A DNA stretch of 35,494 nt from a virus. This document shows, piece by piece, positions 1 to 35,494 of the stretch. Made by a program: the position numbers and the translations under genes. Below the pieces are notes generated by a model, which worked only from the letters and a program-made list of their open reading frames with translations, searched no databases and had not been told where the DNA came from. The first letter of the stretch is position 1. The number at the start of each line of letters is the position of its first letter. The stretch is taken from the IMG/VR virus record IMGVR_UViG_3300036859_000403, positions 1-35,494 of that record; one strand, given 5' to 3'.

Positions 1-51
1 GTCGCCTTTCCCTCCCTGCACTGCCTGAAGTCGCTAACGAAAGGTGGCGCT

Positions 52-330
52 GTGAGCAGTTTCCGTGCGCGGGACCTGATCCCCGGGAAGACCTCGAAGC
101 GAGGATATGGGCGTGTTCACCAGGTGCTGCGGGGGCGTTTGGCGCCTCTGGTGGCCGCCGGCGACGCCGTCTGCGCGCGGTGTGGCCGCCGGATCGCCCC
201 TGGTGAGCCGTGGGACCTCGGCCATGACGACCGCGACCGTTCGCGTTACACGGGCCCGGAGCATCGGCGTTGCAACCGGGCTACCGCCGGCCGCAAGACG
301 CCGCGGCGGGCGTCGTCGAGGGCGTGGTAG
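52..330 (+). CDS. Small HNH endonuclease next to terminase
   Basis: This 92-residue protein has a zinc-knuckle and HNH-like arrangement: CARCGRRI at about residues 41-48, then DLGHDDRD at about 56-63 and a closing GPEHRRCN. In the HNH family such motifs bind a divalent metal and nick DNA, and HNH proteins next to terminase genes are often needed for DNA packaging in HK97-like phages. The GTG start follows an AAAGGTGG ribosome site at about 40-47. It lies directly before the small terminase gene, which supports a packaging role. The family is clear; the packaging role is inferred from position. Confidence 0.85.
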   Translation: MSSFRARDLIPGKTSKRGYGRVHQVLRGRLAPLVAAGDAVCARCGRRIAPGEPWDLGHDDRDRSRYTGPEHRRCNRATAGRKTPRRASSRAW

Positions 331-332
331 CG

Positions 333-611
333 GTGGCGCGGGCCGTGACGGTGGTTGCTTCGGTGAAGCGCGACCTGGCGGCGCTCGCGAAGCTCGACGC
401 GGACCTCGCGGCGTCGGCGTTGGCGGCGTCGGCGCTGGTGCTCGCCCGCCAGCTCGACAATCCCAAGGTGTCGGCGACGGCGAAGAGCATGTGCGCGCGG
501 ACGCTGCTTGACACGCTCGACCGGCTGCGGGAGCTCGCCCCGGACGAGCAGGAGGATGACCAGCTTGATCAGCTCAGCGCCCGTCGCGCCGCACGTATTA
601 CGCGGGCATAG
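333..611 (+). CDS. Terminase small subunit-like protein
   Basis: A 92-residue, mostly helical, alanine/leucine-rich protein with the pattern ARQLDNPKVSATAKSMCAR near its middle and LRELAPDEQEDD near its C terminus. This pattern is typical of small proteins encoded just before the large terminase in actinobacterial phages, where the small subunit recognises DNA and regulates packaging. I chose the GTG at 333, two bases after the HNH stop; an in-frame upstream start at 270 would overlap HNH by 61 bases. The large terminase begins inside its 3' end. The call rests on position and general resemblance, as no fold can be proven by eye. Confidence 0.65.
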   Translation: MARAVTVVASVKRDLAALAKLDADLAASALAASALVLARQLDNPKVSATAKSMCARTLLDTLDRLRELAPDEQEDDQLDQLSARRAARITRA

Positions 612-2049
612 CGGCGTTCAGCCGCCTCGCATCTGCTCAGTCCCGCCGTACGTTTCCTCAACTGGCCAGGAGGCGCTTGAACTAGCGCGGCTGGCGGGCA
701 TGACACTCGATCCCTGGCAGGAGTCTGTGCTGGCCGAATCGCTCGGCGAGCGGCCGGACGGCAAGTGGGCTGCCCGCGAGGTGGGCGTCGTCTGCCCGAG
801 GCAGAACGGCAAGAACGAGATCCTGGCAGCGCGCCAACTGGCAGGGCTGTTTCTGCTCGGCGAGCGGCTGATCATTTCGAGCGCGCACCAGTTCGACACG
901 AGTCTGGAGGCGTTCCGCCGGCTGCTGTTCCTGGTCGAGAACACGCCGGATTTCAGCCGGCGCGTGAAGCGCGTGTCGCGGTCGCATGGCGAGGAGGGGA
1001 TCGAGATGCTCGGCGGGCAGCGCATCCGGTTTCGGACGCGGACGAAGGGCGGCGGCCGCGGGTTCACCAGCGACTGCCTGATCCTGGACGAGGCGATGGT
1101 GCTTGACGAGGCGGCGCACGGCGCGCTGTTTCCGACGCTGTCGGCCCGGCCGAACCCGCAGATCTGGTACACGGGCTCCGCCGTCGACCAGAACGTCCAC
1201 GACCACGGCGTGGTGCTGGCTCGTGTCCGTGAGCGGGGGATACGCGGCGATGACGAGATGCTCGCCTACTTCGAGTGGTCGACCGACCGTGCGCTCGACA
1301 AGGTCGACGAGGCGCACGCGACGAGCCCGGCGGTGTGGGCGCGAGCGAACCCTGGGCTGGGGATCCGCATTTCGGTTGAGCATGTGGCGTTGGAACAGCG
1401 GTCGATGGACCCGCGGACGTTCGCCGTGGAGCGGTTGGGCGCGGGTGATTGGCCGTCCGCGGATGGCCAGGCGGCGTCAGCGATCAGCCCGGAGGTGTGG
1501 GCGAATGGGACGGACCGCGCGTCGCAGCCGGTCGACCCGGTGTGCTTCGCGTTCGATGTCACGCCGGATCGTTCGGCGACCGCGATCAGCGTCGCGGGCC
1601 GGCGCGCGGATGGCAGGTTTCACGCCGAGGTTGTCGACCACAGGCGCGGCACGGGCTGGGCGCCGGACCGGCTCGCCGAGCTCGTGGGTAAGCACCGGCC
1701 GGTCGCTGTGGTGTGCGACGCGTCGGGGCCCGCCGCGTCGTTGCTCGGTCCGCTCGCCCGGCTGAAGGTGGACGTGACGCCCGTGAGCGCGAAGGAGCAC
1801 GCGCAGGCGTGCGGGATGCTGTTCGACGCGTGCGAGCAGGACACGCTGCGCCACCTCGGGACGGTCGAGCTGACCGCGGCGATCCGCGGGGCGGTGAAGC
1901 GGCCGCTCGGGGATGCGTGGGCGTGGTCGCGGAAGAACTCGAGCGTCGACATCTCGCCGCTGGTGGCGTGCACGCTGGCGCTGTGGGGGTCGGAGACGCA
2001 GCAGCCCCGCTCTGCGCCGGCGCGGGCGATCAATCTTGCGGAGGTCTGA
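556..2049 (+). CDS. terL: Terminase large subunit
   Basis: The DNA-packaging motor ATPase and nuclease. From the ATG, a deviant Walker A, CPRQNGKNE, lies at about residues 80-88 and a Walker B, LILDEAM, at about 175-181. The C-terminal half carries acidic nuclease-type positions (FDVTPDRSA, VVCDASGP). The N-terminal CSVPPY and LDPWQ patterns are typical of actinophage terminases. The ATG at 556 directly abuts AGGAGG at 550-555. A TTG at 565 has better spacing (9 bases after GGAGG at 551-555), so the true start may be the TTG. The gene overlaps the end of the small terminase. Length is normal for the family. Confidence 0.95.
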   Translation: MTSLISSAPVAPHVLRGHSGVQPPRICSVPPYVSSTGQEALELARLAGMTLDPWQESVLAESLGERPDGKWAAREVGVVCPRQNGKNEILAARQLAGLFLLGERLIISSAHQFDTSLEAFRRLLFLVENTPDFSRRVKRVSRSHGEEGIEMLGGQRIRFRTRTKGGGRGFTSDCLILDEAMVLDEAAHGALFPTLSARPNPQIWYTGSAVDQNVHDHGVVLARVRERGIRGDDEMLAYFEWSTDRALDKVDEAHATSPAVWARANPGLGIRISVEHVALEQRSMDPRTFAVERLGAGDWPSADGQAASAISPEVWANGTDRASQPVDPVCFAFDVTPDRSATAISVAGRRADGRFHAEVVDHRRGTGWAPDRLAELVGKHRPVAVVCDASGPAASLLGPLARLKVDVTPVSAKEHAQACGMLFDACEQDTLRHLGTVELTAAIRGAVKRPLGDAWAWSRKNSSVDISPLVACTLALWGSETQQPRSAPARAINLAEV

Positions 2050-2050
2050 T

Positions 2051-2206
2051 GTGCGTGACATCGCTGCAGCGATCATGGAGGCCGCCGGGTTCGCGGCGAT
2101 CGCGGCCGGCGTCTGGCTGCTCGCTGGGTTCGCGGGCGCGGTCATCGTGGCTGGCGCGGCGCTGATCGTGCTCGCTGTCTACGTCGATAGGGGCGCTGAC
2201 GCGTGA
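2051..2206 (+). CDS. Small two-segment membrane protein
   Basis: A 51-residue protein starting at GTG one base after the terminase stop and ending in a GTGA overlap with the portal gene. Almost the whole chain is hydrophobic: AAGFAAIAAGVWLLAGFAGA followed directly by VIVAGAALIVLAVYV, suggesting one or two membrane helices. It is part of the packaging operon by spacing. Small membrane proteins at this position are common in actinophages but their role is unknown, and I assign none. Confidence 0.7.
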   Translation: MRDIAAAIMEAAGFAAIAAGVWLLAGFAGAVIVAGAALIVLAVYVDRGADA

Positions 2207-3786
2207 CGGTTCTCGGAGCGTTGCTGCGGCGCCCTGCTGTCCGCGCGGTCAAGGACGAGGACGTGTGGGGCCGGTGGGCGCGCGGCGACGACGCCCCCGC
2301 TGGCGTGACGCCGGCTGGTGTGCGCGTCGACCGCACGTCGGCGTTGCAACTGTCGGCGGTGTGGGCGTGCGTGTCGCTGATCTCGGAGAGCATTTCGATG
2401 CTGCCCTTGGACACGTTCTTCCGCCAGAACGGGGCGCGCCACCCGTTCCGCCCGCGGCCGGCTTGGCTGCTCGAGCCAAACCCGGATCAGGCCCGCCACC
2501 AGTGGGTGCAGCAGCAGCTGCTCTCCCTGCTGCTGGATGGGACGGCGTACGTGTTCACGGTGCGCGACGACCGGGGGGACATTCTCGAGGCGTGGAACGT
2601 GCCGTCGTGGAACGTCCGCCCGAAACGCGACCTCGGCCAGGTCGTGTACGAGGTGACCGACCCGGAGCGCGGCCCGCTCACCCTGAACCGGGCGCAGATG
2701 TTTCACGTCCCTGGGATGTCGTGGCCCGGGGAGCTGCGCGGCATGGCCCCGTTGGAGGCGGCGCGTCACATGCTCGGCGCTGGCCTCGCGGCGCAGGAGT
2801 TCGCGGAGCGCTACTACGGGCAGGGGATGCACCAGTCGGGTGTCGTGGAGGTGCCCGGCGACCTCACCCAGGAGCAGGCCAAAGACCTCAAGGGCGATTT
2901 TCAGCGGATGGCGGGCGGGCTGCGCAAGGCGCACCTGCCAGCGGTTTTGACTGGTGGCGCGCAGTGGAAGCCGTCGATCTGCACGCCGGAGCAGGCGCAG
3001 TTCCTGCAGTCGCGCGCGTTCAGCGTCTCAGAGATCGCCCGGTTCTTCCGGGTGCCGCCGCACCTGATCGGCGACATGGAGAAGTCCACCAGCTGGGGGA
3101 CGGGGATCGAGCAGCAGGGCATCGGGTTCGTGACGTACACGCTGGGCCCGTGGCTCGAGCGGCTCGAGCAGGCGTACACCCGGCACATGCTGTTATTGGG
3201 CCCGGGCTCACGGGCGTTCGCGAAGTTCAACGTCAACGGGCTGCTGCGCGGCGACTTCAAGACCCGCAACGAGGGGTACGCGATCGGCCGCAACTGGGGG
3301 TGGCTGAACGCCGACGACGTCCGGGCGCTCGAGGACATGCCGCCGTTGCCGGACGGGCAGGGCCAGGAGTACCTGGTGCCGTTGAACATGCGGCCCGCCG
3401 ACCAGCCGCCGCAGCCCCCAACACCGCCGACGCCCGAACTGTCCGATCCGGCGGACTCGTGGGAGACGCGTCAGCCGGCGCCCACGATCAACGTCGATGC
3501 GCGCACGACCGTCGAGCCGCAGACGATCAACGTCGACGCTCGCACCAACGTCGACGAGCTCGCCGCGACCGTCAAGCCACCCGACGTTCACGTCGACGCG
3601 CGCACCGAGATCGCCGAGGGCGCCGTACAGGTGCAGCCGCCCGACGTGCACGTCGACGCGCGGACCGAGATCGCGCAGGGCGCGATCGTCTCCAACACGC
3701 CCGTCCTCGTCGAGGCGCCCAAGAAGCAGACGCGGCAGGTCGAGCGCGACGCGGCAGGTCGCATCATCAGAGTGGTCGACGAATGA
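2203..3786 (+). CDS. Portal protein (HK97 family) with repeat tail
   Basis: A 527-residue portal protein, the ring through which DNA enters and leaves the capsid. Typical HK97-portal features are SAVWACVSLISESIS near residue 50, the WNVPSW region, a PLEAARHM segment, and SVSEIARFFRVPPHLIGD followed by an EQQGIGFVTYTLGPW segment. The last 110 residues differ: a proline-rich linker, then four VDART copies, two of them in near-identical 20-residue units with the sequence HVDARTEIA. This repeat tail is not part of the core portal fold. The gene starts at GTG in a 4-base overlap with the upstream small membrane gene. Confidence 0.95.
   Translation: MTVLGALLRRPAVRAVKDEDVWGRWARGDDAPAGVTPAGVRVDRTSALQLSAVWACVSLISESISMLPLDTFFRQNGARHPFRPRPAWLLEPNPDQARHQWVQQQLLSLLLDGTAYVFTVRDDRGDILEAWNVPSWNVRPKRDLGQVVYEVTDPERGPLTLNRAQMFHVPGMSWPGELRGMAPLEAARHMLGAGLAAQEFAERYYGQGMHQSGVVEVPGDLTQEQAKDLKGDFQRMAGGLRKAHLPAVLTGGAQWKPSICTPEQAQFLQSRAFSVSEIARFFRVPPHLIGDMEKSTSWGTGIEQQGIGFVTYTLGPWLERLEQAYTRHMLLLGPGSRAFAKFNVNGLLRGDFKTRNEGYAIGRNWGWLNADDVRALEDMPPLPDGQGQEYLVPLNMRPADQPPQPPTPPTPELSDPADSWETRQPAPTINVDARTTVEPQTINVDARTNVDELAATVKPPDVHVDARTEIAEGAVQVQPPDVHVDARTEIAQGAIVSNTPVLVEAPKKQTRQVERDAAGRIIRVVDE
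3478..3710 (+). repeat. In-frame VDART repeats in the portal C terminus
   Basis: Four copies of a GTCGA[TC]GC[GT]CGCAC-like unit begin near 3487, 3529, 3589 and 3649. The last two are about 60 bp apart and share nearly all bases over about 45 bp, including the following ACCGAGATCGC. They encode (I/H)VDART repeats with short acidic or threonine-rich spacers. The regular 60-bp period suggests a recent in-frame duplication. Confidence 0.85.
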
Positions 3787-3959
3787 TCGGGCGGATGAAG
3801 CCCGTCGCGGTCGCGCGCGCGGTCGTGCGCCGCGCCGACGGGACCACAGAAGTGCACTATTCGCGGGAGACCATAAATTTCTGCCGCGATCCGCTGCGCT
3901 GGCTAAAGCAACGGCGCCACCTGGCGTTCATGAGAAAGGAGGACGAGCAATGGCGCTGA
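3783..3959 (+). CDS. Hypothetical 58-residue protein after portal
   Basis: A small basic protein beginning at an ATG that overlaps the portal stop (ATGA) and ending inside the next gene. It contains VRRADGTTEVHYSRETINF and a basic C-terminal half with RWLKQRRHLAF. The spacing on both sides supports real translation. I recognise no family. The strong ribosome site of the next gene lies within its coding sequence. Confidence 0.55.
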   Translation: MIGRMKPVAVARAVVRRADGTTEVHYSRETINFCRDPLRWLKQRRHLAFMRKEDEQWR

Positions 3960-4315
3960 CCACGGCAGGCCGCGAGTGGGTAATCGACAAGGTTCAGAGC
4001 CTCGCGCCGCTATCCAACGCGACGATGACGGCGATCGCCTGGGGGACCGGGACGAACGCTGAGGTGGTGGGTGACACGGCGCTCCAGACCGAGGCGTCCG
4101 AGGCGCGTGTCACGGGCACGCTGTCGCAGCCCACGACGACGACTGATCGGCTGGTCGGGACGATCACCGCCGGAGGCTCTAAGACGATCTCCGAGGTCGG
4201 GCGCTTCAACTCGACCACGCCGGCGGGCTCAACACTGCTTCAGCGCCATAAGTTCACCGGCATCCCGGTGGAGTCGGGCGATTCCGTGACCTTCACGCTG
4301 GACCTCACGGCGTAG
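3950..4315 (+). CDS. Virion structural protein, tail-fibre-like
   Basis: A 121-residue protein starting MALTTAGREWV, a start seen in many small phage structural proteins. The rest is threonine/serine-rich beta-type sequence (TDRLVGTITAGGSKTISEV, VESGDSVTFTLDLTA). The ATG follows AAAGGAGG at 3935-3942 with ideal spacing. It resembles minor virion proteins associated with fibres, but its position between portal and protease is not where tail fibres usually lie. It probably works with the glycine-rich protein encoded next. No catalytic motif is seen. Confidence 0.55.
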   Translation: MALTTAGREWVIDKVQSLAPLSNATMTAIAWGTGTNAEVVGDTALQTEASEARVTGTLSQPTTTTDRLVGTITAGGSKTISEVGRFNSTTPAGSTLLQRHKFTGIPVESGDSVTFTLDLTA

Positions 4316-4333
4316 CCCGAGAGGACTGCGCCG

Positions 4334-5548
4334 ATGGGCGTCTCCACGTTCATCGCCGACGGTACCTACACGGTGCCCACCGGGGTCACCAGCGTCACCG
4401 TCGAGTGCAGAGCGCCCGGTGGTGGCGGCGGTACCGCGACGGTCAACGGTGGTGGCGGCGCGGGCGGCGGGGCTTACTCTCGCAGCGTTCTCACCGTTGT
4501 TCCGGGCGATGCCCATCAGGTGAACGTGCCTGCGGGCGGCGCAGTCGCAACGGACGGAGGCAACGCTGTTTTTCGCAATGCCGCGAATACGGCCGACCTG
4601 GTGCGCGCGGCGGGCGGCAAGAAGGGCGTCAATGGTGCTGCGGGTGGACACGGAGCTGGCGGTCTCGGCGGGGCGACCGCCGATGGATTGGGTGACGTCA
4701 AGTTCGCAGGCGGCAACGGAGGCGGCCCGGCTGCTGGTGTGAGCGCCAACGGCGGCGGCGGCGGCGGCGGCGCGGGTGATGCCAACGCGGGTGGCACCGG
4801 GGGCGAAAGCACCGCGGGCGGAGCGGGCGGAGCCGGAGGGGTGGCCGGCGGCGGCGCGGGCGGCAACGGCTCAACTGCTGGGGTTGGCGCGGGCACGGGA
4901 ACTGCCCCCGGCGGCGGCGGCGGCGGCGCTTCGACGGTCTTCCCGGCCGCAGCGGGCGGTGCCGGCCAGGTGGTGGTTACTTTCACCCACGCTGATGTGT
5001 CCAAGACCACGGCGCTGAGCCTCGCCGGTTCGGTCAAGAAGGGCGTCTCTCTCGGCGCCAAGACGGCCTCCCTGGTCCTGACCGCCACGCGTCAGGCGCT
5101 GAACATCGGCATCAAGCGCACGACGGCCCTGGCTCTGACCGGCTCCCTGGCGAACAAGGCGATCGCTCTCATCGCCAAGACCGCGACCCTGTCCCTCGCC
5201 GCCTCGATGACCCGCCAGGTCACAGCGTTTCGCTCGTTCACCACCGCCCTGACGCTCACGGGAATTCTCGCCGGGAAGGCCCTGGAGGCCGCACGCTCGT
5301 TCACCACTGCCTTGGCGCCGTCGGCCTCGGGCCGGGTTGATATGGCGTTCACCGTGCTCAACCGGATCGTCGGCGGAGGCGGCCCCAGCGAGACGATCAT
5401 CCAAACGCGGTACGTCGGCGGCTCCTACTACCCCTACCCGCTCAACAAGCTGGCGCGCCGCAAGCGCCCGCCGGACCCGCCCCCACCACCACCGATCACG
5501 AAGCCGGGGCCACCCGACGACGACGACGACGACCTGCTGTTGACGTAG
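4334..5548 (+). CDS. Glycine-rich repeat protein, probable fibre or decoration
   Basis: A 404-residue protein in three parts. Residues 1-40 form a beta-type start (FIADGTYTVPTGVTSVTVE) seen at the head of glycine-rich domains in phage tail proteins. Residues about 30-215 are very glycine-rich, with runs of GGGGG. Residues about 220-345 hold repeats of the kind KTTALSLAGS and FTTALTLTG, roughly every 17-20 residues. The C terminus has YYPYPLNKLARR, a run of prolines and six aspartates before LLLT. It probably forms an extended fibre or capsid decoration; function is inferred. It is not a mycobacterial PGRS protein, as its neighbours are all phage genes. Confidence 0.6.
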   Translation: MGVSTFIADGTYTVPTGVTSVTVECRAPGGGGGTATVNGGGGAGGGAYSRSVLTVVPGDAHQVNVPAGGAVATDGGNAVFRNAANTADLVRAAGGKKGVNGAAGGHGAGGLGGATADGLGDVKFAGGNGGGPAAGVSANGGGGGGGAGDANAGGTGGESTAGGAGGAGGVAGGGAGGNGSTAGVGAGTGTAPGGGGGGASTVFPAAAGGAGQVVVTFTHADVSKTTALSLAGSVKKGVSLGAKTASLVLTATRQALNIGIKRTTALALTGSLANKAIALIAKTATLSLAASMTRQVTAFRSFTTALTLTGILAGKALEAARSFTTALAPSASGRVDMAFTVLNRIVGGGGPSETIIQTRYVGGSYYPYPLNKLARRKRPPDPPPPPPITKPGPPDDDDDDLLLT

Positions 5549-5557
5549 GAGACCCGA

Positions 5558-6277
5558 ATGCCCGACCTGCCGAAAGACAACCTGTTCCGCTCCGCACCCG
5601 CGTTCGAGCTGCGCGCCGCCGAAGCCGACGATGGCGGCGGGATGCCGACCATGGTCATCAACTTCGCGCGGTTCAACGAATGGGTGGAGATCGACTCGTT
5701 CTGGGAGGGCAACTTCCTCGAGCAGTTCGCGCCCGGCTCGTTCAAGAAGACGTTTCGCGAGCAGCGCGACAGCATCCGGCCGATCTTCCAGCACGGCCGC
5801 GACCCGGTCGCAGGCGACAAGCCACTCGGGCCGATCAACGACCTGCGTGAGCAACCCGACGGGGCGTGGGCTGACGTGCGGCTGCTCGACGCCGATTACG
5901 TCCGCCAGATCGTCCCGGGCCTCGAGGCTGGCGTGTACGGCGCGTCGTTCGCGTTCCAGGTCGTCCGCGAGGACGTCAACCTGGAGCCCAAGAAGTCCGA
6001 CGACAACCCGGGCGGGCTGCCGGAGCGCACCGTGAAAGAGGTGCGGCTGCGCGAGTTCGGGCCGGTCACGTTTCCCGCGTACCCGTCGACGACTGCGGGC
6101 GTGCGGTCGCTGACCGACGAGTTTCTCGCCGGGCAAGACCCGGCCAAGCGGCGCGCGCTCGCCGAGTGGCGCGCCAACCAGACTTCCGACGAGCCAGAGG
6201 AGACGCCGGCCACCACGGCCACTTCGCCTCTCACGCTCGCGAAGCTCCGCCTGGAGATGTACGCCAGGCGGAGATGA
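5558..6277 (+). CDS. Prohead protease (HK97-type, peptidase U35)
   Basis: A 239-residue maturation protease that cleaves capsid precursors inside the prohead. The family's catalytic pair is visible: His79 in FQHGRDP and Ser130 in YGASFAF, with a downstream RLREFGPVTFPAYPST strand typical of the family. It precedes the major capsid gene, the normal order. Length matches the family (about 200-250 residues). An acidic, threonine-rich tail follows the protease fold. Confidence 0.93.
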   Translation: MPDLPKDNLFRSAPAFELRAAEADDGGGMPTMVINFARFNEWVEIDSFWEGNFLEQFAPGSFKKTFREQRDSIRPIFQHGRDPVAGDKPLGPINDLREQPDGAWADVRLLDADYVRQIVPGLEAGVYGASFAFQVVREDVNLEPKKSDDNPGGLPERTVKEVRLREFGPVTFPAYPSTTAGVRSLTDEFLAGQDPAKRRALAEWRANQTSDEPEETPATTATSPLTLAKLRLEMYARRR

Positions 6278-6337
6278 CGGGACGCCGGGCGCGGCCCACC
6301 TCCCGACCAACCAAAACAGAACCCCAGGAGGCACACC

Positions 6338-7591
6338 ATGCATGAGCTCCTCAAGAAGCTCATGGACCAGCGCGCCCGCGCGTTCGAGGCCATGAAGGCC
6401 ATGATCGACCGGGCCGGCGACGACGACACCCAGTGGTCCGCCGAGGACCAGCAGGAGTTCGAGCGGATCGGCACCGACCTCGACGGCCTCGACGAGCGGA
6501 TCGGCCAGCTCAGCGACCGGATCGAACGGGAGAACAAGGCGACCGGGGAGCGCGCCCGCGTGGAGCGGATCATCCGCCCCGAGGAGCCCGTCCGTGGCGA
6601 CACGGAGACGCTGGATGACCGGGTGCTCGCATGGGCGCGCGGCCAGGGATCGAAGGCGATCGAGGTTCCGCTCACCGGGCTGCGTGTCTCGCGTGACAGC
6701 GGCGGGGCGTGGGAGGTGCGCGACCTGACCGTCGGCAGCGCCGCGGCGGGTGGCGACACCGTCCCCGAGTCGTTCCGGCGCTCGCTGTATGAGCACCTGA
6801 TCGAGAACAGCGCGATCCGTCAGACGCGGGCGGAGATCATCACGACCGCGTCCGGCGAGGACCTGATCCTGCCCAAGACGACCGCTCACCCGGCCGCCGG
6901 CACGATCGTCTCCGAAGGAGCCGCGATCGGCGAGAGTGACCCGACGTTCGGGCAGGGCACCCTGCAGGCGTTCAAGTACGCCGAGCTCATCCAGGTCTCG
7001 ACGGAGCTGATCACCGACACCGGCGTCGACCTCCTGGGCTACCTGGCCCGGGCGTTCGGCCGGGCGCTCGGCAACGGGTCGGGGGCGGACTTCGTCACCG
7101 GCAGCGGGTCGAGCAAGCCCCGCGGCGTCATCACCGCCGGGTCGCTGATGGTCACCGGCGGCACCGGCGTGTCCGGCGAAGCGACCGGCGACAACCTCAT
7201 CGACCTGTTCTTCACGGTCAAGGAGCCCTACGCCGTCAACGGCGAGTGGCTGCTCAGGCGGGCGACGCTCGGGAAGGTCCGCAAGCTCAAGGACGCCAAC
7301 AACCAGTACCTGTGGCAGCCCGGGCTGGCCGGGGACGTCCAGAGCACCATCCTGGGCGCGCCGTACGTCCTCGACCCCAACGTGCCCGCGGCGGGCACGG
7401 CGGCGACGTCGATCGCGTTCGGCGACTTCTCGGCGTACAAGATCCGCGACGTCGGGTCGCTGCGGTTCGAGCGCTCCGACGACTTCGCGTTCAACGCGGA
7501 CCTCGTCACGTTCCGGGCGATCCTGCGGACCGACGGCGATCTGCTCGACGAGACGGGCGCGATCGGGACGTACAAGGGCGGCTCGAGCTAG
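6338..7591 (+). CDS. Major capsid protein (HK97 fold)
   Basis: A 417-residue HK97-type capsid protein. Residues 1-75 are a charged coiled-coil (DRAGDDDTQW, IGQLSDRIERENK) that acts as the scaffold-like delta domain and is normally removed by the protease. The mature fold is shown by SLYEHLIENSAIRQTRAEI, FKYAELIQVSTELITD, the GNGSGADFVTGSGSSKPRG loop and a C-terminal FGDFSAYKIRDVGSLRFERS segment. The ATG follows CCAGGAGG with good spacing. A strong hairpin lies just downstream. Confidence 0.96.
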   Translation: MHELLKKLMDQRARAFEAMKAMIDRAGDDDTQWSAEDQQEFERIGTDLDGLDERIGQLSDRIERENKATGERARVERIIRPEEPVRGDTETLDDRVLAWARGQGSKAIEVPLTGLRVSRDSGGAWEVRDLTVGSAAAGGDTVPESFRRSLYEHLIENSAIRQTRAEIITTASGEDLILPKTTAHPAAGTIVSEGAAIGESDPTFGQGTLQAFKYAELIQVSTELITDTGVDLLGYLARAFGRALGNGSGADFVTGSGSSKPRGVITAGSLMVTGGTGVSGEATGDNLIDLFFTVKEPYAVNGEWLLRRATLGKVRKLKDANNQYLWQPGLAGDVQSTILGAPYVLDPNVPAAGTAATSIAFGDFSAYKIRDVGSLRFERSDDFAFNADLVTFRAILRTDGDLLDETGAIGTYKGGSS

Positions 7592-7610
7592 CAGTCTCGG
7601 TCGCAAAGGG

Positions 7611-7644
7611 GGCCCGGCGAGGTCGCGAGGGGCTTCGCCGGGCC
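7611..7644 (+). terminator. Strong hairpin after the capsid gene
   Basis: GGCCCGGCGA at 7611-7620 pairs perfectly with TCGCCGGGCC at 7635-7644 across a 14-base loop. It lies 20 bases after the capsid stop and 33 bases before the next start. No T-run follows, so it may be a partial terminator, an attenuator, or a 3' stabiliser that raises capsid mRNA over downstream messages. Confidence 0.6.
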
Positions 7645-7677
7645 TCTGCCCTCATCCCCCTCACGAGAGGACTGCCT

Positions 7678-7890
7678 GTGCCCGTACATCGCATTCGACA
7701 CACCAGCAGTGATCCTGTCCCCGACCTGGCGGCTGCGGTGCAGGCGGTCGAGAGCGCCGGTGAGAGCATCGTGCAGGTCGTGCCGTGGGCGAACGGCTGG
7801 CTGCTCGTCACGTCCGCCAGCGAGCTCGCCGCTGCCCGCAAACCTGCGTCACAGGCCAACCTTGAGCGGCGGGCCCGTAAGGCGAGCTGA
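7678..7890 (+). CDS. Hypothetical 70-residue protein coupled to glycosyltransferase
   Basis: This protein starts at GTG after GAGAGGA at 7664-7670 and ends in a one-base TGATG overlap with the glycosyltransferase/methyltransferase gene, so the two are translationally coupled. It has a compact alpha/beta pattern (VPDLAAAVQAVESAG, then IVQVVPWANGWLLVTS) and a basic tail. I do not recognise the family. Its coupling suggests it may assist the downstream enzyme or be a small head protein. Confidence 0.65.
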   Translation: MPVHRIRHTSSDPVPDLAAAVQAVESAGESIVQVVPWANGWLLVTSASELAAARKPASQANLERRARKAS

Positions 7891-9698
7891 TGAAGATCCT
7901 GTGGCACAGCAATGCCAGCTGGGCGAACACCGGCTACGGCAACCAGACCAGCCTTTTCACGCCCCGCATCCGCGACCTCGGCCACGACGTCGCCCTGTCG
8001 GCGTACTGGGGGCTGCAGGGCGCCCCGATCGACTGGGACGGCATGAAGGTCTACCCGTCCGACGACCGGTGGGGGAACCGGCTGCTGCCCGCCTACGCCC
8101 GCGACCACGGCCAAGGCAAGCAGGACGACTGCGTGATCATCACGCTCATGGACGTGTGGGTGCTCACCTCGCCGACGCTCGCCGAGCTGCGCATGGCGTC
8201 GTGGGTCCCGGTCGACCACGACCCGGCGCCGCCGCGCGTCATCGACTTCTTCGAGCGCACCGGCGCCCGGCCGATCGCCATGTCGCGGTTCGGCGAGGAG
8301 AAGCTGCGCGAACAAAGGCTCGACCCGCTTTACGTGCCGCACGGCGTCGACACGAGGGTGCTGCGACCACGACGCACCAGCGGACAGGTCCGGGAGCTGA
8401 TGGGGATCCCTGGGGACGCGTTCGTCGTCGGGATGGTGGCGGCGAACAAGGGGCTCAACCCGCCGCGCAAGGCGTTCCCCCAGGTGTTCCAGGCGTTCGC
8501 GGAGCTACGCCGCGAACATGATGACGCGTACCTGTACCTGCACACCGAGCTTTCGGGCGCTCACGACGGCATGAACCTCGGCGCCCTAGCGGCGGCGTGC
8601 GGTATCCCGACGGACCGGATCAAGACCACGCCGCCGTGGCGGTATGAGATGGGGGTCAGCCAGGAGGACCTGTCGCACCTGTACAGCGCGATGGACGTCC
8701 TCGCGAACCCGTCGTACGGTGAGGGGTTCGGCGTGCCGATCGTGGAGGCGTTGGCGTGCGGCGTCCCGGTGATCGTCACGGACTGCTCGGCGATGACCGA
8801 GCTGTGCGGCGCCGGGTGGCTCGTCGACGGCGACCGGTGGTACGACGCGACGCAGGGCGCGTTCTTCAAATGCCCATCGGTCGCGGACGTCCTGGACGCG
8901 ATGCGCCAGGCGTATGACAGGCGGGGCGACGAGACGCTGCGTGAGAAGGCGCGTGCGTTCGCGCTCGCCTACGACGCCGACGTCGTCACCGAGATCTACT
9001 GGAAGCCGGCGCTCGAGGCGCTCGAGGAGCAGACGCCGCGGCCCGCGAGAAGGATGCTGGTCGACGAGCCGTGGCTGACCAGGTACCTGCCCCAGCGTGG
9101 CCGCGTCGCCCTGGACGTCGGCGCGAACGTCGGCAACGTGACCGAGCATCTGCTCGATGGGTTCGACGAGGTGCACGCGTTCGAGCCGCACCCCGAGGCG
9201 TTCCGTCAACTGGAGGAGCGGGTCGGCAAGCGCGCGGTCACGCACGACGTGGCGGTCGGCGCGCACGTCGGCGACCTGACGCTCAAGCTCTACGACGCGC
9301 ACGAGCACACCAGCGCGTTCGATGACGACGAGCTCGACACGCTCACCCGCGGCGAGCCGCGCGGCGAGATCACCGTCCCGCTCGTGACGCTCGACTCGCT
9401 CCGCTTCGACCAGAAACCCGTCGACTTCCTGAAGGTGGACACGGAGGGCTATGAGTACAGCGTCCTGCTGGGCGCCGGCGCGACGCTGGCGACGAACATG
9501 CCGACCGTGCTCGTCGAGGTCCACCGGGCGCACAACGGCGCGCTGTGCGAGGAGCTGCTGCGCGAGCATGGCTACGACGTCGAGAAGATCCCGCATCCGC
9601 ACGCGGGGGTGCCCGACGGCCACCACTGGCTGCACGCCACGGCGCCCGTCGCGGCCGAGGCGCAGGCCGAGATGGTCGGAGCGCTGGCCAATGAATGA
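7890..9698 (+). CDS. Glycosyltransferase-FkbM methyltransferase fusion
   Basis: A 602-residue two-domain enzyme. Residues 1 to about 385 look like a GT4-type (GT-B fold) glycosyltransferase: SNASWANTGYGNQT at the start, VPHGVDT near 150, and the family signature EGFGVPIVEALACGVPVI near 278-295. Residues about 395-590 are an FkbM-type methyltransferase with the SAM-binding LDVGANVGNVTE near 406, HAFEPHPEAF, and FLKVDTEGYE near 513. Such enzymes add a sugar and then O-methylate it. Sitting between capsid and connector genes, it probably modifies a virion protein glycan; the target is inferred. The next gene starts in an 8-base overlap. Confidence 0.9.
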   Translation: MKILWHSNASWANTGYGNQTSLFTPRIRDLGHDVALSAYWGLQGAPIDWDGMKVYPSDDRWGNRLLPAYARDHGQGKQDDCVIITLMDVWVLTSPTLAELRMASWVPVDHDPAPPRVIDFFERTGARPIAMSRFGEEKLREQRLDPLYVPHGVDTRVLRPRRTSGQVRELMGIPGDAFVVGMVAANKGLNPPRKAFPQVFQAFAELRREHDDAYLYLHTELSGAHDGMNLGALAAACGIPTDRIKTTPPWRYEMGVSQEDLSHLYSAMDVLANPSYGEGFGVPIVEALACGVPVIVTDCSAMTELCGAGWLVDGDRWYDATQGAFFKCPSVADVLDAMRQAYDRRGDETLREKARAFALAYDADVVTEIYWKPALEALEEQTPRPARRMLVDEPWLTRYLPQRGRVALDVGANVGNVTEHLLDGFDEVHAFEPHPEAFRQLEERVGKRAVTHDVAVGAHVGDLTLKLYDAHEHTSAFDDDELDTLTRGEPRGEITVPLVTLDSLRFDQKPVDFLKVDTEGYEYSVLLGAGATLATNMPTVLVEVHRAHNGALCEELLREHGYDVEKIPHPHAGVPDGHHWLHATAPVAAEAQAEMVGALANE

Positions 9699-10302
9699 GT
9701 ACGCGAACGGCGCAGAACTGAAGGCGACGCTCGAGCTGGTCGGCGAGACGTTCGCCGACCCGGACATCACGCTCGCGCTGACCGCGGCGTCACGGGCGAT
9801 CGACAACGTCTGCGACCGCCGGTTCTACGCGGACGCCGACGCCACCCAGGTGCGCTACTACTCGCCCGACGACGCGCGGATCCTGCGCATCGACGACCTC
9901 GTGACGCTCACGACCCTGGTCACGGACCCGGGCGGCGACGGCACCTTCGAGGACGCGTGGACGCTCAACACCGATTTCGTGCTCGAGCCGCTCAACGCCG
10001 CCGCCAACGCCCATCCGTACACGACGATCGCGGTGCACCCCAACGGCTCGTTCCGGCTGCCCTGCTCGTTTCCGCGGTCGGTGAAGCTGACCGGCAAGTT
10101 CGGGTGGTCCGCTGTCCCGGAGCCGATCAAGGAGGCGACGATGGTGCTGGCGTCGAAGTTGATGCGCCGCGCCCGCGAAGCGCCGTTCGGCGTCGTGTCC
10201 GTCGGGCTGGAGGCGGGCGCGGCGATGCGGATCGCGCGCAACGACCCGGACGTGCTCATGCTCGTCGGGCCGTACCGGCGTTACCCGGTCGCCGTCGCCT
10301 AG
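9691..10302 (+). CDS. Head-tail connector protein (adaptor)
   Basis: A 203-residue protein of the gp6/gp15-like connector type that sits under the portal. Its helical N terminus (ALTAASRAIDNVCDRRFY) followed by the beta-rich DDLVTLTTLVTDPGGDG, VKLTGKFGWSAVPEPIKEA and a helix with LASKLMRRAREAPFG is the usual pattern of these adaptors. Two ATGs are near the start; 9691 gives MNEYANGAELKA. It overlaps the fusion enzyme gene by 8 bases. Position after head genes and before tail genes fits. Confidence 0.85.
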   Translation: MNEYANGAELKATLELVGETFADPDITLALTAASRAIDNVCDRRFYADADATQVRYYSPDDARILRIDDLVTLTTLVTDPGGDGTFEDAWTLNTDFVLEPLNAAANAHPYTTIAVHPNGSFRLPCSFPRSVKLTGKFGWSAVPEPIKEATMVLASKLMRRAREAPFGVVSVGLEAGAAMRIARNDPDVLMLVGPYRRYPVAVA

Positions 10303-10304
10303 CC

Positions 10305-10724
10305 GTGGCTTCGCTGACGGACATTCGCGAGGCGCTCGCGGCGAACCTCGCGTCGATCACCGGGTTGCAGCAGAGCGCGTACCTCCTGTCGAATCCGACG
10401 CCGCCCGCCGCCGAGGTGCAGCCGTCGGAGATCGACTACGACGACGCGTTCCAGCGCGGGATGGACACGTGGACGCTGATCGTCCGCGTGTTCGTCGGCA
10501 TCGCCAGCGACATCGGCGCCCAGAAGCGCCTGGACGGCATGATCGCCAGTTCGGGCGCGTCGAGCATCAAGCAGGCGTTGGAGTCCGACCGGACGCTCGG
10601 CGGCGCCGTGGACGACCTACGCGTCACCCGGTGCACCGGCTACCGCGTGTTCGCGCGAGAGGGCGGAGCTGGAGTTCTCGGCGCGGAATGGGAAGTGCAA
10701 GTCATCGCGAGAGGAGACACATGA
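10305..10724 (+). CDS. Head-tail joining or tail terminator-like protein
   Basis: A 139-residue protein starting at GTG two bases after the connector stop. The order helix (LTDIREALAANLASI), the EIDYDDAFQRGMDTWTLIVR strand region, then a helix and strands ending in GAEWEVQVIARG resembles the minor head-completion and tail-terminator proteins found at this point in siphovirus genomes. No residue signature is decisive, so the exact role (head completion or tail terminator) is open. It overlaps the next small gene by ATGA. Confidence 0.65.
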   Translation: MASLTDIREALAANLASITGLQQSAYLLSNPTPPAAEVQPSEIDYDDAFQRGMDTWTLIVRVFVGIASDIGAQKRLDGMIASSGASSIKQALESDRTLGGAVDDLRVTRCTGYRVFAREGGAGVLGAEWEVQVIARGDT

Positions 10725-10888
10725 CCAACAAGACGCCGCAGGCGTACCGCGTTGTCGGTGCGCACGCCGTGCTCGGCCACCAGCCGGGCGAGACGTTCAT
10801 CCCGACATGCGGTGAGGAGCAACTGCGGCGGATTGTTGACCGCGGGTCGCTCGAGGCCGTCGCAACCCCGAAAGACCAGGAGAAGTAG
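10721..10888 (+). CDS. Hypothetical 55-residue protein
   Basis: A small gene starting in an ATGA overlap after GAGAGGAGA. The protein begins MTNKTPQAYRVVGAHAVLG and has a short beta-type segment HQPGETFIP followed by a helix (EEQLRRIVDRGSLEAV). Similar tiny proteins precede the tail tube gene in many actinophages; none has an assigned role. It is followed three bases later by the tail tube gene. Confidence 0.65.
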   Translation: MTNKTPQAYRVVGAHAVLGHQPGETFIPTCGEEQLRRIVDRGSLEAVATPKDQEK

Positions 10889-10891
10889 GCA

Positions 10892-11311
10892 ATGGCAAAG
10901 ATCATCCTCCGGGATGCCGTGATCACGGTCGACGGCACCGACCTGTCGACCCGCGCGAACCAGGTCAGCATCGAGGACACCGCCGACGAGGTGGAACTCA
11001 CCGGGTTCCAGTCGAAGTACAAGGAGTTCGACCAGGGCCTCAAGGACGCCACCATCACCGTGACGTTCCTGCAGGACTTCGCGACCGGCAGTGTCGACGC
11101 GATCCTGCAGCCGCTTTACGCGAACGGCGGCACGTTCACCGTCGATGTGAAGGCGGGCACTGCCGCCACGTCGGCGACGAACCCGAAGTATTCGCTGCTC
11201 TCGCGGTTGTACTCGTACGGCGCGATCGGTGGCGCGATCGGCGACGCGCTGACCATCCAGGCGACGTTCCGCAACGGCGGCACGGTCGGCGTGACGCGAG
11301 CCACCGCCTAG
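10892..11311 (+). CDS. Major tail tube protein
   Basis: A 139-residue beta-rich protein beginning MAKIILRDAVITVDGTDLS, with VSIEDTADEVELTGF, DATITVTFLQDF and IGDALTIQATFRNGG. These are hallmark patterns of siphovirus tail tube proteins, which stack as hexamer rings. The start follows an AGGAGAA site at 10878-10884. Its position after connectors and before the chaperones and tape measure agrees. Confidence 0.85.
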   Translation: MAKIILRDAVITVDGTDLSTRANQVSIEDTADEVELTGFQSKYKEFDQGLKDATITVTFLQDFATGSVDAILQPLYANGGTFTVDVKAGTAATSATNPKYSLLSRLYSYGAIGGAIGDALTIQATFRNGGTVGVTRATA

Positions 11312-11313
11312 CG

Positions 11314-11730
11314 GTGGCTCACCCGTTCAGGCTGAACGTCCGCGGACTTCAGGAGCTTGACCGGGCGTTCGGCCGGGTCGACAAGCGGCTACGCAAGGGA
11401 TTGCGCGACACGCTGCGTGACGCCGCTGCGGACGTCGCGCTGGAAGCGCGTAGCATCGCTGAGAGCAAGGGGCTGCGCGAGTCGGGCGACATGATCCGTG
11501 GCATCCGGCCGTTCGTGCTGGCGGGCCGCGCCGGTGTGCGCTCGGAAGCGGTGCACCGCGGTTTCGCGTACCCGCGGCGGCTGGAGTTCGAAGGCCGCGG
11601 TGGTGGCATCTATGGCCCGCGGGCGTCGTTGCTGCCTGCCGTGAAGCTCAAGCGCGGCGATACCGAGCGGCGTGTCAACCGGCTCGTCGACGACCTCGTG
11701 GACACGTTCGCTGGCTTCCACGGCCTCTAA
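11314..11730 (+). CDS. HK97 gp10-like head-tail protein
   Basis: A 138-residue basic protein with RLNVRGLQELDRAFGRVDKR at the N terminus, an internal ARSIAESKGLRESGDMIRG segment and a FAYPRRLEFEGRGGGIYGP segment. These match the HK97 gp10-type protein (tail completion/neck). It usually lies before the tail tube gene, but here it follows it, a small order change. It starts at GTG two bases after the tube gene stop. Confidence 0.75.
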   Translation: MAHPFRLNVRGLQELDRAFGRVDKRLRKGLRDTLRDAAADVALEARSIAESKGLRESGDMIRGIRPFVLAGRAGVRSEAVHRGFAYPRRLEFEGRGGGIYGPRASLLPAVKLKRGDTERRVNRLVDDLVDTFAGFHGL

Positions 11731-11746
11731 AAGGAGACTCCTCAAG

Positions 11747-12106
11747 TTGACCGACAAGATCCTCAGTCTCGACGAGATCGTCGAGGTGGACGACCGCAAG
11801 ACCGAGACTGTCAAGGTCCCCGAGTGGGGCGGCGCGGTGAAGATCCGCGCCCTCTCGCGCCGCCAGGTCGTCGAGGCGCTCGAGCAGTGCACGGAACGCA
11901 ACGGCGACGTCGACGGCGTCAAGCTGCAGATGCTGCTGCTCATCCGCGGGCTGATCGAACCGCAGGTCACCGAGGACCGCCTGGAGCAGCTCAACAGCAA
12001 GCACGCGGAGCCGATCAACCGCATCGTCGACCGTGTGAAGGCGATCTCAGGGATGGGCGAAGACGCCGACCAGGCGGCGGATGCCCGATTTCCAGACGGT
12101 GCCTGA
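11747..12106 (+). CDS. Tail assembly chaperone, first frame
   Basis: A 119-residue acidic protein starting at TTG with AAGGAG at 11731-11736 upstream. The sequence VKVPEWGGAVKIRALSRRQV and VKLQMLLLIRGLIEPQVTE is typical of the G-type chaperones that coat the tape measure during tail assembly. No ATG is available in frame, so TTG is the only supported start. The second chaperone frame begins within its last 26 bases. Confidence 0.8.
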   Translation: MTDKILSLDEIVEVDDRKTETVKVPEWGGAVKIRALSRRQVVEALEQCTERNGDVDGVKLQMLLLIRGLIEPQVTEDRLEQLNSKHAEPINRIVDRVKAISGMGEDADQAADARFPDGA

Positions 12107-12251
12107 CCTGGCCTTTGAGCACCGGCTGGCGCTCGAGCTCGGCAAGACCCGCCGGGAGGTCCGCGGGATGAGCCAAGCCGAGTTCGTCGACTGGAAGGCG
12201 TTTTTCCGGCTGCGCGACGAGATGCTGCGCCAAGCGCACGAGGAGGGCTGA
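12081..12251 (+). CDS. Tail assembly chaperone, second frame
   Basis: A 56-residue ORF, MPDFQTVPDLAFEHRLALEL through FFRLRDEMLRQAHEEG, overlapping the first chaperone by 26 bases and ending just before the tape measure. It looks like the GT-type chaperone tail (short, helical, with an FVDWKAFFRLRDEM segment). Relative to the first frame it is +1 (equal to -2), not the usual -1, and it has its own ATG. It may be made by separate initiation or by an unusual frameshift. Confidence 0.75.
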   Translation: MPDFQTVPDLAFEHRLALELGKTRREVRGMSQAEFVDWKAFFRLRDEMLRQAHEEG

Positions 12252-12254
12252 ACC

Positions 12255-15200
12255 ATCGCCTCGAGAAAGCTCGTCGTTGAGATTGTCGGCGACTCGTCGT
12301 CGCTTGAGCGGGCGTTGCGGCGGGGCAGCAGTGCGAGCGGCCAGTTCGCGGCGCGCACCCGCGTGGCGAGCAGCGATCTCGACAGGCTCGGGATGTCGAT
12401 GCAGCGCTCATCCGGCCACGCTCTGCGGTGGGCCAGCGCGCTCGTCGGCGCTGGTTCTATCACCTACGGCCTGAAGGCGGCGGTGTCCGCCGGCGTGAGG
12501 TTCAACGCCTCGATGGAGTCAAACCGGGTCGCGCTCAAGCAGTTCACCGGCAGCGCCGCGTCCGCCGACAAGCTACTCGCCCAGCTCTACCAGACGGCCC
12601 GCAAGACGCCGTTCCAGTTCCAGGACATCACGGCAGCGGCACGCCAGTTCATGGCGTTCGGGTTCACCACCAAGCAGACGGCCGTGGCGTTGAAGGGCGT
12701 TGGTGACGCGGTCGCTGGGCTCGGTGGAGGGCAGGACAAGATCGACCGCATCACCCTGGCCTTCGGGCAGATCCAGTCCAAGGGCAAGGTGATGGGCCAG
12801 GAGCTGCTGCAGCTCACCGAGGCCGGCATCCCCGCCTACAGGATCCTCGCCGAGCAGCTGCACCTCACGGGGGATCAGGTCAAGCGGATCGGCGAGCTTG
12901 GCATCCCGGCGAACGTGGCGATCGGGGCGCTGCTGGCCGGGATGAACCAGCGCTTCAAGGGCGCCGCCCAGGAGCAGTCAAAGACGCTGGTGGGGGTGTG
13001 GTCGACGCTGAAGGACGACGCGTCGCAGGCGTTCGGGGCGATCACCTCGTCGGCGATGCCGGGACTCAAGAGTCTGGTGACGGCAGTCGACAGTGCGGCC
13101 GCTGATATCACGCGGGTGTGGCAGCGCAAGGATCTGACGCCGGAGGAGAAGTTCCGCGCGAGCTGGCAGGCGATCCAGACGGATATCGGCCCGATGGTCG
13201 CCGTGGTCGGTCAGAAGATCAAGGACGCCCATCTCGGCGAGAAGTTGTCCAACGCGTTCGAGGCGGCCGCCCCGAAGATCATCAACGCGCTGGCGAAGGC
13301 GGCGGTCAAGGCGGCTGGCGCGTTCGCACGCGCATGGCTGGACGCCGGCCCGTGGGGAAAGATCTTCGTTGCCAGCATCATCCTGAAGAAGCTCGGGGCG
13401 TTTAGCGCCGCGGGCAGCGCAGCCGCCAGCCTGTTCGTCGGCGGGATGGGCAAGCTGGGAGGGGCCCTGAAGCGAATGTTCGCGGTGGCTGGCGCCGAGG
13501 CGGGCGTGGCCGCAGGCACCGCGGCGGCAGGCACCGAGGGGCTGGTCAGCGCGGCCAACATGACCCGCTTCCAGCGGGCCGGACGCATCTTCGGCCGGGT
13601 GCTGGGTGGAGCAGCGGTAACCGCCCTCGTCTACCAGCTCACCAAGGACAGTACGCGCAGCACGCTGGAAAACGTCCTTCACACGATCATCCCCGTCCAG
13701 CCGGGCGGCAGCACGGCGGGCTTGCGTCCCTACCGGGGCGGCGCGCTGCCGCCCGGGGCGCATGTGGGTTCCGGCGCGACACCGGTCTACGGTCCCGCCT
13801 ATCCAGGCGGGCGTATGACGACGTCCTACCTGCGTGCGGCCGCTCGGCGGGCGGCGCAGCAGGCGGGCATCGACCCTGACATCTTCATCCGCCAGATCAA
13901 CCAGGAGTCCGGGTTCAATCCGAGCGCCGTCTCGTCGGCGGGAGCGGTTGGGATCGCCCAGTTCATGCCCGGCACCGCGCGCGGCCTCGGGGTCAATCCG
14001 CGCCAGCCCGTCCCGTCGCTGTTCGCCGCGGCGAGGCTCATGGCGCAGTACGTGCGCCGGTTCGGCTCGTACCGCAACGCGCTGGTCGCCTACAACGCCG
14101 GTCCCGGCGCCGTGGGCGGGCGGCTGCCCGCAAAGACGCAGGGCTATCTCGCCTCCATTCTCCCCGGTGGCGGCGGGGGTGACGGCGGGTCGATCGCGGA
14201 CGCGTTCGGCGGTGGCGGGTTCAACGTCAGCGCGGCGGGCAAGGTCACCGAGGGCATCAACCCGTTCACCGGCGAGATGGAACGCCACTCCGTCCAGGGC
14301 TGGAAGCGCATCCGCATGCGCTACCAGCAGCAGTCGATCGGCAAGCGCCGCCAGGCGGAGCGTCGGCGTAAGGCGGAGCGCGCGTTTCAGCGGCCGTTCG
14401 AGGCGTTCGAGACCGAGTACGCGGTGATCGACACCGACATCGCCGAGGCGCAGCGGACGGTGGGCACGGCGGACGACACTCGCGTGCTGGGTAAGGCGAA
14501 GGCCGCGCTCGACAGGCGCATCAACGCCTTGAGGACGCAGCTGAAGTCCAAGCTCTCAGGCAAGCACCGCAAGCAGGTCGCCGAAGCGCTCAAGGACCTC
14601 CTCGGCAAGTCCTCCGAGGTGGCCGAGAGCGTCTACCAGATCGCGATGGCGAGCTTCGACTTTCGGATGTCGGGGATCGACCTAGCGATCGCCAAGGCCC
14701 AGGCGACGGTAGGCAAGACGGACGACATCGCCGCGTATACGCGTCAACGCGAGGCGATCACCAGCCAGATCGCGAAGCTGCGCAAGCTGCTGCGCGGTTC
14801 GCTGTCACGGGAGCGCCGAGCGGAGCTGCGACGTCAGCTGGCGGGACTGATCACGCAGGGGTCGGAGCTCGACCAGACGCTCGCGGATCTGGCGTCATCG
14901 GCGTCCGCCGGGTCCGAGGTCGGCACGACCACGTACGGCACCAAGCAGATGGGGATGCTGAGCGGCCAGTTCGGCCGGCTCGGCACCTCGCTATTGCAGG
15001 CGAAGGTGAACACGCCGAAGGACACCTCCGACGACCTCGCGATCCTGCAACAACAGCTGGGGGTCGCCACAAGCCTCTACGACCTTGCGCAGGCCGCTGG
15101 CCGCGACGATCTGATCGAACAGTGGGGGAACATCGTGTTGGGGTTGCGCGACGACATCAAGACGCTGTCGGAGGCCACCGAAGACAACACCCAAGCCCTC

Positions 15201-15383
15201 CAAGCCCAGCTCGACGCGCTCAAGGAGCAAAACGAGAACCTGCGGCGGGCGGCAGCCACGGCGGCTGCGAGCGCATCGTCGTTCGCCGGGTCGCTCGCCG
15301 ACATGGTCTCCGGCCAGATCGTCGGGTTCGGAGTGAATCCTCGAGCGGCGACGGCGGGGTCCGGCGCCCTGAGTAGATACTGA
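12255..15383 (+). CDS. Tape measure protein with lytic transglycosylase domain
   Basis: A 1042-residue protein that sets tail length. The conserved N terminus (KLVVEIVGDSSSLERAL) is in frame only from an ATC at 12255, preceded by AGGAGG at 12241-12246 with 8-base spacing and a stop directly before; the first standard start, TTG 12315, would remove it. Residues about 85-235 form the tape measure domain (TPFQFQDITAAARQF, GKVMGQELLQLTEAGIPAYR). Residues about 520-630 are an SLT-type transglycosylase with the catalytic Glu in QINQESGFNP, then GIAQFMPGTA and LVAYNAGPGAV. Long charged helices and a coiled coil follow. The enzyme domain probably opens peptidoglycan on DNA entry. Confidence 0.93.
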   Translation: MASRKLVVEIVGDSSSLERALRRGSSASGQFAARTRVASSDLDRLGMSMQRSSGHALRWASALVGAGSITYGLKAAVSAGVRFNASMESNRVALKQFTGSAASADKLLAQLYQTARKTPFQFQDITAAARQFMAFGFTTKQTAVALKGVGDAVAGLGGGQDKIDRITLAFGQIQSKGKVMGQELLQLTEAGIPAYRILAEQLHLTGDQVKRIGELGIPANVAIGALLAGMNQRFKGAAQEQSKTLVGVWSTLKDDASQAFGAITSSAMPGLKSLVTAVDSAAADITRVWQRKDLTPEEKFRASWQAIQTDIGPMVAVVGQKIKDAHLGEKLSNAFEAAAPKIINALAKAAVKAAGAFARAWLDAGPWGKIFVASIILKKLGAFSAAGSAAASLFVGGMGKLGGALKRMFAVAGAEAGVAAGTAAAGTEGLVSAANMTRFQRAGRIFGRVLGGAAVTALVYQLTKDSTRSTLENVLHTIIPVQPGGSTAGLRPYRGGALPPGAHVGSGATPVYGPAYPGGRMTTSYLRAAARRAAQQAGIDPDIFIRQINQESGFNPSAVSSAGAVGIAQFMPGTARGLGVNPRQPVPSLFAAARLMAQYVRRFGSYRNALVAYNAGPGAVGGRLPAKTQGYLASILPGGGGGDGGSIADAFGGGGFNVSAAGKVTEGINPFTGEMERHSVQGWKRIRMRYQQQSIGKRRQAERRRKAERAFQRPFEAFETEYAVIDTDIAEAQRTVGTADDTRVLGKAKAALDRRINALRTQLKSKLSGKHRKQVAEALKDLLGKSSEVAESVYQIAMASFDFRMSGIDLAIAKAQATVGKTDDIAAYTRQREAITSQIAKLRKLLRGSLSRERRAELRRQLAGLITQGSELDQTLADLASSASAGSEVGTTTYGTKQMGMLSGQFGRLGTSLLQAKVNTPKDTSDDLAILQQQLGVATSLYDLAQAAGRDDLIEQWGNIVLGLRDDIKTLSEATEDNTQALQAQLDALKEQNENLRRAAATAAASASSFAGSLADMVSGQIVGFGVNPRAATAGSGALSRY

Positions 15384-17374
15384 TGGCGGCTGAGAGTCTC
15401 ACCCTCGACGGCGTCGAGCTCCACAGCGGCGACTACGCGATCCGCGAGGACTCGCTGCGGATGGACCCCCCAGCCAAGCGCTACGAGTGGGTGGCGGGCG
15501 CGGACGCCGACGGGTCGGCATTGGTGCGCGACCCGTTGTTCGAGAACCGGGAGATCACGTTCCGGCTCGTCGTCCGCGGCCAAACCACCAAGGACGGCGC
15601 GTTGGCGAAGGTCGGGGTGATCGTCGACAAGCTCGAGGAGGCCGAGCGCCAGCCCGACGGCATCGACCTCGTGTGGGCGCCGGCGGACGGCACGAAGACG
15701 GTCACGTTCAAGGTTCTTTCCGGCGAGGTGACGGCGCTGCCGATGGCGCGGTCCGGCGACGGGGCGGGGTACGTCCTCAACAAGCCGATGTTCGACGTCC
15801 GGCTGACGTGCAAGCCGTTCGGCTACGGCGCCGAGGTGACCGGAGCGACGGCGACGTCAAGCAACCCTGTCGTCACGGTCACCCAGGCCAGCGTGACCGG
15901 GGACGTGCCCGCGGAGGGCCGCCTGGTCGTGACCGACATGGCGACCCAGTCGCGGCGGCATGTGGAGTGGGGGTTGCAGTACCGCTACTACGACGCGGCG
16001 ACGGCGCTGCAGATCAACAAGGCGGACATGACGGCGCTCGGCGCGACGAGCGGCACGGTCGCCGGGTCGTACAACGCGAACGTCTGGAGCCTGACCTGCA
16101 GCTCTGCGCCGACGGCGATGGTGTCCACCGGCAACCAGTCGCACATCGGCACGTTCCGCGTAAAGGCGCGCGTCTACGGGCTCGCCGGCCACCGCGTCCG
16201 GCTCAACTGGCAGGAGGGAGACGGCTCGTTCCGGCCGAACCCGTGGGTGACCCTGCCCAAGTTCAACGTCTGGTCGGAGATCGACCTGGGCATCGTCACC
16301 GTTCCCGAGAAGGTCGCGGGCACGCAGCGCTGGACGGGTCGCATCGACGCCTACAGCACCACGCCCGGCGACACGATTCACCTCGACTACCTCGTGTTGG
16401 TCCCGGCCGGCGAGGGGTACGGCCTCGCCCGCGGGACCTACTCCGATATCCCGGGTTCGCTCGTCGCCCGCGACGAGTTCAACAACGCCACCGCCGGAGT
16501 CAACCTCGACGCGCGCGCCGCGCCGCTCGGCGGCAGCTGGGTGACATCCGGCTCCACGACCGACCTGCAGACCTACGACACGGCCGACGACATGGAGGTC
16601 GTGCAACGCTCGACGACCGGCGACACCGGCTCCGGGCGCTTCGCGATCCTCGGGTCGACGAGCTACACCGACGTCGACGTCAGCGTGAAGGCGCGGTCGG
16701 TCACCTTCCCGGCCAACCACTCGCACGTCGCGTCGGCGATCGCGCGGTGGGTGGACTCCTCAAACCGCATCGAGGCGCGCCTGTCGGCCGGCGACACCGT
16801 CCAGACGTTCCAGCTACGCAAGGTCGTAGCCGGCGTCGCGACGATGCTCGACTACCACGCCTGGTCGCCGGTGTACGAGAACGGCTGGTACAAGCTGCGC
16901 CTCTTGTGCTTCGCCTCCGGGCGGCTGATCGCCGAGCTGCGCGACAACGACGACGGTCTGCTCCTCCAGTTGCAGGCGCAGGCAAGCGAGGCGGCGACCG
17001 GCGGCAGCCTGCAGACCGGCAAGCCTGGGTTCGGCGACTTCAACTCGGGCTCGGCGGGCGGCCGGCGCGAGTACGACGAGTTCAAGGTCGCCACCCCGCC
17101 ATCGGAGCCCGTCGTCGTCTACTCGGGGCGCAAAGCCGAGTTCCGCCACGACGACCAGCTCCGCCAGGACAGCACCGGCACCTACTACGGAGCGATCCCG
17201 TCGTACCGCGGCTCGCGGTTCCTGCTCCCCCCGGCCGGCGATGAGAGCCGGACAAGCCGCGTCCTCATCAAGGCGCGCCGCAACGACAACGACGTGGCGG
17301 ACGACACCACCGTGACGGACAGCACGAAGGTCGAGCTATTTTGGAAGCCACGGTATCTCGTCGTGGCGCGCTAG
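15383..17374 (+). CDS. Distal tail / minor tail protein with lectin-like domain
   Basis: A 663-residue protein starting in a one-base TGATG overlap with the tape measure. Residues 1-155 resemble a distal-tail domain (SLTLDGVELHSGDYAIREDS, LFENREITFRLVVRG, VRLTCKPFGYG). Residues about 370-570 look like a concanavalin/LamG-type beta sandwich (DEFNNATAG, GSTSYTDVDVSVKARSVTF, YENGWYKLRLLCFASG, REYDEFKVA), which in tail proteins often binds sugars. It is likely at the tail tip and may contact the host surface. The stop shares CTAG with the stop of a reverse gene. Confidence 0.8.
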   Translation: MAAESLTLDGVELHSGDYAIREDSLRMDPPAKRYEWVAGADADGSALVRDPLFENREITFRLVVRGQTTKDGALAKVGVIVDKLEEAERQPDGIDLVWAPADGTKTVTFKVLSGEVTALPMARSGDGAGYVLNKPMFDVRLTCKPFGYGAEVTGATATSSNPVVTVTQASVTGDVPAEGRLVVTDMATQSRRHVEWGLQYRYYDAATALQINKADMTALGATSGTVAGSYNANVWSLTCSSAPTAMVSTGNQSHIGTFRVKARVYGLAGHRVRLNWQEGDGSFRPNPWVTLPKFNVWSEIDLGIVTVPEKVAGTQRWTGRIDAYSTTPGDTIHLDYLVLVPAGEGYGLARGTYSDIPGSLVARDEFNNATAGVNLDARAAPLGGSWVTSGSTTDLQTYDTADDMEVVQRSTTGDTGSGRFAILGSTSYTDVDVSVKARSVTFPANHSHVASAIARWVDSSNRIEARLSAGDTVQTFQLRKVVAGVATMLDYHAWSPVYENGWYKLRLLCFASGRLIAELRDNDDGLLLQLQAQASEAATGGSLQTGKPGFGDFNSGSAGGRREYDEFKVATPPSEPVVVYSGRKAEFRHDDQLRQDSTGTYYGAIPSYRGSRFLLPPAGDESRTSRVLIKARRNDNDVADDTTVTDSTKVELFWKPRYLVVAR

Positions 17375-17790
17375 CAGTCGAGCCCGTGACACCGGCGTTG
17401 GACTTGGCGCTCGTGCTCGGCGTCGAACCCGGCATCGAGTTCCGCGTCATCCAGCTCGCGCTGTAGCTGTTCGCCAGCGTTGCTGAGGTCGCCGACGGCG
17501 CGTTCGATCTGGGTCATCTGCCAGATGCCGCACGCCATCGCGGCGGCCGACAGCACGGTCGCCCACGCAGCCATCTGGCGACGTTCGCCGTTGAGCTTTG
17601 TCGCGGTGCGACGACCGACAAAGCTGAGTACGACTCCCACGAGGGCGAGCGCCAGAGTGATCGGGTAGACGATCGCCATCACCAGCCCGAAGGCGAGCGC
17701 GGCCAGCGCGAAGATCAGCGCGGCTAGGGCAGGCCCGTTGCTGGCGCTCTTGACGTAGATGACCTGCGGTGAGTCGGGTGTTGTGTTCAT
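17371..17790 (-). CDS. Reverse-strand membrane protein (moron-like)
   Basis: A 139-residue protein encoded on the reverse strand inside the tail module. It has about three hydrophobic helices (ALAALIFALAALAFGLVMAI, TLALALVGVVLSFVG, WATVLSAAAMACGIW) and an acidic, helical C terminus (LQRELDDAELDAGF) that could form a coiled coil. The pattern of two tight helices then a third resembles DUF4190-like proteins. It starts in an ATGA overlap with the ribbon-helix-helix gene upstream, so the two form an operon. It is a candidate lysogeny-expressed accessory gene, possibly for exclusion; function unproven. Confidence 0.75.
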   Translation of the reverse strand: MNTTPDSPQVIYVKSASNGPALAALIFALAALAFGLVMAIVYPITLALALVGVVLSFVGRRTATKLNGERRQMAAWATVLSAAAMACGIWQMTQIERAVGDLSNAGEQLQRELDDAELDAGFDAEHERQVQRRCHGLDC

Positions 17791-17957
17791 GGCTCCCTCT
17801 CGTTGTCGACGTCTTCGGTGGGGAGCTTGAATCCGACGCCGCCTGCCAGCAGCACGACCGCGAGCTGGTTGAGCGAGACGCCCTGCTCGCGGGCGCGTCG
17901 CACGAGCTCGTCGTGGAGAGCTGGCGGCATCCGGACTAGAACCTTTCCCTTCCCCAT
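17787..17957 (-). CDS. Ribbon-helix-helix DNA-binding protein (reverse)
   Basis: A 56-residue protein with a strand VLVRMPPALHDELVRRAREQ followed by VSLNQLAVVLLAGGVGF, the ribbon-helix-helix pattern of HicB/Arc-type proteins. Such dimers bind palindromic DNA and usually repress their own operon. The start is about five bases from the predicted transcription start, nearly leaderless. It overlaps the following membrane protein gene by four bases. The fold is well supported; a toxin is not evident, so an antitoxin role is not claimed. Confidence 0.75.
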   Translation of the reverse strand: MGKGKVLVRMPPALHDELVRRAREQGVSLNQLAVVLLAGGVGFKLPTEDVDNEREP

Positions 17958-17968
17958 CAGGGAGCATG

Positions 17969-17996
17969 ATGATAGCGCATATGCTAGCGGGGTCAA
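17969..17996 (-). promoter_or_regulatory. Promoter of the reverse RHH/membrane operon
   Basis: On the reverse strand, TTGACC (plus 17991-17996) is followed after 16 bases by TATCAT (plus 17969-17974), close to the vegetative consensus. The spacer contains the palindrome GCATATGC (17977-17984), a likely operator for the adjacent ribbon-helix-helix protein. The promoter lies just before the forward gene starting at 18001. Confidence 0.6.
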
Positions 17997-18000
17997 GCGG

Positions 18001-19641
18001 ATGAGCCAAAAGCCGCCCCTCGAGCTCTCCGTCGTTATCACCGCCCCCGACGGCACCGAGCACCACTGGGCGTCCCACAAGGCCGCCCAGGACCGCCCGT
18101 CCGGCGTCCAGTTCTCGACCGCGTCGATGGACGGGTTCAAGACGGCGAGCCTCACCCTGCCTCGCCGCATCGACCTTGACTGGCCCGACCTCAACCTGTT
18201 CGACGACGTCGCCCTCATCGGCGCGGACGGCAGCGTCGCCTATGAGGGGCGGGTGAGCGCGCAACCGCGCCAGCTCGACGCCAGCCACAGCATCACCGTC
18301 CAGGCCGTCGGGTGGATGGCCCACGCCAAGGACCGCAAGCTCACTGAGATCTACGTCGACCGGGACTTCGGCCACTGGGGGCCGGTCAGCGTCCAGTACC
18401 GGTTCAACAACGGGGCGAGCTTCGCGCAAACCGACCCGACCGTCCTGCAGGACGCCGATACGGGTCAGCCGGCGCTTGAGCAGGGCGTCGTGGGTGACTG
18501 GGACGCGACGGGCCAGCCGGACGCCGAGGCGGTGTATGACGCGCGGGGGATCGCGATCGGGTCGCTGTACTACGCGTGGAAGAAGTCCGGCAGCGTCGAC
18601 AACACGCTGGCGGGTTGGAAGTGGAACACGGTCCTCGCCCCGGACGACACGCTCGCCACCGGCGACCTGACCGCGAACCTGCGGGCGGCGGGGCCGGGGA
18701 CGGGAACCCTGACCGCGACCACATCCTCGCGGAAGTACGCGGCGACCCAGTTTTACTGGGATGGCGGCGTATCGACGGCGAAGGGCGTCCGGTACAGCAT
18801 CTTCTGGACCGTCCTCGCCGTCTACGGCAACCATGGGTTGACGAAGCGCGGGACGAACAGCGCGACCGAGGCGCAGGGGTTCTACGCCAGCGACGTGATC
18901 AAGAACATCGCTGGCCGGTTCTGCCCCAAGCTCAACACGGCCGGCGTGCAGGACACCACGTACGCGATTCCGCAGCTCGCGTTCATCGACCCCGTCCACC
19001 CGTACGACGCGTTCCTGGCGTGCAACGCCTACCACCTGTGGCGGCTCGCGGTGTGGGAGAACAAGACCCTCACGTACGGGCCGGTCGACCTGTCGGACTA
19101 CGACTGGCAGGTGCGGCTGTCGGACCCGGGGGTGACCGTCGAACTGCAGGGCGACGATACGTCGAGCCTCGCGAACGGGATCGTCGTCACCTTCCAGGAC
19201 GTCAACAAGGGCGCCCAGCGCCGGCTGACGCCGGACGACCACAGCGAGCTCGCCGATGACGCGGTGGAGAACCCCGCGAACCGGGCGGGCCTGCAGGTGT
19301 GGACGGAGATCCCGTTGAGCGCGCCGACCACTGAGGACGCGGCGTTGCAGATCGGCCGGATCGCGCTCGCCGAGTTCAACCAGCCCAAGGCGCCCGGGAC
19401 GATCACCGTCCGCGGCCACATCCGCGACCGCGCCGGGCATTGGCAGCCCGTTTGGCGAGTGCGAGCCGACGACACCATCGCGATCGTCGACCACCCCAAC
19501 GACCGGCCGCGGCTCGTGCAGGAGACGTCGTACAGCCACGACAGCCAGACGATGCAGATCGCGGTCGACGGCTCCTTTAAACGCCTCGACGCGGTGCTCG
19601 ACCGCTTAGGAACGGCGTTGAGCGCGGCGAACCTCGCGTGA
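18001..19641 (+). CDS. Minor tail protein, tail-tip hub-like
   Basis: A 546-residue protein that begins MSQKPPLELSVVITAPDGTE. Residues 30-115 (VQFSTASMDGFKTASLTLPR, ADGSVAYEGRVSAQPRQLD, ITVQAVGWMAHAKD) resemble the N-terminal hub domain of siphovirus tail-associated proteins. The middle has beta-rich segments and the end has IAIVDHPNDRPRLVQETSYS. Its place after the distal-tail gene fits a baseplate hub or central tip. No peptidase motif is evident. No strong ribosome site precedes the ATG, perhaps because the reverse cassette separates it from the upstream tail gene. Confidence 0.75.
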   Translation: MSQKPPLELSVVITAPDGTEHHWASHKAAQDRPSGVQFSTASMDGFKTASLTLPRRIDLDWPDLNLFDDVALIGADGSVAYEGRVSAQPRQLDASHSITVQAVGWMAHAKDRKLTEIYVDRDFGHWGPVSVQYRFNNGASFAQTDPTVLQDADTGQPALEQGVVGDWDATGQPDAEAVYDARGIAIGSLYYAWKKSGSVDNTLAGWKWNTVLAPDDTLATGDLTANLRAAGPGTGTLTATTSSRKYAATQFYWDGGVSTAKGVRYSIFWTVLAVYGNHGLTKRGTNSATEAQGFYASDVIKNIAGRFCPKLNTAGVQDTTYAIPQLAFIDPVHPYDAFLACNAYHLWRLAVWENKTLTYGPVDLSDYDWQVRLSDPGVTVELQGDDTSSLANGIVVTFQDVNKGAQRRLTPDDHSELADDAVENPANRAGLQVWTEIPLSAPTTEDAALQIGRIALAEFNQPKAPGTITVRGHIRDRAGHWQPVWRVRADDTIAIVDHPNDRPRLVQETSYSHDSQTMQIAVDGSFKRLDAVLDRLGTALSAANLA

Positions 19642-19642
19642 G

Positions 19643-19900
19643 GTGGGCTGTTTGTTGGGACTGACCTGGCCGTGGGGGAAGGCGAGTGACCCTGCCCCCG
19701 ACCCGATGACCAAGCGCGAGCGGGAGATTCTTCATGGCCTCGGGAATGCCCTGCACCTGATCTCCGGGTTCGCGGAGGTGGTCATCGCTCGCCCCGAATT
19801 CGACAGGGAGGAGTCGATGAAGGACGTGGGGCAGATCTACGAGAACGCGCAGCGGGCGATCGTGCTGTTCCGGGAGTTGCGGAAGCTCAGGCAGCCATGA
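19643..19900 (+). CDS. Small helical protein resembling a kinase DHp hairpin
   Basis: An 85-residue protein from GTG 19643, or 64 residues from ATG 19706. The core reads EILHGLGNALHLISGFAEVV, then a loop, then IYENAQRAIVLFRELRKL: two helices in the pattern of a histidine kinase DHp domain, with a His in the place of the phospho-accepting His of H-E-L-N-N. No ATPase domain follows. The resemblance is read by eye and could be a chance helical hairpin. It lies between tail and lysis genes and overlaps the next gene by ATGA. Confidence 0.65.
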   Translation: MGCLLGLTWPWGKASDPAPDPMTKREREILHGLGNALHLISGFAEVVIARPEFDREESMKDVGQIYENAQRAIVLFRELRKLRQP

Positions 19901-20118
19901 CCGACGAAGAGCCACGACGGCACCTGGGCTCGGAGGAGCTGCTCATCCGCATCGACGAGCGCACCCAGGCGATGGCTCAGGAGGTCAAGGAGGTCAAGCA
20001 GTCGATGATCGGCCGGGCCGAGTTCACGCCGGTCAAGCTCATCGCCTACGGGCTAGTGTCCGTCGTGCTGCTCGCTGTTCTCACCGCCGTCATCGCCCAG
20101 GTCGTCGTGACCAAGTGA
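19897..20118 (+). CDS. Small membrane protein, holin-like candidate
   Basis: A 73-residue protein with a charged helical N-terminal half (IRIDERTQAMAQEVKEVKQS) and a single C-terminal membrane segment (LIAYGLVSVVLLAVLTAVIA) ending VVVTK. This layout matches XhlA-like haemolysin/holin helper proteins in lysis cassettes. It starts in an ATGA overlap and abuts the zinc-ribbon gene. A second holin candidate lies after the endolysin, so this one may be the partner. Class assigned on topology alone. Confidence 0.65.
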   Translation: MTDEEPRRHLGSEELLIRIDERTQAMAQEVKEVKQSMIGRAEFTPVKLIAYGLVSVVLLAVLTAVIAQVVVTK

Positions 20119-20490
20119 ATGGCGCAGCGGCACTGCCAGGCGTGTGGCCGTGCCCTGGCGCCCAGTGCTCATCACGCACGCAAATACTGTGAGCATGGCT
20201 GCGATGCCCGCCGATGCCCCGACTGTGGGGCGCCGACCTTCAAGCGCTGGGTGCGCTGTAGACGTTGTGCGGGCAGACATCGCAGCGGCGAATCGCCGGA
20301 TCTGAGCCCGCGTGAGCGAGCCGTTCTTCGGGGCGTAGCGATGGGCCTGACCAATCGCCAGATCGGCGGGCAGCTCTATATCAGCCACAAGACCGTAGAG
20401 ATCCATCTCTATCGGGCGTGCCGGAAGCTGGAGTGCCACGGGCGGGCCGCTGCCGTCGCCGAGGCGATGCGTCGAGGGCTGATCGAGTGA
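20119..20490 (+). CDS. Zinc-ribbon plus LuxR-type HTH protein
   Basis: A 123-residue protein with eight cysteines in the first 52 residues (CQACGRAL, YCEHGC, RRCPDCGAPT, RCRRC), suggesting one or two zinc ribbons. Residues about 61-123 are a GerE/LuxR-type helix-turn-helix: LSPRERAVLRGVAMGLTNRQ, IGGQLYISHKTVEIHLYRAC, then AVAEAMRRGLI. It has no receiver domain, so it is not a classical two-component regulator. It sits directly before the endolysin and may control late or lysis genes; the target is unknown. The start directly follows the upstream stop. Confidence 0.85.
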   Translation: MAQRHCQACGRALAPSAHHARKYCEHGCDARRCPDCGAPTFKRWVRCRRCAGRHRSGESPDLSPRERAVLRGVAMGLTNRQIGGQLYISHKTVEIHLYRACRKLECHGRAAAVAEAMRRGLIE

Positions 20491-20509
20491 CCGTAAGAAA
20501 GGAGTGCCA

Positions 20510-21028
20510 ATGGCTTTGACCCCTCGGGGCCGCGCCCTGCGCTGGATGACCCGCCACCGCGGTTGCACCGAGCAGCCGCCCAACAGCAACACCGACCAGC
20601 GACGCGATGGCATCCACGCCGCCCAAGTGCGCCTCGGCGCGTGGCTGGTCTCTCAGCCGTGGTGCGGAGTGTGGTGTGCCAATGCGCTGGCGGCCGCCGG
20701 CGTGCGCGGCGTCACCAGCCGCCTGGCCTCCGTCTCGCTCATCGAGCAGGACGCCCGCGCGGGGCATGCGCCCTTTCGCGGGTGGACGACCGACCCTTCG
20801 AAGGTGCTGCGCGGCGACCTGGTCGTCATGTTCGGCCGCGGCGTGCACGTCGAGATGGTCCGCCACGTCGACCGGCGGCGTGGGCTGCTTGTAAACGAGG
20901 CCGGCAATACCTCTGCAGGTAGCGCGGGGTCCCAGAGCAACGGCGGAGGAAGCTACCGCCGGGTCCGCTCTCTCCGCGACGTGTGGGGATTCGCCCTCGT
21001 GGATTACGGGGAGCGAGGGCCGGGCTGA
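20510..21028 (+). CDS. Endolysin, CHAP/NlpC-type cysteine hydrolase
   Basis: A 172-residue protein with a cysteine-peptidase-like catalytic order: Cys52/Cys56 in PWCGVWCANAL, His113 in GVHVEMV, and a polar residue in LVNEAGNTS near 128-135, plus the GDLVVMF strand before the His. These are seen in CHAP- and NlpC/P60-like amidases that cut peptide cross-links. The ATG at 20510 follows AAAGGAG at 20498-20504; a GTG at 20504 overlaps that site and is less likely. No separate wall-binding domain is seen. It overlaps the HNH gene by one base. Confidence 0.8.
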   Translation: MALTPRGRALRWMTRHRGCTEQPPNSNTDQRRDGIHAAQVRLGAWLVSQPWCGVWCANALAAAGVRGVTSRLASVSLIEQDARAGHAPFRGWTTDPSKVLRGDLVVMFGRGVHVEMVRHVDRRRGLLVNEAGNTSAGSAGSQSNGGGSYRRVRSLRDVWGFALVDYGERGPG

Positions 21029-21495
21029 TGGCTGCGCGGAAGAACATCACGAGGATTCCCGCCGTCGACCGGATCCTCGACCGGGTTCTCGTACACGCTG
21101 ATGGTTGCTGGGAGTTCACGGGTGCGACCACGGCTGGCTACGGCATGGTCATGCTCGGCCGAGGCGTCGGGACGGCGCGCGCTCACCGCGTCGTCTACGA
21201 GGACTGCGTTGGTCCGATCCCGGCCGGGATGACGCTTGATCACCTCTGTCACAACACCCGTTGCGTCAACCCCGGCCACCTTGAGCCGACCACGCGGCGG
21301 GAGAACACGCTGCGCCAGTGGGCTGCTGGGCGCAGCAATGCCGGCGCCGCAAACCGCGCCAAGACGCACTGCAAGCACGGCCATCCCTTCGACGGGGCCA
21401 ACACCTACCACTATGACCGCCAGCGGCGTTGCCGAGCGTGCTCTCGCGAGAACGCCCGTCGCTATGCAGCGCGCCGGAAGGAGGCACTCCCATGA
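21028..21495 (+). CDS. HNH endonuclease in lysis region
   Basis: A 155-residue protein with an HNH_3-type core: CWEFTGATTAGYGMV, AHRVVYEDCVGPIPAGM, LDHLCHNTRCVNPGHLEPTT, then a zinc-type CKHGHPFDGANTY and CRACSREN. The catalytic His is in DHLC. Free-standing HNH nucleases of this kind are mobile elements in phages, inserted between genes. It begins in a one-base TGATG overlap with the endolysin and is followed by a tiny gene. Confidence 0.93.
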   Translation: MAARKNITRIPAVDRILDRVLVHADGCWEFTGATTAGYGMVMLGRGVGTARAHRVVYEDCVGPIPAGMTLDHLCHNTRCVNPGHLEPTTRRENTLRQWAAGRSNAGAANRAKTHCKHGHPFDGANTYHYDRQRRCRACSRENARRYAARRKEALP

Positions 21496-21587
21496 CCCTG
21501 CTGTTCGACCCCATCCACCTCGCGGCGCTGGTCGGCCCGTTCGTCGACCTCGTCTGCCAGATCCTCCACCGCCTGCCGCTGCCATGA
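21492..21587 (+). CDS. Tiny 31-residue hydrophobic protein
   Basis: Starts at ATG after the strong site GGAAGGAGG (about 21478-21485), overlaps HNH by ATGA and overlaps the next gene by ATGA. The product, MTLLFDPIHLAALVGPFVDL then a short tail ending RLPLP, is amphipathic or hydrophobic. The strong ribosome site and tight spacing support translation. Role unknown; it could be a lysis accessory. Confidence 0.55.
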   Translation: MTLLFDPIHLAALVGPFVDLVCQILHRLPLP

Positions 21588-22051
21588 CCCCGCTCGCCAA
21601 CCGCATACCCATCCTGGGCGATGTGCTCGACGGGATCCGGACTGGCGCGACAACGACGGGCGTGTCGCCGAAGGCGCTCGCGCCCATCATCGCCGTGGGG
21701 ATCACTTGGGGGCTGAAGAAGGCTGGGCTCAGGCTGCCTGACGAGCTGGTGCTGATCGCTGCGGGGTCTGTGGCTGCTTACCTGCTGCCACCCGGCCGGG
21801 TGGCGCCGCAGAAGCCGGGGGCCGTGCACCCGGACGAGGTGGGCCCAGCGTCCGACGACCTGCTGAACATCCCCGATGAGGTCGCCCAGACGCTCGAGGA
21901 CACCACCGCCACGGCCGGGCGGGCCGTCGGCGAGGCGGGGGACGTGCTCGAGGTCGGCAGCGACGTCGCTGGGATCGCCGCCACGGGCATCGGCCAGTCC
22001 GTCGGGGCGGTGGTGCGCGGACTCGGCGGGCTACTGAGGAGGCGGCGGTGA
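21584..22051 (+). CDS. Putative holin / lysis membrane protein
   Basis: A 155-residue protein with two hydrophobic helices near residues 30-67 (LAPIIAVGITWGLKKAGL and ELVLIAAGSVAAYLLPPG), a pattern of holin-like proteins near endolysin genes in actinophages, with the short hairpin between LGL/LRLP. The C-terminal half is acidic then glycine-rich and ends in basic RRRR. It is the better of the two holin candidates. It starts in an ATGA overlap with the tiny gene and overlaps the next gene by GTGA. Confidence 0.6.
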   Translation: MTPLANRIPILGDVLDGIRTGATTTGVSPKALAPIIAVGITWGLKKAGLRLPDELVLIAAGSVAAYLLPPGRVAPQKPGAVHPDEVGPASDDLLNIPDEVAQTLEDTTATAGRAVGEAGDVLEVGSDVAGIAATGIGQSVGAVVRGLGGLLRRRR

Positions 22052-22167
22052 TCGAGCTGCTCGACCGGATCGTGGGGTTGCCGTTCGCGTGGGCGTTCGC
22101 GGCTGCCGCCCACGTCTGCGAGACGATCCAGCGGCTGCGGGCTTTGCGTGACGGCGGGCCGTGGTGA
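22048..22167 (+). CDS. Tiny 39-residue protein
   Basis: Starts at GTG after GAGGAGG (22036-22042) and overlaps the holin candidate by four bases. It reads VIELLDRIVGLPFAWAFAAA then a short basic tail, one hydrophobic helix with amphipathic ends. It is likely a small membrane protein of the lysis operon. No family recognised. Confidence 0.55.
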   Translation: MIELLDRIVGLPFAWAFAAAAHVCETIQRLRALRDGGPW

Positions 22168-22215
22168 TCTGATGCGCCGCCCGCTGAGATGTACCAACCC
22201 AAAAGGAGGACGATA

Positions 22216-22305
22216 ATGAGGATCCATCAGGAGACGCCTCCGGAGGAGCCCGGCGAGCCCGAGCCTGAGCCGGCCCCGGACGAGCCCGACACCGAAGACG
22301 AGTAG
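22216..22305 (+). CDS. Acidic proline/glutamate-rich 29-residue peptide
   Basis: Starts at ATG with a very strong AAAAGGAGGA site at 22201-22210. After MRIHQET the product is almost entirely Pro, Glu and Asp (PEEPGEPEPEPAPDEPDTED). About 11 of 29 residues are acidic. The ribosome site argues that it is expressed. Acidic phage peptides sometimes mimic DNA or bind host proteins, but no function can be assigned. Confidence 0.6.
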   Translation: MRIHQETPPEEPGEPEPEPAPDEPDTEDE

Positions 22306-22314
22306 CAACAGAGA

Positions 22315-22363
22315 CTCCTCCCCCTAGGAGACGCGAGCGCCTCGGCCGAAACGCCGGGGCGTT
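22315..22363 (+). terminator. Two weak hairpins after the lysis genes
   Basis: CTCCT (22315-22319) pairs with AGGAG (22326-22330), and AACGCC (22350-22355) pairs with GGCGTT (22358-22363). Neither has a T-run. They lie just beyond the last late gene, where a terminator is expected before the reverse repressor region. Confidence 0.35.
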
Positions 22364-22399
22364 CGCCGTTAAAGAACCCGAAGGTACGATGGCCGAGCG

Positions 22400-22630
22400 T
22401 TGACCTCTGACCACGTTGAGATCCCGCTCTACCGTCACGACGGCTCACTTGCAGGCGTCGCGAAAGTCGACCTGCACCGTGCTCCCCCGCGTGCGAATTC
22501 ATCCGTATTGTGGCGGGCTGCCGGTGGGGTTCTGTCGTGTACGAAGGGACGGGCGCAGGGATGTTCGGGCGAAGGACGAAGCGAAGAACCAAGAGCGCGA
22601 TCGACGCCGAAGCTCAGGCCTGGGGAATGA
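22400..22630 (+). pseudogene. Possible remnant ORF, HNH/AP2-like start
   Basis: An open stretch from TTG 22400 encodes TSDHVEIPLYRHDGSLAGVA, resembling the opening of actinobacterial HNH/AP2-type proteins (IPL..dGs..a.VD). After about 25 residues the resemblance stops and the sequence becomes arginine- and glycine-rich. It overlaps the next small ORF in another frame. It may be a truncated nuclease, or chance. Around it, 22306-22560 holds no convincing intact gene. Confidence 0.25.
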
Positions 22631-22788
22631 TCGCCGACGCCGCAGCGCAGGCGATCAAGCTCCCTGGGCTTTCCGAGGACGAGAAGAGGCCGATCCGCCG
22701 AGTGCTGGTGAGCGCGAGCGTCGCCGCTGGGCGGCCTCCTGCGCAGCTTGTCCAGCAACGTCCCGCGGATCGGCAGCTTGCGGGATAG
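22561..22788 (+). CDS. Possible 75-residue protein convergent with repressor
   Basis: From ATG 22561, a basic start (FGRRTKRRTKSAIDAEAQAW) and helix (MIADAAAQAIKLPGLSEDEK) are plausible protein. The last 134 bases overlap the reverse repressor gene in antisense, and the C-terminal sequence there looks less natural. The upstream GCAGGG is a weak ribosome site. Either this ORF or the C terminus of the repressor may be spurious in the overlap. Confidence 0.35.
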   Translation: MFGRRTKRRTKSAIDAEAQAWGMIADAAAQAIKLPGLSEDEKRPIRRVLVSASVAAGRPPAQLVQQRPADRQLAG

Positions 22789-23038
22789 TCGCACCCCACG
22801 CGTCGATGGCCTCCTTGAGCAGCGCGCGGGGATCTAGCTCAAGGTAGTCGGCGTAGGCGCTCACGATGACCCCCACATTGTGGGGGTTACGGGGCCATCC
22901 CTCGGCCCTCTCGAAGCGGGCGATCGTGGACTGGTCGACGTCGGCCAGGCTGGCGATGTGGACCTGCTTGACGTCTGCGTCCTTGCGCGCTTTCCGGCAG
23001 ACCGCGGCGATGGCCTGCAAGAGGGGGTCGGCTGGCAC
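22655..23038 (-). CDS. XRE-family repressor (CI-like)
   Basis: A reverse-strand DNA-binding protein of about 127 residues from GTG 23038. The HTH reads QVHIASLADVDQSTIARFER, followed by a helix-rich segment (IVSAYADYLELDPRALLKEA). Such repressors keep the lytic genes off in the lysogen. An in-frame ATG at 23104 exists, but it lies upstream of the best promoter, so the GTG (or TTG at 23047) is preferred; no clear ribosome site is seen. The C-terminal 30 residues are low complexity (RRRSRSPALGG). It is divergent from the Cro-like gene, forming the switch. Confidence 0.8.
   Translation of the reverse strand: MPADPLLQAIAAVCRKARKDADVKQVHIASLADVDQSTIARFERAEGWPRNPHNVGVIVSAYADYLELDPRALLKEAIDAWGATIPQAADPRDVAGQAAQEAAQRRRSRSPALGGSASSRPRKAQGA
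22869..22887. repeat. Perfect 8-bp inverted repeat inside repressor gene
   Basis: ACCCCCAC (22869-22876) and GTGGGGGT (22880-22887) flank ATT, making a perfect 19-bp dyad within codons for NPHNVGVI of the reverse repressor. It may be an intragenic operator, an RNA hairpin or coincidence of coding constraint. Confidence 0.7.
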
Positions 23039-23090
23039 GGGGCGCAAGGTAGTAGGGCCGTCATGCCCCCCGCTGGCTCTGGCTGCGTAC

Positions 23091-23120
23091 AAAATACTTC
23101 GCAATTTGGATGCATGTGAA
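23091..23120 (-). promoter_or_regulatory. Candidate repressor promoter in switch region
   Basis: On the reverse strand, TTCACA (plus 23115-23120) is followed after 18 bases by TATTTT (plus 23091-23096). It sits in the locally AT-rich region (about 23088-23125) between repressor and Cro-like genes. Transcription would begin near 23084, upstream of the chosen GTG. Operators are not resolved; GCAAT occurs twice nearby at 23101 and 23130. Confidence 0.4.
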
Positions 23121-23152
23121 TGAGTGCCTGCAATCGGCGCCGGTAGTCTGTC

Positions 23153-23392
23153 GTGGCAGTGATTACAACGCAGTCAGTGCATATAGGGAACCGCCTTCGA
23201 GAGCTCCGCCTGGCCCACGGCCTCAAGCTCTACGAGGTCTCAGCTCTCGTCGGCCGCAGCGAAACGGTCATCGGTCGCTACGAGAGGGGGCAGACACGGG
23301 TACCTGATGACGCCAAGCTGGCGCTCGCGCGCCACTACGGCGTGAGCGTCGATCACCTGATGGGCTGGGACCGCGAGGAGATCGTTGCGTGA
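23153..23392 (+). CDS. Cro-like XRE-family regulator
   Basis: A 79-residue protein that is essentially one XRE helix-turn-helix domain: IGNRLRELRLAHGLKLYEVS, ALVGRSETVIGRYERGQTRV, then DAKLALARHYGVSVDHLMGW. It is transcribed away from the reverse repressor and starts the forward early operon, matching a Cro role. The GTG at 23153 lacks a clear ribosome site, so leaderless translation is possible; a second GTG at 23159 is an alternative. It overlaps the methyltransferase gene by GTGA. Confidence 0.85.
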   Translation: MAVITTQSVHIGNRLRELRLAHGLKLYEVSALVGRSETVIGRYERGQTRVPDDAKLALARHYGVSVDHLMGWDREEIVA

Positions 23393-24354
23393 GCGCGGCG
23401 GCGCTCGTTCCTGCCGCTGAGGCGCGCTCGGTCGTTGCGCTCGACGAGGCGAGGGCCGCCATCGCCGTCGCGCGGCAGACTGGCGACGCGGGGGCGCTTC
23501 GCGAGTGGCGTGACCGCGCCGCCGCCGTCCAGCACTACGCCCGGATGCGCGACGACGGCAGGCACGCGGCGAACGAGGCGGGGGAAATCAAGGTTCGCGC
23601 TGAACGGGCGCTGGGGCAGCTCGACGCCGAAGGACGGCAGCACGGCGGGAGTCGCAAGCAAGATGGGGGTGCCCCCATCTTGACCGTAGAGGGCCACACT
23701 CGCGCCGCGTGGCGCAAGCTGGGCGCGCTCGACGAACCCGAGTTCGAAGCGCTCGTCGAGCGGGCGCGCGAGGACCAGAACGCGGGTGTGAGCACCGCGA
23801 GTCTCGTGCGGCTCGTGCGCGCCGCGGCCGTCGCTCCACCCCCGGTCACGCTCGCGCCGCTGCCCGAAGGGGCCTTCCGGGTCATCGCGGCCGATCCGCC
23901 GTGGCAGTACGACAACAAGGCGACGCGTGGCGCCGCCGAGGACCACTACTCGACTATGACGATCGAGGAACTCTGCGCCCTCGACGTCATCGACCGGGCC
24001 GCCGACGACGCGCACCTTTATCTGTGGACGACGAATGGGTTCCTGCGCGAATCGTTCGACGTCCTCGACGCCTGGGGGTTCTCCTACAAGACGTGCCTGA
24101 CGTGGGTGAAGCCGCAGATGGGCCTGGGGAACTACTTCCGCTCGTCCACCGAGCACGTCCTGTTCGGTGTCCGGGGGAAGCTGGCGACCGCCGACCGGGC
24201 GCTGATGAACTGGTTCCAGGCACCGCGCGGACGCCACTCTAAGAAGCCCGACAGCTTCTACGACCTCGTGGAACGCGCGAGCCCGGGACCGTACCTCGAA
24301 CTGTTCGCGCGCCGTCGCAGGTTCGGCTGGGAGCACTGGGGCGTCGAGGCGTGA
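23389..24354 (+). CDS. MT-A70-type DNA adenine methyltransferase
   Basis: A 321-residue protein in two parts. Residues 1-110 are a helical domain (YARMRDDGRHAANEAGEIKV, AERALGQLDAEGR) often fused to phage MT-A70 enzymes. Residues about 160-320 are an MT-A70-type methyltransferase, with the catalytic DPPW motif in VIAADPPWQYDNKA near 164-177, DAHLYLWTTNGFL, TCLTWVKPQMGLGNYFRSST, and PGPYLELFARRRRFGWEHWG. It probably methylates adenine in phage DNA to resist restriction, or in regulation. It is coupled to the next nuclease gene by GTGA. Confidence 0.92.
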   Translation: MSAAALVPAAEARSVVALDEARAAIAVARQTGDAGALREWRDRAAAVQHYARMRDDGRHAANEAGEIKVRAERALGQLDAEGRQHGGSRKQDGGAPILTVEGHTRAAWRKLGALDEPEFEALVERAREDQNAGVSTASLVRLVRAAAVAPPPVTLAPLPEGAFRVIAADPPWQYDNKATRGAAEDHYSTMTIEELCALDVIDRAADDAHLYLWTTNGFLRESFDVLDAWGFSYKTCLTWVKPQMGLGNYFRSSTEHVLFGVRGKLATADRALMNWFQAPRGRHSKKPDSFYDLVERASPGPYLELFARRRRFGWEHWGVEA

Positions 24355-24917
24355 GCAGGTTCACGGACTCGTACGAGTGGCATGACGGCATCAATTGCGA
24401 ACGCAAGCTCGAAAGCTGGCTGCTCTCCAAGGGCAACATCACCGCTCGCGTGCGTCATGGAGGTTCCCTCGCCCCCACCCTTCGAGCCTGGGAGCGAGAG
24501 ATCGTTCTGCCCGATCTTCAGGTGATGCGACCGGGGGAATCTGCCGTCTGGCTGGAGGTGAAGTACAAGTCGACGTGCGGCTGGTTGGAGCATCGCAACA
24601 TCCGCACCACAGGCGTGGACCGTCCGAACTGGGTGCACTACTGCGAAGTCGAAAGACTGACCGGCTATCCGGTCTGGATCGCGTTCTGCCATCGCGAGCA
24701 AGACGACGTGCGCCTTGCGCGAGCGTCTGATGACAAGGGGTTCCCCGGCGTCGGCGCTGGGAGCGGAATGCGCTACTGGTCGTGGGACGAGCTGCGGTCC
24801 ATCGCGACGTTCACGGAGATCATGGACAGCCCTACCCGGTACACGACGGCAGCAGAGACGCCACTGTTCGCGCCCATAAGTGATGCGCCATCCCTGCCCG
24901 GATTGGAGGCCGCATGA
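24351..24917 (+). CDS. PD-(D/E)XK-type nuclease
   Basis: A 188-residue protein with a likely PD-(D/E)XK active site: ERKLESWLLSKGN helix, then LPDLQVMRPGESAVWLEVKY, where the Asp of LPDLQ and the Glu and Lys of LEVK fit the motif. Later strands (YPVWIAFCHREQDDVRL) complete the fold. It starts at GTG in a 4-base overlap with the methyltransferase, so it could be a recombination nuclease working with the RecT-like protein, or, less likely, a restriction partner of the methyltransferase. Family by motif; specific role open. Confidence 0.75.
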   Translation: MSRFTDSYEWHDGINCERKLESWLLSKGNITARVRHGGSLAPTLRAWEREIVLPDLQVMRPGESAVWLEVKYKSTCGWLEHRNIRTTGVDRPNWVHYCEVERLTGYPVWIAFCHREQDDVRLARASDDKGFPGVGAGSGMRYWSWDELRSIATFTEIMDSPTRYTTAAETPLFAPISDAPSLPGLEAA

Positions 24918-25222
24918 CCGTCCTGCTCATCGGCCTCGGCTTCTACCTAACGGCCCTCGGGCTCGGGGCCCTGCTCGCCCTCGTCGTCGCGGTGTTGGAC
25001 CGCCGCGACCGGCGCCGCGCACGCCGCCACGGCCAGGCGCCGACGACGAACTCCGCCGCCAGCTACGGGACGAGCGCGCTCGTGTTCCCGTTCGACTGGC
25101 AGATCCCGGAATGGGAGAACGCCAGCGGCGGCCGCCGGCGCGGCGACGGCCCGCCCTGCCCGGTCGTCTCGTTGCGTGAGTACCGAGCCCGTCGCCGGGC
25201 GTCCGGAGGGTCAGCGGCATGA
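24914..25222 (+). CDS. Small membrane protein in early operon
   Basis: A 102-residue protein with one N-terminal membrane helix (LLIGLGFYLTALGLGALLAL) followed by a very basic stretch (RRDRRRARRHG) and a polar C terminus containing FPFDWQIPEWEN. The basic flank suggests the C terminus is cytoplasmic. It overlaps both neighbours by ATGA. No family is recognised. Confidence 0.65.
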   Translation: MTVLLIGLGFYLTALGLGALLALVVAVLDRRDRRRARRHGQAPTTNSAASYGTSALVFPFDWQIPEWENASGGRRRGDGPPCPVVSLREYRARRRASGGSAA

Positions 25223-25410
25223 GCCGGGTGCTCGCTCTCGCGTTCGACCAGCTCAAGCGCCTCGACCCCGAGCCCCACCACCTCGTGCGCGCCCTGCAGT
25301 GGTGGTGCACCGGCCACGCCCTCGCGTCGGCCGACAGCGAGGAGCTGATGGCGCTCGCTGACCGGATGCGCGTCGACGCCATCGCCCTCGCCGAGGAGTT
25401 CTGCGGATGA
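25219..25410 (+). CDS. Hypothetical 63-residue protein
   Basis: A small helical protein (FDQLKRLDPEPHHLVRALQW, ELMALADRMRVDAIALAEEF) in the coupled early operon with ATGA overlaps on both sides. The two helices and conserved WWCTGHALAS loop look like a compact bundle. No family is recognised. Confidence 0.65.
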   Translation: MSRVLALAFDQLKRLDPEPHHLVRALQWWCTGHALASADSEELMALADRMRVDAIALAEEFCG

Positions 25411-26072
25411 CCGATCTGATCGTCCGCCCCGACCAGCAGGTGTCGGTGATGTCCAACGACGAGATCGACCGGACCTACCGGATCGCCAAGGCGCTGCACA
25501 TGAGCGGCATGTTCAAGGACGTCCAGAAGGCCGAGCAGGCGTTCGCCAAGATGCTGCTCGGCCGCGACCTCGGACTGTCGCCCACCCAGGCGCTGACGTC
25601 GATCCACGTCGTCGAGGGCAAGCCAGAGCTGTCGGCGAACCTGCAGGCCGCGCTGATGCGCCAGTACCGCAGTCCGGAAGGCGACCGTTACGACTTCCGC
25701 GTCCACCAGCTCGACCCTGAGGGGTGCGTGCTGCGGTTCCTGCGCGTCACCCGCGACGGCCAGGTCACCGACCTCGGGGTCTCGGAGTTCTCGATCAAGG
25801 ACGCGCAGGCCGCTGGCCTGGCCGCGCGGGACACGTGGAAGAAGTACGCGCGCAACATGCTCTTCAGCCGCGCGTTGAGCAACGGCGTGGCGTGGTTCAC
25901 CCCGGAGGTCACCTACGGGGTGCGGGTGTACGCCGAGGGCGAACTGTCCGGCCACGATCCGGACGGTCCGCAGGAGCTGCCGGCCGTCGACGACGAGCAG
26001 CCAGCCGTCGCCACCGACATCCCGTGGGACGAGGGGTACGTCCCTCCGGACGCCGTCGAGGTAGCGCAGTGA
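25407..26072 (+). CDS. RecT-like single-strand annealing protein
   Basis: A 221-residue protein of a RecT-like family common in actinophages. Features are MLLGRDLGLSPTQALTSIHV, GKPELSANLQAALMRQY, and KDAQAAGLAARDTWKKYARN followed by MLFSRALSNGVAWFTPEVTY, which parallels the RecT pattern (K-YP--ML-WRA--). Such proteins anneal single strands in homologous recombination. The PD-(D/E)XK nuclease two genes upstream may supply strand resection. The C terminus is acidic. Start at ATG in an ATGA overlap. Confidence 0.8.
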   Translation: MTDLIVRPDQQVSVMSNDEIDRTYRIAKALHMSGMFKDVQKAEQAFAKMLLGRDLGLSPTQALTSIHVVEGKPELSANLQAALMRQYRSPEGDRYDFRVHQLDPEGCVLRFLRVTRDGQVTDLGVSEFSIKDAQAAGLAARDTWKKYARNMLFSRALSNGVAWFTPEVTYGVRVYAEGELSGHDPDGPQELPAVDDEQPAVATDIPWDEGYVPPDAVEVAQ

Positions 26073-26572
26073 GCGGCCTGCCCGCCATCCTCGAGGCCGG
26101 CCAGGTCGTCGAACCCGGCACCGGGGAGCTCGTCGCGCTGCGCGACGCGTCCGACCGGGCGCTCGTCGTCGCCGCCGAACAGATCACCGCATTGGACGCC
26201 GAGGTGTTCGCGCGCAAGCGCGGGCTGGCCGCCGAGCTGCGCGACCGCCACGGCGTCGGGACCGTCAACACTGCTGGCTACCGGTTCACGATCGCCGAGT
26301 CGCAGTCGTGGTCCAAGGGCGCCACGGCGCAGGCGCTCGAGCGGCTTCTGGCCGCGGGCGCCATCACTGAAGCGGACGCGAACCGCGCCATGCCCGCCAG
26401 GCCGACGCCCGATCCGCGCGCACTCAAGGCACTCGCCGGCCGGCTCACCGTCAGCGACCCCGACGCCGCGCGCGTGCTCGCCAGCGCATGCACCATCTCG
26501 CCGCCGAGCCTACGAGGGATCGAGCCGACCGCCGTCGACGAGGAACGCGACCGCAGCCCCGCGCAGCCATGA
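26069..26572 (+). CDS. Hypothetical recombination-region protein
   Basis: A 167-residue protein starting at GTG in a 4-base overlap with the RecT-like gene. A helical region (LVVAAEQITALDAEVFARKR, GLAAELRDRHGVGTV) is followed by a beta-type FTIAESQSWSKG and further helices. Its size, helical start and place beside RecT suggest a host-nuclease inhibitor or nuclease partner, in the way of Gp157 or Gam, but there is no clear signature. Treated as unknown. Confidence 0.65.
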   Translation: MSGLPAILEAGQVVEPGTGELVALRDASDRALVVAAEQITALDAEVFARKRGLAAELRDRHGVGTVNTAGYRFTIAESQSWSKGATAQALERLLAAGAITEADANRAMPARPTPDPRALKALAGRLTVSDPDAARVLASACTISPPSLRGIEPTAVDEERDRSPAQP

Positions 26573-26844
26573 GCGACGCGTGCCGGTCATGCGGCGCCCC
26601 GATCCGGTGGGTGCTCACCGCGACCGGGCAGCGCCTACCCCTCGACGCCACCCCGGATCGCCAGCGTGGCAACGTGCTCATCTGCGACACCCCCGCGCTC
26701 GCGCGCGCCTACGCCGTCCCGCCGGGCCACGCGGTCGTCCTATCCGCCGGGGCCGCCGCCGGTCGGCGGCTCGCCGGGCTCGAGCTGCACCTATCGCACT
26801 TCGCGACATGCGCGTCTGCGGCGCAGCACCGGAGGAAGCGATGA
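26569..26844 (+). CDS. Zinc-finger protein of RusA operon
   Basis: A 91-residue protein with CRSCGAPIRWVLTATGQRLP near the start and a C-terminal LHLSHFATCASAAQH, together fitting a treble-clef-type site made of CxxC plus HxxxC. The GQRLPLDATPD segment is typical of small zinc-finger proteins beside RusA in actinophages. Possible DNA-binding helper; the role is not established. It overlaps the RusA gene by ATGA. Confidence 0.75.
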   Translation: MSDACRSCGAPIRWVLTATGQRLPLDATPDRQRGNVLICDTPALARAYAVPPGHAVVLSAGAAAGRRLAGLELHLSHFATCASAAQHRRKR

Positions 26845-27317
26845 CAGTCCTCGTCGTCGGCCAGGACAGCCCCACCGACACCGTCATCGTGTTCACTGTG
26901 CTCGGGCGCGCGCAGCCCGCCGGCAGCAAGCGCGCCTACGTCAACCCGCACACCGGCCGCGCCAACATCGTCGATGCCGCCAAGGGGTCGCGGCCATGGA
27001 AGCAGCAGGTCGCGGGCGCAGCGCTCGAGCACCGCAACGGCGGCCTGCTCACGGGCGCGCTCGAGCTGCACCTGGCGTTCTTCGTCTCCAGGCCGAAGAG
27101 CCACTATGGCACCGGCCGCAACGCCGGCGTGGTGAAGCCATCAGCGCCGGCGTTCCCCACAGCCAAGCCGGACGTCACCAAGCTCGTCCGCGCCGCTGAA
27201 GACGCGCTCACGGGCGTGCTGTGGCGCGACGACGCGCAGGTTGTCCGTCAGCTGGCCAGCAAGGAGTACGGCGACCCGGAGCGCGTCGAGATCCGCATCC
27301 AGGAGAGGGCCGCGTGA
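26841..27317 (+). CDS. rusA: RusA-family Holliday junction resolvase
   Basis: A 158-residue protein with VLGRAQPAGSKRAYVNPHTG at the start and KPDVTKLVRAAEDALTGVLW followed by RDDAQVVRQLASKEYG. The conserved acidic residues of the RusA active site are present in KPD, AED and RDD. RusA cuts branched DNA at recombination junctions. It lies among recombination and replication genes. Length is normal for phage RusA (120-160 residues). Confidence 0.9.
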   Translation: MTVLVVGQDSPTDTVIVFTVLGRAQPAGSKRAYVNPHTGRANIVDAAKGSRPWKQQVAGAALEHRNGGLLTGALELHLAFFVSRPKSHYGTGRNAGVVKPSAPAFPTAKPDVTKLVRAAEDALTGVLWRDDAQVVRQLASKEYGDPERVEIRIQERAA

Positions 27318-27955
27318 TGGATCCCCAAGACGCTGAGGAATACACGCAGGCGCTCGGCCAGGTCGTTGCGGGGAGCTGGCGACAGGTCGCGCTGGGGAAG
27401 CGTCTCGGCGTTCCCCAGGCCCTCGGGATCACGACCGAGGAGTGGGTGCAAGACCGCCTCGGCGGCTATGTGCGCCTGAGCATCCCCGAGCGCCGAGAGG
27501 CGGTCGCCGAACTCACCGAGGAGGGCATGTCGACCCGCGAGATCGGCGACGTGCTCGGAGTCGACAACGCGACCGTCCATCGTGATCAACACGCCGTTGC
27601 AGATGCAACACCCGAGCCCGAGCAGGCCGCTATGGAGGCGACGCTCAACGAGGTCCCTGTTGCAGATGCAACACCCGAGTCTGAGCCGCTGGCTCCCGCG
27701 GTGGATATCCAGGACACGGATCTCGGGCGCCTCGCCGGCGAGTCGCCCAATGTACGTCAGGCGCGCGCCGCCAAGGAGTTCGCCAAGGCCGTCGCCGCTA
27801 CTACGGCGCTGGGACCCCAGCTCGATCACGTCGTCACGTCGATCCTCGCGGTCGACGGCAAGCACAGCCTCGAGTCCGCCGAGAACTGCATTCGCATCTG
27901 GAACACGGTCGCGGCGACGCTGGCCGAAGCCCAAACCCTGAGGAGGGTGAAATGA
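27317..27955 (+). CDS. HTH regulator, ParB/resolvase-HTH-like
   Basis: A 212-residue protein with an HTH near residues 55-95: RLSIPERREAVAELTEEGMS then TREIGDVLGVDNATVHRDQH. This pattern occurs in ParB-like and phage regulator proteins. After it is a repeat: VADATPEPE and VADATPESE, 21 residues apart, followed by a helical C terminus (AKAVAATTALGPQLDHVVTS). The ATG at 27317 follows AGGAGAGG; a GTG at 27314 is possible. The repeats' DNA holds two copies of a 14-bp palindrome. It may bind DNA near itself; function is inferred. Confidence 0.75.
   Translation: MDPQDAEEYTQALGQVVAGSWRQVALGKRLGVPQALGITTEEWVQDRLGGYVRLSIPERREAVAELTEEGMSTREIGDVLGVDNATVHRDQHAVADATPEPEQAAMEATLNEVPVADATPESEPLAPAVDIQDTDLGRLAGESPNVRQARAAKEFAKAVAATTALGPQLDHVVTSILAVDGKHSLESAENCIRIWNTVAATLAEAQTLRRVK
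27596..27679. repeat. Two 21-bp direct repeats holding a 14-bp palindrome
   Basis: The same 21 bases occur at 27596-27616 and 27659-27679. Each starts with GTTGCAGATGCAAC, in which GTTGCA and TGCAAC are exact reverse complements around GA. The copies are 63 bp (21 codons, six helical turns) apart and lie in the coding sequence of the HTH protein. Confidence 0.85.
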
Positions 27956-28425
27956 CAGGACGGCGAGCGCTCGCGGCAGCCCGCGAACGGATGCGCAGCC
28001 TACGTACCACGTACCCGACGTTTACCCCGGACGCAGTTATTGCCCACTGGATGGATGTCGCCAGTGGCGATGAGCGCACGGCTACGTTGCGTTATGGCGC
28101 CGATCGACTCTTCGGTGAGGTGGAGCGCAGGCCGCACGGCGTCGCGCGTCTGCGCGCCGGCGAACGTGCGACCACCGCCGAAGGCGTCCAGCTGAGCATC
28201 CCTTTCCGGGAGATGACGTTCTCGCAGGCCGACGCTGCGGTCGCCCGCCGCAGGGACCACGCCTTTGGCGAACTCGAGGAGGCGCGGTTCCTCGCGGATG
28301 TCATTGCGATCGCCAAGCAGCGGTGTCTGGAACGTGGGTTGCAGCCGCACGAGACGGAGCTCGCGATCGGCGATTTCATCGACGAGGACGAGATCGCGTC
28401 GATGCGGCGCAGCGCTGCGGCCTAG
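27952..28425 (+). CDS. Hypothetical 157-residue early protein
   Basis: Starts in an ATGA overlap with the HTH regulator. It has helices (ARERMRSLRTTYPTFTPDAV, ITHWMD-type segment, then RDHAFGELEEARFLADVIAI) and an acidic C terminus. It precedes the DnaD-like replication gene by six bases, which suggests a replication or regulatory role. No family is recognised. Confidence 0.65.
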   Translation: MTGRRALAAARERMRSLRTTYPTFTPDAVIAHWMDVASGDERTATLRYGADRLFGEVERRPHGVARLRAGERATTAEGVQLSIPFREMTFSQADAAVARRRDHAFGELEEARFLADVIAIAKQRCLERGLQPHETELAIGDFIDEDEIASMRRSAAA

Positions 28426-28431
28426 GCCGGC

Positions 28432-28962
28432 ATGACCGACGGCCGCACCGTCTGGCTGGCGAAGGACAGCGCCTGGTGGCGACGGGAGCGGATCGTGGAA
28501 CTCGGCGAACGGTTCGGCCCCGCCGGCCCGGCGGTCGTGGACTGGCTGGCGTGCGAAGCCAAGGCGCAGAACGACGGGGGAGAGGTGAAGGCCGGCTACC
28601 GGACGCTGGCGCGCGGCTGCTTCCTCAAGGACGCCAAGGAGGCCCAGCGGATCGTGGAGCACGCCGTCGAGATCGGCGCGCTCGACGAGCTCGAGGACAG
28701 CGGGAAGCGGACGTTCACCTGCCGCGTGTCCGGGTGGCACTCGGAGCAGGAGCGCGCTCGGAGCGCTGAAAGACAGGCCGCTTGGCGCGGTCGCGGCGTT
28801 ACGGACCGTTACGGCGTAACGGGCCGTAACGCCGCGTCACGCGCTGCAGAGAAATGTCCCCCTACAGGACAGGACAGAACAGTTAACTCAAGCCTTAGTT
28901 CTACTTCGGAGCCTAGTGCGCGCGCGAGCGTAGAACGGGGAGAGAGGGAGGAGGTCTCGTGA
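28432..28962 (+). CDS. Replication initiation protein, DnaD/Lin1244-like
   Basis: A 176-residue protein with an N-terminal winged-helix-like domain (WLAKDSAWWRRERIVELGER, FGPAGPAVVDWLACEAKAQN, GYRTLARGCFLKDAKEAQ) resembling the phage replisome-organiser/DnaD-type N domain. After residue 115 the chain is low complexity and rich in R, S and A, encoded by the repeat-dense DNA described separately. In lambda and related phages the initiator gene contains the origin. The gene ends in a GTGA overlap with the next gene. The family call is by pattern. Confidence 0.65.
   Translation: MTDGRTVWLAKDSAWWRRERIVELGERFGPAGPAVVDWLACEAKAQNDGGEVKAGYRTLARGCFLKDAKEAQRIVEHAVEIGALDELEDSGKRTFTCRVSGWHSEQERARSAERQAAWRGRGVTDRYGVTGRNAASRAAEKCPPTGQDRTVNSSLSSTSEPSARASVERGEREEVS
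28795..28912. other. Candidate phage replication origin (iterons plus AT-richer DNA)
   Basis: Bases 28795-28833 form a 39-bp near-perfect dyad made of two CGTTACGG-type elements and two inverted copies (CGTAACGG). It is followed by tandem ACAGG-type units at 28864-28882 and a stretch (28871-28910) of about 57% A+T with the palindrome AGTTAACT at 28881-28888, in a genome of clearly higher GC. All lie inside the replication initiator gene. Confidence 0.55.
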
Positions 28963-29294
28963 ATGGGTACGCGGTCCAGGACGCCTGGGTGAAGTACGCC
29001 CAGGAGCAGCGCGACAAGGACGGACGCCGACAGCAGGAGGCGTCCAGGCAGTGGGACGCCCGGTGGCACTCAGCCGGCGACTGGTGCGCCGAGCACCTGC
29101 CTGACCTCATCGACCGGACGACGGGCGTGTCGTGCGGGTTCGCCGTGGGCGCCGCGCTACGCCTGCGCAGCGAGCTCGGGCGCACGCCGACGGCGGATGA
29201 GGTGCGCCGCCGTCGCCGGGAGTGGATGCGCCGCCTCGACCTGGATCCGCGCAGCAACGTCCGGCCCGCGATGACCGCGGAACAGCTGCCGTGA
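28959..29294 (+). CDS. Hypothetical 111-residue replication-region protein
   Basis: Starts at GTG after GGGAGGAGG (28946-28954) in a 4-base overlap with the initiator gene. It is highly charged and helical (WVKYAQEQRDKDGRRQQEAS, VGAALRLRSELGRTPTADEV, then RRRREWMRRLDLDP). A helicase-loader role would fit the position, but no Walker motif is present, so none is claimed. Confidence 0.65.
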   Translation: MNGYAVQDAWVKYAQEQRDKDGRRQQEASRQWDARWHSAGDWCAEHLPDLIDRTTGVSCGFAVGAALRLRSELGRTPTADEVRRRRREWMRRLDLDPRSNVRPAMTAEQLP

Positions 29295-29440
29295 CGCGGG
29301 AACCACGGCTGCTACGGCGCGCGCAGGATCGCCTCTGGCGGTCCACCATCTTCGTGCTGCTCTGGCAGCTTCGCCGTGTCCATGAAGATCGGCGGGTACT
29401 CAAGCTGCGCGTCCGAGAGCTGGAAGGCCGACGCTCGTGA
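29291..29440 (+). CDS. Hypothetical 49-residue basic protein
   Basis: Starts at GTG in a GTGA overlap. It is very basic and helical (LLRRAQDRLWRSTIFVLLWQ then LRRVHEDRRVLKLRVRELEG). The hydrophobic centre could be a membrane helix or a coiled-coil core. It is the last gene of the forward early chain before the reverse gene. No family is recognised. Confidence 0.55.
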   Translation: MTREPRLLRRAQDRLWRSTIFVLLWQLRRVHEDRRVLKLRVRELEGRRS

Positions 29441-29463
29441 TGCGGGAGACCGGGGAGCGAGTC

Positions 29464-29907
29464 CTATGCGGCGATCTGGAGCTGCTGGGCTTGAACGACC
29501 TCGAACGCTGCGCGTCCGCGCGGCACCTCGTCGATCATGCCGATGAAGGTGTAGCTGCCCTCGGACGGGAACTCGGGACTTGCCCCGATTGCCATGACCA
29601 GGCGTTGGCTCGCGCCAGGTTTCAGGTCGGCAGGCCGGCCGGTGTTCATGTTGATCCGCAACGTCTCGCCGATGGCCTGTCCGTCGCTGGTCACGAGCTC
29701 GAAGCCGAACACGAATTTCCGGTTGGTCAGGCTATAGGGGACGCTGATGCCGGCGGCGATGTAGAACGGCTCGGCGGGATGGCCGGGGAGCTCGGGGACC
29801 GCGATGCGGTTCCAGGCGCCACCGAGCATGTAGAGCTTGCCGCCGATCGCTTCTGCGCGGTCGGCGAGGATGAGGAAATCGAAGTCGATGCGGTCGGGGT
29901 CTTGCAT
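29464..29907 (-). CDS. DUF6941-like protein, reverse
   Basis: A 147-residue beta-rich protein beginning MQDPDRIDFDFLILADRAEA, with IGGKLYMLGGAWNRIAVPEL, FVFGFELVTSDGQAIGETLR and GMIDEVPRGRAAFEVVQAQ. This matches my memory of the DUF6941 family found in actinobacteria, with no known function. It is read on the reverse strand with GGGAGG at about 29914-29919. Its promoter and a palindromic operator lie between it and the BrnT-like gene. An accessory, lysogen-expressed role is possible but inferred. Confidence 0.75.
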   Translation of the reverse strand: MQDPDRIDFDFLILADRAEAIGGKLYMLGGAWNRIAVPELPGHPAEPFYIAAGISVPYSLTNRKFVFGFELVTSDGQAIGETLRINMNTGRPADLKPGASQRLVMAIGASPEFPSEGSYTFIGMIDEVPRGRAAFEVVQAQQLQIAA

Positions 29908-29922
29908 ACCTGCCTCCCAGTG

Positions 29923-29966
29923 GTTTACAATGTAAACACTGTAGGACGGGGAGGGGGGCAAGTCAA
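29923..29966 (-). promoter_or_regulatory. Promoter and 15-bp palindrome between DUF6941 and BrnT-like genes
   Basis: On the reverse strand TTGACT (plus 29961-29966) and TACAGT (plus 29938-29943) are 17 bases apart. Directly downstream, the predicted start site falls in GTTTACA-A-TGTAAAC (29923-29937), a perfect dyad and a strong operator candidate. The forward BrnT-like gene begins at 29967, so one operator could serve both directions. Confidence 0.7.
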
Positions 29967-30254
29967 GTGGGCGACATCTACTTTCTCGACTGGGACGACG
30001 ACAACGAGTCCCACCTCGCCCGCCATACCATCACCCAGAGCGAGGTCTTCCAAGTCCTCGCCAACCGCTACCTCACCCTCCCTAACCCCAAGGGTCGCCC
30101 GGACACACGGCGCCTCATCGGCACCACGCACGGCGGGCGCATCATCACCATCGTCGTCGCGCCTGTCGCGCACGACCCCGCGACTGTCCGGCCGATCACT
30201 GGATGGGACACCACCACGGACGAACTCAAGCTCTACGATCGTTACTGCCGATAG
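29967..30254 (+). CDS. BrnT-like toxin
   Basis: A 95-residue protein starting at GTG. The pattern FLDWDDDNESHLARHTITQS, EVFQVLANRYLTLPNPKGRP and RLIGTTHGGRIITIVVAPV matches the BrnT ribonuclease toxin family (W-[DE]-N-H-[AR]HG-V, then a GR-[LI]-[ILV] strand). BrnT inhibits translation and is neutralised by BrnA. The second gene of the pair follows 12 bases later, in the family's usual toxin-first order. A GGGGAGGGGGG run lies upstream. It may act in plasmid-like maintenance or in phage defence. Confidence 0.75.
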   Translation: MGDIYFLDWDDDNESHLARHTITQSEVFQVLANRYLTLPNPKGRPDTRRLIGTTHGGRIITIVVAPVAHDPATVRPITGWDTTTDELKLYDRYCR

Positions 30255-30266
30255 AAGGGACCAGCC

Positions 30267-30527
30267 ATGCCAGACAACGACGACATCCAGGTGCACGAGG
30301 GGCGCCGCGTCGGCGCCGTCGTCTCGCTGCGCCTCAAGCCCGACGAGGCCGAGCTGCTCTCGGCCCTTGCCGCCCGCGACGGACGCACGCTCAGCGAAAC
30401 CCTACGCCTCGCGCTGCATAGCTTTGCCCGTACGCCACGCCGCGAAGCCGATCTCGTCGTCGGCGGTCCGACGATCAGCTACACCCGCGGCGGCGAATCC
30501 GCCGACCAGACCGTCTACACCTGGTAG
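30267..30527 (+). CDS. RHH-type antitoxin, partner of BrnT-like toxin
   Basis: An 86-residue protein with AVVSLRLKPDEAELLSALAA then DGRTLSETLRLALHSFART, a ribbon-helix-helix pattern. RHH antitoxins bind operator DNA and sequester the toxin. It follows the BrnT-like gene by 12 bases. The C terminus (ADLVVGGPTISYTRGG) is unlike the usual BrnA and may be the toxin-binding part. BrnA identity is not certain; the operon arrangement supports it. The GTTTACA palindrome upstream may be its operator. Confidence 0.7.
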   Translation: MPDNDDIQVHEGRRVGAVVSLRLKPDEAELLSALAARDGRTLSETLRLALHSFARTPRREADLVVGGPTISYTRGGESADQTVYTW

Positions 30528-30532
30528 GCGCC

Positions 30533-30558
30533 GAGAGGCCCGCCGGGGCGAGCCTCTC
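30533..30558 (+). terminator. Hairpin after the toxin-antitoxin pair
   Basis: GAGAGGC (30533-30539) and GCCTCTC (30552-30558) form a 7-bp stem around a GC-rich loop, five bases after the antitoxin stop. No T-run follows. It may be a terminator or a transcript end signal. Confidence 0.45.
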
Positions 30559-30593
30559 ATCGGTGGCAGGCACAGCGCGCGGGAGCGCTGCCT

Positions 30594-30752
30594 GTGACGC
30601 GGCATCGCGAGAAGCTGCTGGAGAAGCTGCGCGCGCTCCGGCTCGAGGATCCCGAGCGGGGCCACATAGACGCCGACCAGGCGCTGCTGGACTACATCGA
30701 CGACCCCGAGGTCACCGAAGCGTTCGAGGCGATCGGGAAGTGGTACGCGTGA
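30594..30752 (+). CDS. Hypothetical 52-residue protein
   Basis: Starts at GTG (TRHREKLLEKLRALRLEDPE, then ADQALLDYIDDPEVTEAFEA). It is helical and charged. It overlaps the next gene by GTGA. No ribosome site stands out. No family recognised. Confidence 0.5.
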   Translation: MTRHREKLLEKLRALRLEDPERGHIDADQALLDYIDDPEVTEAFEAIGKWYA

Positions 30753-30937
30753 CTGACCCTAGGCGGGATCAGCAGAAGACAACGGACGCGGAGCTTCGGG
30801 AGGCCGAGGACGCCGTGGAGGAACTGTGCGAGGACGCGCTGCGGGCGTTGACGGGTCGGAACTTCATCAAGGCGGAGTCGCTACTGAGCGACGCGATCAC
30901 GCAGCTTCGCTTCCTCAATAGGGCTAGCTATGAGTGA
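30749..30937 (+). CDS. Hypothetical 62-residue protein
   Basis: Starts at GTG in a 4-base overlap with the preceding gene and overlaps the methyltransferase by eight bases. Acidic and helical (DAELREAEDAVEELCEDALR, IKAESLLSDAITQLRFLNRA). The heptad-like pattern suggests a coiled-coil or helical bundle. No family recognised. Confidence 0.55.
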   Translation: MTDPRRDQQKTTDAELREAEDAVEELCEDALRALTGRNFIKAESLLSDAITQLRFLNRASYE

Positions 30938-31742
30938 GCGGGACGAGCAGCAGCCAGTCCCGGTCCCCTACCGTGGCGAGGAAATAGGTCGCCTTCGGCA
31001 GCCAGACTGCCCGGAGTGCGGAGCCCCTAGCGGATACCCGGCGGCGGGTCCGTGCGCGACGCACGCGCGAGCGATGACTCAGCAGGACGAGCGGCAGCTA
31101 CCCGAGCCGTACTACCAGGACGGCTACGTGACGCTCTACCACGGCGATGCGCGGGAGCTGCTGCCCCTCTTCGCCGACGACAGCATGGCCGCTGTCGTCT
31201 CCGATCCGCCCTACGGGATCAACAAGGCGGGCTGGGATGAGGTGTTCCCGATGTGGTGGTTTGAGGACGCCGCACGGATTGCCCCCCGGCTCGGGCTCAT
31301 GCCGGGGATCTGGAACATCTGCTGGTGCCCGCAGACCGTTGGTCGGCTCGGCTATCGCTGGATGCTCTCGGCGCATCTGACCAACGGCATGACGCGCGGC
31401 GCAATCGGCTTCGGCAACTGGATTCCCTACCTGATCTACAGCGTTGAGGGCGAGAAGCTGCACCGGCTCGACACCGACTGCCGCCGGTTCGTGGTCGGCA
31501 CAGAGCACAAGCCCGAGCACCCGTCGCCCAAGCCACTGAACGTGATGCGCTGGTTCGTAGATCGCACCACCGAGCGCGATGGGCGACCCGTCATGGACCC
31601 GTTCGCAGGCTCGGGCACGACGCTCCGCGCCGCGAAAGATCTGGGCATCTCGGCGGTGGGGATTGAACTAGACGAGCGGTACTGCTCGCTCATCGCAGAG
31701 CGATGCGCGCAGGAGATCTTCGACCTGGGGGAAGTTGCATGA
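30930..31742 (+). CDS. DNA methyltransferase (DPPY-type)
   Basis: A 270-residue protein with motif IV DPPYGINKAGWDEVF near residues 93-107 and motif I DPFAGSGTTLRAAKDLGISA near 230-249, the order of beta-class enzymes that make N6-methyladenine or N4-methylcytosine. The target-recognition region lies between. The first 48 residues add a zinc-like CPECGAPSG and CATHA segment; an inner ATG at 31077 would omit it. It is the second DNA methyltransferase in the window. No matching restriction enzyme adjoins it. Confidence 0.9.
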   Translation: MSERDEQQPVPVPYRGEEIGRLRQPDCPECGAPSGYPAAGPCATHARAMTQQDERQLPEPYYQDGYVTLYHGDARELLPLFADDSMAAVVSDPPYGINKAGWDEVFPMWWFEDAARIAPRLGLMPGIWNICWCPQTVGRLGYRWMLSAHLTNGMTRGAIGFGNWIPYLIYSVEGEKLHRLDTDCRRFVVGTEHKPEHPSPKPLNVMRWFVDRTTERDGRPVMDPFAGSGTTLRAAKDLGISAVGIELDERYCSLIAERCAQEIFDLGEVA

Positions 31743-31776
31743 GGCTGGCGCTCGCTATGCGGACAAAGCGAGAGGC

Positions 31777-31795
31777 GTGAGCGACATACGCTCAC
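31777..31795. repeat. Inverted repeat between methyltransferase and integrase ends
   Basis: GTGAGCG (31777-31783) pairs with CGCTCAC (31789-31795) over a 5-base loop. It lies in the 91-base gap between the convergent ends of the methyltransferase and integrase genes, so it may be a shared terminator or a site near the integrase. No T-run is seen. Confidence 0.4.
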
Positions 31796-31833
31796 AAGCA
31801 CTCGCGTCGCTCAGCCGCGAACTCGAGGCGCTC

Positions 31834-33294
31834 CTAGGAGAGGTCTACCCGGAGTACTCGTGGGTCGTCAGCATCGGGCAGGACGATTCGACGCAGCTCG
31901 ACGGGACGCCCGCCACCGCCGTACGGCCTGACCAGCCCGGCACCCAGAGCGACGACGCGGACGCGGTCCTCCAACGGCCGGACGATCCCGCGGCCGCCGG
32001 AGCGTTCGACAAGCACGACTTCGATGAGGCTGCGTAGGAGCCGGTTGCGATGCTCCGGGTGCTCATGCCAGAACCGCACCGGGTCGCCATCGACCAGCAC
32101 CGGTCGCGCGGCGAGCTCGCGGGCCTCGTCTTCGGTCGCCTGCTCAAGTGCCTCTTGGCGCTTGCGCAGTCCGGCCGCGGCCTGCTGCACGCCGAGGCCA
32201 GCGATGTCGACCATCTCCAGGTATGCGGCGACCTCCCGCTCGGCCGCCTTGCGCCTCGCGCGGGCTTCGCGGAGCCGATCGTTGTTGCGGCTGGCGTCAG
32301 CGTTCATCTTCGACAGGGCCGCCAGCGCGATCCATTGCACGTGCTCGTCGAGCTTGCTCGCGGTGATCGCTGCCGGCGCTTGGCAGGTTCCGCCGCTGTG
32401 ATGTCCGTGGCAGGCATAGATGACCGCCTTCGCTGCGGTTCGAGCCATCACTTGTCCGCAACCCGTGCAGCGCGCCAATCCGGCCAGAAGCGCCGGACCG
32501 TCATACCGCTTGCTTCGCGGCGGCCGCGGCGCCACGGTGTGCTGCGCCACCAGGAACTCCTCTTCGGTCACCATCGGCGGGTGCGCCGTGAGGTTGACGA
32601 ACTCGCCGACGCGCAGCTCGCCCAGGTACACCCGGTTGCGCAGCATCTGCCGCACGCCGGAGGCGGTCATCCCGAGCTTGCGAGCCAGCGAACTGTGCCC
32701 TTCGCCAGCGCCTCGCGCCAGGAACGCGGCGCGCACGTCCTTGGCGCGGTGGTTGGCAACCAGCTTGCGCGTCTTCGGGTCCTTGTCGTAGCCGGTCGGC
32801 GTCTGGCGGCGCTGCCACACGCCCGCAGCAGTGGCATCGCGGCGAAGATCGTGGAACCGTTCGACGTGCTGTTCGCGGTAGCCGGCGTTCATCGCGGCCT
32901 TGATGCGACGCAGCATCCGGCCGTTGACCGTCGTGGTGTCGATGCCATCCAGCGCCAGGACGACCTGGCCGCCCGCAGCCTCCACACGTCGCCACACCGC
33001 CTCCTCCTCCTCGACGTTGCGGAACAGCCGGTCCTGGAACGCCACGATGATCCCGGCGTAGCGGCCGCGTTCGACTCCCTCGACAGCGACGCGGAGCGAT
33101 GGTCGGCGCTCGAGCGGCAGTCCTCCCGACACGTTGAGCTCCGGTGGCAGGATCTCGACGCGGTCTGCGTCTGGGACGGCGTTCTTGATCGCGGCGATCT
33201 GCTGCCGATCGGTGTGGACCTTCTCGCTGCCAGCCTTGCGGTCGCCCATGTGGGAGACGCGGACGATGCCTGCCCATGTCTTTTTGCCAGCCAT
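31834..33294 (-). CDS. int: Large serine integrase
   Basis: A 486-residue site-specific recombinase. Ser14 in AGIVRVSHMGDR is the catalytic serine. Residues to about 150 form the resolvase domain (GIIVAFQDRLFRNVEEEEAV, VNGRMLRRIKAAMNAGYREQ). The recombinase domain follows (TPTGYDKDP, MTASGVRQMLRNRVYLGEL), then a zinc ribbon (CTGCGQVM, YACHGHHSGGTCQAP) and a coiled coil. Such enzymes integrate the phage and, with a directionality factor, excise it. It is reverse and starts next to a possible attP region. Confidence 0.95.
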   Translation of the reverse strand: MAGKKTWAGIVRVSHMGDRKAGSEKVHTDRQQIAAIKNAVPDADRVEILPPELNVSGGLPLERRPSLRVAVEGVERGRYAGIIVAFQDRLFRNVEEEEAVWRRVEAAGGQVVLALDGIDTTTVNGRMLRRIKAAMNAGYREQHVERFHDLRRDATAAGVWQRRQTPTGYDKDPKTRKLVANHRAKDVRAAFLARGAGEGHSSLARKLGMTASGVRQMLRNRVYLGELRVGEFVNLTAHPPMVTEEEFLVAQHTVAPRPPRSKRYDGPALLAGLARCTGCGQVMARTAAKAVIYACHGHHSGGTCQAPAAITASKLDEHVQWIALAALSKMNADASRNNDRLREARARRKAAEREVAAYLEMVDIAGLGVQQAAAGLRKRQEALEQATEDEARELAARPVLVDGDPVRFWHEHPEHRNRLLRSLIEVVLVERSGGRGIVRPLEDRVRVVALGAGLVRPYGGGGRPVELRRIVLPDADDPRVLRVDLS

Positions 33295-33381
33295 CCCGGC
33301 ACTCTATCGCAAATGGAACTCGTAGTGCTAGGGGTGGGCGGTAGCGATAAGAAGCTTTCCCCGGCAGATAGGGACTGAGCC
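33295..33381. other. Integrase upstream gap, candidate attP region
   Basis: The 87 bases between the integrase start and the next forward gene have TATCGC at 33305-33310 and GCGATA at 33344-33349, a 45-bp span with 6-bp arms. Serine integrases act on attP sites of about 40-50 bp that are often beside their gene. The rest of the two half-sites show little symmetry, so this is only a candidate. It should also hold the promoters for both directions. Confidence 0.3.
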
Positions 33382-33462
33382 ATGACCGCCGTCTACACCA
33401 CCCTCGCACTCCTCCTCATCTTCGCGGCGCTCATCGTCTGGATCTGGTGGGAGGCGCGGTGA
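33382..33462 (+). CDS. Tiny 26-residue membrane peptide
   Basis: MTAVYTTLALLLIFAALIVW then IWWEAR: one membrane helix. It starts at ATG and overlaps the next gene by GTGA. It is the first gene of a fully overlapping forward operon. Function unknown. Confidence 0.5.
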   Translation: MTAVYTTLALLLIFAALIVWIWWEAR

Positions 33463-33956
33463 CCCGAGCCATGAGCCGCGCGCTCGTCCGCTGCCTGGGC
33501 ACCGTCGTCCCCGTCGACTCAGACCACGGCATCCACTCCGCGACGATCGCCGCGCTGCGCCGTCACGACCTCATCGAGGAGGCCCGCGACAAGCGAGCCC
33601 GCCGCGTGTGGAAGCCCACCACCCAGGGAATGCGCATCATCCAAACCGAACCGCCGAAGCTGCTCGCCGCCCGGTCGCAGCGCGGCTACACCACCGAGCC
33701 CGCCGAAGCGCTCTTTGACGAGCCCGAAGCCGTGGACGACAAGACGGCCAACGGCTTCGCGAAGGACAGCCAGGAGCGTTTCAAGCTGCTGCGCGGCGAA
33801 GAAGCGCTACACAAGGAGACGCGTTCCGCCATCGTCACGCTGCGCCAGGAGATCGTCGCCGCCACCCGCGCCGGCGTGGATGTCACACCGGTGCTCTCCT
33901 ACGTGCACCAGGCCCGCGAGCACCTGGCGCTCGAGCGACGAAGGACGGCCGCGTGA
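33459..33956 (+). CDS. Possible winged-helix regulator
   Basis: A 165-residue protein from GTG 33459 (ATG 33471 is possible). Residues 10-60 have a winged-helix-like pattern: SATIAALRRHDLIEEARDKR then RRVWKPTTQGMRII. The rest is helical (ALHKETRSAIVTLRQEIVAA). It may regulate early genes or assist excision; neither is shown. It overlaps both neighbours. Confidence 0.6.
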   Translation: MTRAMSRALVRCLGTVVPVDSDHGIHSATIAALRRHDLIEEARDKRARRVWKPTTQGMRIIQTEPPKLLAARSQRGYTTEPAEALFDEPEAVDDKTANGFAKDSQERFKLLRGEEALHKETRSAIVTLRQEIVAATRAGVDVTPVLSYVHQAREHLALERRRTAA

Positions 33957-34192
33957 TGGCTGGCGAGAAGCGGGAAAAGCAGCCGTCAGCAGAGTGGGTC
34001 GTGACCCGCGAGTGGGTGCAGGTCGCCGGAGGCGAAGGCATGTACATCTGGCAACTGTTGAGGGTGCCCGGGATGGAGAGGCTCGGCTACGGCGTGGCCG
34101 CCACGAAGCTCGGCGTCCGCTGGCAGGCGTGGCGCGCTCGACGACGGCTCGGCCTTCACGGACGGATCAACGCGCGAGGGACGGTGGCATGA
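33953..34192 (+). CDS. Hypothetical 79-residue protein
   Basis: Starts at GTG (an ATG is three bases on). The sequence has EWVVTREWVQVAGGEGMYIW and a basic helical C terminus (KLGVRWQAWRARRRLGLHG). The second half could be an HTH-like or DNA-binding helix. It overlaps the next gene by ATGA. No family recognised. Confidence 0.55.
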   Translation: MMAGEKREKQPSAEWVVTREWVQVAGGEGMYIWQLLRVPGMERLGYGVAATKLGVRWQAWRARRRLGLHGRINARGTVA

Positions 34193-34539
34193 GCCGCCCC
34201 TGCCCCCTCTGCGAGGGCCACGGCTGCGAGGAATGTGACCAGACCGGCAAGCGCTACCGCGAGTCGTTCGAGATCAACGGCGTGCCGATCAGCGTGAGCG
34301 GGTCCGGCGATGGGCTGAAGCCCGAGCTTCGAGAGGCGTTCGCGCTGTTGGCGCGACTGGTTTCTCCTGAGCGGACGCCTGGGGGCGATGGCGGCGAATC
34401 ACGCTGCGGCCGAGCCGAAGGGGACTGGACCAGCGTCGTCCCGCCGCTGGAATGCCACAAGTGCGGCCACCACGACATGCGCACAGGCCGGTACACGCTG
34501 GCTTCTGGGTTGCGGACGACTGAGCGGACGGACCGATGA
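34189..34539 (+). CDS. DnaJ-type zinc-finger protein
   Basis: A 116-residue protein beginning MSRPCPLCEGHGCEECDQTG, the CxxCxGxGCxxC arrangement of DnaJ zinc fingers, and ending with CHKCGHHDMRTG, a second zinc site. Between them are EINGVPISVSG and an acidic helix. It lacks the J domain, so it is not a DnaJ chaperone. Small zinc-binding phage protein of unknown role, in the overlapping early operon. Confidence 0.75.
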   Translation: MSRPCPLCEGHGCEECDQTGKRYRESFEINGVPISVSGSGDGLKPELREAFALLARLVSPERTPGGDGGESRCGRAEGDWTSVVPPLECHKCGHHDMRTGRYTLASGLRTTERTDR

Positions 34540-34739
34540 CCGGCATGGAGGGCTACCAGCGCGCATGTCGTCTGGCGGTAAGCCTGGACATGACACCGCG
34601 CTGGCGCCCACGCAAGCGTCGACGCCTCGCGTTCGAGCTTGCGCAGGCCGCTCACATCGCTGACGCGGACTACGGCGTACCGCCCGGGACGCTGGCAGCG
34701 ATTCTGGCTTCCCAGAAGCGGACGGAGTCCAAGCCATGA
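34536..34739 (+). CDS. Hypothetical 67-residue basic protein
   Basis: Overlaps both neighbours by ATGA. A helical pattern with YQRACRLAVSLDMTPRWRPR and RLAFELAQAAHIADADYGVP, followed by LAAILASQKRTE. Basic and possibly DNA-binding; no family recognised. Confidence 0.55.
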   Translation: MTGMEGYQRACRLAVSLDMTPRWRPRKRRRLAFELAQAAHIADADYGVPPGTLAAILASQKRTESKP

Positions 34740-35428
34740 CCGAACAGTTCGAGCGCCGTACAGCAATCTTCGAACCCCAGCGCGCCGACGACCTCAAGCC
34801 CGATGGCGAGCAGTGGATCGGCCGGACGCTGGAATGGGAAGCCTGCTGGATCATCGAGGACGGCCCCTACGAAGGCCAGTGGGCGTGGGCACCCGTCCTG
34901 GGCGACGATGACGAGCGCCCGCCGTTCGCTTGGGTGCCAGCTTGCGATTTGCGGACAACGGGGCAGGTCAGCGACTGCTGCGGCGCCGCCACCTTCACCC
35001 ACACCGGCGACGAGGGCACCAGCCACTACGTCTGCGGCGCCTGCGACGAGCCGTGCGACCGGACGTCCCGGGCAGAGTGGGACCGGCAGACGGACGCCTA
35101 CGTCGAAGCCTTGACTACCAGCGACCGTGACGAGCGCCACCAGACCATCGAACGTCAGGGCGCGATGATCCTCCACTTGCACATGGAACTCGACCGCCTG
35201 CGCGAGCAGGTCGTGGCGCTCACCAAGAGCCAAGAGGTCATGCTGGAACGCTGGCGCGTCACCCACGAGGACCGCACCACGTTCAAGCAAGCGCTGCGCG
35301 AATGCGCCCGGCTCTCAGGCGCAGACCTGTCAGGCGGCTTCCCAACCCACCCCCCCATCCACGAGTACGCCGTACAACAGGTCGGTCAGCTCCGAGAGGA
35401 CTACGACGAGGCGTGTAGGCAGCCATGA
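34736..35428 (+). CDS. Zinc-ribbon and coiled-coil hypothetical protein
   Basis: A 230-residue protein. Residues about 25-75 are tryptophan-rich (EWEACWIIEDGPYEGQWAWA). Residues about 79-106 hold a zinc-ribbon-like CCGAATFTHTGDEGTSHYVC with CGACDEPC. Residues 130-175 are helical (LHLHMELDRLREQVVALTKS). It is coupled to both neighbours by ATGA. The role is unknown. Confidence 0.65.
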   Translation: MTEQFERRTAIFEPQRADDLKPDGEQWIGRTLEWEACWIIEDGPYEGQWAWAPVLGDDDERPPFAWVPACDLRTTGQVSDCCGAATFTHTGDEGTSHYVCGACDEPCDRTSRAEWDRQTDAYVEALTTSDRDERHQTIERQGAMILHLHMELDRLREQVVALTKSQEVMLERWRVTHEDRTTFKQALRECARLSGADLSGGFPTHPPIHEYAVQQVGQLREDYDEACRQP

Positions 35429-35494
35429 GCGACGGTGCGCATGGGCAGCCTAGATCGCCCACGGGCGCCTCGCCGCCGGTAACGCCCTCCGTCC
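35425..35494 (+). CDS. Partial gene at right edge
   Basis: An ATG in an ATGA overlap with the preceding gene opens a frame (MSDGAHGQPRSPTGASPPVT) that runs to the window edge. The sequence so far is proline- and serine-rich. Too short to identify. Confidence 0.4.
   Translation, partial: MSDGAHGQPRSPTGASPPVTPSV

Follow-up and report, generated by a model that had tools for sequence, protein, structure and literature searches.

A predicted glycosyltransferase-FkbM methyltransferase fusion beside the capsid gene of an environmental tailed phage, a candidate for virion glycan modification

Analysis of a viral DNA stretch of 35,494 nucleotides (IMG/VR record IMGVR_UViG_3300036859_000403; the entire stretch is hereafter called the window) revealed that a single plus-strand gene at 7890-9698, placed between the major capsid and head-tail adaptor genes, joins a GT4-type glycosyltransferase to an FkbM-family methyltransferase. 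We lean towards the view that its product, predicted to be a soluble bifunctional enzyme, attaches a sugar to a protein of the virion (probably to the capsid) and then O-methylates that sugar. The GT4 domain would take its sugar from a nucleotide-sugar supplied by the host and transfer it to an acceptor on the phage virion, the likeliest being the major capsid protein itself or a glycan already begun there, and the FkbM domain would use S-adenosylmethionine to O-methylate the added sugar, yielding a capped glycan. What we infer for the fusion covers its catalysis, the acceptor and the donor sugar, the sequence of the two steps and any benefit, be it shielding or altered adsorption. What is new here is the fused, minimal form of a widespread but little described capsid-adjacent sugar cassette; the fusion would represent the smallest version of an accessory glycosylation cassette lying between the capsid and adaptor genes.

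The fusion gene and its place among the head genes

The 602-residue reading frame comprises a GT4 domain (residues 1-385, 7890-9044) and an FkbM-family methyltransferase domain (residues 386-602, 9045-9695), whose O-methyltransferase part proper spans residues 389-565. Profile searches assigned the first half to Glycos_transf_1 (PF00534, E 3.5e-14, above the Pfam cutoff) and to phrog_2170 of the PHROG profiles (E 1.3e-39, residues 1-367). When aligned with 32 relatives, the residues E278/E286 of the EX7E motif, N186 and R193-K194 were invariant, as were G15 and H110, so that the domain carries both the EX7E motif and the donor-phosphate basic residues R193-K194 by which GT4 enzymes are recognised. 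The second half matched PF05050 over residues 409-563 (E 5.1e-22, 79.3 bits against a gathering cutoff of 22.7) and retains the conserved DVGANVG, FEP and KVDTEG motifs together with the SAM-binding residues of the FkbM family. An AlphaFold model of the fusion, computed from an input alignment of 32 phage sequences, was confident for the GT-B domain (pLDDT mostly >90) and less so for the methyltransferase, which reached a mean pLDDT of 87 when modelled separately. The model of the GT half (residues 1-382) resembled MshA, BshA, sucrose-phosphate synthase and a chlorovirus glycosyltransferase with Z-scores of 33-34, the solved-structure matches being of low identity (13-19%). The predicted likeness to MshA and BshA would thus speak for the fold alone; both solved enzymes act on small molecules. 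For the methyltransferase half, the model adopts the class I methyltransferase fold, and the top Foldseek match was the solved FkbM protein 2py6, which a second aligner ranked level with other class I methyltransferases. Both halves have a codon usage resembling that of the structural genes. Reading frame, profile matches, intact signatures and predicted folds therefore agree on the GT4-like and FkbM-like fusion that a preliminary description of this DNA had proposed, and its placement beside the capsid gene was likewise borne out.

The fusion is embedded in a virion operon with the order terL (508-2049), portal (2203-3786), glycine-rich protein, prohead protease (5558-6277, plus strand; PF04586, E 7.5e-17), HK97-type major capsid protein (6338-7591, plus strand; PF05065, E 1.4e-61, and phrog_10), hairpin, 70-residue protein, fusion, head-tail adaptor (9691-10302, plus strand; phrog_442, E 1.4e-14), tail terminator, major tail protein and tape measure. 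As TerL matched mainly actinobacteriophages, the host is likely actinobacterial. The strong hairpin noted earlier 3' of the capsid gene held up: it has a 16-bp stem (7609-7646, plus strand), and the 90-nt stretch folds with -48 kcal/mol (z = -2.6), a stability reached by 0 of 200 shuffles. Position 7611, previously given as the start of the feature, falls in this hairpin region and marks no gene boundary. Function as an intrinsic terminator was rejected, as the hairpin is followed by no T-run and no terminator-like site was scored. The small gene that follows (7678-7890, plus strand, GTG start) encodes a 70-residue protein of no assigned function, for which the Pfam search returned no accepted family and a Lyase_8_C match below cutoff. 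Relatives of it lie between capsid and GT4 in three contigs, L136 (69 residues, E 3e-7), L074 and L080 (both E about 1e-4). The 70-residue gene shares one base with the fusion gene (TGATG), and the fusion gene in turn runs 8 nt into the adaptor gene. These overlaps are compatible with translational coupling but do not prove it, although coupling had earlier been stated outright for the 70-residue gene. In L136, the gene for the 69-residue relative likewise overlaps the GT4 gene.

Several further features of the window were recorded. The glycine-rich protein (4334-5548, 404 residues, PF21722) occupies an unusual site for a fibre-like protein, between portal and prohead protease. The tape measure protein (12315-15383) resembles lysozymes/transglycosylases around residues 500-700, where several lytic tail protein PHROGs match, and the two proteins encoded past it (15383-17374, 663 residues; 17803-19641, 612 residues) had no Pfam or PHROG match and are likely tail or baseplate proteins. 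A small LuxR/GerE-type regulator is encoded at 20119-20490 (PF00196, E 1e-17), and the early region carries two different DNA methyltransferases, of MT-A70 type and phrog_67 type (23389-24354 and 30930-31742).

The GT4 family and its partners in other phages

No record in a collection of 50,697 phages contained the full-length fusion protein; the best matches covered the GT half alone, led by Microcystis phage Mae-JY09 (44% identity) and phiPsal1 (37%). A profile search of viral contigs, by comparison, gave at least 595 confirmed IMG/VR matches to the GT4 half. A capsid gene was present within 3 kb upstream of GT4 in 58 of the 78 contigs having enough upstream sequence, with a median gap of 466 bp; downstream, an adaptor gene followed in 30 of 57, both counts being descriptive since the sample is enriched in close relatives and includes near-duplicates. 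In L037, L039 and L040, GT4 sits near terL instead of behind a recognised capsid gene. The interval between GT4 and adaptor was occupied, depending on the contig, by FkbM, GT2, GT-B, Methyltransf_24, an NDP-sugar epimerase, a MobA-like NTP transferase or a phrog_14945 glycosyltransferase, along with genes of no assigned function. As judged from sequence, the recognisable partners thus appear to be mostly sugar or methyl enzymes, which points to a cassette between capsid and adaptor in which GT4 is constant and the second enzyme exchangeable. The closest relative of the window, L136 (capsid 70% and GT4 65% identical), encodes no FkbM protein: downstream of its GT4 gene come another GT-B gene and one resembling GT2, the latter called by eye and having no Pfam match.

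Searching viral contigs with the FkbM half alone returned a single distant relative, and a search of a genome collection yielded a phage-like contig from Gemmatimonadaceae plus one match of no relevance. A contig assigned by binning to a Gemmatimonadaceae genome (L047, JANLGX010000106.1) carries a terL-protease-capsid-GT4-Methyltransf_24-GT2 cassette and may be a phage contig or prophage, a possible host hint. In contig L021, a collagen-repeat/tail-fibre-like protein (6612-7859) fills the GT4-adaptor interval.

The cassette is optional: in four close capsid relatives (L138-L141), the capsid and adaptor genes have no GT4 between them. Across 17 non-redundant loci, GT4 divergence correlated with capsid divergence (Mantel rho 0.54, compared to 0.33 for capsid and adaptor), a correlation that could reflect physical closeness rather than function. 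A position in the virion operon would suit any late-expressed accessory gene equally well. The C-terminal GG(S/T) tail of the capsid protein, which in the window ends in IGTYKGGSS, was considered as a glycosylation site and dropped, since the same tail occurs in the L138 and L139 capsids, which lack a neighbouring GT4.

Origin of the fused form

Contig L072 encodes a separate FkbM protein of 202 residues behind its GT4 gene, the two genes overlapping by 4 nt (GTGA), and L007 shows the same split layout. The L072 protein shares 45% identity with the window half and starts at a codon that falls, in the alignment, exactly on Met389 of the fusion (ATG at 9054-9056, plus strand). This alignment suggests that the window fusion arose by joining two overlapping genes, Met389 being the probable relic of the original FkbM start codon. 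An assembly error might have joined two genes into the 602-residue frame of the window; against such an artefact, the relic start codon stands in frame within the window sequence, and fusions of the same kind are present in other contigs.

A GT4-FkbM fusion was found after the capsid gene in nine other contigs (L065, L066, L070, L071, L073, L083, L088, L089 and L127), where the FkbM part belongs to a different subfamily, 30-35% identical to the window half. Earlier trees lacking L136 and L137 did not reject a single fusion origin (AU p 0.29 and 0.16), whereas after these two contigs were added, a single clade of fused GT4s was rejected (AU p = 4.7e-6). We thus discarded a single origin; on the tree evidence, the nine-contig fusion was made independently of that in the window. 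Two members of the group, L065 (5969-8650) and the near-identical L066, extend the fusion to a triple GT4-FkbM-Methyltransf_24 protein of about 872 residues directly after the capsid gene. L014 carries a GT4-GT2 fusion, and L018 an equivalent C-terminal domain as judged by profile. Counted together, GT4 was fused twice to FkbM and once to a GT2-type domain, for which the simplest reading would be that the partner gene is often exchanged and has been repeatedly fused. Repeated fusion is a classic sign of two enzymes in one pathway, and the GT4-FkbM and GT4-GT2 fusions point to enzymes working on the same glycan. The search for the same fusion in related phages, which the preliminary description had called for, was therefore successful in that fused and split forms were recovered, yet it leaves the fusion less singular than had been implied.

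Candidate acceptors and related systems

GT4 and FkbM enzymes often work on bacterial envelope polysaccharides, which are common substrates of both. The main rival to a virion glycan is the host envelope: during infection, the enzyme would modify host surface glycans, for example a receptor sugar, blocking superinfection or re-adsorption to debris. Such a role would also fit the structure search, where WaaG, PimA and TarM are among the further fold matches of the GT4 half, and the host serotype conversion by temperate phage glycosyltransferases to which PMC12619734 refers by citation. We regard it as unlikely, given that in most relatives the gene resides amid genes for head morphogenesis, that the GT4 cassettes scanned contained no recognised flippase or polymerase partner and that no integrase was recognised among the window ORFs scanned. 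Still less probable, in our estimate, is that the target is another virion protein such as the tail tube, a tail fibre or one of the minor head proteins. In mycobacteriophages, glycans are indeed attached to the capsid as well as to the tail tube (PMC12363180, PMC12619734), and the fusion is immediately followed by adaptor and tail genes, but GT4 divergence follows that of the capsid better than that of the adaptor, and GT4 comes directly after the capsid gene in most contigs.

Two other substrates seem far more remote. If both halves acted on a small molecule, such as an MshA- or BshA-like glycoside, the protein would be an auxiliary metabolic enzyme, in keeping with MshA, BshA and sucrose-phosphate synthase being its best solved structures; we think this very improbable, as the low identity of these matches weakens the comparison and the conserved capsid linkage would be left unexplained. 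Phage glycosyltransferases can also hypermodify DNA (Pyle 2024, as cited in PMC12619734), and the two DNA methyltransferases of the window might be taken to favour glycosylation and methylation of phage DNA bases as an anti-restriction measure. However, the gene sits in the head operon, and no hydroxymethylase, hydroxymethyl-base precursor or other base-glycosylation pathway was recognised among the window ORFs scanned, so that we rejected this reading, to which we grant the smallest chance of all. What the preliminary description had envisaged, an add-and-methylate modification of the virion, is thus strengthened in its general form by the retention of GT4 beside the capsid in divergent phages, the sugar and methyl partners, the repeated fusions and the lack of a recognised DNA-sugar pathway, whereas the capsid target, the sugar and a shielding role still go beyond these data.

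Known systems offer partial parallels to the proposed virion modification. In Corndog-type phages (cluster O mycobacteriophages), the virion operon encodes an O-methyltransferase (gp35), two glycosyltransferases (gp36/gp37) and a GlcNAc-transferase (gp38), and the capsid was suspected of carrying glycan and methyl modifications (PMC4351075). Virion (capsid) glycosylation of Che8 and Corndog is reported in PMC12363180 and PMC12619734, in both by citation of Freeman 2023. Comparison with the Firecracker map showed that, as in the window, methyltransferase and glycosyltransferase are encoded together inside the head/virion structural operon; unlike the window fusion, the Corndog-type enzymes are separate genes between portal and protease. 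Profiles for GT4, FkbM, GT2 and Methyltransf_24 gave no match to Firecracker gp33-gp36 at E-values up to 10. Since the enzymes are not detectable relatives, the resemblance would be one of function, if at all, and not of descent. The chlorovirus PBCV-1 protein A064R attaches two rhamnoses to the capsid glycan, of which it O-2-methylates the terminal one (PMC9614988). It thereby joins glycosyl transfer and O-methylation in one polypeptide, as does our fusion, but biochemically demonstrated on the major capsid protein glycan where ours is predicted; moreover, A064R contains two GT domains (D1 being GT-A) and belongs to an algal virus with an N-glycan, and we liken it as a functional analogue. 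Pontimonas phage phiPsal1 (genes 010-012) presents a similar arrangement of capsid, GT4 (37% identical), methyltransferase and GT2, and neck gene, with the differences that the genes are separate and that its SAM methyltransferase is of Methyltransf_11 rather than FkbM type and encoded on the opposite strand.

More tentatively than for the window enzyme itself, we propose that many environmental tailed phages may share a capsid-linked glycotype cassette, in which GT4 would start or extend a capsid glycan and the exchangeable partner (FkbM, GT2, another methyltransferase or an epimerase) would set the final glycan, surface sugars being varied by partner swap and repeated fusion. If this holds, capsids bearing glycans that end in O-methyl sugars would be common among uncultured phages, as a modular trait and not as an oddity confined to a few mycobacteriophages; the GT4 gene could then be used as a sequence marker for capsid glycosylation. 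The fused form offers a single protein on which this can be tested.

What the first reader, a model, noticed from the sequence alone, without database searches (positions are those of the whole stretch)
28795..28912. Lambda-like candidate origin inside the initiator gene
Four CGTTACGG-type elements in a 39-bp near-perfect dyad, followed by tandem ACAGG-like units and an AT-rich patch with AGTTAACT, lie in the low-complexity half of the DnaD-like gene. Lambda's origin sits in its initiator gene with iterons and an AT-rich tract, and several phages of Gram-positive hosts do the same. This matches that plan in a GC-rich phage. The initiator's binding to it is inferred.
Basis: partly seen in the sequence, partly recalled or inferred. 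Interest (0 to 1): 0.75.

Follow-up and report, generated by a model that had tools for sequence, protein, structure and literature searches.

The report
Phage replication origin inside its initiator gene
A phage of soil actinobacteria appears to hide its DNA replication start site inside the gene for the protein that starts replication, and the same hidden signal, readable in any reading frame, recurs in distantly related phages.

Summary
The dyad is slightly larger than reported (28792-28836; two 22-nt arms, 21 of 22 complementary, 1-nt spacer). It is the strongest inverted repeat of the 35.5-kb record, and no synonymous recoding of the gene reproduces it. Its GTNAC units are mostly spaced 10 bp apart and read in alternating codon frames. 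The ACAGG tract and AGTTAACT patch beside it contain the least stable duplex of the whole record at every scale from 25 to 80 bp. Relatives keep 10-bp-spaced GTNAC units followed by CCC(C/T)ACAGGACAGGACAG although the encoded protein differs. The tract occurs in several frames and is non-coding in Rhodobacter/Paracoccus-type phages. In 54 non-redundant initiators collected by protein homology alone, 36 have a purine-rich tandem tract against 0 of 162 control ORFs. The experimentally mapped Tuc2009 origin has nearly the same tract (CACAGGATAGGATAGGAGAGG). Best explanation: a phage origin, initiator-binding iterons beside a strand-asymmetric unwinding element, in the part of the gene that encodes a disordered tail. 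The window protein itself lacks the DnaD-like C-terminal domain of its relatives. Binding and replication activity are inferred. It is a new member of a known kind; the tract's spread is the interesting part.

The parts
28432..28962 (+). Initiator-like gene, 176 aa: winged-helix domain (about aa 12-122), then a disordered tail (aa 124-176) encoded by the candidate origin
   Evidence: ORF; AlphaFold2 model, pLDDT about 80-94 for most of aa 20-120 and below 50 from aa 124; homologous to relatives with replication-initiator profiles
28792..28836 (.). Iteron dyad: four CGTTACGG-type units in two inverted pairs, arms 22 nt, 1-nt spacer
28797..28804 (+). Iteron unit 1, CGTTACGG (codon frame 0: Val-Thr)
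28807..28814 (+). Iteron unit 2, CGTTACGG (codon frame 1: Arg-Tyr)
28814..28821 (-). Iteron unit 3, CGTTACGC (one mismatch)
28824..28831 (-). Iteron unit 4, CGTTACGG
28836..28840 (+). Possible fifth half-site GTCAC, again 10 bp on; relatives use GTCAC as their main unit
28858..28882 (+). Conserved box CCCCCT followed by the tandem tract ACAGGACAGGACAGAACAG (tract 28864-28882)
   Evidence: shared with relatives and with unrelated phages
28863..28903 (.). Candidate DNA-unwinding element: the least stable 40-bp duplex of the record, including AGTTAACT at 28881-28888
   Evidence: TTAA directly after the tract in 16 of 36 blind-set loci against 0.8% at random

Best explanation
Positions 28792 to about 28930 are the replication origin of this phage, embedded in the part of its initiator gene that encodes the disordered tail. 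The initiator's winged-helix domain binds the 10-bp-spaced GTTACG iterons. The bound array strains and opens the adjacent low-stability tract (ACAGG repeats plus the AGTTAACT patch). The opened strands, purine-rich on the coding side and pyrimidine-rich with repeated TnnT motifs on the other, are then captured for strand-specific helicase loading. Shown: the sequence anatomy, its extremity in the genome, its DNA-level conservation, and its match to mapped origins. Inferred: binding, opening, strand capture and helicase loading.
For: 1) The strongest inverted repeat of the record lies directly beside the least stable duplex of the record. 2) The iteron spacing of 10 bp is not a multiple of 3, so the same DNA word is read as Val-Thr and Arg-Tyr: the repeat is a DNA feature, not a protein repeat. 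3) Relatives L003, L004, L007, L018 and L054 keep 10-bp-spaced GT(T/G/C)AC units and the following tract or a variant. The unit changes to GTGAC/GTCAC on both arms in L003/L004, and the encoded protein differs. 4) L008 and L020 share the initiator N-domain but have different iterons (CGGGACA/TGTCCCG), with the same tract. 5) The tract is read in another frame in L018 (HRTGQDRT) and is intergenic after the initiator gene in Rhodobacter/Paracoccus-type phages. 6) Blind set: tandem tract in 36/54 initiators against 0/162 control ORFs, three frames used, always purine-rich on the coding strand, upstream repeats enriched. 7) The experimentally mapped Tuc2009 origin has GCAACCAA repeats and CACAGGATAGGATAGGAGAGG inside rep. 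8) Lambda opens a purine-asymmetric AT-rich stretch next to its iterons (PMC5043065). 9) Relatives score as DnaD-like helicase loader, replisome organizer or O-like, and L020 and L054 precede a DnaB-type helicase gene.
Against: No binding, unwinding or replication data. The window protein lacks the C-terminal helicase-loading domain of its relatives, so the loader is unidentified. The tandem tract in the window is not significant without its relatives. GC skew gives no clear switch. The plan is not universal: 18 of 54 blind-set initiators miss the threshold, and Bacillus phage 022DV001 and Actinomyces phage LC001 show no clear tract.
Confidence: 0.85

Rival explanations
1. The dyad is an autoregulatory operator: a dimeric repressor, possibly the winged-helix protein itself, binds inside the gene to control its own transcription, and the site is not an origin.
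For: Palindromic 10-bp-phased sites suit a dimeric winged-helix protein. Fold matches of the model are mostly MarR/ArsR-type regulators, none with E below 0.001. No helicase-loading domain in the window protein.
Against: The site is far inside the gene and no promoter-like sequence was found near it. It does not explain the adjacent least stable duplex or the conserved tract, which follows different iteron types. The viral fold search gives several replication proteins among its weak hits.
Confidence: 0.06
2. The dyad is an RNA element: a strong mRNA hairpin that attenuates or protects the transcript.
For: The RNA of 28786-28845 folds at -44.7 kcal/mol, z-score -6.6.
Against: The hairpin is not conserved: L007, L018 and L054 have z-scores of 0.5, -0.4 and -1.5 against shuffles while the 10-bp iterons persist. 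No terminator-like site was found on the plus strand. Rfam matches are generic hairpins far below gathering scores.
Confidence: 0.03
3. The repeats are a by-product of a low-complexity disordered protein tail, with no DNA function.
For: The region encodes a predicted disordered tail, and tract repetitiveness alone is within the synonymous null for the window. PTG(Q/E)DR is conserved among close relatives.
Against: The dyad is outside the synonymous null (0 of 4000). Units are read in alternating frames. The tract occurs in several frames and in non-coding DNA in other phages. 38 of 54 blind-set initiators beat 95% of their own synonymous recodings.
Confidence: 0.04
4. The site is an origin, but the tract acts by forming an R-loop with the purine-rich transcript rather than as an unwinding or strand-capture element.
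For: In 21 of 24 blind-set loci, and in Tuc2009, L018, L020, L003 and L004, the tract is among the most R-loop-prone 24-mers of the locus (top 1% or better). The purine strand is always the coding strand.
Against: In the window the tract is not exceptional (20.6% of 24-mers are more favourable), nor in lambda or Pben1. Low duplex stability is the better discriminator in the window.
Confidence: 0.1

Closest known systems
Lactococcus phage Tuc2009 rep (orf16) origin
   Same: Origin inside the initiator gene; short repeats (GCAACCAA) followed by a pentameric purine-rich tract CACAGGATAGGATAGGAGAGG, nearly the window's CTACAGGACAGGACAG. Binding and origin function were shown experimentally, as summarised in PMC8965321.
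   Different: Iterons differ in sequence and are not a GTTACG dyad. Rep2009 carries a Rep_Org_C domain; the window protein has no C-terminal domain.
Phage lambda ori in gene O
   Same: Four inverted-repeat iterons in the initiator gene, followed by an unstable stretch with the purines on one strand.
   Different: Lambda iterons are 18-19 bp, the opened region is AT-rich rather than ACAGG-based, and no sequence homology of the window initiator to O was found.
Pseudomonas phage phi297 and DUF1376-type initiator genes
   Same: Inverted GTGAC/GTCAC iterons and (GGGACA)n in the gene.
   Different: Different initiator family (DUF1376), hexameric tract. No mapped origin for them was found here.
Bacillus subtilis DnaA-trios and DnaD recognition element (DRE)
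   Same: Double-stranded sites beside a strand-asymmetric single-strand element; pairs of 5'-TnnT-3' on one strand recruit DnaD (PMC10201434). The strand opposite the tract has 4-9 TnnT in the window family.
   Different: No DnaA boxes were identified; initiator unrelated to DnaA; TnnT enrichment is absent in the (GGGACA)n group.

Membership tests
Phage origin inside an initiator gene (lambda/Tuc2009 type) | Repeated initiator-binding sites (iterons) within the initiator coding sequence | tested here: met
   Dyad of four units in the gene, beyond chance, 10-bp phased, conserved in relatives; binding itself not tested
Phage origin inside an initiator gene (lambda/Tuc2009 type) | Adjacent easily melted region | tested here: met
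   Least stable 25- to 80-bp duplex of the record at 28836-28930
Phage origin inside an initiator gene (lambda/Tuc2009 type) | Purine/pyrimidine strand asymmetry of the melted region | tested here: met
   ACAGGACAGGACAGAACAG on the coding strand; blind set mean purine fraction 0.85; lambda asymmetry from PMC5043065
Phage origin inside an initiator gene (lambda/Tuc2009 type) | Gene product is a replication initiator | tested here: inconclusive
   No profile assigns the window protein itself. Relatives match DnaD-like helicase loader, replisome organizer and O-like profiles, mostly through the C-domain the window protein lacks. Winged-helix model.
Phage origin inside an initiator gene (lambda/Tuc2009 type) | Replication starts there; the fragment supports plasmid replication | not testable with these tools
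   Needs experiment
DnaD-like protein family | DnaD-like C-terminal domain | tested here: not met
   Absent from the 176-aa window protein; present in L004 and L007 (phrog_2514, E 2.9e-11 and 6.2e-12)
DnaD recognition element (DRE) | At least two 5'-TnnT-3' on one strand of the opened region | tested here: met
   4 in the window, 4-9 in relatives, 0 on the coding strand; background about 0.7-1.2 per 30 nt. Post hoc; recruitment of a DnaD-like protein not tested.

The most novel reading that the evidence does not exclude
Tailed phages of several bacterial phyla share a common hidden origin plan: initiator-specific, rapidly changing iterons followed by a conserved purine-rich 5- to 7-bp tandem tract (ACAGG, GGGACA, GGAACA and similar) ending in an AT patch. 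The tract is recognised as single-stranded DNA independently of the iterons, as a phage counterpart of DnaA-trios and the DnaD recognition element, and constrains the initiator gene at DNA level in whichever reading frame it falls.
Probability: 0.4. Interest if true: 0.8.

Novelty: new member of a known kind. Interest (0 to 1): 0.6.

Why it matters
It gives a concrete, testable origin for an uncultured actinobacterial phage. It also supplies a sequence signature (phased iterons, a purine tandem tract in any frame, then TTAA) that could locate origins in many phage genomes where none is mapped. It explains recurring low-complexity stretches such as PTGQDRTGQDR, GQGQGQ, TGTGTG and RDRDRD in phage initiators as closely similar DNA elements read in different frames.

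Tried and rejected
RNA hairpin: rejected because relatives lose the hairpin but keep the iterons. Terminator: no plus-strand match. Rfam: only generic hairpins below threshold. R-loop as the main role of the tract: fits the Proteobacterial set but not the window. TnnT (DnaD recognition) as a general rule: holds in the window family, not in (GGGACA)n phages. GC skew: no usable signal. First homology searches in viral contigs and named phages found nothing. A pattern scan of about 400 genomes of the phylum found the tract only in the already known Conexibacter genome. A search of solved structures by sequence gave no match. The r1t replisome-organizer paper was not held, so the Tuc2009 claim rests on a passage in a later paper and the record's annotation.

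Full report
Observation. The reported elements are present. It is the best inverted repeat of the 35,494-base record. Sixty dinucleotide shuffles of the record gave at most 18 of 22 matches against the observed 21, and none of 4000 synonymous recodings of the gene reached it. All three exact CGTTACGG words of the record lie in it. The GT(N)AC cores start at 28798, 28808, 28816, 28826 and 28836. Because 10 is not a multiple of 3, the same word is read as Val-Thr and as Arg-Tyr or Arg-Asn, so the repetition is a property of the DNA.

The tract ACAGGACAGGACAGAACAG is at 28864-28882 and AGTTAACT at 28881-28888. By itself the tract is unremarkable: 1730 of 20000 synonymous recodings score as well. 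The stability profile is the stronger fact. At every scale tested from 25 to 80 bp, the least stable duplex of the whole record lies at 28836-28930. The strongest inverted repeat and the weakest duplex of the record are neighbours.

The gene. ORF 28432-28962 encodes 176 aa. No Pfam family matches and the only PHROG match is weak (exonuclease, E 0.099). A model built on six relatives gives a winged-helix domain up to about residue 122 and disorder from residue 124; the dyad begins at codon 121, so the candidate origin sits in the part that encodes the disordered tail. Relatives in two Conexibacter genomes (L003, L004) and a further genome of the same class (L007) carry an extra C-terminal domain; where scanned (L004, L007) it matches DnaD-like helicase loader, replisome organizer and O-like profiles. 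The window protein lacks it. L020 and L054 share the N-domain and are followed directly by a DnaB-type helicase gene.

Conservation. L003 and L004 have the same plan with GTGAC/GTCAC in place of GTTAC, both arms changed together, mostly at 10-bp spacing, then CCCC(C/T)ACAGGAGAGGACAGGACAG. L007 has three direct GTCAC units at 10 bp, L054 two GTTACGCC units at 10 bp, L018 three GTCAC units at 10 bp, each followed by the tract or a variant. Thus the units and spacing are kept, while the inverted order and the protein sequence are not. L008 and L020 keep the N-domain and the tract but use CGGGACA/TGTCCCG iterons.

Independence from the reading frame. In the window family the tract is usually read PTGQDRT, which could be protein-level conservation. 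But L018 reads it as HRTGQDRT, and in Rhodobacter/Paracoccus-type phages it lies between genes, after a short DUF1376-like initiator and after CTGTAATC/CTGAAATC-type repeats. For a test blind to the tract, 80 viral loci were fetched by homology to DUF1376-type initiators and reduced to 54. Thirty-six had a tandem tract (16 or more of 18 matches at period 4-7) against 0 of 162 control ORFs of the same loci. The anchor GACAG fell in all three frames (20, 11, 3). The purine strand was always the coding strand. Thirty-eight of 54 beat 95% of their own synonymous recodings. Repeats in the 130 bp upstream were enriched (26 of 36 above the control 95th percentile). TTAA followed the tract directly in 16 of 36 against 0.8% at random, as it does in the window. 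Named phages chosen by protein homology (phi297, Magia, Ssp-JY42, Alderaan, pMLP1) show the plan; D14L and VvAW1 show the tract, with less obvious repeats. cdtI has repeats but no clear purine tract, and 022DV001 and LC001 show neither clearly. Loci in the blind set are related, so the counts are not fully independent.

Known origins. Tuc2009 rep, annotated as containing the origin and reported as an experimentally defined origin bound by Rep2009 (PMC8965321), has GCAACCAA repeats and then CACAGGATAGGATAGGAGAGG. In lambda, O opens an AT-rich stretch next to four inverted iterons, with nearly all purines on one strand (PMC5043065).

Mechanism. Most likely the initiator binds the iterons, the neighbouring weak duplex opens, and its two unlike strands are captured. 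B. subtilis DnaD binds single strands with pairs of TnnT (PMC10201434). The strand opposite the tract carries 4-9 such motifs in the window family, against about one expected, and none on the coding strand; the (GGGACA)n phages do not show this. This step is a post hoc inference. An R-loop role fits the Proteobacterial tracts but not the window. An RNA hairpin is disfavoured because relatives lose it.

Verdict. Ordinary in kind, strong in evidence for sequence alone, with an interesting generalisation. Binding, opening and origin activity remain untested.

Noticed in passing
window 28432-28962 with 28959-29294: The window initiator ends shortly after the origin and lacks the C-terminal DnaD-like domain of relatives; the next ORF (111 aa) starts in a 4-base overlap and is unassigned. 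It could supply the missing function.
   Followed up: partly
L003, L004, L007: The closest relatives of the initiator lie in Conexibacter-type genomes, in L003 and L004 within a few kb of an AlpA-like excisionase-type ORF and a tyrosine-integrase-like ORF, so they may be small integrative elements or phage satellites rather than full prophages.
   Followed up: no
L055:2999-4475: The window-type N-domain is fused to an HNH-nuclease-like stretch and followed directly by a different initiator-like gene with its own GCATGCG repeats, as if a replaced initiator remnant.
   Followed up: no
L008:116-1501: Long ORF of repeated SATVRAYDSATVSAYGS units directly upstream of the initiator gene.
   Followed up: no
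L046:3112-3359 (Paracoccus phage vB_PbeS_Pben1): A roughly 247-bp gap after the replication gene holds CTGTAATC/CTGAAATC-type repeats and CCCTACAGGACAAGGACAAAACA, a likely unannotated origin.
   Followed up: yes
L141:1700-1900 and L142:1300-1460: Streptomyces phage Alderaan and Micromonospora phage pMLP1 share CTCAGTGAG-type repeats and a GGAACA tandem tract in their initiator genes, likely unannotated origins.
   Followed up: partly

Follow-up and report, generated by a model that had tools for sequence, protein, structure and literature searches.

A DUF6941 gene lies back-to-back with genes for a putative BrnT-like toxin and a ribbon-helix-helix (RHH) protein in a 35,494-b IMG/VR virus record. 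This raises the question of whether DUF6941 is a third component of a toxin–antitoxin (TA) system or a neighbour sharing its promoter. The whole record was analysed and is referred to as the window; positions are those of the window unless the contig L262 is named (Table 1). Pfam matches and coordinates confirmed the layout given in the preliminary description. The ATG chosen as the DUF6941 start is preceded by a Shine–Dalgarno-like GGGAGG, and TTG 29961 is a less likely start, being upstream of the predicted transcription start.

Table 1. Island features in the window and the corresponding genes of L262, a second virus-classified contig
Sequence	Feature	Position	Strand	Remarks
Window	DUF6941 gene	29464..29907	-	147 aa, best start ATG 29907, stop at 29464
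Window	Putative BrnT-like toxin gene	29967..30254	+	95 aa, GTG start, PF04365 below cut-off
Window	Putative RHH antitoxin/repressor gene	30267..30527	+	86 aa, PF01402 above cut-off
Window	Promoter-like TTGACT-N17-TACAGT for DUF6941	29938..29966	-	shuffle p 0.003
Window	Palindrome GTTTACA-A-TGTAAAC, presumed RHH operator	29923..29937	.	counterparts in most other islands
Window	Hairpin 3' of RHH gene, doubtful terminator	30533..30558	.	no better than shuffles
L262	DUF6941 gene	2953-3438	+	
L262	BrnT-like gene	2593-2886	-	
L262	RHH gene	2175-2579	-	

The DUF6941 promoter and the palindrome were both present where they had been claimed, and both exceeded chance. The promoter was the sole promoter-like site in 29000-31200 (0.3 expected), and the p value in Table 1 refers to the best promoter in the DUF6941 direction of the divergent gap. 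Even when up to 3 mismatches were allowed, the palindrome matched at a single site in the 35,494 b (0.08 expected), and its occurrence within the gap had a shuffle p of 0.01. It abuts the DUF6941 –10 element directly downstream and contains TACAAT (29926-29931), a possible –10 element for the BrnT arm.

The proposed surroundings of the island fared less well. The hairpin has 12-nt arms that are 92% complementary, but it is no more stable than shuffled sequences (z –0.29) and has no T run. It is therefore not a convincing terminator and does not support an island boundary. Placement at the end of the early operon was not borne out, since the RHH gene is followed on its own strand by two further genes, one a short phage gene (30594-30752, phrog_31687) and the other encoding a DNA methyltransferase (30930-31742). 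The latter (N6_N4_Mtase, E 2e-16) is one of two DNA methyltransferase genes in the window, the other being of the MT-A70 type (23389-24354, E 4.5e-23). Elsewhere in the window, an ORF of 602 aa located with the structural genes (7890-9698) looks, by eye from its translation, like a glycosyltransferase fused with an FkbM-type methyltransferase, and 34736-35428 matched the Acb2/Tad1 hairpin domain weakly, below the cut-off (E 0.011). A defence or superinfection role for the island found no support, as PADLOC gave no match for ten island proteins.

The window DUF6941 protein belongs to its Pfam family (PF22091, E 8.8e-15, 55.6 bits against a cut-off of 27). All 11 members of our DUF6941 alignment (A3) matched PF22091, with E values up to 0.01. 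The DUF6941 profile matched Ig-like domains weakly, with E 0.004 at best, which hints that the fold may be an Ig-like beta-sandwich. No paper found in the literature searched names DUF6941.

The window RHH protein scored above the RHH_1 cut-off (22.1 against 20.5 bits); the RHH matches from NCBIfam were all below threshold. The window RHH protein is without the acidic N-terminal stretch found in most of its relatives. Most island antitoxins matched RHH_1, NikA-like or DUF6290 families; a single one of 11 matched BrnA (PF14384, E 0.0066), so the island antitoxins do not class with that family.

The BrnT-like protein is divergent. The window protein fell below the PF04365 cut-off (E 2.2e-4, 21.9 bits against 34.5) and cannot be assigned to BrnT by that measure; weak matches were obtained for 6 of 9 island members (best E 1.3e-4). 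Its nearest relatives are other DUF6941-linked BrnT-like proteins. The island profile matched the solved toxins 7vd7 (E 6e-6) and 9sdc (E 0.003), and this distant similarity suggests a putative RNase activity. Toxicity is uncertain because of the sub-threshold match and because the window protein reads ITGW in place of the classic ISAR/ITAR motif, whose arginine is thereby replaced. Both observations would fit a BrnT-like protein that is no longer toxic and serves purely as a co-repressor, making the island a regulatory switch instead of a TA module. So would the copy in G331 (L110, 1103-1490), which is split across two frames and represents either a decayed toxin or an assembly error. We regard this as distinctly unlikely, since the BrnT-like proteins mostly retain the W-D and His positions known from classic BrnT, and the toxin-first order is kept, with an RHH homologue directly after the BrnT-like gene in every island (all 15 linked loci, the window included).

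Whether the three genes belong together was addressed through their relatives. Close-relative searches with the window proteins returned nothing in IMG/VR, phages, plasmids or genome_contigs; relatives surfaced only through Pfam and whole-genome searches, followed by alignments. The bacterial genomes were reached from capsid matches through prophages, and the sample was one even draw of 396 genomes from the phylum of a MAG titled Acidimicrobiia bacterium. Genes in the fetched loci were called with our own scripts, and profiles built from the first islands were used to find further linked loci. Pattern searches with alignments A2 and A3 were dropped because the alignments were too diverse.

Relatives of the window BrnT-like protein were found in 15 of the 396 genomes. 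Independent searches for DUF6941 and BrnT had several places in common, where the two genes are neighbours, and DUF6941 was the neighbour in all four genomes that matched the window BrnT best (G104, G334, G282 and G044). In total, 13 places in 11 of the 396 genomes have BrnT-like and RHH genes next to DUF6941, compared with about 0.02 adjacencies expected by chance from the BrnT and DUF6941 gene counts at an assumed 2,700 genes per genome. Two loci were left out of the counts: L157, where the BrnT-like gene is fragmentary, and L091, whose HicA/HicB-like genes were recognized by eye only, with no Pfam match. The window genes thus stay together in relatives, including the second virus-classified contig. 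Classic BrnT genes (about 100 PF04365 places) were never beside DUF6941 when the listings were compared by eye. Among the BrnT-like matches in 199 genomes from the phylum of an Acidobacteria MAG, none had DUF6941 nearby, and DUF6941 was found in 0 of 388 genomes from the phylum of a Steroidobacteraceae MAG.

The second contig, L262 (38,542 b, IMG/VR), was found by a DUF6941 alignment alone, made from the window protein and two relatives. Its three proteins are 35-40% identical to their window counterparts, and the BrnT–RHH gap is 12-13 nt in both. The window capsid is absent from L262. Its viral status rests on IMG/VR, since ten of its larger ORFs gave no PHROG match.

Three gene orders occur among the 15 loci. 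Eleven are divergent, namely both viral islands and those of G104, G334, G282, G044 (three), G076, G204 and G331. One has the order DUF6941–BrnT–RHH (G175, L117), and three have BrnT–RHH–DUF6941 (G078, G090 and G285; L151, L154 and L159). In the four co-directional loci, starts and stops overlap or lie a few nt apart. The distances of the three proteins are correlated among ten islands (Mantel r 0.78-0.87, p 0.0002), in keeping with inheritance as a single unit.

Inspection of the divergent gaps showed an inverted repeat at the DUF6941 –10 element in most islands, with sequences alike within subclades. The dyads are TGTGTTACAGTGTAACACA in G331, TGTATACTAGAGTATACA in G334 and GTATACATTGTTTACACGTGTATAC in L262. 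Those of G334 and G282 are of TGTATACTAG-GTATAC types, and those of G204 and G331 of GTGTTACAGTGTAACAC types. G104 and two of the G044 islands (G044a/b) carry GGTCATACC repeats, which are imperfect in G044a/b. The L262 half-sites are GTATACA/GTTTACA, compared with GTTTACA in the window. The gap of G076 contained no good dyad. Promoters in the DUF6941 direction at the dyad reached a shuffle p of about 0.05 or less in six islands.

Since the genes are kept together and most islands have a dyad at the common divergent promoter, a single RHH repressor for both arms is the best reading. DUF6941 looks like a real third part of the TA system, because the three genes recur in a second virus-classified contig and at 13 bacterial places. 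We consider it fairly probable that the island is a tripartite variant of a BrnT/BrnA-type type II TA module, with DUF6941 as its third component and RHH repressing both arms. The model builds on the observed gene content, the linkage in three orders, the dyads at the divergent promoter and the co-divergence. RHH, alone or with the BrnT-like protein, would bind the palindrome between the two divergent promoters and repress the BrnT–RHH operon and DUF6941 alike. A fall in antitoxin would then induce both arms, raising DUF6941 and the TA pair at the same time. DUF6941 might modulate the toxin or the antitoxin, or act as a co-induced effector.

DUF6941 itself is not TA-specific, as it is widespread beside metabolic genes. 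PF22091 is present in 87 of the 396 genomes, and the island members occupy 4-5 places on a tree of 95 DUF6941 members. Most of the other genes have metabolic neighbours (e.g., kbl/tdh, pgsA/gcvH and MaoC-like), and a TA neighbour is absent for most DUF6941 genes. In L107, L111, L115, L118, L145 and others, DUF6941 adjoins a kbl-like gene, and in some loci it precedes a tdh-like gene. Two small genes with no Pfam match lie upstream of DUF6941 in the same direction in L148 (1408-2126) and L161 (1049-1833), possibly as another two-gene unit linked to it.

Given how common DUF6941 is outside TA loci, the linkage may only reflect its often landing beside other genes. RHH would then autoregulate the BrnT-like pair, with DUF6941 as co-regulated cargo that shares the promoter and has no functional tie; operators are, moreover, routinely common to divergent genes. 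We find this rather unlikely, as the linkage recurs in three gene orders, among them co-directional operons with nearly overlapping genes, in the two virus-classified contigs, which are unlike each other, and in separate places of the DUF6941 tree.

The reach of DUF6941 could also be wider than the tripartite BrnT-type module. HicA/HicB-like genes lie directly upstream of DUF6941, in the same direction, in L169 (HicB–HicA–DUF6941, HicA E 1e-17) and L143 (HicA–HicB-like–DUF6941, HicA E 1.8e-6). A nucleotidyltransferase (NTP_transf_2) gene of L169 (2223-2570) is convergent with the HicB–HicA–DUF6941 operon. From the 61 HicA places counted in 80 genomes, we estimate about 0.1 such adjacencies by chance; as HicA is fairly frequent, the link is suggestive only. 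It favours DUF6941 as an extra neutraliser or sensor for RNase-type TA modules generally, BrnT-like and HicAB pairs alike. With two HicAB cases and most DUF6941 genes lacking a TA neighbour, we hold this as a tentative idea. We are similarly doubtful of a reading in which unrelated RNase TA pairs (BrnT-like/RHH and HicAB) of bacterial genomes and phages have acquired DUF6941, divergently or within an operon, as a portable third part that acts as a sensor or additional neutraliser.

In three-component TA systems, e.g., the omega–epsilon–zeta or TA–chaperone loci, a third gene is linked to the TA pair. The island resembles them in this linkage, repeated at the 13 places in 11 genomes and in two virus-classified records, but the annotation of DUF6941 relates it to none of their third components, and the commonest island layout is divergent. 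The Brucella abortus BrnT/BrnA complex binds and represses its own promoter (PMC5086665), which makes RHH autoregulation through an operator at both divergent promoters likely by analogy; the layout fits. As in BrnT/BrnA, the BrnT-like protein is encoded before a putative DNA-binding antitoxin, with a dyad in the promoter. The island differs in its sub-threshold BrnT-like protein, in an antitoxin that is RHH_1/NikA-like instead of PF14384 BrnA in most members, and in a third gene sharing the promoter region or operon. RelS–RelI of Mycobacterium tuberculosis (PDB 9SDC) shares the BrnT-like RNase fold and the toxin-first order, and its chain is the one matched by the island profile. According to the study of this system (PMC13284704), RelI belongs to no known antitoxin superfamily, and an upstream inverted repeat was not found. 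Unlike the island, RelS–RelI has two genes only.

For a family with no assigned function, the repeated TA linkage provides a testable idea of the role of some DUF6941 members. The complete three-gene unit, together with its presumed switch, is carried by two virus-classified contigs and is small enough to assay.
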